This document shows, one piece after another, positions 1-64,000 of a stretch of DNA of 64,000 bases (positions are counted from its first letter, which is position 1; each line of letters begins with the position of its first letter). Both the position numbers and the translations under genes were made by a program. The notes under the pieces were generated by a model. That model was not told the origin of the DNA, did not search any database, and saw only the letters and a program-made list of their open reading frames with translations. Source of the DNA: Pseudomonas sp. S30 (GTDB lineage: Bacteria; Pseudomonadota; Gammaproteobacteria; Pseudomonadales; Pseudomonadaceae). The stretch is taken from contig NZ_JACVTO010000004.1 in assembly GCF_016518545.1 (NCBI RefSeq), forward strand, positions 62,001 through 126,000, in the 5' to 3' direction.

Positions 1-159
1 GGCTGGCTGGCCGATCCGATCTATGGCGGCAACAAGGGCATGAAGGCCTGGGTCGCCATCGGCTTCCCCGGCGCACGCGCCAGCTACCTGGAATGGGTCG
101 CGCAGCACGAGGTGGTCTATCCGCTGGGGCCGGTGAGCCTGTCCGGAGATCGCGCATGA
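1..159 (+). CDS. Gluconate 2-dehydrogenase-type small (gamma) subunit, C-terminal end only
   Basis: Only the last 52 codons are present; the start lies before the window. The tail (GFPGARASYLEWV region, then a short acidic and hydrophobic end) resembles the Gluconate_2-dh3 family. In that family the small subunit carries a Tat signal and is thought to escort the FAD subunit to the periplasm; that end cannot be seen here. The stop is followed after 34 bases by the flavoprotein gene and then a triheme cytochrome c gene, which is the usual order for these three-subunit membrane dehydrogenases. The call rests on this tail plus gene order. Confidence 0.7.
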   Translation, partial: GWLADPIYGGNKGMKAWVAIGFPGARASYLEWVAQHEVVYPLGPVSLSGDRA

Positions 160-193
160 ACCGCATTCACGTCTTTGCAAGCAAGGGGTATCC

Positions 194-1963
194 ATGGCAA
201 CGCTAACCAACGATGAAGTCGACGTGGCCGTGGTCGGCCTGGGTTGGACCGGCTCGCTGATGAGTATCGAGTTGGCCCAGGCCGGGTTGAAGGTACGCGC
301 CTTCGAGCGTGGGGAAGATCGTCGCAATGCCGACTTCAGCTATCCCAAACCGGCCGACCAATATGCCTATGGCATCCGCAACAAGATCATGCTCGCGCCA
401 CGTGACGGCGCACTCACCGTACGCCACGGCCTCCAGGCCACCGCTCTGCCGACCCGGCAGTGGGGCGCGTTCGTGCCCGGCACCGGCGTCGGCGGCTCGG
501 GCCTGCACTGGACCGGCGTGCTGATCCGCCCGACGCCCACCGACCTCAAGCTCAAGACCTACGCCGACCAGGCCTACGCCCCGGGCACGCTGCCGGCGGA
601 CATGCAGATCCAGGACTACCCCTTCACCTGGGAGGAAATCGAACCCTTCCTGGACCGTTTCGACAAGATCTGCGGCCTGTCCGGCAACACCGGCAATCTC
701 GGTGGGCAGATCATGGTCGACGGCGACCCCTTCGAAGGCCCGCGCTCCAGTCCCTTCCCGTTGCCGGCCCTGCAGGACACCCTGAACTGCACGATGTTCG
801 ACCAGGCGGCACGCAAGCTGGGCTATCACCCGTTTCCCAACCCGTCGGCGAACGTTTCGCGGGCATGGAAGAACCCCTACGGCAACCAGATCGCACCGTG
901 CAACTACTGCGGCTTCTGCAGCAAGTATCCCTGCCTGAACTATTCGAAGGCGTCGCCGCAAACGGCGGTACTCGATGCCCTCAAGCGCATGGACAACTTC
1001 GACTACCGGGTCAACGCCAACGTGCTCAGGGTCGAGTTGCACCCCGACGGCAAGACCGCGCGGGGCATCACTTACGTGGACGGCCAGGGCAACGAAGTGT
1101 TCCAGCCCGCGCGCATCGTCGTGCTGGCCGCCTTCCAGTTCGTCAACGTGCGCCTGATGCTGCTTTCCGGCATCGGCAAACCCTACGATCCCATCAGCGG
1201 GGAAGGGGTGGTGGGCCGCAATTACGCCTACCTGAGCGTGGGCGACACCACCTTGTTCTTCAAGGACCGGCGCTTCAACCCCTTCGCCACTGCCGGTGCC
1301 ACCGGGCGCATGTTCAACGACATCTCTCCGGGCAACTTCGACGGCCCGGGGCTGGGCATCATCGGCGGCGCCAAGATCCATAGTTCACAGGCCAGCGGCG
1401 CCCCGATCGGCACCTCGCTGCCCGCCGGTACGCCCCAGTGGGGGCAGGGCTGGAAGGAAGGCATGCAGGACTGGTACGGGCATTCGATGAAAGTCAGCAT
1501 TTCCACCGGCTGCATGTCCTACCGCGGGCATTATGTCGACCTCGACCCCACCTACAAAGACCCCTGGGGTCAGCCGCTGCTGCGCATCACCTTCGACTGG
1601 AAGCCCAATGAGCTGAAATTGCAGCAGTACCTGCGCGGCATCGTGCGCGACATCACACGAGAACTCGGTCCGGACAGCTACAGCGAGAACTACCTGGGCA
1701 TGGACGACCACTGGGACATCACCAAGTACGTCTCCACCCATAACGTCGGCGGTGCGGTCATGGGCGACTCTCCCCGTACCAGCGCGCTCAACCGCTACCT
1801 GCAGAGCTGGGACGTACACAATGTCTTCGTACCCGGTGGCAACGCTTTCCCACAGAACTTCCAGGCCAACCCCACGGCGTTGATTGGTGCACTGACCCTC
1901 TTTTCGGCCCAGGCCATCAAGGACCAGTACCTGAAGAACCCTGGCCCATTGGTGCAGGCATGA
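194..1963 (+). CDS. GMC-family FAD flavoprotein subunit of a membrane-bound gluconate/sugar dehydrogenase
   Basis: The 589-residue protein is the large catalytic subunit of a periplasmic FAD-dependent sugar or sugar-acid dehydrogenase, most likely gluconate 2-dehydrogenase (gluconate to 2-ketogluconate). The N-terminus has the dinucleotide-binding loop VVGLGWTGS (about residues 14-22). The C-terminal GMC signature supplies the likely catalytic pair His516 (STHNVGG) and Asn559 (FQANPTAL). Cys236, 239, 242 and 247 form a tight cysteine cluster; related FAD dehydrogenases of this type carry a 3Fe-4S cluster that relays electrons to the cytochrome. No signal peptide is visible, which fits export with the small subunit. 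The gene overlaps the cytochrome gene by 4 bases (ATGA). The exact substrate cannot be told from sequence alone. Confidence 0.87.
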   Translation: MATLTNDEVDVAVVGLGWTGSLMSIELAQAGLKVRAFERGEDRRNADFSYPKPADQYAYGIRNKIMLAPRDGALTVRHGLQATALPTRQWGAFVPGTGVGGSGLHWTGVLIRPTPTDLKLKTYADQAYAPGTLPADMQIQDYPFTWEEIEPFLDRFDKICGLSGNTGNLGGQIMVDGDPFEGPRSSPFPLPALQDTLNCTMFDQAARKLGYHPFPNPSANVSRAWKNPYGNQIAPCNYCGFCSKYPCLNYSKASPQTAVLDALKRMDNFDYRVNANVLRVELHPDGKTARGITYVDGQGNEVFQPARIVVLAAFQFVNVRLMLLSGIGKPYDPISGEGVVGRNYAYLSVGDTTLFFKDRRFNPFATAGATGRMFNDISPGNFDGPGLGIIGGAKIHSSQASGAPIGTSLPAGTPQWGQGWKEGMQDWYGHSMKVSISTGCMSYRGHYVDLDPTYKDPWGQPLLRITFDWKPNELKLQQYLRGIVRDITRELGPDSYSENYLGMDDHWDITKYVSTHNVGGAVMGDSPRTSALNRYLQSWDVHNVFVPGGNAFPQNFQANPTALIGALTLFSAQAIKDQYLKNPGPLVQA

Positions 1964-3303
1964 GGACGGCACGCATGAGGTTTCGTAAAGGCTCCGTGGT
2001 GCTGGCCATCCTGCTGTGCGCGCTGGCGGCGTTGCTGGCGGCCTGGCTCCTGGCGGGCTGGTTGAACCAGGTCGGCGATGCCCAGGCCCGCATGACCGAG
2101 CCGGTCACCCCAGCGCTGATCGAGCGGGGCGCCTACCTGGCTCGGGTCGGTGACTGCGTGGCCTGCCATACCGCACGTGGCAGCGACAAGGCCTTCGCTG
2201 GTGGGCTGGGTATCGCCTCGCCGATCGGCACGCTGTATGCCACCAACATCACGCCGGACAAGCGCACCGGCATCGGCAACTGGACCTACGGCCAGTTCGA
2301 ACGGGCACTGCGGCGCGGTGTGGGCCACGACGGCAGCGCCCTGTACCCGGCCATGCCTTATCCGTCCTACGCCAAGGTCACCGATGCCGACACCCAGGCG
2401 TTGTACGCCTACTTCATGCAGGGCGTGGCGCCGGTCGAGCAGGCCAACCGCAACAACGGCGTGCCCTGGCCGCTTTCGATTCGCTGGCCGTTGGCCTACT
2501 GGCGTGCCCTGTTCGCCCCCGCGCCTGCACCTGAGGCCGCGTCGTCGTCCGTCGAGCAGTCGGCAGTTGCCCGCGGTGCCTATCTGGTGCAGGGGCTGGG
2601 CCACTGTGGCTCGTGTCACACGCCTCGCGCCGTGACCTTGCAGGAGAAGGCGCTGGACGACAGCGCCGCGCTGTACCTGTCCGGCACCGAGCTCAACGGC
2701 TGGAACGTGCCCTCGCTGCGGAGGTTGCCGCACTGGAGCGAAGCGCAGGTGATCGACTATCTGGGCACCGGCCGCAACACCCAGGCCGCCGTGGCCGGAG
2801 AGATGACCGATGTGATCCTGCACAGCACCTCGCACATGAGCGACACCGACCTGCAGGCCATGGCGGCCTATCTCAAGTCCCTGGGATCTGCAACGGCATC
2901 GACCCAGCCTGCCCAGGCCCAAGCTGCCACCCAGACCCAGCAGCGGCTCACCGCCGCCAAGGACTTGAGTCTTGGCGAGCGCCTCTACCTGGACAACTGC
3001 AATGCGTGCCACTTCGTCTCAGGGAAAGGTGCCGAGCAGGTATTCCCACGCCTGGATGGCGCGACCGTGGTCAATGCGGACAACCCTCGCGCATTGGTGC
3101 AGGTCATTCTCCAGGGTGCCAGTACGCCGTCCACCGAGCGCGCACCTTCGGTGCTGCCGATGCCCGGATTCGCCAAGCGCCTGAACGACCAGGAAGTGGC
3201 CGAGCTGGCCTCGTTCCTGCGCCAGGGCTGGTCGAATTCGGCTTCGAAGGTGAGCAAGGAGCAGGTTCGGGAGATTCGTCGAGCCATCGACGCGCAGCAT
3301 TGA
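1960..3303 (+). CDS. Triheme cytochrome c subunit of the membrane-bound dehydrogenase
   Basis: The 447-residue protein has three covalent heme sites: CVACH (66-70), CGSCH (216-220) and CNACH (347-351), each in its own c-type domain. Residues 11-34 form a hydrophobic signal or anchor segment after a basic start, so it acts in the periplasm and passes electrons from the flavoprotein to ubiquinone, as in gluconate, sorbitol and fructose dehydrogenases. The start overlaps the flavoprotein stop; a second Met five codons later is an alternative start. It is the last gene of the operon and is followed by a GC-rich hairpin. Confidence 0.9.
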   Translation: MRTARMRFRKGSVVLAILLCALAALLAAWLLAGWLNQVGDAQARMTEPVTPALIERGAYLARVGDCVACHTARGSDKAFAGGLGIASPIGTLYATNITPDKRTGIGNWTYGQFERALRRGVGHDGSALYPAMPYPSYAKVTDADTQALYAYFMQGVAPVEQANRNNGVPWPLSIRWPLAYWRALFAPAPAPEAASSSVEQSAVARGAYLVQGLGHCGSCHTPRAVTLQEKALDDSAALYLSGTELNGWNVPSLRRLPHWSEAQVIDYLGTGRNTQAAVAGEMTDVILHSTSHMSDTDLQAMAAYLKSLGSATASTQPAQAQAATQTQQRLTAAKDLSLGERLYLDNCNACHFVSGKGAEQVFPRLDGATVVNADNPRALVQVILQGASTPSTERAPSVLPMPGFAKRLNDQEVAELASFLRQGWSNSASKVSKEQVREIRRAIDAQH

Positions 3304-3315
3304 TGGCTCGCGTGT

Positions 3316-3343
3316 GCGGCCCCGAGCGCTAGGTCGGGGCCGC
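3316..3343. terminator. Hairpin between convergent operons
   Basis: A 10-bp perfect inverted repeat (GCGGCCCCGA and its complement) with an 8-base loop lies just after the cytochrome stop and just before the end of the convergent trehalose-synthase gene. There is no clear T-run on either side, so a bidirectional terminator role is likely but not certain. Confidence 0.6.
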
Positions 3344-3351
3344 CTGCCGAG

Positions 3352-5418
3352 TCAGGCGTGGCCGCTGCTGTTGACGATACGCAGGCACAAGGCTTCGAAC
3401 GGATCGAGGTTGATCACCAGAGTACCGTCTTCGTCCAGATCGCCTTCCACGGTCTCGTTGATCATGTCGACCACAGGTCCCGGGTGGAAGCCGGTCAGTT
3501 GCAGCGTTTCGCTGATGGCCTCGGCGCCGAAGTTCAGGGCACTGATCTGCGTGCCGCGCCCCGCCGGCAACTCGTGCACCATCACCAGCAGCCCTGGGCT
3601 GCTCACCTCGGGCACCAGCACCTGGCGGCTGGCAGCGATGCCGTAGGCCTGGCGTACCGCCAGCAATTTCTTGACCTGACTGGCGAACGAGTCCGGGCGT
3701 TGCAGCTGCTCGTCGAGGCTGCCGTACAGGCTGCGCGCCCGTGGCATGCCACGCACCGACGCCTCGGCTTCGGGGTTCAAACCGGCCAGGTCATACCCGC
3801 CGCGGTGGATCCAGCGCGTATCGCCATCGACCATTCGCTCGGCCACGGCTTCGGCTGGCAAGGGCAGGGCGCCGACCATGTCCCAGCCGGAAACCGCCAC
3901 GACGCCCGGCTGCATGGCGTTGTACATCACCAGCAGCAGGTGCACCCGCTGAATCTGCTGGATGTCGCTATCGGTCAACTGCTCCAGGTCGCGAATGCCC
4001 AAGGCTGCCGTGATCAGGCTCACGGTGGTGCAGGAAATGCCGTTGGTGACGAAGCGCAGGTTGTAGGGCGCATGCTCGCCCGAGGCGCGCTCGTAGATCT
4101 CCTCGCGGATGTGTTCGCGCAGCACGCTGCCGGGCAGGGTCTGGCCCTTGTACAGGTACATGTCATGGGCGTGCAGGGTCCAGAAGTGCACCAGCTCGGC
4201 CGTGAGTTCGTCGTGGTTCTGCAAGGCGTGGATCAAGGAGGCCGGGTCGATGCCGAAGGCATGCATTTCCTTGAGCATCAGGCGCAGGAATTCGGTGTCG
4301 CCGGTCAGCAGCGCATGCTGGTATGCCGGGCGCGTGACGAAATCGTAGGAAAGGTCGGCGCCGCCTTTGGACATCTGGGCGATGTCGTCCAGAGTCAGGT
4401 TCAACTCCTGGAAGCTGAAGCCGCCGGCCTTGCGAATCATGCCGCCGATGATCTGGTTGCCCGTCAGCGACAGCGGGTGGCTTTCCGACCAGGCAGTACC
4501 TTCGGCCCGGGTCTCGACGCCCAGGAACCCGTTGGCATCCAGGCGAAGACCGCGCGCACCCAGGCAATCCAGCGCGTGCAGGGCATCGCCGATGATCATC
4601 TGCTGGGCGGCGAAGGTCGGGTCCAGCCAGTTCAGCGAAGGCTGTCCTTCCTTGAAATAGTGCAGGTACACCCAGCGCCGGGTCTTGCCATCCACCCCGA
4701 CGATGGGCGGCGTGGCGCTCCAGTCGGTTTCCTTGACCCCAGGCTCGAAGAAGATCACCCGTTGCAGTTGGCCGACGATGTAATGGCGCTGCTTGAGCTC
4801 GTCGCAGGTCGTCGGCGGCAGGTTCACGGCATCGCGCCCTGCCGGCACGTCCGGCAGCAGCGACCAGTCCTCCTCGCGGATCTCGACCATGTGATACAGG
4901 CCCGGATAACTGCCATGGGCCAGTTCAGCCAGGCGGAAGTCCGCGCCCTTGCCGGTGTGCGAAGGAATCAGATCGTCGATGGTGACAGCATTGTGGGCGG
5001 CGGCCAGTCGACTCATCTTCACCAACTCCTGCTCGCTGCCGTAGAGCGGGTCGATGTCGAAGCTGATGCGGTCGAAGTTGCCGTCGATGCTCGGGGTGGT
5101 CCGGTGACCGGTAATGCCACCGGATTGCTTGATCGGGCCGGTATGAATCCCTTGGATGCCGATCTCCGACAGGCGCTTCCACAGCGCCTCGTGGCCCAGC
5201 GCGGCAAGCACGCTGCAGTCTTCGGGCGCAATGATTGCATCGGGATAGACCGTCAGCCACACCGAAGCGATTTCACTGGCGCGCCGAGGCTGTGCCTCGG
5301 CATAAGGGTTCTGCCACAGCCTGGACTGGCCCGCGTAAAGGCGGGCGCGCTGCTGGGAAGCGCGCAGCATCGAGCGCTCCTCCAGCCACTGGATGTAGGC
5401 GTCATCGGGTTGGGTCAT
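3352..5418 (-). CDS. treS: GH13 alpha-amylase-family protein, probable trehalose synthase (maltose alpha-D-glucosyltransferase)
   Basis: The 688-residue GH13 protein most likely interconverts maltose and trehalose in the cytoplasm. The family regions are present: [11 protein letters not shown] (region I variant), GLRLDANGF with the nucleophile Asp (II), FQELN with the acid/base Glu (III) and HNDE (IV). Size and sequence type match the roughly 690-residue trehalose synthases described in Pseudomonas, which are distinct from TreS fused to maltokinase. The Met at 5418 is preferred over one at 5442 because GAGGA sits about seven bases before it, while the upstream Met has no ribosome site. No glgE or treYZ gene adjoins it. 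The substrate is inferred from family; a related GH13 activity is possible. Confidence 0.75.
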
Positions 5419-5511
5419 TCGCGAATCCTCGGCAGCGTCCATGGGCTGTTTTTTATGACGGCCCTGCCTGGGATTCGTTCGTTCGATGCGTGTCCCCGAT
5501 GGCGCTCGTAG

Positions 5512-6606
5512 TCAGCCGCGCGGTTCGTGAATCGGGCAGCCATTGTGGCTGGCACGGAACGCCGACGACATCTCATAGGAAGGCTTGCGCGAGCGCATCA
5601 CGCCACCCAGCGGGCGGTGAGCGGCCAGGCCGTGCCATGGGCTGAAGGCCATGCCGTCGTCGATCGCCCGCACCTTGTCCTCGGACCAGGAGAATTGCGG
5701 CTGAACCTCTACCCGCGCCACGGTCACGTACGGGCTCAGGTCCTCGGGCCACTGAACCGAGGCATCTTCGATGGGCATCTTGTCCAGATCGGTGGCCAGT
5801 TGCACTCGCAGTTCCCACGTCCCTCCCGACTGCTCGAAATGCCGGGTCACGGCCGAGCGCAACCCGTTCGGATCGCCGTCGAAGTCCACATGTTGGTCGG
5901 TCAGTGCGGTGAGGTTCGGCGAAACCGGCACCAGCGCCAGTTTGGCGTAGTGCTGGCCATACAGTAGCGGCGCCACCGTGGTGAAGGTCTCGCCCAGAAT
6001 ATGAGTCTGCGGGTGACCACCCAGGCTCTTGAGGGTACCGCTTTCGCCGCCGAAGGCCTCGACCACCTTTTCCGCGCCACGCAGCACCGCCGACAGCACT
6101 TCCTTGGTCCGCGGCGCCTTGTCGGTGGTCTTGGCCAACAGCTTCAGGGTCTTGAGGAATTCCTTGGGGGTGGCGGCGGTGAAGGCCTTGGCGTTCTGCA
6201 TGACGAAGTCCTGGGTCGTGTCGCCTTCGCTGCCCGGCAGCCGCGCACCTTCTACACCCACCAGCTTGATCGCCAGCCCGCGCGGCGTGGAGACCTTGTC
6301 ATCGAGGATGTCGCCAGGGTTGGTGGACAGGCGCAGGTAGACCGGCAGGGTGCCAGGCCTTGCAAAGGCGCCTTGGGCCAGGTGCGGTGGCAGATTGTCG
6401 AGCACGGTCAAGGTGCCCTGCAGCAGACCGTGTCCTTTTGCGTGCACGCTGCGATCGGAGTGACCACGGTCTTCGAAGGTCTTCTGCATGATCGACTTAA
6501 GGGTCTCGGCCAGTTCCTGACTGGTCTGGGCCTCGTCGTCGGGGATCTGCTCGAAGCCCGGCTCGAAGCGCAGCGGGGTGGTGGCAGCGGGGATGTGGTC
6601 GGTCAT
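5512..6606 (-). CDS. Small catalase-family heme protein
   Basis: The 364-residue protein is shorter than classical clade 1-3 catalases (about 480 or more residues) and has no C-terminal flavodoxin-like domain. Heme-pocket residues can be placed: the distal His in SVHAKGHG (His55), an Asn in VMQNAKAF, and an Arg-x3-Tyr motif (RKPSY) near the C-terminus that would give the proximal Tyr ligand. The family is expected to remove hydrogen peroxide or organic peroxides; activity of these mini-catalases varies. GGAG lies eight bases before the start. It is transcribed away from the pst genes and is followed by the trehalose-synthase gene after 93 bases, so a stress-related two-gene unit is possible. 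Confidence 0.82.
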   Translation of the reverse strand: MTDHIPAATTPLRFEPGFEQIPDDEAQTSQELAETLKSIMQKTFEDRGHSDRSVHAKGHGLLQGTLTVLDNLPPHLAQGAFARPGTLPVYLRLSTNPGDILDDKVSTPRGLAIKLVGVEGARLPGSEGDTTQDFVMQNAKAFTAATPKEFLKTLKLLAKTTDKAPRTKEVLSAVLRGAEKVVEAFGGESGTLKSLGGHPQTHILGETFTTVAPLLYGQHYAKLALVPVSPNLTALTDQHVDFDGDPNGLRSAVTRHFEQSGGTWELRVQLATDLDKMPIEDASVQWPEDLSPYVTVARVEVQPQFSWSEDKVRAIDDGMAFSPWHGLAAHRPLGGVMRSRKPSYEMSSAFRASHNGCPIHEPRG

Positions 6607-6766
6607 CGAGGTTCTCCAGGTCAGGTAAGGGCTTCACGGGGCCCGCGGCACTTTTTTTGGGTACCTGGAGGGAGGACTGTTTGACGCCCGGTTCGGTTCG
6701 CCTTAGCGACATTTCGCCACGACCAACGGCGGACGGGTCGGTGTCGGCTGCCACTTTGCCACCCAA

Positions 6767-6784
6767 CAGTCACAAAGTTGTCAC
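6767..6784 (+). promoter_or_regulatory. Pho box-like PhoB site before pstS
   Basis: The 18-bp sequence CAGTCACAAAGTTGTCAC matches the PhoB direct-repeat consensus (CTGTCATAWAWCTGTCAY) at 14 of 18 positions. It ends 45 bases before the pstS start, in place of a normal -35 box. This suggests induction by phosphate starvation. A second catalase-directed promoter must lie in the same 223-bp divergent gap but is not recognisable. Confidence 0.7.
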
Positions 6785-6829
6785 ACAGCTGATGCACAGT
6801 GTGCCGGCCATCACACGGAGCGCTTTTCC

Positions 6830-7858
6830 ATGATACGCCTGATGAAATCTGCTGCACTCGCCGTTGCGGTCTCGCTCAGCGCCACTTCGACCTTCGCTGC
6901 AGAGAACGTCCGCCTCACAGGTTCCGGCGCCAGCTTTCCGGCCCCGATCTACCTGACCTGGTTCAAGGATTTCAGCAAGAAGACCGACGGCGTCACCGTC
7001 GACTACCAGTCCAAAGGTAGCGGTGCCGGCGTTCAGGACTTCCTGAACAAGACCGTCGATTTCGCCGCCAGCGACTCGGCCATGAAGGATGAAGAGATCG
7101 CCAAGGTTGCCGAGGGCGTGCAACTGCTGCCGATGACGGCCGGTGAGATCGTGCTGGCGTACAACCTGCCAGGTAGCCCCAAAGGCCTGAAACTGCCACG
7201 CGATGTGTATTCCAACATCTTCCTGGGCAAGATCACCAAGTGGAACGACCCCCAGATCGTCAAGGCCAACCCTGGCATGAAACTGCCTGAGCTGCCGATC
7301 ACCGTGGTGGTCCGCGCCGACTCCAGCGGCACCAACGCCGTGTTCACCAAGCACCTGTCGGCCATCAACGCCGAGTTCAAGCAGGCACTGGGCGAAGGCA
7401 ACACCGTCAACTGGCCGGCCACCGACAAGTTCATCAAGTCGCCGAAGAACGATGGCGTGACCGCCACCGTGCGTCAGACCCCAGGCGCCATCGGCTACAT
7501 CGAGTATGGCTTCGCCAAGCTGGCCAAGGTCGACTTCGCCGAACTGCAGAACAAGGCCGGCCAGTACGTGGTGCCCAACGCCGAAAGCGGCGCCGAGGCG
7601 CTGGCTGCGGTGAACATGCCGGAGAACCTGGTGGCTTGGTTGCCTGATCCGGACGGCGCCAAGTCCTACCCGATCACTTCCTACACCTGGATGATCTTCC
7701 GCAAGGACAACGGCAACCCGGCCAAGGCCAAAGCCATGCGCGACATGGTCGAGTACAGCCTGACCGAAGGTCAGAAGATCGCCGACTCGATGGGCTACAT
7801 CCCGCTGCCACCCTCGGTCGTCGACCAGGTGCGCAAGGCTGCCCAGAACATCAAGTAA
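6830..7858 (+). CDS. pstS: Phosphate ABC transporter, periplasmic phosphate-binding protein PstS
   Basis: The 342-residue protein has a cleavable signal peptide (about residues 1-24, ending STFAAEN). It then shows the PstS start GSGASFPAPIY, the phosphate-contacting loops SKGSGAGVQ, AASDSAM and RADSSGTN, and the C-terminal YPITSYTWM block. It captures inorganic phosphate in the periplasm and delivers it to PstCA. GGAG ten bases before the Met at 6830 supports that start over the Met four codons downstream. It is first in pstSCAB behind a Pho-box-like site. It belongs to the E. coli-type PstS rather than the alkaline-phosphatase-like DING type. Confidence 0.96.
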   Translation: MIRLMKSAALAVAVSLSATSTFAAENVRLTGSGASFPAPIYLTWFKDFSKKTDGVTVDYQSKGSGAGVQDFLNKTVDFAASDSAMKDEEIAKVAEGVQLLPMTAGEIVLAYNLPGSPKGLKLPRDVYSNIFLGKITKWNDPQIVKANPGMKLPELPITVVVRADSSGTNAVFTKHLSAINAEFKQALGEGNTVNWPATDKFIKSPKNDGVTATVRQTPGAIGYIEYGFAKLAKVDFAELQNKAGQYVVPNAESGAEALAAVNMPENLVAWLPDPDGAKSYPITSYTWMIFRKDNGNPAKAKAMRDMVEYSLTEGQKIADSMGYIPLPPSVVDQVRKAAQNIK

Positions 7859-7930
7859 GCGTCGTCAGGATGCGTGCGGCGCCGCTGACAAGGCCCGCCG
7901 CTCGCTTTCCCCCTGTCCCGGAACCCTTTC

Positions 7931-8899
7931 ATGAACACACCTTTTGCCATTCCGGATAACCCCAATTCCGCGTGCCAGCCGCCCTCGGCGAAGGATTTCC
8001 TGGTCGACCGGACCTTCCGCGCACTGGCCCGCATCGGCGTGGTGCTGGTCCTGGCGCTGGTCTTCGCACTCATCTACGAAGTCGGACGCAAGGCCTTGCC
8101 CGGCATGGAGAAGCACGGCTTCGACGTGCTGTTCGGCAGCGTCTGGGATGTCAACCAAGGCAAATATGGCATTCTGCCGGCGATCTGGGGCACGCTCTAC
8201 AGCGCCTTGATCGCATTGTTGATCGCCGGCTTCTTCGGCATCAGCATGGCCATCTTCCTCACCCAGGATTTTCTACCGGCTCGCCTGGCGGCCGTGTTTC
8301 GCACCATCGTCGAGCTGCTCGCCGCCATCCCCAGCGTGGTCTACGGCCTGTGGGGCATCTACGTGGTGATCCCGGCGATCCGCCCCCTGACCACCTGGCT
8401 CAACAGCGAGCTGGGCTGGATTCCGTTCTTCGGCACGTCGCTGAGCGGCCCCGGCCTGCTGCCGGCGGCCCTGGTCCTGGCGATCATGATCCTGCCCACG
8501 GTTGCGGCCGTGTCCCAGGACGCCCTGACCAGCGTGCCGATGAAGACCAAGCAGGCCGCCTACGGCATGGGCACCACCCATTGGGAAGCGATCCTCAAGG
8601 TCATGGTGCCTTCGGCCGCGACCGGCATCTTCGGCTCCCTGGTACTGGGCCTGGGCCGCGCCCTGGGCGAGACCATGGCCCTGGCGATGCTGGTGGGCAA
8701 TGCCAACACCATCACCCTGTCGCTGTTCGCCCCGGCCAATACCCTGGCGGCGCTGCTGGCGCTGAACTTCCCCGAAGCCGGGCCCAACGAGGTCGAAGTG
8801 CTGATGTACGCCGCACTGGTCCTGATGTTCATCACCTTGCTGGTGAACGTCGTCGGATCGCTGATCATGCTCTACGCCCAGCGGGGACATAAATCATGA
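7931..8899 (+). CDS. pstC: Phosphate ABC transporter permease PstC
   Basis: The 322-residue inner-membrane permease has a long cytoplasmic N-terminus, a first membrane helix near residues 35-55 and several further helices. The coupling-helix region reads TKQAAYGMGTTHWEAILKV and contacts PstB; LGRALGETMA is typical of PstC. It pairs with PstA to form the phosphate channel. It begins 72 bases after pstS and overlaps pstA by 4 bases (ATGA). Only a weak ribosome site is visible before the chosen Met. Confidence 0.95.
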   Translation: MNTPFAIPDNPNSACQPPSAKDFLVDRTFRALARIGVVLVLALVFALIYEVGRKALPGMEKHGFDVLFGSVWDVNQGKYGILPAIWGTLYSALIALLIAGFFGISMAIFLTQDFLPARLAAVFRTIVELLAAIPSVVYGLWGIYVVIPAIRPLTTWLNSELGWIPFFGTSLSGPGLLPAALVLAIMILPTVAAVSQDALTSVPMKTKQAAYGMGTTHWEAILKVMVPSAATGIFGSLVLGLGRALGETMALAMLVGNANTITLSLFAPANTLAALLALNFPEAGPNEVEVLMYAALVLMFITLLVNVVGSLIMLYAQRGHKS

Positions 8900-9789
8900 C
8901 TGACCTCACCACCCCCGTGGCCGCACTGCCGAGCCTGCAGCGCCGTTTCGAAGGCCGTGCCCTGCGCAGCCTGTGCCTGACCACGCTGGTCTGGTGCGTG
9001 GCGCTGCTGGCCAGCGTGCCGCTGATATCGGTGCTGTACATGCTGATCACACGGGGCGGCGCACGTCTGAGCCTGGAAGTGTTCACCGAGCTGCCTCCGA
9101 CCGGATTCGAGATGGGCGGCGGCTTCGGCAACGCCATGGCCGGTACCTTCGTCATGGTCGGCATCGCCGCCGCCATCGCCGTGCCGGTGGGTATCCTGGC
9201 CGCGATCTTCCTCGCCGAACTGGGCCCGGACAGCAAGCTGGCCAATGCCTCGCGCTTCGCCGCCAAGATGCTCACCGGCCTGCCGTCGATCCTCGCCGGC
9301 GTGTTCGCCTACGCCCTGGTGGTCATGACCACCGGCACCTATTCGGCCCCGGCAGGGGGCATTGCGCTGGCCGTGCTGATGCTGCCGATCGTGGTGCTGA
9401 CCGCCGAGGAAGCCATGAAGATGGTGCCCAAGATCATGAAGGACGCGGCCTACGGCATGGGCTGCACCCGTGCCCAGGTGATCTGGAAGATCATCCTGCC
9501 GACCGGCATGCCGGCGATCCTCACCGGTGTGATGCTGGCCGTCGCCCGCGCCGCCGGTGAAACCGCGCCGTTGCTGTTCACTGCATTGTTCAGCAACTAC
9601 TGGATCTTCCACGACGGCAGCCTGGCGGTGATGAACCCCACCGCGTCGCTCGCGGTACTGATCTACAACTTCTCCGGCATGCCGTTCGACAACCAGCTCG
9701 AGCTCGCCTGGGCGGCCTCGCTGGTGCTGGTGGTGATCGTGCTGATCGTGAACATTCTCAGCCGTATTTTCGGCAAGCCAAAGTATTGA
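8896..9789 (+). CDS. pstA: Phosphate ABC transporter permease PstA
   Basis: The 297-residue partner permease has about six membrane segments. Its coupling motif is [18 protein letters not shown], and [16 protein letters not shown] is the PstA counterpart of the PstC GETMA motif. It completes the phosphate-conducting dimer. The start lies within the pstC stop (ATGA), indicating translational coupling, and the stop is followed at once by pstB. Confidence 0.95.
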
Positions 9790-9806
9790 GTACGGGAGCC
9801 TACAAC

Positions 9807-10625
9807 TTGAACGTATCGACTGCGCAACGTGCCGCTCCGTTGGTCGACCCGGCACCAGTGGTGATGGACTGCAAGCTGGACAAGATCTTCTACGGCAATT
9901 TCATGGCCGTGCGTGACAGCCATGTGCCGATCGAGAAGAACAAGATCACCGGATTCATCGGCCCCTCCGGCTGCGGCAAGAGCACCGTGCTGCGCAGCCT
10001 GAACCGCATGAACGACCTGGTCAAAGGCTTCCGGTTCGAAGGCCACGTGCATTTCCTCGGCCAGGACGTCTACGGCAAGGGCGTCGACCCGGTGGTGGTG
10101 CGCCGCTACATCGGCATGGTGTTCCAGCAACCCAACCCGTTCTCCATGAGCATCTTCGACAACGTCGCCTTCGGCCTGCGCCTGAACCGCTACAAAGGTG
10201 ACATCGGCGACCGTGTCAAGCATGCCCTGCAGGGCGCCGCCCTGTGGGACGAGGTCAAGGACAAGCTCAAGGTCAGCGGCCTGTCCCTGTCCGGCGGCCA
10301 GCAGCAGCGCCTGTGCATCGCCCGTGCCATCGCCACCGAGCCGGAAGTGCTGTTGCTCGACGAGCCCTGCTCGGCCCTGGACCCGATCGCCACCCGTCGC
10401 GTGGAGGAGTTGATGGTCGAACTGAAGAAGGACTACACCATTGCGCTGGTGACCCACAACATGCAGCAGGCCATCCGCGTCGCCGACACCACGGCATTCT
10501 TCTCGGTGGACATTTCCCAGGGCACGCGTACCGGTTACTTGGTGGAGATGGGCCCGACCACCGAGATCTTCCAGAATCCGCGCGAACAACTGACCAGTGA
10601 CTACATCAGCGGCAAGTTCAGCTGA
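9807..10625 (+). CDS. pstB: Phosphate ABC transporter ATP-binding protein PstB
   Basis: The 272-residue ATPase drives phosphate import. It has Walker [10 protein letters not shown] (about residues 52-60), the Q-loop in FQQPNPF, signature LSGGQQQR, Walker B VLLLDEP and the H-loop in VTHNMQQA. The start is not an ATG: the TTG at 9807 is chosen because GGGAG lies eight bases upstream. Another in-frame TTG at 9786 overlaps the pstA stop but has no ribosome site. No phoU, phoB or phoR follows. This resembles the second, partial pst set known in P. putida, so PhoU-dependent signalling would need a distant locus. Confidence 0.94.
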
Positions 10626-10719
10626 GCGCCACAGGCTTCCGAGCGGTCGAGCGGTCCCAGGCCAGGAAGGCCTCGGCGACCCTTGGCCGTGTTTCCATTC
10701 GTGTTTTCAGAGATTGCCT

Positions 10720-11418
10720 ATGCCTGCGACACGTCGTCTAGACCTCAGCGCCGTCGAGCGTGCCCTGCGGGAGGTGCAGGGCCGTTTCGCCGCGCTGAGC
10801 CGCCACTTCACCGAGCCGCGCGATCCGTTCACCGACGAAGTGCTGCACAATGTACTTGAAGGCTACGCGCTGATTGACGAGTATGTCGCGCGGGGCGTGG
10901 ACCTGTTCGATCTGCAACAGGTGAACCTGATGCTGGAGATCAACGCTACCGTGCTGTGCGGTACCGATCCGGCCCGGCGCCGGGAGTTCGCCCAGCACCT
11001 GGTCGCCACCGAGGAGCAGTTCTTCAACAATGTCGAAGGTGGCATCAAGGATCTGTACAACTGGTATTGCTCGTACCGCAGCGATTCGGTGTGGAAGCGA
11101 GCAGCAGGTGTCTACGTGCGCATACTGAGCAAGCCGCAATTGTTCATCGAAGGCAACAACCGGACCGGTTCGCTGATCGTCAGCTACCTGCTGATGCGTG
11201 CTGGCCTGCCGCCTTTCGTGCTCACGCTGGACAATGCCGAAGGCTACTTCAACCCGTCGTCGGTCATCCGCAACTCTGCCAAGCATGGTGTGAAAGCCTT
11301 GTACGAACTGCCCAAGATCAAGAAGAAGTACGCGGCCTTCCTCGAAGCCCAGGCGCCGGCACCGGATGCCTTCTTCCTGCGCAGTGCCTCGCCTCGACTG
11401 TCCGGGGAGGTACGCTGA
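10720..11418 (+). CDS. Degenerate Fic-fold protein (catalytic His replaced)
   Basis: The 232-residue protein aligns with the Fic core. The stretch QLFIEGNNRTGS (residues 140-151) followed by LIVSYLLMRAGLPPFVL matches the HPFxDGNGRxxR motif and next helix of Fic AMP-transferases. The motif His is Gln, the Pro is Leu, GNGR is GNNR and the last Arg is Ser. Since the His is the usual catalytic base, classical AMP transfer is doubtful; a binding or regulatory role or a different chemistry is possible. The Met at 10720 begins the conserved part. It lies 94 bases after pstB and overlaps the HAD gene, so the two products are probably made together. Confidence 0.65.
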   Translation: MPATRRLDLSAVERALREVQGRFAALSRHFTEPRDPFTDEVLHNVLEGYALIDEYVARGVDLFDLQQVNLMLEINATVLCGTDPARRREFAQHLVATEEQFFNNVEGGIKDLYNWYCSYRSDSVWKRAAGVYVRILSKPQLFIEGNNRTGSLIVSYLLMRAGLPPFVLTLDNAEGYFNPSSVIRNSAKHGVKALYELPKIKKKYAAFLEAQAPAPDAFFLRSASPRLSGEVR

Positions 11419-12026
11419 TGAACCGCGCTTCGCGCTTGGACCAGTGGCGCAGTAGCGGACGACGTGCCTGTCAGGGCGTCACCCGGCTGTTGAGCCGTCC
11501 CCAGGTACGCATTTCCTTCGATATCGACGACACCCTGGCCTGCCTGCCCGACCACAGCCCGGCCGAGCTGAGCAACTTGCCCACCTGGGTGCACCGCTGG
11601 CTGGGCGAGCCGCTGCGCCGCGGTACACGCGCGCTGATGCGCGACCTGCGCCGCCAAGGCTACAGCATCTGGATCTACACTTCGTCCGGACGCTCCCCGG
11701 CCTACATCCGTCGCTGGTTGCTGCTTTATGGCATCCGCGTCGACGGCGTGGTCAACAGCGACCGTCACCAGCAGGTGCTGGCCGCCAGGGGGCTGGAAAA
11801 AGGCCCGTCCAAGCTGCCGTCGGCCTTCGACATCGACCTGCACGTCGACGATTCCGAGGGCGTAGGCATCGAAGGCGACGACCATGGCTTCCGGGTCGTG
11901 GTGGTGTGTCCGAAAGATGGCGACTGGACCCGTAAAGTCAAGACCGCCGCTGCCGCCGTCCAGGCCCAGCTGGCCTGGCAGCAGCCGTCGAGGCACCGCG
12001 CGCCGGCGTCGGCACTGCTGTCCTGA
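11418..12026 (+). CDS. HAD-superfamily phosphatase
   Basis: The 202-residue protein carries the HAD motifs in order: FDIDDTLA with nucleophile Asp35 and acid Asp37 (I), IYTSSGRS (II), Lys in EKGPSK (III) and HVDDSEGV (IV). It probably removes phosphate from a small molecule or protein; the substrate is unknown. The start shares a TGATG with the Fic-like gene stop, and GGGGAGG lies seven bases before it, a strong site for coupled translation. The tight pairing with a Fic-fold protein is the main clue to function. Confidence 0.75.
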   Translation: MNRASRLDQWRSSGRRACQGVTRLLSRPQVRISFDIDDTLACLPDHSPAELSNLPTWVHRWLGEPLRRGTRALMRDLRRQGYSIWIYTSSGRSPAYIRRWLLLYGIRVDGVVNSDRHQQVLAARGLEKGPSKLPSAFDIDLHVDDSEGVGIEGDDHGFRVVVVCPKDGDWTRKVKTAAAAVQAQLAWQQPSRHRAPASALLS

Positions 12027-12034
12027 GAGCCGCT

Positions 12035-13171
12035 TCAGTGTCGCCTGGAGCGCGCGCAGGCCAGGGCGGCCAGGGTGATCGCCACGGCGGCACCCGCGTA
12101 GGCCCATAACGCCGGCACCCTGGGCAGCAGCACGCCGGCGAGCATCGGCCCGAGGCCGGCACCGATGTCGCGCCACACCGCGTTGCCGGCCAGCGCCTGG
12201 ATCCGCTGCTGCGGGTTGCGCCGCGCCACCAGGGTGACCACCAGCGGCAGTTGCAGCGCGCGCAACAACAGCACGAAAAAGGCGCCGACGAACAGCCACT
12301 GGCTGGCGAACACCAGCAGCGCCAGCGCCGTGGCCAGTGACAACATGACCAGCATGCGCAGTGCGCCGAAACGCTCGGCCAGCCGCCCTCCCAAGGGACT
12401 GAAGAGCATTTCGCTCAGGTAGCGCACGGCCATCAATCCCCCTGCGGCCAGCACACCCGATTCGCCAAGATGGACCTGGGCGTAGAGCGACAACCCGAAG
12501 ATGAACAGGCCATCGAGCGTCACCCCTTCGATGAACGACCATGTCGCGATGCTATCGGGCAGCTTCAGGCGGCGTCCGCCAGGACCGCCGATCTCATGGC
12601 CTTCAGCGGGCAAGGCGCGGGCCCGCCACAGGCCCAGCAGCGCACTGGCGCACAGGATCAGGAACACGCTGCGCGGACCGTAGGTCTGGGCCATCACCGC
12701 ACCCAGCGGCAGCGCCAGCATGGGCCCAATGGACAGCGTCGCTCGCGATCGACCGGCTCGCCGGGCGGCCCCCTGGGCCTCGGCGGTCGCCAGGGTCTGC
12801 GTGCTCAGGTTGAAGGTGGCGAAACACAGTCCCCAGATCAGCCGCAGCACCAGCAGCCCGGCGAAGCCCGAAAGGGTCGCGCTGCCCAGCGCCGACCCTG
12901 CAGCGCCCAGCGCCGCCAGGCTGCAGGCCGCGCGATCGCCCTGGCGGGCATAGAAGCGTACCACCCAGCCATAGCCGACGATGCGCACCAGGCGATTGGC
13001 CGCCAGGAGCACGCCTGCCTGGGCCAGGGTGACACCGAAATCAGCCGCATACATGGGCAGCAGCAAATACAGCAATACGTCGCTGGGCAGGCACAGTCCC
13101 AGAACCTGGGCCGCATTGCGCGAATCCCGATCGGCGCGCTGAGTGGACGACAAGCTAGCGGCAGACGACAT
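12035..13171 (-). CDS. MFS transporter
   Basis: The 378-residue membrane protein has about twelve hydrophobic segments in two halves and a cytoplasmic mid-loop (about residues 185-205). The loop after helix 2 (RFYARQGDRA) is a weak version of the MFS motif A, and GRLAERFGALR repeats it in the second half. The size and lack of soluble domains suggest a drug or metabolite exporter of the general MFS_1 type. The gene is convergent with the HAD gene, only eight bases away, with no terminator visible between them. Substrate unknown. Confidence 0.75.
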   Translation of the reverse strand: MSSAASLSSTQRADRDSRNAAQVLGLCLPSDVLLYLLLPMYAADFGVTLAQAGVLLAANRLVRIVGYGWVVRFYARQGDRAACSLAALGAAGSALGSATLSGFAGLLVLRLIWGLCFATFNLSTQTLATAEAQGAARRAGRSRATLSIGPMLALPLGAVMAQTYGPRSVFLILCASALLGLWRARALPAEGHEIGGPGGRRLKLPDSIATWSFIEGVTLDGLFIFGLSLYAQVHLGESGVLAAGGLMAVRYLSEMLFSPLGGRLAERFGALRMLVMLSLATALALLVFASQWLFVGAFFVLLLRALQLPLVVTLVARRNPQQRIQALAGNAVWRDIGAGLGPMLAGVLLPRVPALWAYAGAAVAITLAALACARSRRH

Positions 13172-13235
13172 GACAATCTCATGACAGAAGGAAGGCCAGC
13201 ATAGCCGATCGCAGCCGAGCTGGCATCGATGCCCC

Positions 13236-13727
13236 TCAGATCAGCAGGTAGTCGCTGCGCTGCACGATCGGGCGATGCGGGCCCTGTACCAGATGCACAT
13301 AGCGTCCTTCCACCTGATCCACTGGCAGGCAGTCATCCACGTCGAGCACCGCGTCGGTGTGCGCCTGGGACCACCCTCGAGTCATCTGCCGCTTACCCGT
13401 TGCCTTGGCTGCGGCCTTGTCGCGCGCGGTCACCAGCAGGTAGCGGTGCGCCTCGCCGAACACGCCTGGCTCATAGCCGCCCAGATTGATGAAGAACAGC
13501 TTCATGGCGTCCGGTCCCGGTGCTGCCTGGCTCAGCTCGACGCGATAGCCGTCGATGCCGTCGACTTCCAGCCAGGAGTCGACATGCAACCCCCTGGCGC
13601 TACCGAACCACGCTTCACGCAATTGCCCGTAAGTGTCGGACAAGGACGCGGCATGGGCGAAGACCACATCGTGGACTTCGATATTGGCGCGGGGATGGCG
13701 TCCCCCCAGCATGACGATGAACAGCAT
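13236..13727 (-). CDS. DUF1543 domain protein
   Basis: The 163-residue soluble protein begins MLFIVMLGGRHPRANIEVHD, the typical opening of DUF1543, and contains two similar halves (the second near MKLFFINLGGYEPGVFGEAH). No catalytic motif is recognised. It lies 12 bases after the stop of the histidine kinase gene on the same strand, so it may be co-transcribed with it. Function unknown. Confidence 0.7.
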   Translation of the reverse strand: MLFIVMLGGRHPRANIEVHDVVFAHAASLSDTYGQLREAWFGSARGLHVDSWLEVDGIDGYRVELSQAAPGPDAMKLFFINLGGYEPGVFGEAHRYLLVTARDKAAAKATGKRQMTRGWSQAHTDAVLDVDDCLPVDQVEGRYVHLVQGPHRPIVQRSDYLLI

Positions 13728-13739
13728 GGGTATCTCCTG

Positions 13740-15695
13740 TCACAGCCGTGCGACTGGTCGGTCGAGCAAGCGCCCGACGTTGGCCTGCAACTGCTGGAGG
13801 GTGAAGGGTTTCGCCAGATGGGCGACCCGCTCGGGAAACTGACTCACCACCTCGGCGGCATCGATGAAGCCTGAGACGAACAGCACTCGCATCCGTGGGT
13901 GCAGGGCACGCCCCTGCGCCGCGACTGCATCGCCGCGTAGAGGTCCGTGCAAAATCAGGTCGGTGACCAGCAAGTGAAGGTCGGCACGTTCGGCCATCTG
14001 CGCCAGTGCCTGCTCGGCCGTGGCCGCTTCGGTGACTTGCAGACCCATGTCGCGCAACACCTCGACCAGCAATTCACGCACGGCTGCCTCGTCGTCCAGC
14101 ACCAGTGCCCAGCCGTTCAGCCGCGCAGCGGTGTCGATCAGGAGGTCGCCATCGTCGCTTGCGGCTGGCACCGACGCATCGGCATGCACCGGTAGAAACA
14201 GGCTCACGCGGGTACCTTGCCCCAGCTTCGACTCGATACGCGCGGTGCCCCCGGCCTGGAGGGCGAAGTCCCTGACCATCGACAGTCCCAGGCCAGTGCC
14301 GGAACCCAAGGGTTTTGTGGTGAAAAATGGCTCGAAAGCTTTTTCGGCCACGCTATCGGGCATGCCCGTGCCGGTGTCGCTGACGCGCACGTGCACATAC
14401 TCGCCGGCCCTAAGCTGCGTATCGGCTTGCCGCTCGCCCACTGACGCCGACAGTACTTCGATCAGCAACCGACCGCCCTGGGGCATGGCATCGCGGGCGT
14501 TCAGGCACAGGTTCATCACTGCACTCTCGAGTTGGTGGACATCGCAATAGCACAGCACGCGGCTGGCGCTGGCCAGCACGTCGAAGTCGATCTGCGGGGT
14601 AAGGGTTCGGCCGATCAGGTCCTTCATATCGTCGATCAACAGCCCGGCATCCACCGCTTCGCTGGCCGGGGGCTGGCGTCTGGCGTAGGCGAGCAGTCGC
14701 TGGGTCAGCGAACTGGCGCGACGCGTCGCCGTTCTGGCAAGCGCCACATAGCGCTGCAGCTCGCCGTGGCGGCCTTGTGCCAGGCGTTTGTCGATCATGT
14801 CCTGGGTATTGGTGATCACGGTCAGCAAGTTGTTGAAATCGTGGGCCAGCCCGCTGGTCAATTGGCCAAGCGCCTGCATTTTCTGACTTTGCTGCAATTG
14901 TGAGCTGACCTGCTCGAACGCTTGCTGGCGCTCCCGGAGCTGGGTCACATCCCGCGCAATAGCGGTGTAGCGACCAGGGCGCCCGGCGATCCGCCAGTTC
15001 AGCCACAGGGGTTGGCCGTCGCTGCGCACGCTTTGCGTGTCGAGTTCCGCCACCGGACGGTCGTTCAGGCTGCGCAGGGCATCGACGATTTGCGAGGGCG
15101 AAATCAGGCTATCGAACGCGCCCTCGCGCAGCTGCTGGTCGCTCCAGCCGGTCTGCCGCTCCCAGGCCGGGTTCATCGTCAGCAAGCCACCTTCATCCGA
15201 CAAGGTGCAGATGAGGTCCGGCGAGAGGTTCCAGAGGCTGTCGCGCTCGTCCTTGCGGCGCTGCGCTTGCGAAATCAGGCTCAGGTTCGCCTGTCCCAGC
15301 GCATTCAGGCTGCGACGCAGCAGGGCACAGACCAGTGCCATGATGAAGGTCACCACGCCAAAGCTCGCACTGTTGGCCCACGACCCCCAGTCGGCGGTGA
15401 AACCCAGTGGTCCGATGAAGAAATACTGGGCCGCGAATACGGCCAGGGTGCAGCCCAAGGCTGACGGACCGATGCCGAACCAGAACCCGATCAGCATCAG
15501 CCCAGGAATGAAGAACAGGTAGGGAAGGGCGGTCGCCGGCATCTGCGCCCGGCCGATGCAGCACAAGGCAACGATCACGATGGCGCCCAGGTAGCGGCTC
15601 GCATCATGCCAGCGCGCGCGCTCCCAGCGCTTGACCAGGCGGACGGTCCATCCTTTGTAACAGGCCAAATAGCCCTCCGACTCACAAGTGTTCAA
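13740..15695 (-). CDS. Hybrid sensor histidine kinase with receiver domain
   Basis: The protein of about 650 residues has a short N-terminal set of membrane helices (about residues 35-130, DUF4118-like), a PAS domain (about 150-260), a HisKA domain with GLAHDFNNLL (phospho-His285), an HATPase domain with NLCLNARDAM, DTGTGMP and GTGLGLSMV, and a C-terminal receiver with Asp579 (LLVTDLIL) and Lys in LAKPF. It is likely to phosphorylate its own receiver; the output partner is not next to it. The sensed signal is unknown. No ATG start is present: TTG at 15695 gives the longest form, but TTG at 15668 has GGAGG five bases upstream and may be the true start. Confidence 0.85.
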   Translation of the reverse strand: MNTCESEGYLACYKGWTVRLVKRWERARWHDASRYLGAIVIVALCCIGRAQMPATALPYLFFIPGLMLIGFWFGIGPSALGCTLAVFAAQYFFIGPLGFTADWGSWANSASFGVVTFIMALVCALLRRSLNALGQANLSLISQAQRRKDERDSLWNLSPDLICTLSDEGGLLTMNPAWERQTGWSDQQLREGAFDSLISPSQIVDALRSLNDRPVAELDTQSVRSDGQPLWLNWRIAGRPGRYTAIARDVTQLRERQQAFEQVSSQLQQSQKMQALGQLTSGLAHDFNNLLTVITNTQDMIDKRLAQGRHGELQRYVALARTATRRASSLTQRLLAYARRQPPASEAVDAGLLIDDMKDLIGRTLTPQIDFDVLASASRVLCYCDVHQLESAVMNLCLNARDAMPQGGRLLIEVLSASVGERQADTQLRAGEYVHVRVSDTGTGMPDSVAEKAFEPFFTTKPLGSGTGLGLSMVRDFALQAGGTARIESKLGQGTRVSLFLPVHADASVPAASDDGDLLIDTAARLNGWALVLDDEAAVRELLVEVLRDMGLQVTEAATAEQALAQMAERADLHLLVTDLILHGPLRGDAVAAQGRALHPRMRVLFVSGFIDAAEVVSQFPERVAHLAKPFTLQQLQANVGRLLDRPVARL

Positions 15696-15905
15696 TCAAT
15701 CGGCTCGTTGGCCGACAACCTGACTACACCTTAAACACGGTGTTTCCCGGCGGACAAATAGGCTATTCGCCCTCCGCGGTCCAATAGATTTTATTGCTCC
15801 CCCCGACCAAGGCTGGTCACTGCGCATGAGTGTATTGTTTGTCTAAGCTGGCTAAATGCCGCTATTGAGGTCGGTCATTGTTTCATCAGGTTATCAGGAG
15901 GTGCC

Positions 15906-17696
15906 ATGGGAGTTTCCACAATCGCGCAGAATGAGCGTCTGCGATTGGTCGAGGTCGACCGGCTCACATCGGCGATCGCGAATGGGTCCGATCCTGTGCT
16001 CAACAGTGTGGTGTCCATGCTCTGCGGCTACTTTCAGGTGCCGACGGCACTGGTCAGCATCATCGATCGCGACTATCAGGTGTTCAAGGCGCGTATCGGT
16101 ATGGAAGGTGACCGAACGCCACGCGAGTGGTCATTCTGTGCCCATGAACTGCACCTGGACTCGATCCTCGAAGTCTGCGACACCCGGCAGGACTGGCGCT
16201 TCGCCGAGAACCCGCTTGTCACTGGCGAGCCTCATATTCGCTACTACGCCGGGGCGCCGCTGGTGGTGAGTCCCGGCCTGAGTCTGGGGCGCCTGTGCAT
16301 CATCGATCACCAGTCGCGCCCAGTGCTGGACACTCGGGAGCGAGCGCTGTTGGCCAATGCCGCGGACATCGTGGTAGCGCGGCTGAAGTCGATCCACCGG
16401 CAGCATTTCTACGACAGCATGACCGGGCTGCCGAACCGCAAGCGCTTCGAGGCAGACCTGCACGAGGGGCATGCCTTCGAGGGCCAGACGGCCGTATTCA
16501 TCGAGCCGATCGCCGCCTCGGCGATGGACGGCCTGGTCAAGACGCTGGGTGTCGAGTTCTTCGTGCAGTTCATGCTCGCGGTCAAGGAGGCGCTGCTGGC
16601 GGCGTTTCCCGCTGGCGCGCGACTGTACCGCACCGGAACCCTAAGCTTTCTCACGGTGATGGAGCACTGCGAACCGGCGTTGCTGCACGCGCGTCTGGAC
16701 ACTATCGTCGCGGCGTTGAGCCGGCCGCTGTATTGTGGGAACGTGCCGGTCTTCGCCGACGTAGGCATCAGCGTGCTGCAACTGGGCGTCGAAGCCGATG
16801 CTTCCATCGACCGACTGCGCCTGCTGGCCAGCATGACCGATGCGGCCCGTCGCAGCGAGCGCCGCTGGCTGGGTTACGATCCGCTGATCGACGCCCACCT
16901 GCGTCGTAGCACCACGCTGCTCAATGCCCTGGAGGGGGCGCTGATCGCCACCGACCAGCTGTGCCTGGTGTACCAGCCGCGAATCGACCTGAGCGTCAAC
17001 CGTTGCGTGGCTGTCGAGGCCCTGCTGCGCTGGACGCACCCCGCGCTCGGCCCGATCAGCCCGGCCGAGTTCATCCCGCTGGCCGAGACCACGGCGTCGA
17101 TCCGTGGCATCACCCGCTGGGTGATGCGCCATGCCTGCCAGCAACTCGCCGCCTGGCGCGCCGACGGGCTGGAGATGGTGGTTTCGCTGAACATTTCCGC
17201 CCTGGACCTGACCGACGGCCATCTGTTCGATGATCTCACCCGTGCACTGCGTGACCACGGCGTCGATCCCCGGCACCTGGAGCTGGAGTTCACCGAAAGC
17301 GTGCTGGTCACCGACTTCGACCTGGTGCAGGAGCAATTGCAGCGCTTTCGCAGCCTGGGCGTGGCCATCGGCATCGACGACTTCGGCAGCGGTTACAGCA
17401 ACTGGGTCTACCTGCGCAAGATCCCGGCCACCAGCGTCAAGCTCGACCGCTCGCTGCTGGCCAACCTGCAGCCGGGCAGCAACGAATGGCACATCATCCG
17501 CAACCTGGTCAGCCTGCTGCGCGACTTGCGCCTGACCGTCGTGGCCGAAGGCATCGAGACCGACCTGCATCACCACCTGCTCAGAGGATGGGGCTGCGAC
17601 CAAGGCCAGGGCTACTATTATGCCAAGCCCATGCCGGCCACGGACCTGGCCACCTGGCTGGTCAAGGGAGGCGGGCGTCCGACCACCGTTTTCTAG
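15906..17696 (+). CDS. GAF - degenerate GGDEF - EAL protein, probable c-di-GMP phosphodiesterase
   Basis: The 596-residue soluble protein has an N-terminal GAF domain (about 20-170) and a GGDEF-like region starting DSMTGLPNRKRF. In that region the active loop reads RTGTLSF instead of GGDEF, so cyclase activity is not expected. The C-terminal EAL domain (about 335-590) keeps the metal and catalytic residues: EALLRW, LNISA, ELEFTES, IDDFGSGYS, VKLDRS, VAEGIE and QGYYYAKP. It should hydrolyse c-di-GMP to pGpG. The next gene is a PAS-PAS chemoreceptor, which suggests a link to motility or biofilm dispersal. The start follows a CAGGAGGTGCC ribosome site. Confidence 0.9.
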   Translation: MGVSTIAQNERLRLVEVDRLTSAIANGSDPVLNSVVSMLCGYFQVPTALVSIIDRDYQVFKARIGMEGDRTPREWSFCAHELHLDSILEVCDTRQDWRFAENPLVTGEPHIRYYAGAPLVVSPGLSLGRLCIIDHQSRPVLDTRERALLANAADIVVARLKSIHRQHFYDSMTGLPNRKRFEADLHEGHAFEGQTAVFIEPIAASAMDGLVKTLGVEFFVQFMLAVKEALLAAFPAGARLYRTGTLSFLTVMEHCEPALLHARLDTIVAALSRPLYCGNVPVFADVGISVLQLGVEADASIDRLRLLASMTDAARRSERRWLGYDPLIDAHLRRSTTLLNALEGALIATDQLCLVYQPRIDLSVNRCVAVEALLRWTHPALGPISPAEFIPLAETTASIRGITRWVMRHACQQLAAWRADGLEMVVSLNISALDLTDGHLFDDLTRALRDHGVDPRHLELEFTESVLVTDFDLVQEQLQRFRSLGVAIGIDDFGSGYSNWVYLRKIPATSVKLDRSLLANLQPGSNEWHIIRNLVSLLRDLRLTVVAEGIETDLHHHLLRGWGCDQGQGYYYAKPMPATDLATWLVKGGGRPTTVF

Positions 17697-17728
17697 CGTT
17701 CATCGTGCCACCGACGTCCTCGACCATC

Positions 17729-17745
17729 GAAGGTCGAAGACCTTC
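17729..17745 (+). terminator. Short perfect hairpin after the EAL gene
   Basis: GAAGGTC-GAA-GACCTTC forms a 7-bp stem with a 3-base loop between the EAL and chemoreceptor genes. There is no T-run, so it could be a weak terminator or a protein-binding palindrome. Confidence 0.35.
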
Positions 17746-17782
17746 TGCAACTACGGTTACTGCCCACTGAAGGGATGCGAGA

Positions 17783-19117
17783 ATGTTCAACGCCAATCTG
17801 AAGAAAGAGATCGACCGGCTCAAGCTCGAAGTCGAGCAGTTGCGCAGTGCCGAGCGCAGCAGAAGCGAGCAGATGCTGGAGCTGACACTGAACCGCGAGC
17901 TGCAGATCACTGCCGCCAACGCCAACTTCGCACGCCTGGTCGGAGTCGAGGTTTCACGCCTGGTGGGCAGTTCCCTGGCCGGCATCACGCCCACCTATGT
18001 GAAGGAACTGCAGTGCTACAAGAACTTCATGGCAGCGGTGAGCAACGGCACCGGCGTCAGCGACGACTACCGCTACATCGCAGCCGACGGGCGCCTGGTG
18101 TGGATGCGCGCGGCCTTCTGTCCCATCAAGGGCAAAGATGGCACGGTAACGCATATGTCGGGCTACGGCATCGACGTCACTGCCGCGATCAACAAGGCCC
18201 GGGAGAATGATGAGTTCATCAGCGCGTTGTCGCGCTCTACCGCGGTGATCGAATTCGAACTCGATGGCACCGTCATCAATGCCAATCAGAATTTCCTCGA
18301 CACCGTCGGGTATACCCTGCCCGAGATCGTCGGCAGGCATCACAGCATGTTCTGCGACGCCGTCTACGGCAATTCACCTGCCTACCACCAATTGTGGCAG
18401 CGGCTCAACGAAGGCCAGTTCGTCGCCGACCGCTTCCGTCGCCTGGACAAGTCCGGGCGTGAGCTATGGCTGGAAGCCTCCTATAACCCGGTGCGTGACA
18501 CCCGTGGCCAGCTGTACAAGATCGTCAAGTTCGCCACCGACATCACCGATCAGGTGCACCACGAGATGGAGGTCAGCTCGGCGGCCGGGGTGGCGTACGA
18601 CGTATCGCGCAAGACCGACGATTCTGCCCGCCGGGGGGCCTCGGCGGTGACCGACACGGTGCAGACCATGAACCGTATCGTCAGCCAGGTCAGCAGTGCC
18701 TCGGCCGGCGTTGAAGCGCTGGGGCACCAGTCGCAGCTGATCACTTCCATCGTCTCGACCATTGGGGGAATCGCCCAGCAGACCAACCTGCTGGCGCTCA
18801 ACGCCGCCATCGAGGCCGCCCGCGCTGGCGATCAAGGCCGCGGTTTCGCCGTTGTCGCCGACGAGGTGAGGAAGTTGGCTGGACGCACCAGCGTCGCTAC
18901 CGAGGAAATCGTCGAAGTGGTGCAGAAGAACAACACCCTGGTGGAGGAGGCGGTGCTGAGCATGGGCGAGAGCAGAAAACAGGCGGAGATGGGTCTGTCC
19001 CTGGCGAGCCAGGCCGGCAAGGTGATCACCGAAATCCAGGAGGGCGCCCAGGAAGTGGTGACGGCGGTGGGACGCTTCGCCACGCATATTTCCGTCGATA
19101 CCGAGGTCAAGGCCTGA
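17783..19117 (+). CDS. Soluble PAS-PAS methyl-accepting chemotaxis protein (BdlA-like)
   Basis: The 444-residue protein has no membrane segment. A short N-terminal coiled coil (about 4-35) is followed by two PAS domains (about 25-135 and 145-255) and an MCP signalling domain (about 270-435) with the hairpin tip [18 protein letters not shown] and [15 protein letters not shown]. This layout is that of BdlA from P. aeruginosa, a cytoplasmic receptor that triggers biofilm dispersal, and of Aer-2-like sensors. No heme-binding residue can be assigned by eye. Its place directly after an EAL phosphodiesterase gene supports a c-di-GMP or dispersal role, but that is inference. Confidence 0.88.
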
Positions 19118-19147
19118 GGCGTTCGGTGGCCGCGGGGACGCCTCAGG
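19113..19147 (+). terminator. Inverted repeat overlapping the chemoreceptor stop
   Basis: CCTGAGGCG at 19113-19121 pairs with CGCCTCAGG at 19139-19147 around a 17-base loop. It spans the stop codon and lacks a T-run. It may act as a terminator or RNA stabiliser. Confidence 0.4.
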
Positions 19148-19267
19148 CGTGTGCGGTCGCCCGGGGATCCAAAAGGCTGCCCTGGCCAGCGTCACGCCGC
19201 TTGAACTTTCATTCCAAGGACTTTCTCGAACCTTCAGACTCCCTCTTCTGAACAGCGAGACGGCCCC

Positions 19268-21622
19268 ATGTCGCTCATCCACCCCCAGGTTCACTACAAG
19301 CCCTATCAATCGGCTGCCGGGGGTTGGGGATCGGCCCGTTCCGTCATGGCCATCCTCTGGCGAGAGCAGGCCATGGGTAACGCGCCGCTGGCGCTGTTCA
19401 AGCAGAACAAGCCCAAGGGCTTCGCCTGTGTCAGCTGCGCCTGGGCCAAGCCTGGCGACCCTCACGCCCTGGAGTTCTGCGAGAACGGCGCCAAGGCCAC
19501 GGCCTGGGAACTCACGCGCCGTCGCACCGGGCCGGAATTCTTCGCCGCGCATACCCTGACCGAGCTGCGCACCTGGAGCGACCACGCGCTGGAGCAGCAG
19601 GGCAGGCTGACCCACCCGATGCGTTACGATGTGGCCAGCGATCGCTACCAGGTGACCACCTGGGAGCAGGCCTACGCACAGATCGGCGCCCAGTTGCGTG
19701 ACCTCGATCCGCAACAGGTGGTGTTCTATGCCTCGGGCCGCGCGTCGCTCGAAGCCTCGTTCATGTATCAGTTGCTCGCCCGTGGCTACGGCACCAACAA
19801 CCTGCCGGACAGCTCGAACATGTGCCACGAAAGTACCTCGGTCGGCCTGCAGGAGAGCATCGGCGTCCCTGTGGGGACCGTTACCCTGGCCGACTTCGAG
19901 CACACCGACTGCATCTTCTTCTTTGGTCAGAACGTCGGCAGCAACGCCCCGCGCATGCTCCATCCCTTGCAGGAGGCGCGCAAACGGCATATCCCCATCA
20001 TTACCTTCAATCCATTGCGCGAGCGGGGCCTGGAGCGCTTCGTCAACCCGCAGTCGCCACGTGAAATGATCGGCCCAGAGTCCACCGTGATCAGCACCCA
20101 GTACCACCAGGTGAAGATCGGAGGCGACCTGGCGGCAGTGACCGGCATCATCAAGGCCTTGCTGGCCATGGACGAGGCTGCGCGCGCCGCAGGCCGCCCG
20201 GCCGTGTTGGACCATGCCTTCATCGCCGAGCACACTCAAGGCTTCGAGCACCTGCGCAGCACCGTCGAGCGCTACAGCTGGGAAACCCTGGAGCGGCGCT
20301 CCGGCCTGGGTCGCGCCGCCCTGGAGGCCGCTGCCACGGTGTACGCGCGCAGCGAGAGGGTCATGGTGGTGTATGGCATGGGCATGACGCAGCATCGGCA
20401 CGGTGTGGAAAACGTGCAGATGCTGGTCGACCTGCTCCTGCTCAGAGGCAACATCGGCAAGCCTGGTGCCGGGATCTGTCCAGTGCGCGGCCATTCCAAC
20501 GTCCAGGGGCAGCGCACCGTCGGCATCACCGAGGACCCTGCCAAGGTCCCGTCCGAAAAGCTCAAGGCGCTGTTCGGCATCGACGTACCTGCGCGAAAAG
20601 GGCTAGCGACCGTGGACACCTGCGAGGCGATCCTCGATGGCAGCGTCAAGGCGTTCATCGGCCTGGGCGGCAATTTCCTCCGAGCGATTCCGGACACGCT
20701 GCGCCTGGAGCAAGCCTGGTGCGGTCTCAGCCTGAACGTGCAGGTCGCGACCAAGCTCAATCGCACCCACTTGCTCCCCGGCGCCGACGGTTGGCTTCTG
20801 CCGTGTCTGGGACACATCGAAATCGATCGGCAGGATGGCCAGGTCCAAGCCTACAGCACCGAGGACAGCACCGGTTGCGTGCGCGGCTGGCTGGGCACCA
20901 ATGAACCGGCCAGCGACCAATTGCGCTCGGAGGTGGCGATCATCGCCGGCCTGGCCGAAGCGCTTCTGGGCGAGCGCTATGCCATCGCCTGGGGACAGTG
21001 GCGGCAGGACTACTCACGCGTTCGCGCGGCGATCGCCGAGGTGTACCCGGAGATCTTTCATGACATGGAGACGCGCATGTGGCAGACCGGTGGCTTCCAT
21101 CGGCCCATCCCGGTCAATCAGCGTCAGTGGCCCACGGAGTCGGGCAAGGCGCAGTTCGTGGCGCCCCAGGGCCTCAATGCCGACGACGACGTGCTCGACC
21201 AGGAGCCACCCCGCGACGTGCTGCAACTAATGACGCTGCGCAGCAACGACCAGTTCAACACCACCGTTTACGGCTACGACGACCGCTTCAGGGGCGTGCA
21301 CGGCACCCGCAGCGTGGTGTTCCTGAATCGCAGTGATCTGGTGCGCCTCGGGTTCGCCGCGGGTGATTGGGTCACCCTGCGCACGGCGGTAGAGCCACAG
21401 GTCCTGCGCGAAGCGGGTCCTCTGCAGATCATCGGCTACGACATTCCGGAAGGCTGCGCGGCTGCCTATTACCCGGAGTGCAATCCACTGGTGCCGTTGT
21501 GGCACCATGCCGAGCGCAGCAAGGTTCCTGCCGCCAAGTCGGTGCCGGTAACGCTGCACCGCGCAGCGCCATCGGCTGCCCAGCTCGAGCGAGCGGTCCC
21601 TGCTACCGACCAAGTGCGCTGA
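19268..21622 (+). CDS. FdhF/YdeP-family molybdopterin oxidoreductase
   Basis: The 784-residue protein matches the YdeP-like branch of the formate dehydrogenase alpha family. The N-terminus has a cysteine cluster (CVSCAWAKPGDPHALEFC, about residues 56-73) likely to hold an iron-sulfur cluster. SSNMCHESTS (about 183-192) sits where the metal ligand is expected, and the C-terminal molydop_binding domain has LRSNDQFNTT and RSVVFLN. No signal peptide, electron-transfer subunit or fdhD gene is adjacent, so the redox partner is unknown. The family has been tied to acid resistance and formate or related oxidation, but the substrate is unproven. The ribosome site is weak. Confidence 0.85.
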   Translation: MSLIHPQVHYKPYQSAAGGWGSARSVMAILWREQAMGNAPLALFKQNKPKGFACVSCAWAKPGDPHALEFCENGAKATAWELTRRRTGPEFFAAHTLTELRTWSDHALEQQGRLTHPMRYDVASDRYQVTTWEQAYAQIGAQLRDLDPQQVVFYASGRASLEASFMYQLLARGYGTNNLPDSSNMCHESTSVGLQESIGVPVGTVTLADFEHTDCIFFFGQNVGSNAPRMLHPLQEARKRHIPIITFNPLRERGLERFVNPQSPREMIGPESTVISTQYHQVKIGGDLAAVTGIIKALLAMDEAARAAGRPAVLDHAFIAEHTQGFEHLRSTVERYSWETLERRSGLGRAALEAAATVYARSERVMVVYGMGMTQHRHGVENVQMLVDLLLLRGNIGKPGAGICPVRGHSNVQGQRTVGITEDPAKVPSEKLKALFGIDVPARKGLATVDTCEAILDGSVKAFIGLGGNFLRAIPDTLRLEQAWCGLSLNVQVATKLNRTHLLPGADGWLLPCLGHIEIDRQDGQVQAYSTEDSTGCVRGWLGTNEPASDQLRSEVAIIAGLAEALLGERYAIAWGQWRQDYSRVRAAIAEVYPEIFHDMETRMWQTGGFHRPIPVNQRQWPTESGKAQFVAPQGLNADDDVLDQEPPRDVLQLMTLRSNDQFNTTVYGYDDRFRGVHGTRSVVFLNRSDLVRLGFAAGDWVTLRTAVEPQVLREAGPLQIIGYDIPEGCAAAYYPECNPLVPLWHHAERSKVPAAKSVPVTLHRAAPSAAQLERAVPATDQVR

Positions 21623-21642
21623 TTCCTCGTTCAGGAGGGCCC

Positions 21643-22440
21643 TCAGCGTTGGTAGGCCTTGCCGAAATGCCGCTCCAACCGTGCCTGGACTAGCTCCAAC
21701 AGGATCGACAGCACCCAGTAGATCACGGCCGCGGTGGTCAGCATCTCCAGGTAGCGGTAGCTGGAGCGGCCATAGGATTGCGCCAGGAACATCACCTCCC
21801 ACACACCCATCACCGAGATCAGCGACGAATCCTTGAGCATGGAGATGAACTGGTTGGCGGTCGGTGGGATGATTACGCGCATGGCTTGCGGCAGGACGAT
21901 GCAACTGAAGATTTGTCGGCCGCGCATGCCCAGCGCCAGTGCTGCCTCACGCTGCCCTCGCGCCACACCAAGGATCCCTGCACGAAAGATTTCGCTCAGG
22001 TAGGCGCCGTAGTTCAACGACAAGGCCAGGATGCCGGCGCTGATCGCACCGGGGACCAGCCCGATCTGCGGCAGTCCCAGGTAGATCAACAAGATCTGGA
22101 TCAACAGCGGCGTGCCGCGGAAGAACGACGTGTAGAAACTGGCCAGCCCGACCAGGATTGCGCTGGTGGAAAGGCGCGCCAGAGCAGCGGCGAAACCCAG
22201 CAGCACGGACGCCAGCATCGCGCACAGGCACAGGAACAGCGTCAGCGCCGCGCCTTGCAGAAAACCATTGGGCCCCAGCTTGAAACCGGCCAGATTCGGG
22301 AATTTTTCCAGGATGATCGAAAATTTTAGATCGAAGCTCAGGAAAAAGCCGATGAACAGCACCAGCAGTACCAGCCATGTCAGGTAGAGGCGAGTTCTGA
22401 AGCCCAGTAACGGTTTGGAGGAGGGTGGTCGCGCGCTCAT
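21643..22440 (-). CDS. Polar amino acid ABC transporter permease (HisM/GlnP type)
   Basis: The 265-residue inner-membrane protein has an N-terminal helix, then the BPD_transp_1 core with LNYGAYLSEIFRAGI and the coupling loop REAALALGMRGRQIF. These are typical of polar amino acid uptake permeases. The Met at 22440 overlaps the stop of the binding-protein gene (ATGA) and is preferred over an upstream in-frame Met at 22464 that lies inside that gene. No ATPase gene follows; the convergent molybdopterin gene ends 20 bases away. It must borrow an ATPase or be encoded with one elsewhere. Confidence 0.88.
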   Translation of the reverse strand: MSARPPSSKPLLGFRTRLYLTWLVLLVLFIGFFLSFDLKFSIILEKFPNLAGFKLGPNGFLQGAALTLFLCLCAMLASVLLGFAAALARLSTSAILVGLASFYTSFFRGTPLLIQILLIYLGLPQIGLVPGAISAGILALSLNYGAYLSEIFRAGILGVARGQREAALALGMRGRQIFSCIVLPQAMRVIIPPTANQFISMLKDSSLISVMGVWEVMFLAQSYGRSSYRYLEMLTTAAVIYWVLSILLELVQARLERHFGKAYQR

Positions 22441-23258
22441 TTGCTGATATCGGCACCGATCCATTTTTCCGACAGCTTGGTCAGGGTACCGTCGGCCTTC
22501 AGTTCGGCGAACACCTCACGCACCTTGGCATTCCACTGCGGGTCGCCTTTTTCGATGGCTACGGAATTGGGCTCTTCGTACAGGGGCGAGCCGGCCAGCT
22601 TGAAGCGCTTGTCCTGGTCCAGTCGAGGCTTGGCGGTCACCAGGTTGGTAAGAATGGCATCCAGCCTCACGCCAGCCCCCAGGCCCAGGTCCTGGAACGC
22701 GACGTTGTCGGTGTCGTAAGGCGCGATCTGCACGAAGTCGAAGGGGTAATCGATCTTGCGGTTCTCGTCCCCCTCGATGACCAGATTCTTGTTCAGGTAG
22801 CTTTCGTAACTCGACGCGCTGGTGAGGCCGACCTTGCGCCCCTCCAGGTCCTTGGCGCCGTGAATACGGTCATCCTTGGCATTGACCACGATCACCGCTG
22901 GCGAGGCGTAGTACTCGACCGGGAAATCGAAGACCTCGGCGCGCGCCTTGCTCGGGGTCATCGAGCAGATGCAGATGTCATAGCGCCCACTCCAGCGCCC
23001 GGCGGCGATGACGTCCCAGGAGGGCGTCTCCAGGCGCAGCTTGACCCCCAGGCGCTCGGCAACTGCCTTGGCCACGTCCACATCGAAACCATCGAGCTGG
23101 TTCTGTTCGTTGAGGAAGGAGAACGGCGGATAGCTTTCCATCAGCACGTTGACCAGTTCCTTGCGCGACTCGACCCGGTCCAGCGTGGCGCCGGCGATGG
23201 CGGATGAGGCGGTAGCGAGCAGCACGAGGCCGGCGCCGAGCAAGGCTGGAAAACGCAT
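22437..23258 (-). CDS. Polar amino acid ABC transporter substrate-binding protein
   Basis: The 273-residue SBP_bac_3 protein has a signal peptide (MRFPALLGAGLVLLATASSAIA). The mature part includes LNEQNQLDGFDVDVAKAVAE and ICSMTPSKARAEVFDF, the usual ligand-cleft motifs. It binds an amino acid or similar cationic ligand in the periplasm. The Met at 23258 is selected because it starts the signal peptide and has AGGT about eight bases upstream; an in-frame Met at 23324 would put a hydrophilic tail before it. It is divergent from the homocysteine methyltransferase-type gene, which hints at a sulfur amino acid ligand, but this is inference. Confidence 0.88.
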   Translation of the reverse strand: MRFPALLGAGLVLLATASSAIAGATLDRVESRKELVNVLMESYPPFSFLNEQNQLDGFDVDVAKAVAERLGVKLRLETPSWDVIAAGRWSGRYDICICSMTPSKARAEVFDFPVEYYASPAVIVVNAKDDRIHGAKDLEGRKVGLTSASSYESYLNKNLVIEGDENRKIDYPFDFVQIAPYDTDNVAFQDLGLGAGVRLDAILTNLVTAKPRLDQDKRFKLAGSPLYEEPNSVAIEKGDPQWNAKVREVFAELKADGTLTKLSEKWIGADISK

Positions 23259-23291
23259 GTAAGTACCTGAATGGTTGGCGAAAAGTGAATT

Positions 23292-23316
23292 CGGATATTT
23301 AATAGGTATAAATCCG
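23292..23316. promoter_or_regulatory. AT-rich imperfect palindrome in divergent promoter
   Basis: CGGAT at 23292-23296 is mirrored by ATCCG at 23312-23316 around an AT-rich centre, in the 103-bp gap between the binding-protein gene and the methyltransferase gene. It could be an operator serving both promoters. Confidence 0.3.
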
Positions 23317-23361
23317 GCGTTCATAATGAATTTTCCTCATAAGAACCTGCAGAGAGGTTAT

Positions 23362-24261
23362 ATGAATCAACCTGCGACAGTTATTCTCGACGGCGGCATG
23401 GGCCGTGAACTCCAACGCAGCGGCGCACCTTTTCGCCAACCGGAATGGTCCGCTCTGGCGCTGACCGAAGCGCCCGAGGCGGTGGTCGGCGTGCATACCC
23501 GTTTCATCGAGGCCGGCGCCCAGGTCATCACCAGCAACAGTTACGCAGTGGTACCGTTCCATATCGGCGAAGCGCGCTTCGCCGCTGAAGGACAGGGCCT
23601 GGCGGACCTCGCCGGCCAACTGGCCCGGCGTGCCGCCCAGGCGGCCAATCATCCGGTGCGGGTGGCCGGATCGCTGCCACCGCTGTTCGGTTCCTATCGA
23701 CCGGACCTGTTTCAGCCCGAGCGAGTCGCCGAGGTTCTGACGCCCCTCGTGCAGGGCCTGTCCGCGCATGTCGACCTGTGGTTGGCGGAAACCCAGAGTG
23801 CGATCGCCGAAGTGCGCGCCATCCGGTCCCACCTTCCCGACGATGGCAAGCCATTCTGGGTGTCCTTCACCCTGGAAGACGAGCATGTGAGTGAGGTGCC
23901 GCGTCTGCGCTCCGGCGAGCCGGTCGCCGAGGCCGTTGCCGCCGTGATCGAACTGGGTGCGGCGGCGGTACTGTTCAACTGCAGCCAGCCCGAGGTGATC
24001 GGAGGGGCGATCGATGTCGCGCGCAGTGTCATCGATGAGCGTGCTGCCGATGTCGCCATTGGCGCCTATGCCAACGCGTTCCCCCCGCAGTCCAAGGAAG
24101 CGACCGCCAACGATGGCCTGGACGAACTGCGCGATGATCTGGACCCGCCAGGCTACCTGAAATGGGCACAGGGCTGGCGTGGCCGCGGTGCCAGCATGAT
24201 CGGCGGCTGCTGTGGAATTGGCCCCGAGCACATCGGCGAGCTGGCACGGCAGTTGCGCTGA
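23362..24261 (+). CDS. Homocysteine S-methyltransferase family protein
   Basis: The 299-residue protein has LDGGMGRELQ at the start and the zinc ligands of the family: Cys in LFNCSQP and the CysCys pair in IGGCCGIGP. It should move a methyl group to homocysteine from a donor such as S-methylmethionine or a betaine, making methionine. Length and single-domain form match MmuM-type rather than full MetH enzymes. GAGAGG six bases before the Met at 23362 fixes the start; an in-frame Met at 23275 would overlap the promoter region. It is divergent from a binding-protein and permease pair that may supply the methyl donor. Confidence 0.85.
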   Translation: MNQPATVILDGGMGRELQRSGAPFRQPEWSALALTEAPEAVVGVHTRFIEAGAQVITSNSYAVVPFHIGEARFAAEGQGLADLAGQLARRAAQAANHPVRVAGSLPPLFGSYRPDLFQPERVAEVLTPLVQGLSAHVDLWLAETQSAIAEVRAIRSHLPDDGKPFWVSFTLEDEHVSEVPRLRSGEPVAEAVAAVIELGAAAVLFNCSQPEVIGGAIDVARSVIDERAADVAIGAYANAFPPQSKEATANDGLDELRDDLDPPGYLKWAQGWRGRGASMIGGCCGIGPEHIGELARQLR

Positions 24262-24369
24262 CCTCGATCTTGATCGCGCGGTCCGTGTAGATCAAAGGAT
24301 GCAGCGCAGGATGCCGCCTGAGCACATCGAACGCCCTCACGAGCGGACAGCCTTAGGCGCCTGCGCCCG

Positions 24370-25080
24370 TTACAGCGCGGGGGCCTGGAACGCATTGAAG
24401 CGGTACCCGGCCGCGCGGACGGTCAGCGGCACGCCGTGTACACCCGCGGCCCTGAGCTTGTGTCGCAGGTTATGGATATGAGTATCGATCACCCGGCAGT
24501 AGGCGTCGCTGGCAGGCATGCTCAGGGACAGCAGTTCATCGCGGCTGTAGGTCTTGTGCGGCGCCTTGAGCAGCGCGGCGAGCAGCAGCAGCTCGGTCTT
24601 GGTCAGGGCGAGCAGCGTCGAGCCTGCGCGACCGGTGCGTACGCCTGCCACCAGTCCCTGGAGATCGACCCAGACGCCTTCGCATTCGAGGATCACGCCG
24701 GGTTGCTGCGCCTGTTCCACACGCCGCAGCACGGCCTGCATCCGCGCCATGGCTTCCCGAGGGCTGAACGGCTTGTGCAGATAGTCATCCGCGCCTAGAC
24801 GCAGCGCGCCGATCTTTTCCGATTCATCGACCATTGCGGACAATACGATGAGCGGCGAGGCGCAGCACTGGCGTATCTCCACCAGCATCGGGCGACAGGT
24901 CGTGCGCGAAGCGGGCATGTCCAGCAGTATCAGCAAAGGGTCGAGTCGCACGATGAGTCCGCGCGCCACCGTTGGGGTAGGCGCGATCACCAGATCGAAA
25001 CCCTCTCGTCGCATGAACGGCAGCAGGCTGTTGGCCGTGCCGGGCTGGCCTTCGATTATCAGTATGGGGCGCTGCGACAA
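24370..25080 (-). CDS. OmpR-family response regulator with incomplete acidic pocket
   Basis: The 236-residue protein has an N-terminal receiver and a C-terminal winged helix (about 135-230, ending HIHNLRHKLRAAG and VRAAGYRF). The phospho-acceptor Asp54 (ILLDMP) and Lys103 (LHKPF) are present, but the acidic metal-binding pair is altered: Glu10-Gly11-Gln12 replaces the usual Glu/Asp-Asp-Asp. Phosphorylation may be weak or absent. The start is TTG at 25080 with GAGGT five bases upstream. It sits after ugd at the end of the arn gene block, 12 bases after a small ORF, and no histidine kinase is next to it. A role in lipid A regulation is suggested by position only. Confidence 0.8.
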   Translation of the reverse strand: MSQRPILIIEGQPGTANSLLPFMRREGFDLVIAPTPTVARGLIVRLDPLLILLDMPASRTTCRPMLVEIRQCCASPLIVLSAMVDESEKIGALRLGADDYLHKPFSPREAMARMQAVLRRVEQAQQPGVILECEGVWVDLQGLVAGVRTGRAGSTLLALTKTELLLLAALLKAPHKTYSRDELLSLSMPASDAYCRVIDTHIHNLRHKLRAAGVHGVPLTVRAAGYRFNAFQAPAL

Positions 25081-25092
25081 GGGATACCTCGA

Positions 25093-25278
25093 TCAAGGTT
25101 GTCCAGGTGGCCCTGGCCGCGTGGCTCGATAAAGATCGGCAACGTTGGACAGGACCCATTCGCACTCACGATCGTCCTTGAGCGCGATCGAGCGATACGT
25201 GCCAGGCGTTTTACCGGGAACCTGATGAACCAGCACGTGGGCTTTTCCTGAACTGATCGCGGTGAAGTCGACGCTCAC
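25093..25278 (-). CDS. Small hypothetical protein between ugd and the response regulator
   Basis: This is a 61-codon frame with a GTG start 22 bases after the ugd stop and a stop 12 bases before the response regulator start. Codon use is ordinary for the genome. The product is soluble, with a central stretch PGTYRSIALKDDRECEWVLS and no recognised motif. No clear ribosome site precedes the GTG. Tight fit between two genes on the same strand is the main support. It may be a real operon member or chance coding. Confidence 0.4.
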   Translation of the reverse strand: MSVDFTAISSGKAHVLVHQVPGKTPGTYRSIALKDDRECEWVLSNVADLYRATRPGPPGQP

Positions 25279-25300
25279 TGTTCGCAGTGCCGTTCAGCCC

Positions 25301-26644
25301 TCACACGGTGTGAGTACAGGACCGACCTCTGCCGATCGGGAAATAGACGAACCCATGGCGCTCCATCCGCTCGGGGTCGTAGAGATTGCGTCCGTCGATG
25401 ATCACCGGTGTGTCCAGACGCCGTTTGATCGCCTCGAAGTCCGGGGCCTTGAATTGCTGCCAGTCCGTGCAGATGACCAGGGCGTGGGCACCCGTCAACG
25501 CGGCCTCCGGTGTTCCCATCAGGGTCAGTCGATCATCGTGACCGTAGACGCGCTGGGTCTCGAGCATGGCTTGCGGATCGTAGGCATTGACGTGTGCACC
25601 ATGGGCCCACAGCGCTTCCATCAGCTCGCGACTTGGCGCATCGCGGATGTCATCCGTGTTGGGTTTGAAGGCCAGCCCCCAGAGGGCGAAGACCTTGCCC
25701 GAAAGGTCCTCGCCGAACTGCGCCTTGATACGTTCGAACAGCTTGTGCTTCTGTCGGGCATTGATGGCCTCGACGGCCTGCAACAGTTCGCTGGGGCATT
25801 GCACGCGCTCGGCAGTGTGGATCAGCGCCCGCATGTCCTTGGGGAAGCAGGAGCCGCCATAGCCGCAACCGGGATAAATGAAGTGGTAGCCGATGCGAGG
25901 GTCTGCGCCCATACCCTGGCGCACCGATTCGATATCGGCGCCTACCCGCTCGGCGAGTTCGGCGATCTGGTTGATGAAGCTGATCTTGGTAGCCAGCAAG
26001 CCATTGGCGGCATATTTGGTCAGCTCGGCGCTGCGCAGGGCCATGAACAGCATTCGATCGTGATTGCGGTTGAAGGGTGCATAGAGCTCGCGCATCACCT
26101 GGCGAACCGCCTCGCTGTCGGTGCCGACGATGATCCGGTCGGGGCGGCGGCAGTCAGCCAGCGCTGCGCCTTCCTTGAGAAACTCCGGGTTCGAGGCGAT
26201 CTCGAAATCCAGGCGACGCCCCGTCTCGTTCAGGCGCTGCTGCATGTGCTCCCGAAGCCGATCTCCCGTGCCCACGGGAACCGTCGACTTCTCGACGACG
26301 ATGACCGGTGCCGTGCGAAAGCGGGCGATCTGCTCTGCGACGGCGAACACGGCCGTGAGATCGGCCGCGCCATCGAGCCCCGGCGGAGTGCCTACGGCGA
26401 TGAATTGCACCCGTCCATGTTCGACGGCCAGGCGAGCATCGCTGGTGAACGCCAGCCGTCCGCCGTCCAGTCCCTCGCGCAACAGGGTTTGCAGCCCAGG
26501 CTCGAAGATCGTCGCGATCCCCTTCGACAGCGTCTCGACCTTGGCTTGATCGATGTCCATGCAGACGACCTCATGACCGACCTCGGCCAGCACGGCCGCT
26601 TGGACCAAGCCCACGTAGCCACTCCCGAACACAGTGATTTTCAT
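25301..26644 (-). CDS. ugd: UDP-glucose 6-dehydrogenase
   Basis: The 447-residue enzyme oxidises UDP-glucose to UDP-glucuronate with two NAD+ and supplies the first precursor for lipid A aminoarabinose. It has the Rossmann motif VFGSGYVGL at the N-terminus, NPEFLKEG, the catalytic Cys266 in GYGGSCFPKD and the C-terminal GLAFKPNTDDIRDAPS. The Met at 26644 follows AAGGA by seven bases and overlaps the arnF stop (ATGA); longer in-frame starts would run into arnF. Its position at the end of arnBCADTEF matches the order known in P. aeruginosa. Confidence 0.95.
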   Translation of the reverse strand: MKITVFGSGYVGLVQAAVLAEVGHEVVCMDIDQAKVETLSKGIATIFEPGLQTLLREGLDGGRLAFTSDARLAVEHGRVQFIAVGTPPGLDGAADLTAVFAVAEQIARFRTAPVIVVEKSTVPVGTGDRLREHMQQRLNETGRRLDFEIASNPEFLKEGAALADCRRPDRIIVGTDSEAVRQVMRELYAPFNRNHDRMLFMALRSAELTKYAANGLLATKISFINQIAELAERVGADIESVRQGMGADPRIGYHFIYPGCGYGGSCFPKDMRALIHTAERVQCPSELLQAVEAINARQKHKLFERIKAQFGEDLSGKVFALWGLAFKPNTDDIRDAPSRELMEALWAHGAHVNAYDPQAMLETQRVYGHDDRLTLMGTPEAALTGAHALVICTDWQQFKAPDFEAIKRRLDTPVIIDGRNLYDPERMERHGFVYFPIGRGRSCTHTV

Positions 26645-27054
26645 GATGATTCCTTGGATGACGGGGCGCCGCACTCGAGGTGTCCAGCGCAGGTGTTCAT
26701 CAGCCAGATGCCGGCGACGATCAGGCCTACCGCCAGCAGGCTGGACGGCGAGAACCGGGTGTCGAAAAATGGCAGGCTGGCCGAGAGGAGGTAAACCAGG
26801 GCATAACTCAGGCTCAGCAGCCCGTACGCCCTGCTCAGCGGCAGGTGGCGTAGCGCTCTGAGCCAGAAACCCATGGAAATCAGGTAGGCCAGGATGGCCA
26901 GTGCCACGCAGGCCACTGCCGTGGCGGGCCACGGATCCTGGGTCCAGTGGCCAGGATGGGGCAGCCTGGCCATGCCCCAGTGCATGCCCAATTGCGCCAG
27001 GCTGACCAGCACCACACTCAGGCAGGCGTCGAACAGCCCCTTGTGCAGGGTCAT
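26641..27054 (-). CDS. arnF: Undecaprenyl-phosphate-Ara4N flippase subunit ArnF
   Basis: The 137-residue protein has four membrane helices of the small multidrug resistance (EamA-like) type, with ALRHLPLSRAYGLLSLSYALV as the conserved third-helix region. With ArnE it is thought to flip undecaprenyl-phosphate-Ara4N across the inner membrane. It overlaps arnE upstream and ugd downstream by 4 bases each (ATGA), so the three are translationally coupled. Confidence 0.9.
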   Translation of the reverse strand: MTLHKGLFDACLSVVLVSLAQLGMHWGMARLPHPGHWTQDPWPATAVACVALAILAYLISMGFWLRALRHLPLSRAYGLLSLSYALVYLLSASLPFFDTRFSPSSLLAVGLIVAGIWLMNTCAGHLECGAPSSKESS

Positions 27055-27401
27055 CGGATCCACCCCAGCATCGACACGCCGCTGGCGATCAGGGCAATAC
27101 CCGCCAGGCTGCGTGCATCGAGGACCTCGCCAAACAGATAGCGGCCCGTCAGTGCCACCAGGATGAAATTCACACTCAACATCGGGTAGGCGATACCTAC
27201 ATCCATCCGCTGCAGCACCAGCAACCAGCACGCCAGCGCCGATCCCAGACTGACCAGCGCCACCCAGGGCCAGGGAGTACAAATCAGCGCTGCAGAGGAG
27301 ACCGCAGGATCCAGTGCTGCCCAGCGACGCGCGGTGAGTTTCTGCGCCACTTGTGCGCAACAGGTCAGCAACGAGGTGGCGAGCACGAGCATCAGGGTCA
27401 T
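27051..27401 (-). CDS. arnE: Undecaprenyl-phosphate-Ara4N flippase subunit ArnE
   Basis: The 116-residue protein has four predicted membrane helices and the ArnE/SMR pattern CAQVAQKLTARRW near the start and QRMDVGIAYPMLSVNFILVA in the centre. It partners with ArnF in moving the lipid-linked aminoarabinose to the periplasmic face. It begins inside the arnT stop (ATGA) and ends inside the arnF start. Confidence 0.9.
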   Translation of the reverse strand: MTLMLVLATSLLTCCAQVAQKLTARRWAALDPAVSSAALICTPWPWVALVSLGSALACWLLVLQRMDVGIAYPMLSVNFILVALTGRYLFGEVLDARSLAGIALIASGVSMLGWIR

Positions 27402-29041
27402 CGCGACTGCTCGAGAATCAGGAGTGTCAGACGGCCAGCGGAGTAGCGTTTGGCTTTCGCCAGCACTGGTGGCAACGTCAAGGGCGAGTCGTCCTTGCTC
27501 CTGAGCAGGATGCCAACCGACCCACTCTGCCGCTGGGCCTGCAGCCAGTCATCGAACGCTTCAGGCACGACACTGCGGTGGCTGTGCTCGACGTACGACA
27601 ACCCGTATTTGAGTTCGCCCCGGGTGCCATACAGTGTCACCTCGGACGTCTTCAGGCGCCATGCGAGGGCCGAGGCGGCGCCCAGGTCGTTGCTGACCAG
27701 GTGGCGTACGCCTGCCAGTTCCGCCAGGTGTTCGTCCACGAACCGGTCTGGTGTCTTGTTGTACACCACATGGTGGGGCATCGCCGCGGGGAGGATGGCG
27801 ATGAGCGTCCAGAGGCCCAGCAGCGGGGCATACCAGCAGCGCAACGGCTGTAGCACCTGAGTGAGTCCGGCTGCTCCCCAGATCGCTACGACGAGCGCAG
27901 CGAGCATCAGAAGCAGCGGTTGATCGACGTACAGCGGCCGTTGCCACTGCAGATACGCCAGTACCACGCCGGCGATCACCGCTATGCAGAGATTGATCGC
28001 GCCGTTCAAGCGCAGGGCGGCCGATCGGCGCTCGTCCAGGCGCCTGTCGATTGCATGCGCCATGATCAGGGCCAATGGCATCAGGCACGGCATGATGTAG
28101 GTGGGCAACTTACCGCGACTGATGCTGAAGAACACGAACGGCAGTACCATCCAGAGCAGCAGGAAGGCCATCTGAGCAGTAGCTCGATGCTGCCAGGCCT
28201 GCTTCAGGCTCGCGGGCAACAAACCGGCCCAGGGCAGTGTCGCTGCCAGGAGCAGTGGCAGGTAGAACCACCAGGGCCGAACGTGCTGGGCGTCCTCTGC
28301 GGCGAATCGACGGATGTGCTCGTGCCAGAAAAAGAAGTTCCAGTAATCGGGCTCGCGGCCATGCACGGCCAATGCCCAAGGCGCACTGACCAGCAAGGCC
28401 ACCACCACCGCCAGCGGCCCGTAGCTCAGCAACGGCCGCCAGCACTTGTGCCAAAGCGCATAGGGTACGACGACTAGCACCGGGAGCAGCCAGGCCAGAA
28501 AGCCTTTGGTGAGAAAACCCATGCCGCAGGCCAAGCCGGTCACGGTCCACAAGGCGAGGCGTTGGCCCCTGCCATGAGCATTCAAGGCCCACCAGGTGGC
28601 CGCTATGCTCAGGTTCACCCACCAGGTGAACTGGGGGTCGAGATTACTGTACCCGGACTGGCCGGCGATCAACCCGAAGCTGGCGTAGAAGGTAGCGGCC
28701 AGCAGGCTGGTACGGCGATTGCGCCAGAGGCTCTGTGCCAGCCAGTAGACCAGCAGGGTGCTGAGGGCCGTGGCGACCAGCGAGGCGATACGCACTCCCA
28801 GCAGGTTCTCGCCGAACAGCGCTTGGCCGGCCGCGATCATCCAGTAGCCAGCCACCGGTTTCTCGAAGTAGCGCATGCCGAGGAAATGCGGAGCGATCCA
28901 GTCGCCGTCCCGGAGCATGGCCTGGCCGATCTGCGCATAGCGTGTCTCGTCCGGAATCCACAAGCCATGAAAACCCAGCGGCACCACATAGAAGAGCAGG
29001 AAGATGGCGCCCAGCAGCGCCCCACATTGCGCACGACTCAT
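27398..29041 (-). CDS. arnT: Lipid A 4-amino-4-deoxy-L-arabinose transferase ArnT
   Basis: The 547-residue inner-membrane glycosyltransferase (GT83) has about twelve helices and a C-terminal periplasmic domain. The N-terminal periplasmic loop has the conserved [12 protein letters not shown] with acidic residues needed for catalysis; FEKPVAGYW and [12 protein letters not shown] are further family blocks. It transfers Ara4N from undecaprenyl phosphate to lipid A phosphates, lowering the negative charge and giving polymyxin resistance. The Met at 29041 overlaps the arnD stop; a Met seven codons earlier lies within arnD. Confidence 0.94.
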
Positions 29042-29925
29042 GCTTGCACCACCCCCACCCAACCATCGCGTCCTGCCACCGCCCCGCGCTCAAGGCGGGC
29101 GCTGGGCAACGCGTGGATGTCTTCGGGCAGCAGCGCGCCGAGCGGCACGAACCCAATACCCGAGCAGTTCGCCCGGTGCAGCAATCGACCGAACTCGGGC
29201 GCCATGCGCAGGCCTTCCACCTCGGCATGCACCGTGTAGACCGCGTCCTGGCCACGACCGAGGCGCTCGAGGATGAGGTCGTTGAATGCCTGGGCCGACA
29301 ACCCCGGCCCGACGGCTTCATCGAAGGTCGGCAGGCTCACCGGGATCTGCGGTGCGCCCAGGCTGCCGTCAGGCAGGCGAGGCCGGAAGATGGCGCGGCC
29401 GCGACAGTCGCTGTTGTAGCGAAATCCCAGGGCTTGCTTGGCGGCGACGATCCGGCTGTCGGCACGCCAGCCAGGTGCTGCCGAGCAGGTGACCGGCTGA
29501 TCGAGGATGTCTTCCAGGCATTGTCTGCCACGCTGCAGGTGGTCGCGGAGCCTGGCGGTCGACCAACGCCCGGCCCAGACCTGCCAGGCATGGTGATCCC
29601 AGGCATGCAATCCGACCTCATGGCCGGCCTGCAGCGTGCGGCGCATGATCGGCCCGAGGCTTCTACCGATCGGCTTGCCCGGCCAGGCGGTGCCTGCCAG
29701 CAGGATGTCCCATCCATACAGGCTGGCAGCCTTGGTTCGCAGCATCTTGCCGAGAAATTGCGGGCGGGCCAGGCGCCACAGGTGGCGGCCCATGTTGTCC
29801 GGACCTACGCTGAAGAAGAAGGTCGCCTTGATACCGGCCTTGTCGAGCAGGTCGAGCAGGGCGGGTACGCCTTCGCGTGTGCCGCGCCAGGTATCCACGT
29901 CGATTCGCAAGCCGGCGCGGATCAT
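29038..29925 (-). CDS. arnD: 4-deoxy-4-formamido-L-arabinose-phosphoundecaprenol deformylase ArnD
   Basis: The 295-residue NodB-type deacetylase has the metal-binding motifs [10 protein letters not shown] (Asp pair) and [13 protein letters not shown] (His residues). It removes the formyl group from undecaprenyl-phosphate-Ara4FN. It overlaps arnA and arnT by 4 bases each. No signal peptide is seen, consistent with action on the cytoplasmic side. Confidence 0.94.
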
Positions 29926-31910
29926 TGTGCGCTCCTGCGCTCGGCCAGTGCTTCTTTGAGGAAGAAGTCCAGGGTCTTGCCGACCGTTTCGCTGAGCTCG
30001 ATGCCGGGCTGCCAGCCCAGTAGGCGGCGGGCATTGGTGATGCGCGGAGTGCGATGGGCCACGTCCTGGTAGCCCTCGCCGTAGAAGCTGCGGTTCTCGA
30101 TGTTCTGAAAGCCCGCGAAAGGCGGGAAATGTCGACGCAGCGGATGCGCTTCGAACTGGCGCAGCAGTTCTTCGCCCAACTGTCGAATGCTGGCCTCGTT
30201 GCCTGGATTGCCAATATTGATGATCTGGCCGTCACAGGTCTGATCGCGGTCGTCGATGATACGGGCCAGCGCCTCGATACCGTCGGCGACGTCGGTGAAG
30301 CAGCGCTTCTGTTCACCTCCGTCTACCAGGCGGATGGGGGTACCTTCCACCAGATGCAGGATCAGTTGGGTGATCGCCCGCGAGCTGCCGATGCGCGCCG
30401 AGTCCAGACGATCCAGCCGTGGTCCTACCCAGTTGAATGGGCGGAACAGGGTGAACCGCAGTCCCTGTTTGCCATAGGCCCAGATCACCCGATCGAGCAA
30501 CTGCTTGGAAACCGAATAGATCCAGCGCTGTTTGCTGATGGGCCCGACGACCAGGTTGGAGTGATCCTCGTCGAATTCGCCGTCCTCGCACATGCCATAC
30601 ACTTCCGACGTCGACGGAAAGACGACGCGCTTGCCGTACTTGGCGCAGTAGCGAATGATCTTGAGGTTTTCCTCGAAATCCAGCTCGAACACCCGCAGCG
30701 GATTGCGCGTGTACTCGATGGGCGTGGCGATCGCCACCAGCGGCAGCACGATGTCGCACTTCTTCACATGGTATTCGATCCACTCCGAGTGGATGCTGAT
30801 GTCGCCTTCCACGAAATGAAAACGCGGGTTGCGCTTCAAGCGTTCGATGGCGTCGGAGCCGATGTCCATACCGTGAATTTCGTATCGCTCGTCGCGCAGC
30901 AACCGCTCTGACAGATGGTTGCCGATGAAGCCGTTGACGCCCAGGATCAATACCCGTATCGGCCGTGCGGGAGTGGTGTGCGCAGCCCCTAGCATGCCAC
31001 CTTCGACCAGCCCCAGTTGGCGTCCCAGTTGGGCCCCGGCCTGATACAGTCCATGGTCCTCGCATTGGGCGAAGCGCACCACCAGGGAGTCTTCCCCGCA
31101 GGCGATGCGCAGCGGATCGGCGCTGAGCACGGTTCCAGGCGCCTGGCCAAGATTGCCTGGCAGTACATCTGCATCCCAGATGATCAGCTTGTGAGCGCCG
31201 GCCGGGCAGAACGCGCCGGGGTAGGGATGCGTCACTGCGCGTATCAGGTCGTAGAGCTGGTTCGCCGGGCGTGTCCAGTCGATGATCCCGTCGGCCGCAC
31301 TGCGGCGACCGTAGTAGCTGGCCTGAGCTTCATCCTGCAGCACCTCGGTCAGCGCACCGGAGGCCAGCAACGGCAGGTTGTCGCGCAGCAAGTCGGCGGC
31401 GGCGGCGCGCAGCTTCTGATGCAGCAGCAGGCCGGTATCGGTCCTGGCGATGGCGACTGGGTATTGCGCAAGTATCGGCCCGGCGTCGGCACGGTTGACC
31501 ATGCGATGGAGGGTCACGCCGGTCTGGGTCTCACCTTGAATGATCGCCCAGTTGCCAGGCGCTCTACCGCGATAGCGTGGCAGCAGTGAGCCATGCAGGT
31601 TGAAGGCGCCGCGTGTGGCGCACGCCAGGATAGGCTCGCCGAGCAGTTGGCGGTAGTAGAAGGAGAACAGGAAGTCGGGTGCGAGCGACTTGATGCGTTC
31701 CACCCAAAGAGGATGGTTGACGTCGTCGGGGGCATATACCTCGATGTCGCGTTCTGCGCAGAATTGCGCCACCGAGCGGAAGAAAATCCGTTCGTTGGGG
31801 TTGTCGGCGTGGGTGAAGACGGCCTTTACCTGGTAACCGGCATCGATCAGGGCTTCGATGCCGGTGCAACCGAAGTCGTGGTAGGCAAAGACGACTGCTT
31901 TGGCGTTCAT
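29922..31910 (-). CDS. arnA: Bifunctional UDP-Ara4N formyltransferase / UDP-glucuronate decarboxylase ArnA
   Basis: The 662-residue two-domain enzyme is full length. The N-terminal formyltransferase (about 1-300) has the catalytic [15 protein letters not shown] and [10 protein letters not shown] regions. The C-terminal short-chain dehydrogenase (about 315-660) has the NAD loop [19 protein letters not shown] and the YSVSKQLLD Tyr-Lys pair. The C-terminal half oxidises and decarboxylates UDP-glucuronate to UDP-Ara4O; the N-terminal half formylates UDP-Ara4N. It starts 4 bases after the arnC stop. Confidence 0.95.
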
Positions 31911-31914
31911 GGAG

Positions 31915-32925
31915 TCAGGATTCTCTGGCAGGAAGGTGTGTATCGGCGTTCGGCATCGCGTCAGCGCAGCCTTGCAGGTCGTTGCGCACGACCCGCTCTA
32001 TGAGGAACCGAGGACGCGCCCGGACGTCGCTGTACATGCGCCCGAGGTACTCCCCCAACAGACCCATGCCCAGCAGCTGGAGGCCCGAGAGGGTGAGCAG
32101 CACTGTCAGCAGAAGGGTCAGCCCGGCGCCTGCCCATGCTGCATCGAACACCAGGTACAGGATCGGCAAGGTGCAGGTGAACAGGGCGCCACCCCCGAGC
32201 AGAAGAGTGCCGCACAGGCTCATGGCCCTCAGTGGCAGGGTGGTCATGCAGGCCACCAGGTCGAACATGAGGTTCAGCAGCCCCATCGGGCTGTATTTGG
32301 ATTCGCCGTGCTCGCGTTCGCAGTGTGCGACCTGGATTTCACACGTATGCCTGGCGAAGGTGTTGGCCAATACCGGGATGAAGGTGCTGCGTTCTCGGCA
32401 CGCCAGCATGGCGTCGACGATAGGCCGTCGGTAGGCACGCAGCATGCAGCCGTAATCGTGCATGGCCACGCCGGTGGCCCGTTTGACCGCCAGGTTGATC
32501 AACTGCGACGGCCAGCGTCTCCAGGCCGAATCCTGGCGGCGCTCGCGCACCGAGCCGACCACGTCGTAACCCAGCGCTGCTTGCTCGACCAGCCTGGGAA
32601 TCTCCTCCGGCGGGTTCTGCAGGTCGGCATCCAGGGTAATGACCAGGTCGCCCCTGGACTGCTCGAACCCTGCGAGGATCGCGGCGTGCTGGCCATAGTT
32701 GCGATTGAGCAGCACCGCCACCACCGGACTGCCGTGCGCCGAGGCAGCTTCCAGCATGAGGGTCGAGGAGCGATCCTGGCTGCCGTCATCCACCAGAATG
32801 ATCTCGAAGGCCTGAGCCAGCCTGTTGCAGGCCGCGAGGGTACGGGCCAGTAACTGAGGCAGGCTGGCCTGTTCGTTGAACACCGGAATCACGACCGACA
32901 CCAACTCGAATGCGATGGGCTTCAT
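31915..32925 (-). CDS. arnC: Undecaprenyl-phosphate 4-deoxy-4-formamido-L-arabinose transferase ArnC
   Basis: The 336-residue GT2 glycosyltransferase has the nucleotide-sugar motif [26 protein letters not shown], the [10 protein letters not shown] region and two C-terminal membrane helices (about 235-295). It attaches Ara4FN to undecaprenyl phosphate. The Met at 32925 overlaps the arnB stop (ATGA); longer frames upstream are inside arnB. Confidence 0.94.
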
Positions 32926-34070
32926 CCGTGTTTCTCCACCAGTGCCTCGATCGCCGAGACGACCCGGTCGACATCCTCTACGGTCATGTCGGGAAACAGC
33001 GGAAGGGAACACAGCCGTGAAGCGTTCCATTCGCTTTCGGGCAGACGCACACTCGGATAGGCGCCACGGTAGAAGGGATGCAGATGCGCGGGCATGAAAT
33101 GAATGCCACAGCCGATGCCGAGCTGTTTCATGGCCTCGATGAATCTGTCGCGCGTCAGGCCACTGCTGGCCGGGTCGATGCGCACCACCAACAGGTGCCA
33201 GGCGTGGTGGAACGGGTAGGGCGGAACCGCCAGCGGCGTGATGCAAAGCGCCGCGAGACGATCCAGGTAGCGCCTGGCCAGGACCTCACGGCGAGCATTC
33301 ATCGCTTCCAGGCGTTGCAGTTGCACCAGCGCCATGGCCGCGTTGATGTCTGCCAGGTTGTACTTGAAGCCAGGTTCGAGCACCTGGGCCTGCGGCGCAC
33401 GTCCATGGCTCAGTCGATCGAACGCATCGACCCCTAGCCCATGGAATTTCAGGCGCCGCGCTCGTTCAGCCAAAGCCCCGTCATCGGTGACCAACAGGCC
33501 GCCTTCGGCGCAGGTCAGGTTCTTGATGGCATGGAACGAGAAGATCGCCGTGCCGCGCGCGCCCACTGGATCGCCTCTATAAGACGTGCCCACTGCGTGT
33601 GCCGCGTCTTCGATCAAGGCCAGGCAATGTCGCTCGGCCAGGGCTCGCAGGGGTTGCAGATCCAGCGCCGCTCCGGCGAAGTGGACCGGAATGATCGCCC
33701 GGGTGCGCGGGGTGATGGCTGCTTGCACCTGATGCGCATTGCACATCAGGGTGTCTCGATCGACATCGACGAACACCGGTTTGGCGCCGAGCAGCGAAAT
33801 GATGTTCGGTGTCGAGACCCAGGTCATCGACGGCGTGATCACCTCGTCGCCTGGGCCAATGCCCAGCGCCATCAGGGTGATGTGCAGCGCGGCGGTGGCG
33901 CTGGACATGGCAATGGCATGCTGGCCGCCCACGGACGCGGCGAAGCGTTCTTCGAGCTCCTGGCTCTTGGCGCCAGTGGTGATCCAGCCGGATCTGAGCA
34001 CCTGCTCGACAGCGGCGATCTCTGCTTCGCCCACGCTGGGGCGAGAAAAGGGTAGAAAATGCTGGGTCAT
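32922..34070 (-). CDS. arnB: UDP-Ara4O aminotransferase ArnB
   Basis: The 382-residue PLP-dependent DegT/DnrJ/EryC1 aminotransferase converts UDP-4-keto-arabinose to UDP-Ara4N with glutamate as donor. The PLP lysine is Lys183 in [11 protein letters not shown], preceded by the cofactor Asp in [23 protein letters not shown] and [14 protein letters not shown] are family blocks. It is the first gene of the arn operon; the promoter must lie in the 342-bp gap upstream. Confidence 0.95.
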
Positions 34071-34412
34071 GCAGACCTCGGTAGCGGACTAGAACGCACG
34101 GAACGCAGCGGTTCCTGAAGCGCAGTGATGCTAGCGAGGGTATGTCGAGGGATTGTTCAGGGAAGCTGTACGGGGCCTGAACGAACGGGCATTGGTCGAA
34201 TTCGAGTCAGCCCACAGATGGGCAGCCACCGGTCGTGGCTGTTTAACGTCTGAAAACTGCAAGCCCTTGCTCGGGGGCTGGGGATCAGGACGTGCGAGTA
34301 CCCACTGCAGCCGGTGCGCTTGGAAAAACGCCATTTGCGCCAGTACGCGCGGTCGGGGCGTGCAGCGGGCGATGATCGAAAGGCGGGCGCTCAGGCACCC
34401 GCCGGTCGCCTG
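34071..34412. other. Gap upstream of arnB
   Basis: This 342-bp stretch holds the terminator of the upstream oxidase gene (34382-34403) and should hold the arn promoter. No convincing PmrA- or PhoP-type repeat, ORF or RNA could be recognised by eye. Confidence 0.5.
34379..34403 (-). terminator. Rho-independent-type terminator of the Tat oxidase gene
   Basis: On the minus strand GGCGGG-TGCCTGAGCG-CCCGCC is followed by TTTCG, nine bases after the oxidase stop. The T-run is short but the stem is strong. Confidence 0.6.
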
Positions 34413-35849
34413 TCAGGCTTCCAGGCCGGCGGCAGCCTGACCGGTGCGCAATGTGAAGTTGACGCCGATCGACAGTGCGGGCTGCGGTGGATTCCAGTTC
34501 GGTTTCGGGGCTGCCAACAGGAACTCGGTGAGTGGTTCCATCTTGCCTGCCAGCATGTTCGCCAGCAGCGTACCTGTTGCCGTGCCGCGTACGGTGCCCA
34601 GGCCATTACAGGCCAGTGCGCCATATACGTTTTCGCGTAGTTCGCCGAAGAAGCCGGCGCCGTTGCGGGTCATGCCCAGGCCACCGCCCCAGGTGTGCTC
34701 GAACGGCACCTGGGTGAGCGTGGGGAAGCGGCGTTCGAACGAACGGCGATGGGCGACGCGGACCTTTTCGACATAGCCGTCCTTGCAGCGCCCGTCAGGG
34801 TTGAAGCTGAAGCTGTTACGCACCAGGATACGGTTGTCGTGAGTGCGACGCAGGGTGCTGCCAAAGGGGTCTGCCGGGATCACGCCCCAGAAGTCATGCC
34901 CGCCGATGCTGGCTTGTTCGGCCGGTGTCAGCGCACGGGTGAGACTGCCGTAGGTGAAGATCGGCAGCATGCGGTTTTCGAGGAAGCCGAAGTGCTGGCC
35001 GAAATGGTTGTTGCCCAGGATCAGCTTGCCGGCGGTGATACGACCGGTAGGGTGGTAGAGCACGATCTCCTTGCCATAGTCCACGGCGGTGATCACCGTG
35101 TCTTCGTAGAGCGAGACGTTTTCAGGCAGGCTATCGGCCAGACCTTTGACCAGCGCCGAGGGCTGTACCAGCATGGTCCCTGGGGTGAAGAGCGCCTTGC
35201 GGTAGAAGGACGTGCCGATGTGGTCTTTCAACTCGTTGCCTTCGATGAGTTCGACCTTCTCGCCCAGCGCTTCCAGGCCGCCACGATAGGCGTTGAGCAC
35301 AGCGATACCCTTGTCCTCGATGGCCGCCTGGTATTTGCCGGAGTGGCGCAGGTGCGCGTCGGTGATGCCGTGTTGCTCCACCAGGTCGCGCAAGATGCCC
35401 TGGCCTCGCTGGTTCAAGTGCAGAATGTTCTTCGCGTTGGCTTTGTCACCGATGTAGTCCGGCGCGCCGATGTCGTGGGGCACATCGATCAGGAAACCGG
35501 CGTTACGGCCCGATGTGCCGAAGCCCACTTGTTGCGCCTCCACCAGAATCACCTTGTCCTGAGGGAAGTTCAGGGCCAATTGGCGGGCAGCGGCCAGGCC
35601 AGTGAAGCCGCCACCGATGACCACCCAGGGCGCCTTGTCGTCGCCGATCAGCGGCGCCTTTGGCTGACGCACACGACTGGTGTGAAACCAGCCGGGCGAC
35701 GAATCGTCCCGAGGCAGGGCGTCCACGCGCACCCGCGATGCCGGGTCGGCCGGGATTCCATCGTCAAGCAAGGCCGTTGCTCCTCCGGCTGCGATGACGC
35801 CTGCTCCGATACCGGCGCCGATGAGGACATTTCTTCGTGACACTGCCAT
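34413..35849 (-). CDS. FAD-dependent amine/amino-acid oxidoreductase with Tat signal (copy 1)
   Basis: The 478-residue DAO-family flavoprotein has a twin-arginine signal, SRRNVLIGAGIGAGVIAAGG (about residues 4-23), so it is likely exported folded with FAD bound. The catalytic part starts near residue 70 with VVIGGGFTGLAAARQLAL, then SGRNAGF, FYRKALFTPGT, WGVIPADPFGSTLRRT, RNSFSFNPDGR and CNGLGTVRGTATG. It shares these blocks with the oxidases at 41891 and 60428, which have no signal. It may oxidise a polyamine- or amino-acid-like compound; the substrate is unknown. It is divergent from an MFS carrier across a gap with two copies of a 15-bp operator. Confidence 0.8.
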   Translation of the reverse strand: MAVSRRNVLIGAGIGAGVIAAGGATALLDDGIPADPASRVRVDALPRDDSSPGWFHTSRVRQPKAPLIGDDKAPWVVIGGGFTGLAAARQLALNFPQDKVILVEAQQVGFGTSGRNAGFLIDVPHDIGAPDYIGDKANAKNILHLNQRGQGILRDLVEQHGITDAHLRHSGKYQAAIEDKGIAVLNAYRGGLEALGEKVELIEGNELKDHIGTSFYRKALFTPGTMLVQPSALVKGLADSLPENVSLYEDTVITAVDYGKEIVLYHPTGRITAGKLILGNNHFGQHFGFLENRMLPIFTYGSLTRALTPAEQASIGGHDFWGVIPADPFGSTLRRTHDNRILVRNSFSFNPDGRCKDGYVEKVRVAHRRSFERRFPTLTQVPFEHTWGGGLGMTRNGAGFFGELRENVYGALACNGLGTVRGTATGTLLANMLAGKMEPLTEFLLAAPKPNWNPPQPALSIGVNFTLRTGQAAAGLEA

Positions 35850-35974
35850 TGCTTGGGGATCCTGTTTCGTTGGGGGAGTCGATGCTGCGGATTGCGCGCA
35901 GGCGGGCTCGAGTTGTGAGCCTCAGCCGTCTCACCACTCCAAGCCACGCCTAACCAAATGATTAATACTTTGTG

Positions 35975-35989
35975 TATACACATAGTATA
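35975..35989. promoter_or_regulatory. Candidate GntR operator, copy A
   Basis: TATACA-CAT-AGTATA is a dyad with 5 of 6 paired positions; the wider TGTGTATACACA (35971-35982) is a perfect palindrome. It lies 126 bases upstream of oxidase 1 and matches sites in front of both GntR genes. Confidence 0.5.
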
Positions 35990-36173
35990 ATTGGCTCATG
36001 GGTGCGTCAATCCGTCGCCCATGGCCCCCTCCTGGCGGGCGTGAACTCGCCTGAATCCCCCGCTCGATCAGCTGCCCCAAGCCAGCATCGAGTCCGCCCG
36101 ATCTCGAATGCTCGGACGGTTGACCGCCATTTCGATCTTGGCTTATCCTCCGGTACGTCGTAATACATAAGAT

Positions 36174-36188
36174 AGACACAATGTCTTC
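36174..36188. promoter_or_regulatory. Candidate GntR operator, copy B
   Basis: TAGACA-CAA-TGTCTT has a dyad with 5 of 6 paired positions and the same 3-base spacer as the other copies. It lies about 190 bases before the MFS carrier start. Confidence 0.5.
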
Positions 36189-36377
36189 AGTCATTTTGTC
36201 GCACGTTCTCGGGCAGGTGTCAGGCACCTGTGCGGCGGTGTCGATTAAAGAGTCCTTTGCAGATTGGGCTGACTGTTGAAGTGCGAGGGTCGGAGTTTTC
36301 CGATCCGTAGCCAGTGCAAATGTCGCTGTTGGTATCACCGTCTTTAGCAACAACAATAAATAACGCAAAGAGGAACT

Positions 36378-37715
36378 GTGGTCGTGACCACTCAGACTGT
36401 TTCAATAGAAGATGTACCCCTGAACAACTTCCACACACTCATGAACGTGCGTGCCGGTGGTGGTTGGCTGCTGGACGGTTACATTCTCAGCATCATTGGC
36501 GTGGTGATCGTCCAGTTCTCCGATTACTTGAAGTTGGACGCCTTCGCCCAGGGCATGGTCGCAGCCGCAGCCATGCTCGGGACTTTCTTCAGCGCTTTCC
36601 TGGGCGGCTGGCTGACGGACAAGCTGGGCCGTCAACGCCTGTTCTTCGTTGGCCCCATCCTGTTCGTCGTGGGTTCCGTCGGCACGTTCTGGGTCGAGTC
36701 GGGCGCCATGCTCTTCGTCCTTCGATTCCTGGTCGGCATGGGGGTCGGGCTCGAATATCCCGTGGCGGGGTCCCTGCTCACCGAGTTCCTGCCGCAGAAA
36801 CATCGCGGTCGTCGTCTGGCGGGCCTGACCATTCTGTGGTTCGCAGGCGCCGCGCTTTCCTACATCGTCGGCAACCTGATTCTGGCCGAAGCAGGTGACG
36901 ATGCCTGGCGCTGGGTGCTGGCGAGCGCAGCTGTGCTGGGTGCCGTGCTGTTCATCCTGCGCCTGGGTACTCCAGAGTCTCCGCGCTGGCTGGTCAGCAA
37001 AGGCCGCCTGGGAGAAGCCGAGCAGGTGATCAAGCGTGTCTACGGTCCTTCCTTCTCGCTGGCCAACATGCCCGAGCAGGTCGCCGAGCATAAGGTCAGG
37101 CTTCGCGACTTCCTGCGCTCGGGTTACGGCGGCCGGATGCTCTTCGTCGGCGTGTTCTGGAGTGCGGCGGTGGTGCCGATGTTCGCCGTCTACTCGTTCG
37201 CCCCCGTGGTGCTGCAAGCCCTGCACCTCAACGGTCAGTGGGCGTCGTACGGTTCGATCCTGATCACGCTGCTGTTCGTGGTGGGCTGCGTCGTCGCCAC
37301 CCGCTTGATCGATACCCTGGGCCGGCGACCGCTGATCATCCACAGCTTCCTCTGGTCCACCCTGGCGCTTCTGGGGCTCGGGGTGTTCTCCGACGGTTCC
37401 GAGGTGCTGGTACTGGTATTGTTCGGTGCCTACGCCCTGTTCATCGGAGGTGCGCAGGTCCTGGAACTGGTCTATCCCAATGAACTGTTCCCCACTGAGG
37501 TACGTGCGTTCGCCGTCGGGTTGGGGTCTTCTCTGTCGCGCATCGGCTCGGCAGCCGGAACCTGGCTGGTGCCGTTTTCGCTGCACAGCCTCGGCATTGG
37601 CAGCACCATGCTCATCGCCGCCCTGATTTCCCTGGCAGGGCTGGTGGTGTCGGTATGGTTGGCCCCCGAGACTCGTGGCATGAGCCTGGAGGCAGCCGCT
37701 TCGCTCGAACGCTGA
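36378..37715 (+). CDS. MFS transporter, sugar-porter-like (copy 1)
   Basis: The 445-residue carrier has twelve predicted helices, with GGWLTDKLGRQR after helix 2, EYPVAGSLLTEFLP in helix 4-5, PESPRWLVSKGR in the centre and YPNELFPTEVRA late. These are signatures of the MHS/sugar-porter branch that takes up small organic acids, betaines or sugars. It closely resembles the carriers at 43347 and 57789. The start is GTG at 36378 (GAGG four bases upstream) or GTG at 36384 (ten bases). The divergent oxidase 1 suggests that it imports that enzyme's substrate or a product. Confidence 0.85.
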   Translation: MVVTTQTVSIEDVPLNNFHTLMNVRAGGGWLLDGYILSIIGVVIVQFSDYLKLDAFAQGMVAAAAMLGTFFSAFLGGWLTDKLGRQRLFFVGPILFVVGSVGTFWVESGAMLFVLRFLVGMGVGLEYPVAGSLLTEFLPQKHRGRRLAGLTILWFAGAALSYIVGNLILAEAGDDAWRWVLASAAVLGAVLFILRLGTPESPRWLVSKGRLGEAEQVIKRVYGPSFSLANMPEQVAEHKVRLRDFLRSGYGGRMLFVGVFWSAAVVPMFAVYSFAPVVLQALHLNGQWASYGSILITLLFVVGCVVATRLIDTLGRRPLIIHSFLWSTLALLGLGVFSDGSEVLVLVLFGAYALFIGGAQVLELVYPNELFPTEVRAFAVGLGSSLSRIGSAAGTWLVPFSLHSLGIGSTMLIAALISLAGLVVSVWLAPETRGMSLEAAASLER

Positions 37716-37749
37716 TCGGCGCCCACGTCCTTCAGCTTCCGACAACATC

Positions 37750-37777
37750 GACAAGGCCGCGCTCGCGCGGCCTTGTC
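37750..37777 (+). terminator. Hairpin after MFS carrier 1
   Basis: GACAAGGCCGCG and its complement form a stem of about 12 bp with a very short loop, 35 bases after the MFS stop. No T-run follows, but position and strength suit a terminator. Confidence 0.6.
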
Positions 37778-37871
37778 ACGTCTGACGGTTCGAAAGTGCG
37801 TGTCTACATTCGACAACGACATGTCCTCCCAAGGCGACAGGCGTCACGTTCGACACGGCATAATCCGCGCA

Positions 37872-37901
37872 ACGGCCCACCCAGCGCTGAGGGTGGGCCG
37901 T
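37872..37901. terminator. Second strong hairpin in the same gap
   Basis: ACGGCCCACCC and GGGTGGGCCGT form a perfect 11-bp stem with an 8-base loop. It could be a terminator or a leader structure for the downstream EamA gene; no T-run is present. Confidence 0.4.
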
Positions 37902-38060
37902 CGCACCGCCTACGAGTAAGCAGCCTCGTCTCATAATTCCAACGCTGCAGCGCCCCGCACCGGTTCCCGGTAGCACCCATAACTATAAATTTTCCAATCA
38001 CACCCAACGCCGCGCCGAGACCGCGCGGGCCGCGTTCGCGCCCTTATTGAGACGACTGCC

Positions 38061-38963
38061 ATGATCGCTACCTCCGTTTCCACCGCTGGCCTGGCCAGCG
38101 GGCACCGCAATGCACTGCTCTCGGCGCACGTCGCCGCCGTTCTGTTCGGGCTCACCGGCATCCTGGGTGCGCTGATCCTGGCAGACGCCAGTGTCATCAC
38201 CTTTGGCCGGGCGACCTTCGCCTTCATTGCGCTGGGCTTCGTCGCAGGCCTGAAGGGCACCCGCCTGCTCGATGCGCTGACGTGGCGCAACGTACCTATC
38301 CTCGGCCTCACCGGCACCCTGCTCGCGGCACACTGGGTCACCTTCTTCGTGGCCGTCAAAGTCGGCGGCGTCGCCGTGGCGACGCTCGGTTTCGCCAGCT
38401 TTCCCGCGTTCATCGCCTTGATCGACATGATTGGCTTCCGTGAGCGCATCGGCCGCAGCGAGGGCCTGTTGCTGCTGATGGTGACCGCAGGATTGGTGCT
38501 GGTCGTGCCGTCGTTCGACCTGCTCGACGAAGGCACTGTCGGGTTGCTATGGGGTGTGGGCTCGGGCCTGTCGTTCGCCTTGCTGGCCGTGGTCAACCGC
38601 CGCCATACCAAAGGCATGAAGGCGCTTCAGGTCGCATTCTGGCAGAACGTCGTGGTGGCCTTGCTGATGACGCCGTTCGTGTTCAGTCATCTGCCGGAGT
38701 CAGGTTTGCGTGCCGAGGACTGGGTCAGCCTGGCGCTGCTCGGGGTGTTCTGCACCGGGCTGTCGCAGTTCCTGTTCGTCAAGAGCCTGGACGGCCTGCA
38801 AGCACGTACGGCAGGCATGATCATCGCACTGGAACCGGTGTACGCCATTCTCGGCGCGTGGTGGATGTTCGATGAGGCGCCTTCGCTGCGCATGGCCGCC
38901 GGCGCGGCGCTGGTGATCCTGGCCACGGTATTGGGCGCGCGGCGCAAGCCCACGCCGCACTGA
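38061..38963 (+). CDS. EamA-family (DMT) transporter
   Basis: The 300-residue membrane protein has ten predicted helices in two EamA repeats (about 20-150 and 160-295), each ending in the pattern seen in DMT exporters (first AHWVTFFVAVKVGGVAVATLG, second ALEPVYAILGAWWMFDEAPS). Such proteins usually export amino acids or metabolites. It stands alone between hairpins and the permease gene 136 bases downstream. The substrate is unknown. Confidence 0.85.
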   Translation: MIATSVSTAGLASGHRNALLSAHVAAVLFGLTGILGALILADASVITFGRATFAFIALGFVAGLKGTRLLDALTWRNVPILGLTGTLLAAHWVTFFVAVKVGGVAVATLGFASFPAFIALIDMIGFRERIGRSEGLLLLMVTAGLVLVVPSFDLLDEGTVGLLWGVGSGLSFALLAVVNRRHTKGMKALQVAFWQNVVVALLMTPFVFSHLPESGLRAEDWVSLALLGVFCTGLSQFLFVKSLDGLQARTAGMIIALEPVYAILGAWWMFDEAPSLRMAAGAALVILATVLGARRKPTPH

Positions 38964-39099
38964 TCCCGATGTCCGCCTGAGCGCAGCCAGTGGCTCGCTC
39001 AGGCAACTGGTCCCCGGACGAGCTCTTTTAAGGTGGTGCGGCGCGCGTGCCGTTTGTTGCGCGACACCCCTAACAAAAGCACAAGAAGGGATCAGAACT

Positions 39100-40500
39100 A
39101 TGACGACGTCTGGAGTATCCAGCGGCCAATTGGCAGCGGGATTCAAACCGCGGCACGTGACCATGCTGTCCATCGCAGGGGTCATCGGCGCGGGGTTGTT
39201 CGTGGGTTCAGGGCATGCCATCGCTTCGGCGGGCCCGGCGGCGATCGTGGCCTACGCACTTGCCGGAGCACTGGTGGTGCTGGTGATGCGCATGCTGGGC
39301 GAAATGGCAGTCGCCAGCCCTGACACGGGCTCGTTCTCCACCTATGCCGACCGCGCCATCGGCCGCTGGGCCGGTTTCACCATCGGCTGGCTCTACTGGT
39401 GGTTCTGGGTCCTGGTCATCCCCATCGAGGCCATCGCCGCTGGTGTAGTCCTGAACAATTGGCTGCCCCATATCGAACCCTGGTGCTTCGCCCTGTCGAT
39501 CACGCTGTTGCTGACGGCCACCAACCTGTTCAGCGTGGCCAAGTACGGCGAATTCGAGTTCTGGTTCGCCCTGCTCAAAGTCATTGCCATCATCGGCTTC
39601 ATCGGTCTGGGCGCATTCGCCCTGGCGGGTGGGTTGCCGGGTCGGGAGGTCAGTGGGTTGGCTCAGTTGCTCAGCCTGCACGGCGGCTTCATGCCCAATG
39701 GCTGGACCGCCATCATCGGTGCGCTGCTGACCACCATGTTCAGTTACCTGGGTACGGAGGCCGTGACCATCGCGGCATCCGAGTCCGCTGACCCTGCCCG
39801 CAACATCGCCCGTGCCACGCGCTCGGTCATCTGGCGCATCAGCGTGTTCTACCTGCTGTCGATCTTCGTGATCATCTCGGTCGTGCCGTGGAATGATCCG
39901 CTGCTGCCGTTGCATGGCTCCTACCAGCGGGCCCTGGAGCTGATGAGCGTGCCCTATGCGAAGGTGCTGGTGGACGTGGTGGTGCTGGTGGCCGTGGCCA
40001 GCTGCCTCAACTCGTCGATCTACATCGCCTCGCGCATGCTGTTCTCGCTGGCCAGGCGCGGTGATGCTCCTGCACTCACCGGTCGCACGTCAACGGCGGG
40101 TGTGCCGCGGGCTGCGGTCATCGGCAGTACCCTGATCGGCATGCTGGCGACCGTCGTCAACTACTTCGCGCCGGCCCACGTGTTCGGCTTCCTGTTGGCC
40201 AGTTCGGGTTCGATCGCGCTGCTGGTGTACCTTGCCATCGCCTTCTCCCAGCTGCGCATGCGCGCGACGCTGGAGCGGCAGGGGCAGGTGATCGCCTTCA
40301 GGATGTGGCTGTTCCCATGGCTGACCTACGCCGTCATTGGTTTCATCGTGTTCGCGCTCGGGGTGATGTTCGTCATGCCGGAACACCGCCTTGAAGTGTC
40401 GCTCACTCTGGGCTTGGCCCTGAGTGTGCTGCTGATCGGCGTCTATCACAGCCGCCGGCAACCACTTGGCGCTCGACCGCCGGTGGCACCAGCCGTTTAG
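39100..40500 (+). CDS. APC-family amino acid permease, GABA permease-like
   Basis: The 466-residue carrier has about twelve helices and the amino acid transporter signature near the N-terminus (SIAGVIGAGLFVGSGHAI), followed by GEMAVASPDTGSFSTYAD and FSYLGTEAVTIAASESADP. It is closest in pattern to GabP/AnsP-type proton symporters for GABA or other amino acids. AAGAAGGG lies before the Met. It is followed by a strong terminator. A polyamine or GABA-type substrate would suit the nearby oxidases and PuuC-like dehydrogenase, but that is inference. Confidence 0.87.
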   Translation: MTTSGVSSGQLAAGFKPRHVTMLSIAGVIGAGLFVGSGHAIASAGPAAIVAYALAGALVVLVMRMLGEMAVASPDTGSFSTYADRAIGRWAGFTIGWLYWWFWVLVIPIEAIAAGVVLNNWLPHIEPWCFALSITLLLTATNLFSVAKYGEFEFWFALLKVIAIIGFIGLGAFALAGGLPGREVSGLAQLLSLHGGFMPNGWTAIIGALLTTMFSYLGTEAVTIAASESADPARNIARATRSVIWRISVFYLLSIFVIISVVPWNDPLLPLHGSYQRALELMSVPYAKVLVDVVVLVAVASCLNSSIYIASRMLFSLARRGDAPALTGRTSTAGVPRAAVIGSTLIGMLATVVNYFAPAHVFGFLLASSGSIALLVYLAIAFSQLRMRATLERQGQVIAFRMWLFPWLTYAVIGFIVFALGVMFVMPEHRLEVSLTLGLALSVLLIGVYHSRRQPLGARPPVAPAV

Positions 40501-40509
40501 GCAGTAGCC

Positions 40510-40542
40510 AGACCGCGCAGGCTCAGCACGCCTGCGCGGTCT
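40510..40542 (+). terminator. Terminator after the amino acid permease
   Basis: AGACCGCGCAGG and CCTGCGCGGTCT form a perfect 12-bp stem with a 9-base loop, ten bases after the stop. Confidence 0.65.
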
Positions 40543-41005
40543 GCACTTCATCTCGGCTCTCGCTACAGCCCCTCACGCAATCCAGGCATTTTTCCTTGGC
40601 CGAGCAGATGGCCATGCCCAGGCCGCTCTCGACCGCCGCGTCGTCGACACTGGGCGTGGTGCCCGCCCATCTGTCCGGCCGGCTGCACCAGCGTCACCGT
40701 GACCCTAGTGTCCAGCACCCGAATGAAGGTGGGGCGAGAGAAGGGCGCAGGCAGTACAGCGCCGAGCCGCTCCTGTAGCCGGGTCGGCCTCCTGCAGCCG
40801 AGTGACGCGGCTGCATTCGAGTGCTACGACTGGCCTCGCAGGCCCCGTGTCACCGACCAAAGACAAGCAATAAGAATCCCCCAATGGACTGGGATAAGTT
40901 GCCGCCGTCCAGGTAGCTAGAGTCGTATATAGACATGTAACCGTCGTATCTGGATGCGCTGGTCAAAAGTGATTATGCATAGGGCATAGAGCGATGAAAA
41001 TTCTG

Positions 41006-41020
41006 TAGACACACTGTCTA
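41006..41020. promoter_or_regulatory. Candidate GntR operator, copy C (perfect dyad)
   Basis: TAGACA-CAC-TGTCTA is a perfect 6+6 inverted repeat with a 3-base spacer, 41 bases before the GntR 1 start. A second copy starts exactly 32 bases later, about three helical turns, so two dimers could bind on one face of the DNA. Confidence 0.6.
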
Positions 41021-41037
41021 ACAGTGCATATATTCAG

Positions 41038-41052
41038 TATACAAACTGTAGA
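41038..41052. promoter_or_regulatory. Candidate GntR operator, copy D
   Basis: TATACA-AAC-TGTAGA matches the dyad at 5 of 6 paired positions. It ends nine bases before the GntR 1 start codon, a position that suits autorepression. Confidence 0.5.
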
Positions 41053-41061
41053 CACAGTCCC

Positions 41062-41805
41062 ATGACAATAAAGAAACAAGCGATGAATGCGTTCAGCGAA
41101 CTTCAGCCGCTATCAGGCTCGTTTCCGAGCAATCGCAAACAGGCTCTCGCAGAGACACTTCGTCAGCGCGTCCTGCTTATGCACTTGGCGCCTGGCGCGT
41201 GCATCGACGAAGTTGCCTTGTGCGAGGCGTTCGGCTTATCGCGCTCGCCAGTGCGCGAGTTGCTCAGGCAACTGGCGACCGAAGGCTACATCGAGCTGGA
41301 AGCCAACAAGCCGCCGCGTGCAGCCTTCATGGACCAAGGCGCGTTCCTGGGTTTCTTTCAAGCCGCCCCATTGATCTACACCGCCAGCATCCAGCTGGCG
41401 GCGAGCCAGGCGCTGCCCGATGGGCTGCACAGACTCAAGGCCATCCACCGCGACTTGAACAGGGCGACCGAGCAGCGGGACGCGGCGCGTCACCTCATGC
41501 TGAACAACGCGTTTCATCTGCAAATCGGCTACATGGCGCATAACGATTACCTGCTTCCGAGCCTGCGCCGCTTGCTGATCGATCACGCCCGGTTGAGCAG
41601 TCTGGCAGATGCGAACCCTGGCGCCGATGACGCGCAGGTCGGGCGCCGCCTGGCGTACGAGCACTACGAATCGATGATTGGCGCCCTTGAACGGCGCGAT
41701 GCTGAAGCTGCCGGTGTGCTCATGCGCGAGTACTTCGAGCGATCACGCCATCGACTGGCCACATTCGCATTACCCAGGATATTCACTGCCACGGGGGCGG
41801 TTTAA
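41062..41805 (+). CDS. GntR-family (FCD type) transcriptional regulator 1
   Basis: The 247-residue protein has an N-terminal winged helix (about 25-85) with SRSPVRELLRQLATEGYI as recognition region and an all-helical FCD ligand domain (about 95-235) whose likely metal or ligand His residues lie in NNAFHLQIGYMAHNDYL. It is a paralog of the regulator at 47281; even the N-terminal tails match (MTIKKQAMNA and MTQKKFSMNA), which supports the Met at 41062. It heads a same-strand set: oxidase 2, MFS carrier 2, DapA-like lyase and aldehyde dehydrogenase. Two operators before its own start suggest autoregulation. Confidence 0.88.
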   Translation: MTIKKQAMNAFSELQPLSGSFPSNRKQALAETLRQRVLLMHLAPGACIDEVALCEAFGLSRSPVRELLRQLATEGYIELEANKPPRAAFMDQGAFLGFFQAAPLIYTASIQLAASQALPDGLHRLKAIHRDLNRATEQRDAARHLMLNNAFHLQIGYMAHNDYLLPSLRRLLIDHARLSSLADANPGADDAQVGRRLAYEHYESMIGALERRDAEAAGVLMREYFERSRHRLATFALPRIFTATGAV

Positions 41806-41890
41806 CGGCTCATCAATTCCGCGCGCGTTCATCCCGGGTGCTGCGTCACCACCGGGAACGAGCACACACTCTCAACATCGGGTTCCTGCA

Positions 41891-43210
41891 ATGACAAAAA
41901 TAACTTCGTTGCCCGCCGACGATTCGACATGCGGTTGGTACCACCTGAGCAAGGGCCGGCAGATCAAGCCCGCTCACAGCGGTCACTCTCAGGCGCGCTG
42001 GGTCATCGTCGGCGCCGGATTCACCGGTCTGGCCGCTGCTCGACAGCTGGCCCTGCATTTCCCTGACGATCAGATCGTGCTGCTGGAGGCTCAAGAGGTC
42101 GGCTACGGCTCTTCGGGTCGCAACGCAGGCTTCGCCATCGATCTGCCTCACGATATCGGGGCGGAAGACTACATCGGCGACATTGGCATCGCCCGCTCCA
42201 CGCTCAAGCTGAACATCAGTGGCCAGACCCTGCTCAAGGAGCTGGTGGAGCGCTATGGCATCGATTGCCAGATGAAGCATTGTGGCAAGTATCAGGCTGC
42301 TGTCGAGCCCCGTGGCATTGCGGTGCTCGAAGCCTACCGCCGCGGTCTGGACAAGCTCGAGCAGCCCTACCAGATGATCGATGCCGAGGCGTTGCCCGAA
42401 CACATCGGCACGCACTTCTACCGCAAGGCGCTGTTCACGCCCGGCACCTCGCTGGTGCAACCCTCTGCATTGGTCAAAGGCCTGGCGGACAATCTGCCGG
42501 CCAACGTCACGTTGTATGAACACACGCCCATCACCGAAGTGGAGTACGGCACCAAGACCGTGCTGAAACACCCCAATGGGTCCATCACCGCCGACAAGCT
42601 GGTGCTCACCACCAACGCTTTCGGCATGAGCTTCGGCTTCCTCAAAGGGCGCATGCTGCCGGTGTTCACCTATGCCAGCCTGACCCGCCCCATGACCGAG
42701 CAGGAGCAGGCGCGCCTGCGCGGCAAGCCCTACTGGGGCGTGATCCCGGCCGACCCGTTCGGCACCACGGTGCGGCGTACTCCGGACAACCGTCTGCTCA
42801 TCCGCAACAGTTTCAGCTTCAACCCGGACGGCCGTGCCAACGCCAAATACCTGCAGCGCTTCGAAGCCCGACACCGCGACGCCTATGCACGACGGTTCCC
42901 GATGCTGCCAGACCTGCCGTTCGAGTACACCTGGGGTGGTGCGTTGGCCATGTCCCGCAACCACATGGGCTTTTTCGGCGAACTATCAAAGAACGTCTAC
43001 GGCGCCCTGTGCTGCAACGGCCTGGGTGTGACCCGCGGGACGGCTACCGGCAAGCTGCTGGCTGACTGGCTGGCGGGCGAGAGCAACGAGCTCATCGACT
43101 TCGTGCGCAAGACCCCTGGCCCTAGCGCCAACCCCCCAGCCCCGATCATGTCGCTGGGGCTCAACATGAACCTGAAATGGGGCCAGTACCGGGCCGGCAA
43201 GGAGAGTTGA
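41891..43210 (+). CDS. FAD-dependent amine/amino-acid oxidoreductase (copy 2)
   Basis: The 439-residue DAO-family flavoprotein has no signal peptide. VIVGAGFTGLAAARQLAL (about residues 38-55) is the FAD loop; SSGRNAGFAIDLPHDIG, HCGKYQAA, FYRKALFTPGTSLVQPSAL, WGVIPADPFGTTVRRT and CNGLGVTRGTATG follow. It shares these blocks in the same order with the oxidases at 34413 and 60428. It probably oxidises a cytoplasmic amine or N-substituted amino acid, passing electrons to oxygen or the quinone pool. The Met at 41891 starts the conserved part and lies 85 bases after GntR 1. The ribosome site is weak. Confidence 0.83.
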   Translation: MTKITSLPADDSTCGWYHLSKGRQIKPAHSGHSQARWVIVGAGFTGLAAARQLALHFPDDQIVLLEAQEVGYGSSGRNAGFAIDLPHDIGAEDYIGDIGIARSTLKLNISGQTLLKELVERYGIDCQMKHCGKYQAAVEPRGIAVLEAYRRGLDKLEQPYQMIDAEALPEHIGTHFYRKALFTPGTSLVQPSALVKGLADNLPANVTLYEHTPITEVEYGTKTVLKHPNGSITADKLVLTTNAFGMSFGFLKGRMLPVFTYASLTRPMTEQEQARLRGKPYWGVIPADPFGTTVRRTPDNRLLIRNSFSFNPDGRANAKYLQRFEARHRDAYARRFPMLPDLPFEYTWGGALAMSRNHMGFFGELSKNVYGALCCNGLGVTRGTATGKLLADWLAGESNELIDFVRKTPGPSANPPAPIMSLGLNMNLKWGQYRAGKES

Positions 43211-43346
43211 TCCTACGCAGCGCTGCAGCAGGTGCCCGGTGGGCAGTGCAGCGCGACACCTTCAGTGACACACCGCTTTGAACACTGCGGTCGGCCCGCG
43301 GCATGTCCGCCGAGGGAGCTGCGCCGTAGGGTAGCAGGAGAAAACA

Positions 43347-44675
43347 ATGACGAACGCAAGCGTTACGATCGAAGACGTGCCCATCAGTCGGTTCCACCAG
43401 GTGCTGACCCTGCGGTGCGGGGGTGGCTCCTTCGTGGACGGCTATGTGCTGAGCATCATCGGGGTCGCCATGACGCAGATGTCCGCCGGCCTTGGGCTCA
43501 GCAGTTTCTGGCAGGGCATGATCGCGGCTTCGGCCTTGATCGGCATCTTCTTCGGCGGCTTCTGCGGCGGCTGGCTCACTGACCGTTTTGGCCGCAAGCG
43601 TGTGTTCTTCATCGGTCCGGTCTTGTTCATCCTGGCATCCGTGGCGCAGTTCTGGGTGGAGACCGCCGTCGGACTCTTTCTCTTGCGTTTCGCCATTGGC
43701 ATCGCCGTGGGCATCGAATATCCCGTTGCCACGTCGCTGCTGGTCGAGTTCCTGCCCAAGAACAGCCGCGGCCCGCGCCTGGCGATGCTGACGGTGCTCT
43801 GGTTCGCCGGCGCCGCCAGCGCCTACATGGTCGGCGAGGCGATCCTGCACGTCGGAGGCGAGGAGGGTTGGCGTCTGGTATTGGCCAGCGCTGCGGTGGT
43901 AGGCGCTCTGTTGCTCGCCTTGCGCGTGGGCACCCCGGAGTCACCACGCTGGCTGCTCAGCAAAGGCCGATCCGGCGAAGCTGAGGACATCATCAAGGGG
44001 GTGTACGGCGACGGCTTCTCGCTGCGCAACCTGCCTGAAGAGCCCAAGACCCGCGCCCTGTCGTTCTTCAGCCTGCTGCACTCGGGTTACGGCAAGCGCA
44101 TGTTGTTCGTGATCGTGTTCTGGACCTGTTCGGTGATACCGGTGTTCGCCGTATACGCCTTCGCACCCAAGGTTCTGGGTGCGCTCAATCTCAAAGGTGA
44201 TTGGGCCTCGATCGGCTCGGTGGCGATCACCAGTCTGTTCGTGGTCGGCTGCCTGACGGCGACCCGATTGCTCAACACCCTGGGACGACGGACGACCCTG
44301 CTGCACAGCTTCCTGTGGTCAGGCCTGGCCCTGCTGGGGCTGGGCGCCTGTGGCACCAGTTCGCAAACGTTGATTCTGCTGTTGTTCGGTGCCTACGCCT
44401 TGTTCATCGGCGGCGCCCAGGTGCTGCAATTGGTTTACCCCAACGAGCTGTTTCCCACCGAGATTCGAGCGGGTGCCGTCGGTGTGGGCACCTCGCTTTC
44501 GCGCATTGCAGCGGCCGTCGGCACCTGGCTGGTACCCATTGCCCTTGATCGCTACGGCATCAGCGCCACGATGTATGCCGCCGCTGCAGTCACGTTCATC
44601 GGTCTTGCCGTGTCCTATGCGCTGGCCCCGGAGACGCGTTCGATGAACCTGCAGCAAGCCGCCTCACTCGCTTGA
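43347..44675 (+). CDS. MFS transporter, sugar-porter-like (copy 2)
   Basis: The 442-residue twelve-helix carrier has GGWLTDRFGRKR, EYPVATSLLVEFLP, TPESPRWLLSKGR and YPNELFPTEIRAG in the same places as the carriers at 36378 and 57789. AGGAGA lies seven bases before the Met. Its position between oxidase 2 and the lyase gene suggests uptake of the compound that this set of enzymes degrades. The substrate is unknown. Confidence 0.86.
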   Translation: MTNASVTIEDVPISRFHQVLTLRCGGGSFVDGYVLSIIGVAMTQMSAGLGLSSFWQGMIAASALIGIFFGGFCGGWLTDRFGRKRVFFIGPVLFILASVAQFWVETAVGLFLLRFAIGIAVGIEYPVATSLLVEFLPKNSRGPRLAMLTVLWFAGAASAYMVGEAILHVGGEEGWRLVLASAAVVGALLLALRVGTPESPRWLLSKGRSGEAEDIIKGVYGDGFSLRNLPEEPKTRALSFFSLLHSGYGKRMLFVIVFWTCSVIPVFAVYAFAPKVLGALNLKGDWASIGSVAITSLFVVGCLTATRLLNTLGRRTTLLHSFLWSGLALLGLGACGTSSQTLILLLFGAYALFIGGAQVLQLVYPNELFPTEIRAGAVGVGTSLSRIAAAVGTWLVPIALDRYGISATMYAAAAVTFIGLAVSYALAPETRSMNLQQAASLA

Positions 44676-44739
44676 TCCACACTCCGCCGCGGCGTGCGTA
44701 CGGCGCGGTTCCACCCCAACGACTTACTGGAGATCTACC

Positions 44740-45633
44740 GTGAAATTCGAAGGCATCTACACCCCCGCCGTCACCCCCCTCGCCGCAGACGGCTCGATCG
44801 ACAAAGCCGCGTTCGCCGAAGTGCTCGACTACCTGGTCGAGTCCAAGGTCCACGGCATCATCATCGGCGGCTCCACCGGCGAGTACTACGCCCATACCGC
44901 CCAGGAGCGCACCGAACTGGCCGCCCAGGCCAAGGACGTGCTCAATGGCCGCCTGCCATTGATCGTCGGCACCGGCGGTATTCGCACCGAAGACGCCGTG
45001 GCCTTCGCCCAGCACGCCAAGGACATAAAGGCCGACGCGCTGCTGGTCGGCACCCCGCCGTACGCACTGCCGACCCAGCAGGAAATCGCCCTGCACGTCA
45101 AGGCGGTCGACGCTGCTGCCGGCCTGCCGATCATGCTCTACAACTACCCAGGCCGCATGAGCGTGAGCATGGGCGAGGAATTCTTCGATGCCGTGGCCGA
45201 TGTGAAGAACATCGTCGCCATCAAGGAAAGCTCCGGTGACATGGCCCAGCTGCACCGCCTGGCCATCAAACGTCCGAACATCCAGCTGTCGTGCGGCTGG
45301 GACGACCAGGCCCTGGAGTTCTTCGCCTGGGGCGCCAAGAGCTGGGTGTGTGCCGGTTCCAACTTCATCCCGCGCGAGCACGTGGCCCTGTACGAGGCGT
45401 GCGTGGTCGAGAAGAACTTCGACAAGGGTCGCAAGATCATGGCGGCGATGATGCCGCTGATGGACTTCCTCGAAGGTGGCAAGTTCGTCCAGTCGATCAA
45501 GTACGGCGTCTCGCTCAACGGCCTGAGCACCGGGGGCGTGCGCAAGCCGCTGTCCGAGCTGGACGCTGCGGAGAAAGAAGCGTTGCAGGGCGTTGTCAGC
45601 GAACTCAAAGCCACCATCGCCGCCATCAACTGA
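44740..45633 (+). CDS. DapA/NanA-family lyase or synthase
   Basis: The 297-residue class I aldolase-type TIM barrel has the Schiff-base Lys162 (VAIKESSG), Tyr134 (YNYPGRM) and the pyruvate-binding GGSTGEYY loop (GSTGE). Family members cleave or form pyruvate adducts (dihydrodipicolinate synthase, sialate lyase) or deaminate pyrroline-4-hydroxy-2-carboxylate. A biosynthetic DapA role is unlikely here, since it sits in a catabolic set and is followed 12 bases later by an aldehyde dehydrogenase gene. The start is GTG at 44740 with TGGAGA upstream. The pairing suggests that its product is an aldehyde or semialdehyde passed to the dehydrogenase. Confidence 0.82.
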   Translation: MKFEGIYTPAVTPLAADGSIDKAAFAEVLDYLVESKVHGIIIGGSTGEYYAHTAQERTELAAQAKDVLNGRLPLIVGTGGIRTEDAVAFAQHAKDIKADALLVGTPPYALPTQQEIALHVKAVDAAAGLPIMLYNYPGRMSVSMGEEFFDAVADVKNIVAIKESSGDMAQLHRLAIKRPNIQLSCGWDDQALEFFAWGAKSWVCAGSNFIPREHVALYEACVVEKNFDKGRKIMAAMMPLMDFLEGGKFVQSIKYGVSLNGLSTGGVRKPLSELDAAEKEALQGVVSELKATIAAIN

Positions 45634-45645
45634 GGAGGCCCCGAC

Positions 45646-47136
45646 ATGACCGAATTGCTCAGCAAGGACCAGTACGCGGCCATCGCCGCCAACCTGCAAC
45701 TGCGCACCCAGGCGTTCATCGACGGTGAATTCCGCGATGCCATCTCGGGCCGCACCTTCGTCACCACCAATCCGGCTACCGGTAAGCAGCTGGCTGAAGT
45801 CGCCGCGTGCGACGCTCAAGACGTCGACTTGGCCGTGGCCGCCGCCAAGCGCGTGTTCGAGCAGGGCACCTGGTCGAAGATGCAGCCCAACGATCGCAAG
45901 CACGTGCTGCAGAAATTCGCCCAGCTGCTCGAAGACAACGCCCACGAACTGGCCGTGCTCGAAGCGCTGGACAGCGGTAAGCCGGTCAGCGAGTGCCAGA
46001 ACGTCGACGTGCCGGAAACCATCCACACCATTCGCTGGCACGCCGAGCTGATCGACAAGATCTACGACGCCACCGCCCCGACCGGCAACGCGGCCGTGAC
46101 CATGGTGGTACGCGAAGCCATCGGCGTGGTCGGCCTGGTGCTGCCGTGGAACTTCCCGCTGCTGATGTTGGCCTGGAAGATCGCCCCGTCGCTGGCCGCC
46201 GGTTGCTCGATCGTGGTCAAGCCGGCCAAGGAAACCACCCTCAGCGCCCTGCGCGTGGTCGAGCTGGCCCATGAGGCGGGCATCCCGCCTGGCGTGTTCA
46301 ACCTGGTGCCTGGCGGTGGTCGTGAAGTGGGCGAGGCCATCGGCCGCCACATGGACATCCCGATGGTGAGCTTCACCGGCTCCACCGACACCGGCCGGCT
46401 GTTCCTGAAATACGCCGCCGAGTCCAACCTCAAGCGCATTGTGCTGGAACTCGGTGGCAAGAATCCGGCCGTGGTCATGAACGACTGCGAGGACCTGAAT
46501 GAGGTGGCCGAATTCGTCACCGCCGGTGCGTTCTGGAACATGGGCGAGAACTGCTCGGCCTCCTCACGCCTGATCGTGCACAAGGACGTCAAGGACGAGC
46601 TGCTCGGCCTGATCGCCAAGCACCTGAAGGACTGGAAGCTGGGCGACCCGCTGGACCCGGACAACCGCCTGGGGGCGATGGTCAGCAAGGCGCATTTCGA
46701 GAAGGTCAAGTCGTACCTGGACTACGCCGCCGAGCACAAGCTCAACGTCGTGCAGGGCGGCCAGACCGAAGACGGGCTGCGCGTGCAACCGACCATCGTC
46801 GATGGCGTGACCCGCGACGACAAGCTGTTCGTCGAGGAGATTTTCGGCCCGGTGCTGAGCGTGACCAGCTTCGAGACCCTCGACGAGGCCATCGAGCTGG
46901 CCAACGACACCGTCTACGGTCTGGCCGCTTCGGCCTACACCGGCAGCCTGCGCAATGCGCTGCGCCTGTCGCGGGAAATCCGCGCCGGTGTGGTCACGGT
47001 CAACTGCTTCGGTGAGGGGGATGTGAGCACGCCGTTCGGTGGCTACAAGGAATCGGGCTTCGGGGGACGCGACAAGTCCATCTGGGCCCACGATCAATAC
47101 ACGGAGTTGAAGACCATCTGGATCAACGCTTCGTGA
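45646..47136 (+). CDS. PuuC/KauB-like aldehyde dehydrogenase
   Basis: The 496-residue NAD(P)-dependent dehydrogenase has the expected motifs: PWNFPLLM, KPAKETTLSALR, FTGSTDTGR, the general-base Glu in LELGGKNP, the catalytic Cys in NMGENCSAS, and EEIFGPVLSV. The C-terminal block PFGGYKESGFGGRDKS and the ending YTELKTIWI are typical of the PuuC, KauB and gamma-glutamyl-aminobutyraldehyde branch. It should oxidise an amino- or semialdehyde to the acid. GAGGAGG lies nine bases before the Met, and the lyase gene ends 12 bases upstream, so the two form a unit. It ends at a strong terminator. Confidence 0.88.
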   Translation: MTELLSKDQYAAIAANLQLRTQAFIDGEFRDAISGRTFVTTNPATGKQLAEVAACDAQDVDLAVAAAKRVFEQGTWSKMQPNDRKHVLQKFAQLLEDNAHELAVLEALDSGKPVSECQNVDVPETIHTIRWHAELIDKIYDATAPTGNAAVTMVVREAIGVVGLVLPWNFPLLMLAWKIAPSLAAGCSIVVKPAKETTLSALRVVELAHEAGIPPGVFNLVPGGGREVGEAIGRHMDIPMVSFTGSTDTGRLFLKYAAESNLKRIVLELGGKNPAVVMNDCEDLNEVAEFVTAGAFWNMGENCSASSRLIVHKDVKDELLGLIAKHLKDWKLGDPLDPDNRLGAMVSKAHFEKVKSYLDYAAEHKLNVVQGGQTEDGLRVQPTIVDGVTRDDKLFVEEIFGPVLSVTSFETLDEAIELANDTVYGLAASAYTGSLRNALRLSREIRAGVVTVNCFGEGDVSTPFGGYKESGFGGRDKSIWAHDQYTELKTIWINAS

Positions 47137-47183
47137 GGCGAGCAGTCGCGTCGCTGTTCTGACGGAGTTCGGCACGCAACTGG

Positions 47184-47213
47184 CCACTGCCCTCTAGGGG
47201 GCAGTGGTTTTTT
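47184..47213 (+). terminator. Rho-independent terminator after the aldehyde dehydrogenase
   Basis: CCACTGCCC-TCTAGG-GGGCAGTGG forms a 9-bp stem and is followed by six T residues. It ends the GntR 1 - oxidase 2 - MFS 2 - lyase - dehydrogenase set, before the convergent GntR 2 gene. Confidence 0.9.
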
Positions 47214-47280
47214 GTGCACTGGCCAACTCGTCCCACAAGCGATCGTGGGCGCGCCGCGCCCAGATGCGTCCTCAGTCCAG

Positions 47281-48009
47281 TCAATACGCCAGCGCGACCT
47301 CGACGCCACGGGGGGCGGTGTACTCGGCCATGCGACGCCGGGAGAGTTCCCAGTGTGCCTGAACCACTTCGGTCGCTGCCTGCGGGTCCCGTCGCTCGAT
47401 CGCCTCGATCATCTGATCGTGCTGGTCGCAGGCCAGCTCCAGGTCGCGTTGCATATCGTCGGTCGTGGGATGGCGGTAGAAGATACGGCCTAGCCGTGCG
47501 TGATCGATCAGCAAGCGGCGCAGGCTTGGCATCAAGTATTCGTTGTGCGCCATCTTGCCGATTTCCAGGTGGAATGCATCGTTGAGGATGACGCGGTTTT
47601 CGACGTCCTTGTCCTCGATGGCTTGACGAAATTGATGCTGAATCTGCCTGAGCACTTCGATTTCCGCCGGGCTGGCATGCAGGGCTGCCAGCTGCGTGGT
47701 CGCGATGTAGATCAGTGGTGCAGCCAGAAAGAAGCTGCGCAGCGAGTCATGGTTCATCGCGGCGACACGCGGCGCGCGGTTGGTTTCCAGCTCGATGTAT
47801 CCCTCGGCGGCAATCTGGCGCAACAACTCTCGGACGGGAGGGCGGGACAGGCCGAACTCGTTACCCAGCGCGATCTCGTCGACCACAGCGCCGGGCGCCA
47901 GCTCCATGTTGAGGATGCGACGGCGCAAGGCCTCGCTCAGCACGCTTTTGCGATCGACAGGCACATCCGGGGTCTTGGACGCATTCATGGAGAACTTCTT
48001 CTGGGTCAT
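47281..48009 (-). CDS. GntR-family (FCD type) transcriptional regulator 2
   Basis: The 242-residue protein has a winged helix with SRPPVRELLRQIAAEGYI (about 58-75) and an FCD domain with NDAFHLEIGKMAHNEYL. It is a clear paralog of the regulator at 41062 and shares its N-terminal tail, helix motif and ligand-domain pattern. It is divergent from the betaine-type ABC transporter operon and probably controls it. A TAKACA-N3-TGTMTA dyad lies 40 bases upstream of its start. Confidence 0.88.
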   Translation of the reverse strand: MTQKKFSMNASKTPDVPVDRKSVLSEALRRRILNMELAPGAVVDEIALGNEFGLSRPPVRELLRQIAAEGYIELETNRAPRVAAMNHDSLRSFFLAAPLIYIATTQLAALHASPAEIEVLRQIQHQFRQAIEDKDVENRVILNDAFHLEIGKMAHNEYLMPSLRRLLIDHARLGRIFYRHPTTDDMQRDLELACDQHDQMIEAIERRDPQAATEVVQAHWELSRRRMAEYTAPRGVEVALAY

Positions 48010-48490
48010 GAGGGTGTCTACGGTTTGAATAATGACTATAGGATGTTGTTAGACAAGACGTCTATAGACAGTGATGTGAGTGTATTCGGCATGAGTCTAC
48101 GGCATTGACTACAGCGTCGCTTGGTTATCGACCTGCGCGTGGCGAAGCGAACGCACTGCTTTTGCATGACGCTTGCGCGGCTACGCCACCGTACGCTGAA
48201 ACCCAGGCGCGCGCGCTGTTCTATTGACGACAAGGTGATACCCAATCACGACGAGTTCATCACCCCCTGTCATCTCGGGCAACAGGCGCCAGGGCAGTAA
48301 ACGCAACGGTTTGCGGCCCGATCATGAATTCAGTAAGTATACAGATTGAATTCAGCCCGTATTGACCACCCCTCGTACCCATGCCAGTCTCGGCGCAGAC
48401 GGCCTGCCATCTGCGTACAGCGCCAATACCAACAACGCATATGACCGGTCCGGGCGACACTTTATAACTCCATAAAAAAGGTATCAGCCA
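48010..48490. other. Divergent gap between GntR 2 and the betaine-type transporter operon
   Basis: This 481-bp gap contains an operator-like dyad (48050-48064), an additional TGTCTA half-site at 48015-48020, a lone TATACA half-site at 48339-48344 and AT-rich promoter-like sequence near 48330-48350 and 48465-48485. No supported gene is seen. Confidence 0.55.
48050..48064. promoter_or_regulatory. Candidate GntR operator, copy E
   Basis: TAGACA-AGA-CGTCTA has 5 of 6 paired positions and runs into a second palindrome, GTCTATAGAC (48060-48069). It lies 40 bases before the GntR 2 start. Confidence 0.5.
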
Positions 48491-49342
48491 ATGGGTGTAA
48501 TCAAGAAAGCGCTGTGTGCACTTGCAATGCTGAGCGCAACGATCGTCAACGCGCATGCCGAAGACAAAGTGATCCAGATGGGCACGCTCTCTTGGGAGGA
48601 CCTCACACCGATTACCGGTATCACCAAAAAAGTGCTCGAAGACTCCGGTTATACCGTCAAGGTCACTTCGTTCTCGGAGTGGGGTATCGCCTACGCCGCA
48701 TTGAGCAAAGGGGATATCCAGATACTTGCGTCGCAGATCGACTACGTGGCCCAGGATTACTGGAACCGCAACAAGAATCGCCTGGAGAAACTTTCGCCCG
48801 TTTCCCATGGGTTGTACCAGGGCATCGCGGTGCCCAAGTACGTGCCGATCGACTCGCTCGAGCAGCTCAATGAACAGGCCGACAAGTTCAACAACAAGAT
48901 CATCGGCATCGAGCCGGGTTCGGGGTTGATGAGCGATGCGGCCAAGGCCGTCACCGAGTACGGCATCCGTCTGAACCTGCTCGAAGGCAGTTCTGCGGCC
49001 ATGACCGCGGCGCTCAAGTCCGCCATTGACCGCAAGGAGTGGGTTGCAGTCACCATCTGGGAGCCTTCCTGGATGACGCAGAAGTATGACTTGAAGTTCC
49101 TGAAGGACCCGAAAGGCGTGTTCCCGCCGCCACAGGGCTACTACTGGATCGGCCAGAAAGGCTTTTCCGAGAAGAACCCGCATGCCCGCGAAGTGCTGGC
49201 CGGAGTGTACGTTCCCTTGAGCGATATCACTGCCATCAATGGCGAGGTCAAGGACGGCAAGACGATGGATCAGGCCATGGCCGACTGGACCGCGCGCAAC
49301 GCCGAGCTGATCAAACGCTGGGAAAACATCAAGAAGCCCTGA
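48491..49342 (+). CDS. Glycine betaine-type ABC transporter substrate-binding protein
   Basis: The 283-residue OpuAC/ProX-family protein has a signal peptide (about 1-23, ending NAHAED). Aromatic residues that could form a quaternary-amine cage are seen in the mature part (SWEDLTP, SEWGIAY, IWEPSWM, YYWIG). It should bind a quaternary amine such as glycine betaine, choline, carnitine or proline betaine. The gene is first in an operon with an ATPase, two permeases and a proline-racemase homolog, which points to uptake for breakdown rather than only osmoprotection. AAAAAGG lies before the Met. Confidence 0.88.
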   Translation: MGVIKKALCALAMLSATIVNAHAEDKVIQMGTLSWEDLTPITGITKKVLEDSGYTVKVTSFSEWGIAYAALSKGDIQILASQIDYVAQDYWNRNKNRLEKLSPVSHGLYQGIAVPKYVPIDSLEQLNEQADKFNNKIIGIEPGSGLMSDAAKAVTEYGIRLNLLEGSSAAMTAALKSAIDRKEWVAVTIWEPSWMTQKYDLKFLKDPKGVFPPPQGYYWIGQKGFSEKNPHAREVLAGVYVPLSDITAINGEVKDGKTMDQAMADWTARNAELIKRWENIKKP

Positions 49343-49351
49343 CGGGACGTC

Positions 49352-49376
49352 GCGGCCTCTCGTTGCCCGGGGCCGC
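49352..49376 (+). repeat. Intra-operon hairpin after the binding-protein gene
   Basis: GCGGCC and GGCCGC form a 6-bp stem with a 13-base loop between the binding-protein and ATPase genes. Such stems often stabilise the upstream mRNA so that more binding protein than ATPase is made. Confidence 0.4.
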
Positions 49377-49459
49377 CTTCACCGCATTACGCTGTTACCA
49401 ACACTGCCGTAACCGATTTGAATAACAAGACCAGCGTTGACTGGGTTGACGGGTGTGAC

Positions 49460-50578
49460 ATGAAGAATTCAGTTCCTTGCACGAATGACGTGCTGGTCAG
49501 TTGCCAGGGTGTCTGGAAGGTATTCGGCGAGCAGGTGGCCGACGCGATCAAGGCGAGCCGCGAGCAGGGCGCATCGAAGAAGCAGATCCTGCAGGACCAT
49601 GGCTGCGTGATCGGGGTATCCGATGTCAGCCTGGAAGTGAAGCGAGGTGAGATTTTCTGCATCATGGGGCTCTCGGGCAGCGGTAAATCGACCCTGATCC
49701 GCTTGCTCAACAAGCTGATCGAGCCCAGTGCCGGCAAGGTGGTGGTGAAGGGGCAGGACCTGGCCACGCTCGACGGCCCGGGCCTGCGCAAGGTACGCGC
49801 TCAGCAAATCGGCATGGTGTTCCAGAGTGTCGCTTTGCTGCCGCACCGCACGGTGCTCGAGAACGTTGCGTTCGGTCTCGAAGTGCAGGGCGTCGCCAAG
49901 GCCGAGCGCCACGCCTCGGCGCAACGCTCGTTGGAAAAAGTTGGCCTGAGCGATTGGGCGCTGCGCTATCCAGGCGAGCTGTCCGGCGGTATGCAGCAAC
50001 GCGTGGGCCTGGCCCGGGTGTTGACCTGCGACCCCGAAATCATCCTCATGGACGAGCCCTTCAGCGCCCTGGATCCTCTGATCCGTCGCCAACTGCAGGA
50101 TGAGTTCCGCGGCCTGACCAAGTCACTGGGCAAGTCGGCCGTGTTCATCACCCACGATCTTGAAGAGGCCATTCGTCTGGGTGACCGCATCGCGATCATG
50201 AAAGACGGCGTCATCATCCAGGTCGGGACCGCCGAGGATATCGTCCTGAACCCGGCCGACGCCTACGTCGCCGATTTCGTCGCCGGCATCTCGCGGCTGC
50301 ATCTGGTCAAGGCGCACTCGGTGATGTCCAGCCTCGACACGTGGCGCGCGCTGCACCCGCACCTGGACGTCGACACCCTGCCCGCAGCGGGACCGCAGGC
50401 GGACTTGGACACGCTCATCAATCGCCTGATCCACTCCCGCAGCGAGGCCGTGCTGATCGCAGAGGAGGGGCGGCCACTGGGTATCGTCACGCCAACCGAC
50501 CTGCTGCGCGGGGTTCAAGGGGCTGAACGGGAGAGCGAGGAGGGCGGGTCGATCGTTCAGCGGGAGGTGCAGGCATGA
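49460..50578 (+). CDS. Glycine betaine-type ABC transporter ATP-binding protein (ProV/OpuAA-like)
   Basis: The 372-residue ATPase has the ProV-type N-terminal extension, Walker A GLSGSGKSTLIR, signature LSGGMQQRVGLAR, Walker B IILMDEPFSALD and H-loop ITHDLEEA. The C-terminal part (about 280-360) is a short CBS-like region (LIAEEGRPLGIVTPTDLL) that in OpuA senses ionic strength. The Met at 49460 is chosen; an in-frame TTG at 49418 would add 14 residues but has no ribosome site. It overlaps the first permease gene by 4 bases. Confidence 0.9.
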   Translation: MKNSVPCTNDVLVSCQGVWKVFGEQVADAIKASREQGASKKQILQDHGCVIGVSDVSLEVKRGEIFCIMGLSGSGKSTLIRLLNKLIEPSAGKVVVKGQDLATLDGPGLRKVRAQQIGMVFQSVALLPHRTVLENVAFGLEVQGVAKAERHASAQRSLEKVGLSDWALRYPGELSGGMQQRVGLARVLTCDPEIILMDEPFSALDPLIRRQLQDEFRGLTKSLGKSAVFITHDLEEAIRLGDRIAIMKDGVIIQVGTAEDIVLNPADAYVADFVAGISRLHLVKAHSVMSSLDTWRALHPHLDVDTLPAAGPQADLDTLINRLIHSRSEAVLIAEEGRPLGIVTPTDLLRGVQGAERESEEGGSIVQREVQA

Positions 50579-51435
50579 ACCCGTCTACCTTTCCCTCCAC
50601 GTTCGACGCCTCGGTGGATGCGGGGCTGGAGTGGGTAACGGACAGCGGCGCTCAGGTATTCGAGTGGCTCAACGACGTGCTCACCGGCTTGGTCAATGGG
50701 CTCACCTGGGTGCTGAACCTGGCACCTTTCTACGTGGTGGCGCTGGTGTTCGGCGCGCTGGCCTGGCGGCTTTCAGGCCATTGGCGCTCTGCTGCACTCA
50801 CGGCCATCGGCCTGCTGATCTGTGCGTTTCTCGGGTTGTGGACGGAAACCATGAGCACCCTCGCGCTGGTCCTGGCGGCCACGACGCTGGCCTTGCTGGT
50901 CGGCATTCCGCTGGGGGTGATGGGCGGGCTGTGGCCCAAGCTCGATGGCGTCGTGGAGCCGGTGCTCGACCTGCTGCAGACCCTGCCACCCCACATTTAC
51001 CTGCTGCCCGCCATCGCCTTGCTGGGCTACGGCTCCGCGACCGCTCTCGTAGCGACTTTCATCGTCGCCATTCCCCCCGTCTTGCGCCTGACCGCGCTCG
51101 GCATCCGCATGACACCTCGCCCGTTCATCGAGCTCGGTGAGGCCAGCGGCACCCGACCGGCGCAGCTGTTCTTCATGATTCGCCTACCGTTCGCCCTGCC
51201 CAGCATCATGACCGGCGTCAACCAGAGCCTGATGATGGCCTTCGGCATGGTGGTGATCGCGGGCATCGTCGGCTCGGGTGGCCTCGGCGAGGCCATCTAT
51301 GGCGCCATTCGCACACTGGATATCGCGCGTTCGATCGATGCGGCACTGGCGATCGTCATCCTTACCCTGATCCTGGACCGCATGGCCCAGAACGCCACCC
51401 CGTCCCAACGCGAGGCTCAGCACGATGCTCACTGA
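50575..51435 (+). CDS. Glycine betaine-type ABC transporter permease 1
   Basis: The 286-residue ProW/OpuAB-like permease has about six helices and the coupling-loop region ELGEASGTRPAQLFFMIRL, followed by SLMMAFGMVVIAGIVGSGGLG. It overlaps the ATPase gene by 4 bases and the second permease by 11 bases. Two different permease genes imply a heterodimeric channel, unlike the single ProW of E. coli. Confidence 0.9.
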   Translation: MNPSTFPSTFDASVDAGLEWVTDSGAQVFEWLNDVLTGLVNGLTWVLNLAPFYVVALVFGALAWRLSGHWRSAALTAIGLLICAFLGLWTETMSTLALVLAATTLALLVGIPLGVMGGLWPKLDGVVEPVLDLLQTLPPHIYLLPAIALLGYGSATALVATFIVAIPPVLRLTALGIRMTPRPFIELGEASGTRPAQLFFMIRLPFALPSIMTGVNQSLMMAFGMVVIAGIVGSGGLGEAIYGAIRTLDIARSIDAALAIVILTLILDRMAQNATPSQREAQHDAH

Positions 51436-52270
51436 CATGCGTTTCTCGCTGGGTGCGGTCCTGGCGCCGATGGTCGATTGGCTCAACGCGAACTTCCATC
51501 CTGTATTCGCCTTCATCAGCCGCATCGTCGATGCGGTGCTTGGCGGCATCGAAACCGCGTTGCTCGCACTCCCGGCCTGGGGGGTGATCGCGCTGATCAG
51601 CGTGCTGGCGCTGTGGCTGATCAACCTGCGCACGGCCGTGCTGGCCGCTGCCATGCTGGGCTTCTGCTGGCTTTCGGGCCTGTGGACCGCGTCCATGCAG
51701 ACCCTGGCCCTGGTATCGGTGTCGGTGCTGCTGTCCGTCGCCATCGCTTTTCCACTGGGCATCCTCGCCGCGCGCAGACCACGCTTCGAGCGTGCCGCCA
51801 GCCCTGTCCTCAACGTGATGCAGACCGTACCGCCTTGGGTCTACCTGATCCCTGCCGTGATGATCTTCAGCCTGGGTAAGGTGCCGGCCATCATGGCGAC
51901 GGTCATTTACGGTGTTGCGCCGATGATGCGCCTGACCACCCTGGCGTTCCGTCAAGTACCGCGCAATTTGCTGGAGCTCGGTCAGGCGCTCGGTGCGACG
52001 CCCCGGGTGACTCTGTTGAAGATCGAGATTCCGGCCGCCGTGCCGAGCCTGCTGGTCGGCTTGAACCAGTGCATCCTGTTGTCGCTGGCAATGGTGGTGT
52101 TGGCGGGACTGGTCGGGGCCGGGGGACTGGGCGCCGAGGTCACGCGCGGCCTCACGCGCATGGAGATGGGGCTGGGCTTGCGGGCAGGCCTGGCGATCGT
52201 GGCGGTGGCGCTGCTGTTGGACCGCCTCTCGCGTGGCTTTCTGCAACGCCAACCGGTTCGTCAACACTAG
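51425..52270 (+). CDS. Glycine betaine-type ABC transporter permease 2
   Basis: The 281-residue permease is related to the preceding one. Its coupling loop is LLELGQALGATPRVTLLKI and is followed by CILLSLAMVVLAGLVGAGGLG. It starts within the first permease gene and ends nine bases before the proline-racemase homolog, so all five genes from 48491 to 53278 are very likely one operon. Confidence 0.9.
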   Translation: MLTDMRFSLGAVLAPMVDWLNANFHPVFAFISRIVDAVLGGIETALLALPAWGVIALISVLALWLINLRTAVLAAAMLGFCWLSGLWTASMQTLALVSVSVLLSVAIAFPLGILAARRPRFERAASPVLNVMQTVPPWVYLIPAVMIFSLGKVPAIMATVIYGVAPMMRLTTLAFRQVPRNLLELGQALGATPRVTLLKIEIPAAVPSLLVGLNQCILLSLAMVVLAGLVGAGGLGAEVTRGLTRMEMGLGLRAGLAIVAVALLLDRLSRGFLQRQPVRQH

Positions 52271-52279
52271 GGGATACCC

Positions 52280-53278
52280 ATGAGCAAGACGTTCTTCTGT
52301 ATCGATGCCCATGCCTGCGGCAACCCCGTGCGCGTCGTGGTCGGTGGCGCGCCGCTGTTACCTCACGTGAGCATGGCCGAGCGCCGAGCGATGTTCGTGC
52401 GCGATCATGACTGGATGCGCAAGGCACTGATGTTCGAACCCCGCGGTCATGACGTGATGTCTGGCGCCATGATCTACCCGACCGTACGCGAGGATTGCGA
52501 CTTCGCCGTATTGTTCATCGAGGTCAGCGGGAGCCTGCCGATGTGTGGCGCCGGCACCATCGGGCTCAGTACCGTGGTGATCGAGCATGGGCTCGTCAAA
52601 CCGCGCACGCCAGGGCGGCTGGCCATCGAGACCCCGGCCGGCAAAGTGGAGGTGGCGTATGTCGAGCAAGCCGGCAAGGTGACCTCGGTGCGCTTGATCA
52701 ATGTGCCAAGCTACCTGCACGAGCGTGATGTCCAAGTGCAGGTGCCGGGGCTGGGGACGCTGAGCGTGGACGTCGCTTACGGCGGCAACTACTACGCCGT
52801 GGTCGAGCCTCAGCCTGCGTGGCCAGGGCTGGAGGGTCTGTCAGCGGCGCAGATCGTCGATCAGAGCCGGCGCCTGCGCAGCGCACTCGCCTCGGTGTGC
52901 AACCCCCAGCACCCCGAGCACGCCGATATCGGTGGCGTCCACCATGTGCTGTGGTGCGATGACGCCCGCCAGGCGCACGCCGATGGCCGCGGTATCGTGT
53001 TCTATGGCGACAGCGCACTGGACCGCTCACCCGGTGGCACTGGCACCTCGGCACGCCTGGCGCAGCTGTACGGCAAGGGTCGACTGCAGGTGGGTGACAC
53101 CTACTGTAGCGAAAGCCTGATCGGCACGACCTACCTGGGACGGGTCGAATCGGCCTGCAAGGTTGGCGAGTACGATGCCATCGTGCCGAGTATTTCTGGG
53201 TGGGCGCGGGTGATCGGGTTGAACACGCTGTTCGTCGACGAGCAGGATCCGTTGGCGCATGGGTTTCAGGTCGTCTGA
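52280..53278 (+). CDS. Proline racemase-family protein with altered active site (Cys/Gly)
   Basis: The 332-residue protein has the two-domain fold of proline racemase, 4-hydroxyproline 2-epimerase and 3-hydroxyproline dehydratase. The first catalytic Cys is kept (Cys89 in PMCGAGTIG), but the usual His two residues on is Ala91. The second catalytic Cys or Thr is Gly252 (DRSPGGTGTSARLA, normally SPCGTG). With one acid/base residue missing, a simple two-base racemase mechanism is unlikely; a dehydratase, a demethylation-related step or another substrate is possible. It is the last gene of the betaine-type transporter operon, so its substrate is probably what that transporter imports or a product of it. 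Confidence 0.85.
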   Translation: MSKTFFCIDAHACGNPVRVVVGGAPLLPHVSMAERRAMFVRDHDWMRKALMFEPRGHDVMSGAMIYPTVREDCDFAVLFIEVSGSLPMCGAGTIGLSTVVIEHGLVKPRTPGRLAIETPAGKVEVAYVEQAGKVTSVRLINVPSYLHERDVQVQVPGLGTLSVDVAYGGNYYAVVEPQPAWPGLEGLSAAQIVDQSRRLRSALASVCNPQHPEHADIGGVHHVLWCDDARQAHADGRGIVFYGDSALDRSPGGTGTSARLAQLYGKGRLQVGDTYCSESLIGTTYLGRVESACKVGEYDAIVPSISGWARVIGLNTLFVDEQDPLAHGFQVV

Positions 53279-53432
53279 ACAAAGGTACAGCTTCTAGTCA
53301 TCCGCCATTTTTCGCGGGTCGCCGCCAGCCGTGAGGCAAAGGCTGGCAGTGAATGGCGTTCGACATTCCAACTGCGGTTTCGAGACCCGCAACGCCTAAA
53401 CCCGCAACGCCCGATTCGACCTTGCGCCTACG

Positions 53433-53682
53433 AAATGCCTGTGCAGCCGGGATGGCGATGGGGAAGTTCCACGGCGCGCTGCTGCGGATTGCTGCGTGCC
53501 CAGCCGGGCTGGGCGCGGCGGGCGGCAGCGATGGCGTGTTCGGTCAGCTCGACGTCTGCGCGCTCGAAGCGCTCGATCACCTCGCCCGGGTTGGACGGGT
53601 TACGGTTTTCCAGTATGTCGCTGCTGTTGCCGAGCGCGACAAAGGCGCCATCGATGTAGCTGCTCTTGGTAACGAGGGTCAT
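53433..53682 (-). pseudogene. Aldehyde dehydrogenase pseudogene with internal deletion
   Basis: The first 68 or so codons are a normal aldehyde dehydrogenase N-terminus (YIDGAFVALG, LENRNPSNPGEVIERF, AARRAQPGWARSNPQQR). Directly after, in a shifted frame, the DNA at 53444-53473 encodes WNFPIAIPA, the conserved motif normally about 80-90 residues further on. Nothing of the rest of the gene, including the catalytic Cys, is found before the racemase gene. So an internal deletion with frameshift and a loss of the 3' part are both visible. The start overlaps the hydroxyacid dehydrogenase stop (ATGA), so the intact ancestor was coupled to it. Confidence 0.8.
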
Positions 53683-54647
53683 GCGCGGCGAATCCTTTGT
53701 TCAGAGTCCTGGCGGGCGACGAAGTCGGTGATGTTGTCCACGGCGCTGTCCATCAGTTGCTGCATGGCGTCTTCGCTGCTCCAGGCAATGTGCGGGTTGA
53801 GCAGGAAGTCGTCGCGCTCGATCAACTGGAACAGCGGATTGCTCGGGTGTAGCGGCTCGTGCTCCACCACATCCAGCGCCACGCCACCCAAGCGCTCATG
53901 CAGCAGCGCATCGATCAGCGCCGCCTCGTTCACCACACCGCCGCGGCCGGTGTTGACCACTACGGCATCGGGCTTCATCAGAGCCAGCCGCGGGGCATCG
54001 ATCAGGTTGTGGGTTTCGGGGGTGAGCGGGCAGTTGATCGACAGCACGTCGCAGATTTGCAGCAGCTCGGCCAATGGCCGGTAGTCAGGACCTTGACGTT
54101 TGCCGCCGCGGTCTTCGAACAGCACCTGCATGCCGAGCGCTCGCGCCAGGTGCGCCAGGCGCACGGCGATCGGGCCGCTGCCGATGATCGCCAGTTGCTT
54201 GTCGCGCACATCGCGGATGCGGTGATTGAAGTAGATGTTCTGCTGTGGCTTGCTGCCAGCGTGGACCTGGCGCATCAGCCGGGTGAACGCCGCCGGGCGG
54301 CGGAACAGTTCGAGGATCATCGCCAGGCTGTGCTCGGCCACGGTGTTGGCAGCGTACCCAGGCACGCTGGACACCTGGATACCATGGGCCTCGCAGTAGT
54401 CGACATCGACGATGTCGCGTCCGGTCAGGGCCAGCGAGATCATCTTCAGCTTGGGCAACTGGCGCAGGTGTTCTTCGCGCAGCGGCACGCTGCAGGTCAG
54501 CGCGACGGTGGCGTCCTGCAGGTGTTCGAGTACCTGCTCGGGGTGGGTATAGGCGAACTGCTGCCAGGTGTGGTTACAGTCCGGGCGCTTCAGACGGGTC
54601 GAGGGCGCCAGCCCGTCGTCGTCGAGGAAGACGATGTGTTCGCTCAT
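53679..54647 (-). CDS. D-2-hydroxyacid dehydrogenase family protein
   Basis: The 322-residue NAD(P)-dependent enzyme has the catalytic trio of the family: Arg in NTGRGGVV, Glu in VVEHEPLHPSN and His in LNPHIAWSS. The nucleotide loop is IIGSGPIAVRLA, with Ala in place of the last Gly. It resembles glycerate, phosphoglycerate and hydroxypyruvate dehydrogenases. The Met at 54647 follows GAGGA by eight bases; earlier in-frame codons lie in the upstream oxidase gene. It sits between oxidase 3 and the broken aldehyde dehydrogenase in one minus-strand unit. The substrate is unknown. Confidence 0.85.
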   Translation of the reverse strand: MSEHIVFLDDDGLAPSTRLKRPDCNHTWQQFAYTHPEQVLEHLQDATVALTCSVPLREEHLRQLPKLKMISLALTGRDIVDVDYCEAHGIQVSSVPGYAANTVAEHSLAMILELFRRPAAFTRLMRQVHAGSKPQQNIYFNHRIRDVRDKQLAIIGSGPIAVRLAHLARALGMQVLFEDRGGKRQGPDYRPLAELLQICDVLSINCPLTPETHNLIDAPRLALMKPDAVVVNTGRGGVVNEAALIDALLHERLGGVALDVVEHEPLHPSNPLFQLIERDDFLLNPHIAWSSEDAMQQLMDSAVDNITDFVARQDSEQRIRRA

Positions 54648-54657
54648 GCTCGCGTCC

Positions 54658-56049
54658 TCATGGCTTTTGCGCTGGCACGTAGCCGGCCGGAGCCATGCCG
54701 ACCAGTTGGCGAGTGATGAAGCCTGCGTCCTGATCGTGGTCTTCCAGAGACTCCTTGCGCACCAGTGCATCGCGCACCAGGTGGGCGCCAAAGAAGCGCA
54801 GCGGCTCTGGCGGCAGCAGTTTCATCTTCTGGTTGACCAGGCCACAGTTGGCCCACTCGTCATTGGCATGGGTGGCCAACGACTTGATGATGCGGCTGGC
54901 GAACACCGTGGTCGCCACGCCGTTGCCGGAGAAGCCGATGCCATAGCTGACGCTCTGGTGCGGATCGAGGTAGCCGAAGTTGGGCAGGCCTTTCATGGCG
55001 CGGTCGATCGGGCCGGTCCAGCTGCTGACCACCGGCACCTCTTCGAGCTGCGGATACAGCCGGCGCAGTTCGGCGGCGACCCGGTCGGCAGCGGGCGAGG
55101 GTTTTTCGTAGAGGTTGCCGATGCGGCCGGCGTAGGCGAACTGGCCCAACGGCTTGCCGAACACCACGCGCCCGTCCGGGGTGTTGCGCCAGTAGTTGAG
55201 CACGGTGCGCGAGTCGGTCATGCACTCTCCGCGGCTGAAACCGATGGCGTCGAGCTTGGCCTTGACCGGGGCCGTGGCGACCATGTCGCTGGACATGATC
55301 GCGATCATCCGGCGCAGTTCGGGGAACTGCGCGCCCCAGGCGTTGAGCGCGAGCACCACGTGGCCTGCCCTCACGCAGCCCCTGGCAGTGTGCACCACGG
55401 GGTTCTTGCCGCGTTCCAGATGGGTGAACGGGGATTTTTCAAAGATCTGCACGCCGAGCTTGAGCGCGACTCGGCGCAGGCCACGGGCGAGCATGGCCGG
55501 CTGCACGGTGGCAGCGTTGGGGTCGAAGATGCCGCCGAGCACTAGCGGCGAACCGACGCGGCTGCGAATGCTCTGGCGGTCGAGCGCCTGGAACGGATTG
55601 ACGTCGAGATTCTCCAGGCCGTCGGTGAGCACCTTCCACGAGTTCATCTGGCGCTGGTTGGTGGCGGTCCACAGCCAGCCGTCCTTGCGGTACTGGGCAT
55701 CGATACCGTGCTCGGCGCAGAAGCTGCCGATCTCGTCGATAGCCGACTCGGCCGCTTCGCAGAGGCGCCGCGCCTCTACATCGCCGCAGATGGTGCGTAC
55801 CGACAGGTACTTGCCCCACCAATTGGTGGCGATACCGCCGTTGCGCCCACTGGCGCCTGAGCCACAGCGGTCGCGCTCGACGATGACGATGGTTTTTTCC
55901 GGGTGCGCCTGCTTGAGGCGGATGGCCGACCACAGGCCAAGGAAACCACCGCCGACGATGCACACGTCGGCTTGAATCGAGTCCTGCAGGGCAGGGGCCA
56001 GTTCACTGTCCAGGTCAAGCGCCTGGGCATACCAGAATCCACGGTACAT
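54658..56049 (-). CDS. FAD-dependent oxidoreductase, PuuB/DadA-like (oxidase 3)
   Basis: The 463-residue DAO-family protein has the FAD loop VCIVGGGFLGLWSAIRL (about 29-45), SGASGRNGG and a C-terminal GIGFSGNGVATTVFASRII. It is related to gamma-glutamylputrescine oxidase and similar enzymes, but is clearly more distant from the other three oxidases of the window, lacking their WGVIPADPFG and CNGLG blocks. AGAGG lies before the Met. It is the first gene of a unit with the hydroxyacid dehydrogenase and the broken aldehyde dehydrogenase, and is divergent from a GlxA-type regulator. Confidence 0.85.
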   Translation of the reverse strand: MYRGFWYAQALDLDSELAPALQDSIQADVCIVGGGFLGLWSAIRLKQAHPEKTIVIVERDRCGSGASGRNGGIATNWWGKYLSVRTICGDVEARRLCEAAESAIDEIGSFCAEHGIDAQYRKDGWLWTATNQRQMNSWKVLTDGLENLDVNPFQALDRQSIRSRVGSPLVLGGIFDPNAATVQPAMLARGLRRVALKLGVQIFEKSPFTHLERGKNPVVHTARGCVRAGHVVLALNAWGAQFPELRRMIAIMSSDMVATAPVKAKLDAIGFSRGECMTDSRTVLNYWRNTPDGRVVFGKPLGQFAYAGRIGNLYEKPSPAADRVAAELRRLYPQLEEVPVVSSWTGPIDRAMKGLPNFGYLDPHQSVSYGIGFSGNGVATTVFASRIIKSLATHANDEWANCGLVNQKMKLLPPEPLRFFGAHLVRDALVRKESLEDHDQDAGFITRQLVGMAPAGYVPAQKP

Positions 56050-56123
56050 GAGGGGGCCTCTGAGCCTATTGATCTTGTGCAGACATCATGCTCAGCGTGG
56101 CCAGGGCGGCGATATTACAGTCA

Positions 56124-56156
56124 TGACAATTGATAGAACGGCACTGTCTTTTGTCA
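56124..56156. promoter_or_regulatory. TGACAA/TTGTCA dyad in the oxidase 3 - GlxA gap
   Basis: TGACAA at 56124-56129 and TTGTCA at 56151-56156 form an inverted repeat with a 21-base centre in the 175-bp divergent gap. GlxA-type AraC regulators often bind spaced half-sites of this kind, so it is a candidate operator. Confidence 0.35.
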
Positions 56157-56224
56157 CGGATTTACTATTTGTCGGGATGCGTGTGATATGAAGGACGCAG
56201 GGCGCGACTTAGAATGGCGCTATT

Positions 56225-57334
56225 GTGAACGTCATGAGGCCAGCGTCCATGGTTGCTCGACAACAAATAGAACAACAAAAAGAACAACAGATCGCACCGG
56301 TCGCAGCCCCTGTCACCTGCGCGCAGGTAAAGCCTGAACTGCGAGTGGGCTTCGTGCTGATGAACCATTTCACGCTGGTGCCGGTAGCAGGGCTGGTGGA
56401 CTCGCTGCGCTTCGCTGCCGACAAGTCGTTCCGCAGCCAGCAGGTATTCTGCCAATGGGACTGGATGACGCTCGACGACCAGCCGATCACCGCGAGCTGC
56501 GGCATGCCCATTTCCCCGACCAAGCCGCTCGACCTGTTCGCCCAGTATGACTACGTCGTGCTGGCCGGTGGCTTGCTGGACGAAACCCGCAACCCGCCGC
56601 ACTGGTTGCTGGATGCACTGCGCAATGTGCATGCGGCGGGCATTCCGATCATCGCCTTGTGTTCCGGGTCGTTCGTGCTCGGCAAGGCTGGGTTGCTCGA
56701 TGGCCGGCGCTGTGCGTTGCATTTCACCTTGCGCGATGAGTTCAAGGAGCGTTTCCCCCAGTCCACGGCGGTGATTGACAAGAGCTACGTGGATGACCGC
56801 GGCATCATCACCTGCCCGGGCGGCACTGCCATCGATCTGGCGGCCAACCTGATCCGCCGCCATTGCGGCGCGGTACGGGCGCAGAAGGGACTGGAGTACC
56901 TGCTGGTGGACGAGCGAGCCGATGAGCCGCAGGACAGGATCAACGATGACAGCGTGTACCAGAACGATCGGGTGCAGCGGGCGATCAGCTTCATGCGCGC
57001 CAACCTGGACGCCTCGATGACCCTCAAGGCAGTCGCTGAAGCGGCGGGTACCCACCCACGGCAATTGCACCGCGAGTTTGTGGCCAATACCCAGGAACCA
57101 CCGGCCAACTACTGGCGCAAGCTGCGCCTGGATCATGCCAGGCGCTTGCTGGTGAACACTAGCCAGAACATTACGACCATCGCCTTGGCGTGCGGTTTTT
57201 CCGACGCTTCGCATTTCATCCTGTGGTTCCGCAAACAGTATGGCGAGACGCCTTACAGTTTTCGCAAGCGTCGCCATGAGGTAGAGCGCCTCGACTGGCA
57301 TAGTGGCAAGGTAGGGCTGGACCCAGAGTTGTAA
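56225..57334 (+). CDS. GlxA-family transcriptional regulator (DJ-1-like + AraC)
   Basis: The 369-residue protein has an N-terminal class I glutamine amidotransferase-like domain (about 38-205) with IIALCSGSFVLGKAG at the nucleophile-elbow position and a C-terminal AraC DNA-binding domain (about 245-345) with ACGFSDASHFILWFRKQYGETP. This layout is found in regulators of carnitine, betaine, sarcosine and arginine breakdown in Pseudomonas (CdhR, GbdR, SouR, ArgR type). It probably activates oxidase 3 and its neighbours. The start may be GTG at 56225, ATG at 56234 or ATG at 56249. Confidence 0.88.
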   Translation: MNVMRPASMVARQQIEQQKEQQIAPVAAPVTCAQVKPELRVGFVLMNHFTLVPVAGLVDSLRFAADKSFRSQQVFCQWDWMTLDDQPITASCGMPISPTKPLDLFAQYDYVVLAGGLLDETRNPPHWLLDALRNVHAAGIPIIALCSGSFVLGKAGLLDGRRCALHFTLRDEFKERFPQSTAVIDKSYVDDRGIITCPGGTAIDLAANLIRRHCGAVRAQKGLEYLLVDERADEPQDRINDDSVYQNDRVQRAISFMRANLDASMTLKAVAEAAGTHPRQLHREFVANTQEPPANYWRKLRLDHARRLLVNTSQNITTIALACGFSDASHFILWFRKQYGETPYSFRKRRHEVERLDWHSGKVGLDPEL

Positions 57335-57425
57335 CTTGCAGGGCGGGTGTGTGGAGTGAATAGGGCGGCGCTGTGTCTCGCGAGGGCTGTGCAGCAGCCC
57401 CGGCGATCTATCATCGAGTCAGCCC

Positions 57426-57776
57426 CTAGAACAGCACGTAGGTCTTTCGCAGGGTTTCGCGGATATCCCACACTCCCTCGCAGTTTTCCGGGAACAACAC
57501 CGCATCGCCGGCGCGCAGCTCAACCGGCTCACCGCCGTCAGGGGTGAAGGTGCACCAGCCGCTGACGATATGGCTGAACTCACGGTTTTTCAGATAGCGG
57601 CGGAACACGCCTGGGCTGCTTTCCCAGATACCGATGCTGGCGCCGCTGGCCTGGTCGGTCTGCGTCTGGGCTGTGGCGGCTTGGGCGATGAGTTCGCCGA
57701 TGGGCAGGCGGGCCGGGATGGGCGTGCTCAGCGGCGAGGCGGGGGCATTGCGGACAACGGTAAGGACTTGGTTCAT
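57426..57776 (-). CDS. Cupin domain protein (DUF861 type)
   Basis: The 116-residue single-domain cupin has FSHIVSGWCTFTPDGGEPVELRAGDAV and FPENCEGVWDI, the two cupin motifs of the (S)-ureidoglycine/DUF861-type group, with few metal-binding His residues. AAGG lies eight bases before the Met, and the MFS carrier 3 gene ends 12 bases upstream, so they share a transcript. Function unknown; small cupins near amine oxidases may bind or sense a product. Confidence 0.8.
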   Translation of the reverse strand: MNQVLTVVRNAPASPLSTPIPARLPIGELIAQAATAQTQTDQASGASIGIWESSPGVFRRYLKNREFSHIVSGWCTFTPDGGEPVELRAGDAVLFPENCEGVWDIRETLRKTYVLF

Positions 57777-57788
57777 GAAATGACACCT

Positions 57789-59168
57789 TCAGGCTTTGCG
57801 AGCTACAGGGTTGGCAGTGGTGGCGCTGGCACCGACCGCACGACCCAGGGCAGCAGCCTGCTGCAGGTCGAGCTTGCCGGTTTCGGGCGCCAGCCACCAG
57901 GAAATCAGCGCGCCGAACAGCGACACCAGCGCAGCGGCGAACATGGTGTTGGCCACGCCATAAGAGGCCAGGGAGATCGGGACCAGGTAAGTACCTATCG
58001 CCGCGCCGATACGGGACAGCGAGGTGGCCAGGCCAACGGCAGAAGCACGAATTTCGGTGGGGAACAGTTCGTTGGGGTACACGTACTCCAGCACCTGGGC
58101 GCCGCCGATGAGCACTGCATAGGCACCGAACAGCACCAGTACGGTAGTGGGCGAGGCGTCTGGAAACACTCCCAGCATCACCAGGGACATGCCCGACCAG
58201 AGGAAGCTGTGGATCAACATCTTGCGTCGGCCCAGGCGGTTGATCAGTTTAGTGGCAAGCAGGCAGCCGAGGGTGAACAGCAAGGTGATCGCGATTGAGC
58301 CATACGCAGCCCAATCCCCGGTCAGTCGCAGCGCTTGCAAGACTTTGGGGGCAAACGAGTAGATTGCGAACAGTGGCACAATCGCGCAGGTCCAGAACAG
58401 GGTGACGAAGGCCATGCGCCTGCCGTAGCCGGAGTGGAAAAGCGACCATACCGACATCGGTTTGTCGGCCGTCTGTTCTGGTAGGTCGGCAATGGAGTAG
58501 TCGGGGCCATAGACTTTCTTGATCACCGCGTCGGCCTCGTCGCTGCGGCCTTTGCTCAGCAGCCAACGGGGCGATTCCGGCGTGCCATTGCGGGCTATCA
58601 GGAACAGCGCGCCCGGTACGAGGGCGCTGGCCAGTACATAGCGCCAACCGTCTTCACCGCCCACGCGCAGCAGCAACTCGCCGACCATGTAGGCCACGGC
58701 GGCACCGGCAAACCACATCAACACCATCGCTGCCAGCAACGGCCCACGCTGCTTGCGTGGCAGGAATTCGGCCAGCAACGAAGTGGCAATCGGGTAGTCG
58801 GCACCGACCGCGATACCGATCAGCAGGCGCCAGGCGAAGAGTGCCCAGGCGGACTCGACCCAGAACTGTGCTACCGAAAAGCCGACGATAGCGATCAGGT
58901 CGATCAGGTACAAAACCTTGCGCCCGTACTTGTCGGTGAACCAGCCGCCGAGAAACCCACCGAGGAATACCCCGATCAAAGCAGAGGCGGCAATCAACCC
59001 TTCCCAGAACGCGGACAGTTGCAAGGCGTTGGTGATCTGCAGCATGGCGACGCCAATGATGCTCAGCACATAGCCATCCAGAAATGGCCCACCGGCGGAG
59101 TAAACGGTCAGCTTGCGGTGGAAGGCATTGAGCGGGGCATCTTCGACAGAGCGTTTGGACGTGGTCAT
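57789..59168 (-). CDS. MFS transporter, sugar-porter-like (copy 3)
   Basis: The 459-residue twelve-helix carrier shares GGWFTDKYGRK, DYPIATSLLAEFLP, TPESPRWLLSKGR and YPNELFPTEIRAS with the carriers at 36378 and 43347. The Met at 59168 has AAGGTGAG about five bases upstream and is preferred to a GTG three codons earlier. It is followed by the cupin gene. Its place near oxidases 3 and 4 repeats the carrier-plus-oxidase pattern. Confidence 0.86.
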   Translation of the reverse strand: MTTSKRSVEDAPLNAFHRKLTVYSAGGPFLDGYVLSIIGVAMLQITNALQLSAFWEGLIAASALIGVFLGGFLGGWFTDKYGRKVLYLIDLIAIVGFSVAQFWVESAWALFAWRLLIGIAVGADYPIATSLLAEFLPRKQRGPLLAAMVLMWFAGAAVAYMVGELLLRVGGEDGWRYVLASALVPGALFLIARNGTPESPRWLLSKGRSDEADAVIKKVYGPDYSIADLPEQTADKPMSVWSLFHSGYGRRMAFVTLFWTCAIVPLFAIYSFAPKVLQALRLTGDWAAYGSIAITLLFTLGCLLATKLINRLGRRKMLIHSFLWSGMSLVMLGVFPDASPTTVLVLFGAYAVLIGGAQVLEYVYPNELFPTEIRASAVGLATSLSRIGAAIGTYLVPISLASYGVANTMFAAALVSLFGALISWWLAPETGKLDLQQAAALGRAVGASATTANPVARKA

Positions 59169-59632
59169 TGAACTCACCTTTTGTTGTTATTGATGCGTCA
59201 GCGCCGCGGCACTATGACACCGCGGATAGCGGGCTCCATATAACGGCGGGGACGAGTCATGGGATGAGCGGGCAGGCTGCGCCGCGGGCTTATGCAAGTT
59301 GTCCGCGAGGTGCTGGAGGGGGACGGCTTTTCCATCGTGGCCTGGCAGGCGGAAGTGTTTTTGCCTTGCTGGCCCGTGATGTGGAGTAGAGACTTTGCGC
59401 AGTAAAAACGAGAACCCGGAATCCATTCATTTCCCGTCCCCATTGCGATCTCTCGACGGCGACACCTGTGACGTAGTGGTGGCCGGCGCAGTTGGTTTCA
59501 CCGCGACGATGCGGACACCCTCCGCGTAATGGATGACGAGATCGACGACATACTCGCCAAAGCCAGCCGACTGTCTCTCACAGGGGCGGACCGCTTCGCG
59601 ACGGAGCCGCGACGGGGTCGCGGCAGGTGAGT
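59169..59632. other. Gap with possible gene debris
   Basis: This 464-bp stretch has no supported intact gene. On the minus strand around 59460-59600 a frame reads FGEYVVDLVIHYAEGVRIV and then AVKP, which resembles the nuclease core of TnsA-type transposition proteins. It has no start site and no extension, so it may be a relic or chance. Confidence 0.35.
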
Positions 59633-60415
59633 CTATCGACCAGCCAGGTCGGAGCGCGTCAACAGCGCATCCAGCACCACTTCGCACGCCGCCCCCCACG
59701 TGGCGCTCACCGGCTGGTGCATCAGCACCGCCAATCCATCGGCAGTGAAGGTGCCTGGAGTCGCGATAGCTTGCCCCAGGGCCTTGAGCGTATCGCCTGG
59801 CTGTCGTTCGGCACTGGTCACGCAGTCCTGCAGGTTGCCCAGCACCAATGCGCGTGCCTCGGCGGCCGGCAGGCCCTTGTCAATCAACCATTGCTGCAGA
59901 TCGTGCAACAGGAAGTAGAACCAGCCATTCATGCACGCCGCCACCGTAGCCAGTTCGAACTCGGGTTCACCCTGCAGCATCACCAGTTTGCCCAAGGGCC
60001 CCAGCGTCTGGGTGGTGAGTGCATCCGGCGGGCATACCACCACCGTCGTCTGGTTGTACTGTGCGGCGTACGAGAGCATCGCCCGTACACATAAGGCGCC
60101 GGGGAAGGCCGTTTGCAGCTGTGCGAGGCTGACCCCGGCGGCCAGCGATACCAGGCGCTGGTCCGGACGCAGGCGCACTTCACTGGCCAGTTCACCCAAC
60201 GACTGCGGGCGTACGCCGAGGATCACCAACTCGGCACGGTCAATCACCTCCTGGTTGCTGGCCGCAACCTGGCAGCCGTGCGCCTGGGCCAGCGCGGCAG
60301 CCCGTTGCGCATTGCGCGGTGATAGCAGGATCGGGCCATCGAAACCGCTGTGGCGCAGGCCGATGACCACCTTTTCGCTCAGCTCGCCCACCCCGAGAAT
60401 ACCCAGGCTATGCAT
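59633..60415 (-). CDS. ProC-like reductase (pyrroline-carboxylate reductase family)
   Basis: The 260-residue protein has an N-terminal Rossmann fold (LGILGVGELSEKVV), ILGVRPQSL and a C-terminal helical dimer domain. The family signature loop near the C-terminus reads TPGTFTADGL instead of the usual PGGTT-AGL, so the substrate site is changed. True ProC makes proline; this divergent copy in a catabolic set may reduce a cyclic imine such as pyrroline-2-carboxylate made by an oxidase or by the racemase-family protein. AAGGAGG lies before the Met and the oxidase 4 gene ends 12 bases upstream. Confidence 0.8.
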   Translation of the reverse strand: MHSLGILGVGELSEKVVIGLRHSGFDGPILLSPRNAQRAAALAQAHGCQVAASNQEVIDRAELVILGVRPQSLGELASEVRLRPDQRLVSLAAGVSLAQLQTAFPGALCVRAMLSYAAQYNQTTVVVCPPDALTTQTLGPLGKLVMLQGEPEFELATVAACMNGWFYFLLHDLQQWLIDKGLPAAEARALVLGNLQDCVTSAERQPGDTLKALGQAIATPGTFTADGLAVLMHQPVSATWGAACEVVLDALLTRSDLAGR

Positions 60416-60427
60416 GATGCCTCCTTG

Positions 60428-61747
60428 TCAGCTTTCCAGGCCCGCGCGGCGCTGGCCCAGGTGCAGGTTGAGATTGACGCCCACGCTGAGCAACGGCTCC
60501 GGCGGGTTGCGGTTGGGGCCGGCGGAGCCTAGCAGGAAGTCGATGAGCTCGTCGCGTTGGCCGCTCAGCCAGTCGGCCAGCAGGGTGCCGGTGGCGGTGC
60601 CGCGGGTAATGCCCAGGCCGTTGCAGCACAGCGCTGCATGAATGCTGGGCGCGAGGGTGCCGAAGTACGACAGGTGGTTGCGCGACAGGCACATCGAGCC
60701 GCCCCAGGTGTAGTCGAACGGCAGGCCCGAGAGCATCGGGAAGCGCCGCTCGAACGAGTCACGATGCTGGCGTCCGGCGCGGGCGATATGGCGTGGGTTG
60801 GCGCGGCCGTCGGCGTTGAAGCTGAAGCTGTTGCGCACCAGCAGGCGTTGGTCCGGGGTACGGCGCAGGGTGCTGCCGAACGGGTCGGCGGGGATGATTC
60901 CCCAGTTGGCCTTGCCGCCCAGCCGGGCCTGTTCTTCCTCGGTCAGCGGGCGGGTCAGGCTGGCGTAGGTGAAGATCGGCAGCAGGCGGCCGGGCAGGAA
61001 ACCGAAGTGCGAGGCGAAGGCGTTGTTGGTCAGCAGCAGCTGATCGCCGATGATTTCGCCATTGGCGTGCTTGAGGGTGATGCGCCGGCCCTGCTCGATA
61101 AGGGTGATGGTGGTACGTTCATGCAGGGTGACGTTGGCCGGCAGGCTTTCGGCGAGGCCCTTGGCCAGGGCGGCCGGCTGCAGCAATTGCGTGCCTGGTG
61201 TGTAGAGCGCTTTGCGGTAGAACCCGGTGCCGAAGTGCTCCGGGAGGTCGCGGGCATCGATCATCTGGTAGGCCTGGCCGAGCTTTTCCAGGCCGCTGCG
61301 GTAAGCTTCTAGCACCGCCAGGCCCTTGGCCTCGACCGCTGCCTGGTACTTGCCGTCCGGGCGGATCTGGCAGTCGATGCCGTGCTGGTTGATCAGCCCA
61401 CGCAAGATCGACTGCGCACGCAGGTTGAGCTTGAGGTTCATGCGCGCGGTGGGCAGGTCGCCGATGTAGTCGGCGGCACCGATGTCATGGGGCAGGTCTA
61501 TGGCAAAGCCGGAGTTGCGCCCCGAGGCACCGAAACCGACCTCCTGGGCCTCGACCAGAATCACTTCGTCATCAGGGTGGTGCAGCGCCAGCTGCCGCGC
61601 GGCAGCCAGGCCGGTGAAGCCCGCGCCGAGCACCACCCAGCGCGCCTCGCTCCGCCCCCGGTGCGCGGCGCGGGGCTGGCGCTGGGCGCTGAGGTGGAAC
61701 CAGCCGCAGCCGTTATCGTCTGCCGGGGTAGAGGTATTTCTGTACAT
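60428..61747 (-). CDS. FAD-dependent amine/amino-acid oxidoreductase (copy 4)
   Basis: The 439-residue DAO-family flavoprotein has the same length as the oxidase at 41891 and the same blocks: VVLGAGFTGLAAARQLAL, ASGRNSGFAIDLPHDIG, DGKYQAA, FYRKALYTPGTQLLQPAAL, WGIIPADPFGSTLRRT and CNGLGITRGTATG. No signal peptide is present. It is followed by the ProC-like reductase gene, so the pair may turn an amine into an imine and then reduce or recycle it. No clear ribosome site precedes the Met at 61747. Confidence 0.83.
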   Translation of the reverse strand: MYRNTSTPADDNGCGWFHLSAQRQPRAAHRGRSEARWVVLGAGFTGLAAARQLALHHPDDEVILVEAQEVGFGASGRNSGFAIDLPHDIGAADYIGDLPTARMNLKLNLRAQSILRGLINQHGIDCQIRPDGKYQAAVEAKGLAVLEAYRSGLEKLGQAYQMIDARDLPEHFGTGFYRKALYTPGTQLLQPAALAKGLAESLPANVTLHERTTITLIEQGRRITLKHANGEIIGDQLLLTNNAFASHFGFLPGRLLPIFTYASLTRPLTEEEQARLGGKANWGIIPADPFGSTLRRTPDQRLLVRNSFSFNADGRANPRHIARAGRQHRDSFERRFPMLSGLPFDYTWGGSMCLSRNHLSYFGTLAPSIHAALCCNGLGITRGTATGTLLADWLSGQRDELIDFLLGSAGPNRNPPEPLLSVGVNLNLHLGQRRAGLES

Positions 61748-62116
61748 GGGATTTTATCCGTCTTGTTTGCTCCACTATGGCATTGGCACAAGAGGGTGGA
61801 TGTAACGAGCCGGACGACTAATCGAAGCTCTTGTCTCGCCGATGGAAAGCAGACCTCTACCCCGTTGACTCGGACACTTTCGAGTGAGCGCCCACTGAAC
61901 TGGGCGAGTGTTCATGTCCAAGCGTAAAAAACTTCAGCCTGAATTCGACCCGCAAGCCATGGAACGGGTTCGTCGCTCCGGGGGCGAACTGTCGATGGGT
62001 GGCCTTGGAGATGGGTGTTGCTGCCAGCGGTTTGTGAATCGCAACACGCTGATCTGCAGCATGGGTGCAGTCTTAGGGGTCTGTGCGCGCAAGAATTGAA
62101 ATAGCCAACTGGGCGT
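61748..62116. other. Gap upstream of oxidase 4
   Basis: This 369-bp gap should hold the promoter of oxidase 4. It also contains a short plus-strand frame listed separately as a possible transposase remnant. No terminator was recognised for the monooxygenase pair that ends at 62117. Confidence 0.4.
61914..62099 (+). pseudogene. Possible remnant of an IS3-type transposase OrfA
   Basis: A 61-codon frame begins MSKRKKLQPEFDPQAMERV, which looks like the helix-turn-helix start of IS3-family OrfA proteins (usually MSKRKRYSPEFK and so on). The similarity stops after about 25 residues and the rest is Cys-rich and unfamiliar. No inverted repeats or OrfB are seen. It may be a relic, or a chance small ORF. 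Confidence 0.3.
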
Positions 62117-63229
62117 TTATCCACCCAATTGCCGCAGTTGCGGCAACAGCTCGCTACCCAGGTGAACGGCTTCCTCCAGATGCGGAAAACCGGACAGGAT
62201 GAAGCAGTCCACTCCCAGCCGGTGATACTCCTCGATCCGCTCCACCACCTGCTGGTAGCTCCCCACAAGTGCCGTGCCCGCGCCACCGCGCACCAGGCCG
62301 ACCCCGGCCCACAAGTTGGCCGATACCTCCAGCTCCCGAGCGCGCCGTCCCCGTCCCTTGACCAGTCCGGTCTGCCGTGATTGCCCCACGGACTCGTAGC
62401 TAGCCAACTGTGACTGCGCCCGATCGATAGCGTCCTTGGGAATCTCGTCGAGCAACCGCTCGACATGGCTCCACGCCGCGTCATCGCTTGCAGCCGCGAA
62501 CACATGCACTCGCAGGCCAAAACGCAGGGTACGCCCGTGCGCAGCCGCCAGCTCGCGCATGCGCTGGATCCGCTCAGCGATCATCGCTGGCGGCTCGCAC
62601 CACATCAGGCAGGTCTGCGCATGAGCAGCCCCCACCTGTTCGGCAGCGCTGGACGCCCCACCGAAATAGATGGCCGGCATCCGCGCCCGCGGGTCGATGG
62701 GCGTGTCGCCGGCGCAGCGGTAGTAACGCCCGGGATGGAACTGGTGACGTCCGGACCATACCGCCTGAAACACCTGGAGAAACTCTGCGGTGCGCGCGTA
62801 GCGCTCGTCATGCTCCAGGTAGTCACCCAGCGAACGCTGCTCGAAGCGGCTGGAACCGCTGACCACATGCAGGTCGAGGCGGTTGTCGCTGAGCAGTTGA
62901 AGGGTCGCTGCGCGCTGGGCGCTCCAGGCCGGAAGCTCCAGGCCGGGGCGCAGGGTCAGGAGGAAACGCAGCCGGCGCACTTCCTGGGCCAGCACCGCGG
63001 TGATCAGCCAGGGGTCTTCGAAACCGCTGGCCGTGGGCACCATGATGCCGTCGAAGCCCGACAGTTCGGCGGCGCGCACGATCTGCCGCAAATAGTCGAG
63101 GTTCGGCTCACGCTCGCCGTGCTGGAACAGGCCGACCTTGGGCAGGCCGCTGCTGGTCAGGTGATGGCCGTCGCCATTGGTGGGCAGGAACCAGTTCAGT
63201 TCCAGGGAGTGACGCGTTTCACCGGCCAT
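62117..63229 (-). CDS. FMNH2-dependent luciferase-like monooxygenase (SsuD-like) 1
   Basis: The 370-residue TIM-barrel protein follows alkanesulfonate monooxygenase SsuD along its length: LNWFLPTNGDGHHL at the start, LRFLLTLRPG, LHVVSG, PAIYFGGASSAAE, LMWCEPP, LWAGVGLVRGGAGTALVG and ILSGFPHLEEAV at the end. The position of SsuD Cys54 is Phe here (SGFEDPW). It would oxidise a sulfonate or related compound with FMNH2 from a separate reductase. It overlaps the upstream monooxygenase gene by 11 bases, with GAGGAG eight bases before its Met. Confidence 0.87.
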   Translation of the reverse strand: MAGETRHSLELNWFLPTNGDGHHLTSSGLPKVGLFQHGEREPNLDYLRQIVRAAELSGFDGIMVPTASGFEDPWLITAVLAQEVRRLRFLLTLRPGLELPAWSAQRAATLQLLSDNRLDLHVVSGSSRFEQRSLGDYLEHDERYARTAEFLQVFQAVWSGRHQFHPGRYYRCAGDTPIDPRARMPAIYFGGASSAAEQVGAAHAQTCLMWCEPPAMIAERIQRMRELAAAHGRTLRFGLRVHVFAAASDDAAWSHVERLLDEIPKDAIDRAQSQLASYESVGQSRQTGLVKGRGRRARELEVSANLWAGVGLVRGGAGTALVGSYQQVVERIEEYHRLGVDCFILSGFPHLEEAVHLGSELLPQLRQLGG

Positions 63230-64000
63230 GCGCTAGCTCCTCACGCAAACCCTGCTTCTGGAGCAGGGGCAGTATGCGCTCGCCGAAGCGCAGCACCTCG
63301 GCCACCGCCGGCTGCTCGAGAACCACGATATGGTCGATGCCCAGCCCGTGGAGCTCGCCCAGGCGAGTGGCGATCTGCTGTGCGCTGCCTACCAGATACA
63401 GCGGCTGGCCGCCGCGCAGTTGCAGCAGGTTGGGATGGACCTCGAAATGCCGCAGCGGATGCCGGTCGCGGGCCAGGTGCCGTACCGCCGTGGCGCCGGG
63501 CAGCTCCTCGATGTGCGCCGCCAGTTGCTCAGAGGCGGTTTCCCAGGCCTGTTCTTCACTGTCGCCAAGGATCAGGCCGAAGCGGCAGACGAACCCCAGG
63601 CGTTGCCGCGAACCCGCACGCAGGCGGCGAATTTCCTGTTCCAGCCAGGCAGGCGGTGCGCTGCGCAGCAGGCACAGGTCGGCATGGGCGGCGATCAGCG
63701 CAGTGCCGTGGCCGTCGTCGAGGATCAGTGGCGGGGCCGGTAACGGACGGCGAGCAAAGCCGGCATTTTCCAGCTGGAAATAGCGGCCGTTGTAGTTGAA
63801 CCCGGGCTCGTGGCCATGCAGCAGGCGTTGCAGGATTTCCAGGTACTCAGCCACGCGTTCGCTGCGCTGGTCGCGGTTGAGCCACTCACCGAAGACCTGG
63901 CGCAGGCTGTTGCGGTCGCCGTCGGGCAGGTGCAGACGCACGCGGTTGGCGCTGATCGACTGCAGGCTTTGCAGGGTACTGGCCAGCGCAGCAGGCACCA
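63219..64000 (-). CDS. Luciferase-like monooxygenase 2, N-terminus beyond window
   Basis: At least 260 residues of a second bacterial luciferase-like protein; the start is past the right edge. Recognisable are SANRVRLHLPDGD, FNYNGRYFQLENAG (a common substrate-loop region), a central PPLILDDGHGTALIAAHAD and the C-terminal LVGSAQQIATRLGELHGLGIDHIVV. It is the upstream partner of the SsuD-like gene and overlaps it, so the two are translationally coupled and may act on related sulfonates or in one pathway. The exact role is unknown. Confidence 0.8.
   Translation of the reverse strand, partial: VPAALASTLQSLQSISANRVRLHLPDGDRNSLRQVFGEWLNRDQRSERVAEYLEILQRLLHGHEPGFNYNGRYFQLENAGFARRPLPAPPLILDDGHGTALIAAHADLCLLRSAPPAWLEQEIRRLRAGSRQRLGFVCRFGLILGDSEEQAWETASEQLAAHIEELPGATAVRHLARDRHPLRHFEVHPNLLQLRGGQPLYLVGSAQQIATRLGELHGLGIDHIVVLEQPAVAEVLRFGERILPLLQKQGLREELAHGR

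Follow-up and report, generated by a model that had tools for sequence, protein, structure and literature searches.

The last gene of a betaine-type transporter operon in Pseudomonas sp. S30 encodes a member of the proline racemase superfamily (PRS) with a Cys/Gly active site, in which the second catalytic cysteine and the histidine near the ring nitrogen are both replaced. PRS enzymes are a textbook case of two-thiol, cofactor-free racemisation. We observe directly which residues are altered and how far they are conserved, the makeup of the operon, and the company that a neighbouring catabolic module keeps with betaine transporters and betaine demethylases. The substrate is likely to be N-methylated or quaternary, and from residues and context we infer, at a little less than even confidence, that the protein is a one-thiol 4-hydroxyproline-betaine 2-epimerase, an analogue of HpbD on the PRS fold. 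Neither the superfamily nor the operon type nor the predicted reaction is new; the Cys/Gly site and the combination are undescribed in the literature searched. A conserved one-thiol lineage poses directly the question whether enzymes of this kind require the second thiol, and proteins with Cys/His/Cys (CHC), Cys/Ala/Cys (CAC) and Cys/Ala/Gly (CAG) at residues 89/91/252 offer, side by side, a natural series for testing that need. The lineage also predicts a pathway by which Pseudomonas and Rhizobium may handle plant betaines, and it draws attention to a family labelled 4-hydroxyproline epimerase by automatic annotation.

Active site of the window protein

The window is the whole stretch of 64,000 nucleotides that was analysed, and coordinates refer to its + strand unless stated. 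A complete PRS gene of 332 codons lies at 52280-53278; its ATG start comes 9 bases after the second ProW gene ends, and the AGGGG stretch before it overlaps the stop codon of that gene. The protein matches PF05544 over its whole length (residues 7-330, 416.7 bits against a cut-off of 27) and no second Pfam family at E 0.001, so it is not an enolase-superfamily sequence. It also scores 537 bits against the equivalog profile NF010578 (4-hydroxyproline 2-epimerase; cut-off 376), and its NCBIfam label is that of an ordinary 4-hydroxyproline epimerase.

The original prediction placed Cys89, Ala91 and Gly252 in the active site, and the codons, read directly, bear it out: TGT at 52544-52546, GCC at 52550-52552 and GGT at 53033-53035. 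Of the 84 tree rows, 83 have the catalytic Cys at position 89 and one is Ser-type; Ala91 replaces the ring-nitrogen-contacting His of the MCGHG motif, a role described for that His in the available part of PMC4113996; and Gly252 replaces the second catalytic Cys. An alignment placing another Cys or Thr at position 252 would have undone the prediction, and none was found, since the motif DRSP-x-GTGTSAR aligns there without gaps. A sequencing error or a shifted alignment is ruled out because the identical three residues recur in 32 other distinct sequences. The assigned pairs listed with the prediction (Cys/Cys, Ser/Cys and Cys/Thr) leave out Ser/Thr, which is in PMC4113996 (partial text).

Crystal structures of 4-hydroxyproline 2-epimerase (4HypE) show the ring nitrogen held by His90 and Asp232, with one Cys on each face; in a Ser/Cys enzyme the first-motif residue serves the trans to cis direction, and the second residue of a Ser/Thr dehydratase is oriented non-catalytically (PMC4113996, partial text). 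Measured against what defines a 4-hydroxyproline 2-epimerase, the window protein has C89/G252 in place of two acid/base residues (Cys/Cys or Ser/Cys) and A91 in place of the MCGHG His (Ser in the Ser-type) near the ring nitrogen, and it keeps the hydroxyl site (Ser/Val at site 1, His at site 4, Tyr/Cys at site 5) as S61/H222/Y242. Sites 1, 4 and 5 separate HypE from ProR (PMC4364671, partial text) and were mapped here by alignment to 6j7c. Every one of the 33 CAG rows has all three residues; among the 39 CHC rows of at least 49% identity, S61 and H222 are present in all 39 and Y242 in 38. Because these HypE-type residues are retained, recognition of the 4-hydroxyl looks to have been kept in the CAG proteins. 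The residue contacting the nitrogen has gone from His to Ala and the one on the opposite face from Cys to Gly, changes that would free room around the nitrogen, which a pair of N-methyl groups would require. Two other side chains could act as the second acid, His221 or Cys226. Position 221 is His in all 32 main-clade rows, Glu in the outlying CAG protein L058 and Ser in 36 of 39 Cys/Cys rows. Cys226 is found in all 33 CAG rows and is not special to Cys/Gly, as it also occurs in three Cys/Cys sisters and in the CAC protein L060. An AlphaFold2 prediction from five rows was poor (mean pLDDT 48.6).

Relatives and conservation of the Cys/Gly site

Relatives were gathered from order, genus, phylum, genome contigs and plasmids (motif read in 4 of 558 plasmid records). 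Counting each distinct sequence once, with the window included and rows below 43% identity excluded, 79 sequences of at least 43% identity divide into 33 CAG, 44 CHC, one CAC and one decayed copy. The CAG proteins are hosted by soil and root bacteria, of Pseudomonas and Rhizobiaceae, and all relatives read at 65% identity or more are CAG. The decayed copy, from the Cys/Cys group (G562; L111/L063, about 9455-10400), has a TGA exactly at codon 89; a selenoprotein was considered and rejected, given the frameshifted N-terminus and decayed appearance of this copy.

For the tree, 103 distinct rows were reduced to 84 by leaving out the decayed copy, two incomplete rows and 16 of less than 36.5% identity, with L140 kept as an exception; the three motif columns were removed, and the tree is a quick one with no bootstrap. 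One clade unites 32 CAG rows (SH-aLRT 99), and its sister group (SH-aLRT 95) holds three CHC rows, L060 (CAC) and L058 (CAG). A similarity comparison had been suggested to see whether Cys/Gly forms its own clade and keeps its gene context: it does, in 32 of the 33 CAG proteins and with the betaine-transporter operon. The tree requires two changes at Gly252 and two at Ala91. Most simply Gly252 was gained twice, and Ala91 could reflect two gains, or one gain and one loss; the Pseudomonas protein L058 is a probable separate second origin of Cys/Gly. L060 (genome G543) is a possible natural intermediate between CHC and CAG.

With one of two catalytic residues absent, the protein might be suspected of being a degenerate PRS remnant, or one that binds without catalysis. 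That is very improbable given a dN/dS of about 0.07-0.09 against the two nearest species (a rough value, as synonymous sites are near saturation), the retention of Cys89 in every CAG row and the occurrence in both Pseudomonas and Rhizobiaceae; the truly decayed copy in G562, with its frameshift and stop, looks quite different.

Transporter operon and catabolic module

As the original prediction held, the PRS gene is the final gene of a betaine-type transporter operon, OpuAC-ProV-ProW-ProW-PRS. It follows an OpuAC-type betaine-binding protein (48491-49342; PF04069, 207 bits; best solved relatives OpuA/OpuAC), a ProV-type ATPase (49418-50578, TTG start as listed; TIGR01186, 344.8 bits, cut-off 326.6) and two ProW-type permeases (50575-51435 and 51425-52270; TIGR03416, 244.9 and 260.5 bits, both under the cut-off of 363). 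A GntR/FCD regulator is divergent from the operon (47281-48009, - strand), and a 92% identical protein stands at the same place in another CAG stretch, L033 of P. parafulva, whose PRS protein shares 88% identity with that of the window. The binding protein, ATPase and permeases are of the kind found in OpuA/ProU betaine importers; unlike those, this operon lies with catabolic genes and has two separate permeases. Aromatic residues such as W35 and W190 are present in 24 of 24 OpuAC proteins compared, and these cage residues fit a betaine and do not say which one.

Upstream lies a module of a FAD-dependent oxidase/dehydrogenase of the DAO superfamily (41888-43210, start codon chosen by us; AmaA-like, 152 bits, below cut-off; 33% identity to the Rhizobium module oxidase), an MFS transporter (43347-44675) with relatives equally placed in other Pseudomonas and Cupriavidus modules, a DHDPS-superfamily enzyme (44740-45633; PF00701, 199 bits; motifs GGSTGEY, YNYPGR and IKESSG) and an aldehyde dehydrogenase (ALDH; 45646-47136; PuuC-like, 531 bits, under the cut-off of 850). 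Beside it a second GntR-type regulator (41062-41805; TIGR03338, 63 bits, below cut-off) is assigned to the module from position only.

The ProW gene is directly upstream of PRS for 32 of 33 CAG sequences versus 0 of 44 CHC sequences, and the whole operon is found in 24 of 24 distinct CAG stretches of at least 13 kb (the window included; L097 and L098 counted for L033 and L034). DHDPS, ALDH and DAO-type oxidase accompany it in 23 of these 24, with the ALDH cut by the stretch end in four; in the remaining genome (G599) the module is about 11 kb away (L193). In 398 Pseudomonas genomes drawn (two draws taken as the same genomes), the module DHDPS gene (E 1e-100) is present in 24 of 24 with an Ala91 PRS versus 65 of the 374 others, four of which have 43-45% PRS matches with the motif unread. 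Among the 24 are G316 and G543, in which the Ala91 PRS gene lies apart from the operon. The ProW, operon and DHDPS counts are not independent events, as nearly all come from one clade.

A dedicated partnership of PRS and module was considered and rejected. The module is not tied to the Ala91 PRS: in those 65 Pseudomonas genomes the DHDPS gene occurs although no Ala91 PRS is known there. In G586 (L194) and G603 (L183) the operon and module stand without an adjoining PRS; G586 has an ordinary CHC PRS elsewhere, and G603 has no PRS match at E 1e-80. L058 lies outside the operon; its genome (G316) does carry the OpuAC operon and module at another place, with no PRS gene included, and the same holds for the genome of the CAC protein (G543). 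Paracoccus denitrificans has the same operon and module and no PRS (L139); this species and Rhodobacter sphaeroides are named in connection with betaine breakdown in PMC11337228 (partial text). On a Cupriavidus sp. P-10 plasmid (L143, 9101-15400) the GntR-oxidase-MFS-DHDPS-ALDH module is arranged as in the window at 68-74% identity, and the 26.9 kb stretch contains neither a PRS nor an OpuAC match. In Rhizobium ACO-34A, a Ser/Ser/Thr-type PRS annotated as hypothetical (L140, 17854-18885) follows the same module and a GlxA regulator, so that another PRS type is paired there with DHDPS, ALDH and oxidase.

Downstream of the PRS gene, 53679-60415 holds a separate amine-type cluster with a D-2-hydroxyacid dehydrogenase, a GlxA regulator, a cupin, an MFS transporter (57789-59177, about 13 kb from that of the module), a ProC-like reductase and an aminophosphonate-oxidoreductase-like DAO protein (512 bits against a cut-off of 633). 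This cluster is absent beside PRS in L033 and L034.

The original prediction allowed either a dehydration or an epimerisation. Thr-type PRS dehydratases share with the window protein one catalytic first-motif residue and a non-catalytic second one, and as the second residue is non-catalytic in the Ser/Thr dehydratase (PMC4113996, partial text), Cys/Gly is mechanistically closest to Cys/Thr, and Gly would on that view simply stand in for a non-catalytic Thr. Thr-type proteins differ in the Thr itself and in having His or Ser at 91 (one row is CHT, another SST). We nevertheless regard a dehydratase as unlikely. The residues that read the hydroxyl are of the HypE type; on the tree the Cys/Gly clade falls inside Cys/Cys proteins, away from the Cys/Thr row (L015); and among 17 window neighbours scanned there is no match to the OCD or MLD2 reductase of the dehydration route. 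Because oxidase, DHDPS and ALDH superfamilies adjoin instead, the context favours 2-epimerisation of a 4-hydroxyproline-type substrate over dehydration.

That substrate could be free, already demethylated hydroxyproline, on which an ordinary 4-hydroxyproline 2-epimerase would act with water replacing the second thiol. The protein does resemble the Cys/Cys enzymes (NF010578/PRK13971) in fold family, in 50-63% identity to the nearest members and in Ser61/His222/Tyr242/Asp248; its NF010578 score is well above cut-off, and the hydroxyl-reading residues are retained. Even so, this explanation is improbable: unlike those enzymes it is without the second Cys and the MCGHG His, both losses are present in all 32 rows of the main clade, the gene sits in a betaine transporter operon, and the His that contacts the free imino group (PMC4113996, partial text) is gone. 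Furthermore, 20 of the 24 Ala91 Pseudomonas genomes, that of the window among them, have a separate ordinary 4HypE gene, in all 20 cases CHC, which argues against an ordinary role for the Ala91 PRS. Five Rhizobiaceae have no match to that 4HypE type at E 1e-60, and one of them (G745) has a CHC relative of the window protein (L117).

Betaine demethylation genes, HpbD relatives and the proposed reaction

Around the operon of Rhizobium CIAT894 lie genes for a Rieske oxygenase, a GbcB-like reductase, ETF subunits and an OYE-type flavoenzyme, together with formaldehyde-oxidation genes and, in the same neighbourhood, putA. The best solved matches of the Rieske oxygenase are 3vca, which we take to be the Sinorhizobium stachydrine demethylase, and 4qup. 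Relatives of this protein (40-95% identity) lie within about 13 kb of PRS in 8 of 27 CAG genomes; only nearness was used, and presence anywhere in the genome was dropped as uninformative because all 27 have such a gene. The module keeps similar company where the CAG PRS is missing. Of 18 alphaproteobacterial stretches, 7 have an MttB-family gene (at least 68% identity) next to it, two of these 7 being in pieces, and MttB also adjoins it in L138, L141 and L142; 7 of 20 further Pseudomonas module stretches, some cut by the stretch end, have an adjoining Rieske gene and a second betaine-type ABC transporter.

HpbD, an enolase-superfamily enzyme with a metal-dependent mechanism, is unrelated in fold and mechanism but shares the predicted reaction, and a relative of it adjoins a homologous DHDPS/ALDH/oxidase module in Mesorhizobium (L142). 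There the module (DHDPS 56%, ALDH 56% and oxidase 43% identity) lies beside both MttB and the HpbD relative, whose closest solved structures, 4e8g/4izg/4j1o and 2pmq/4h2h, are, judging by names and ligands, presumably those of HpbD. Pieces of an HpbD-type gene accompany the module in L141 and L138. In the 18 alphaproteobacterial module stretches we found no HpbD relative above 35% and no CAG-clade PRS, and two of them carry a PRS, its motif unread, that shares 56% identity with that of Rhizobium. HpbD relatives (at least 54%) are present in 3 of 27 CAG genomes. Hence replacement of HpbD is not clean, and the idea that HpbD and the CAG PRS are strict alternatives is unsupported.

Betaine importers of the OpuA/ProU kind accept several betaines, and the protein could be a racemase or an alpha-deprotonating lyase for a different betaine, whether cyclic or open-chain, or for an N-methyl amino acid (candidates being proline betaine, pipecolate betaine and N-methylhydroxyproline). 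The resemblance of the module oxidase to the pipecolate oxidase AmaA (below cut-off, as above) and the putA gene near the CIAT894 operon are consistent with this. We think it rather unlikely, since S61/H222/Y242, which all 33 CAG rows share, point towards a 4-hydroxyl, and the established proline betaine pathway needs no DHDPS- or ALDH-superfamily enzymes.

The protein probably inverts the ring of a methylated plant compound, with hydroxyproline betaine as an example. As a one-thiol hydroxyproline-betaine epimerase, the protein would receive a betaine imported by OpuAC-ProV-ProW-ProW, and Cys89 would take the alpha proton of the L epimer. The missing His91 and Cys252 side chains would leave room for two N-methyl groups, Asp248 would face the ammonium, and Ser61, His222 and Tyr242 would read the 4-hydroxyl. 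Reprotonation from the opposite side would come from water occupying the Gly252 cavity, or else from a second acid, for instance His221 or Cys226; the D epimer would then be N-demethylated and oxidised by the module. Several points count against such an epimerase. To our knowledge one-thiol PRS epimerisation has no precedent; the module is independent of PRS; HpbD relatives co-occur in 3 of 27 genomes; and the window-type module enzymes belong to a distinct subfamily, with a DHDPS that is distant, at 27-36% identity, from the DHDPS of Cys/Cys loci, which together with the PuuC-like ALDH leaves the 4-hydroxyproline end of the pathway unproven. In the available parts of PMC4113996 and PMC4364671, PRS epimerases keep two acid/base residues (Cys/Cys or Ser/Cys).

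More broadly, and with rather more doubt than trust, we propose that a PRS lineage shed one thiol and its nitrogen-binding His for a quaternary ammonium substrate, activating C2 with a single Cys, inverting or otherwise; most simply this arose twice, and it would provide a non-homologous counterpart to HpbD and, within the scope of our searches, the first PRS enzyme to act on a betaine. The N-methylated or quaternary substrate of the original prediction fits both the context and the residue changes; the new chemistry that it also suggested is not established by the evidence. Some PRS clusters are reported to lack one or both Cys (eLife 2014, partial text), and the word Gly is absent from that text, result tables aside. 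The literature searched, mainly open texts, yielded no Cys/Gly PRS or PRS on a betaine; Tables 1 and 2 of PMC4113996, whose screen included proline betaine derivatives (partial text), fall outside it, so a tested Cys/Gly protein could be there.

Beside the Rhizobium betaine cluster we also observe a DddP-like M24 protein (L066, 16209-17489, - strand; 361 bits against a cut-off of 600) and annotated DMSP lyases (L066, 1990-2682; L137, 30507-31109). These DMSP-lyase relatives are possibly lyases for other onium compounds.
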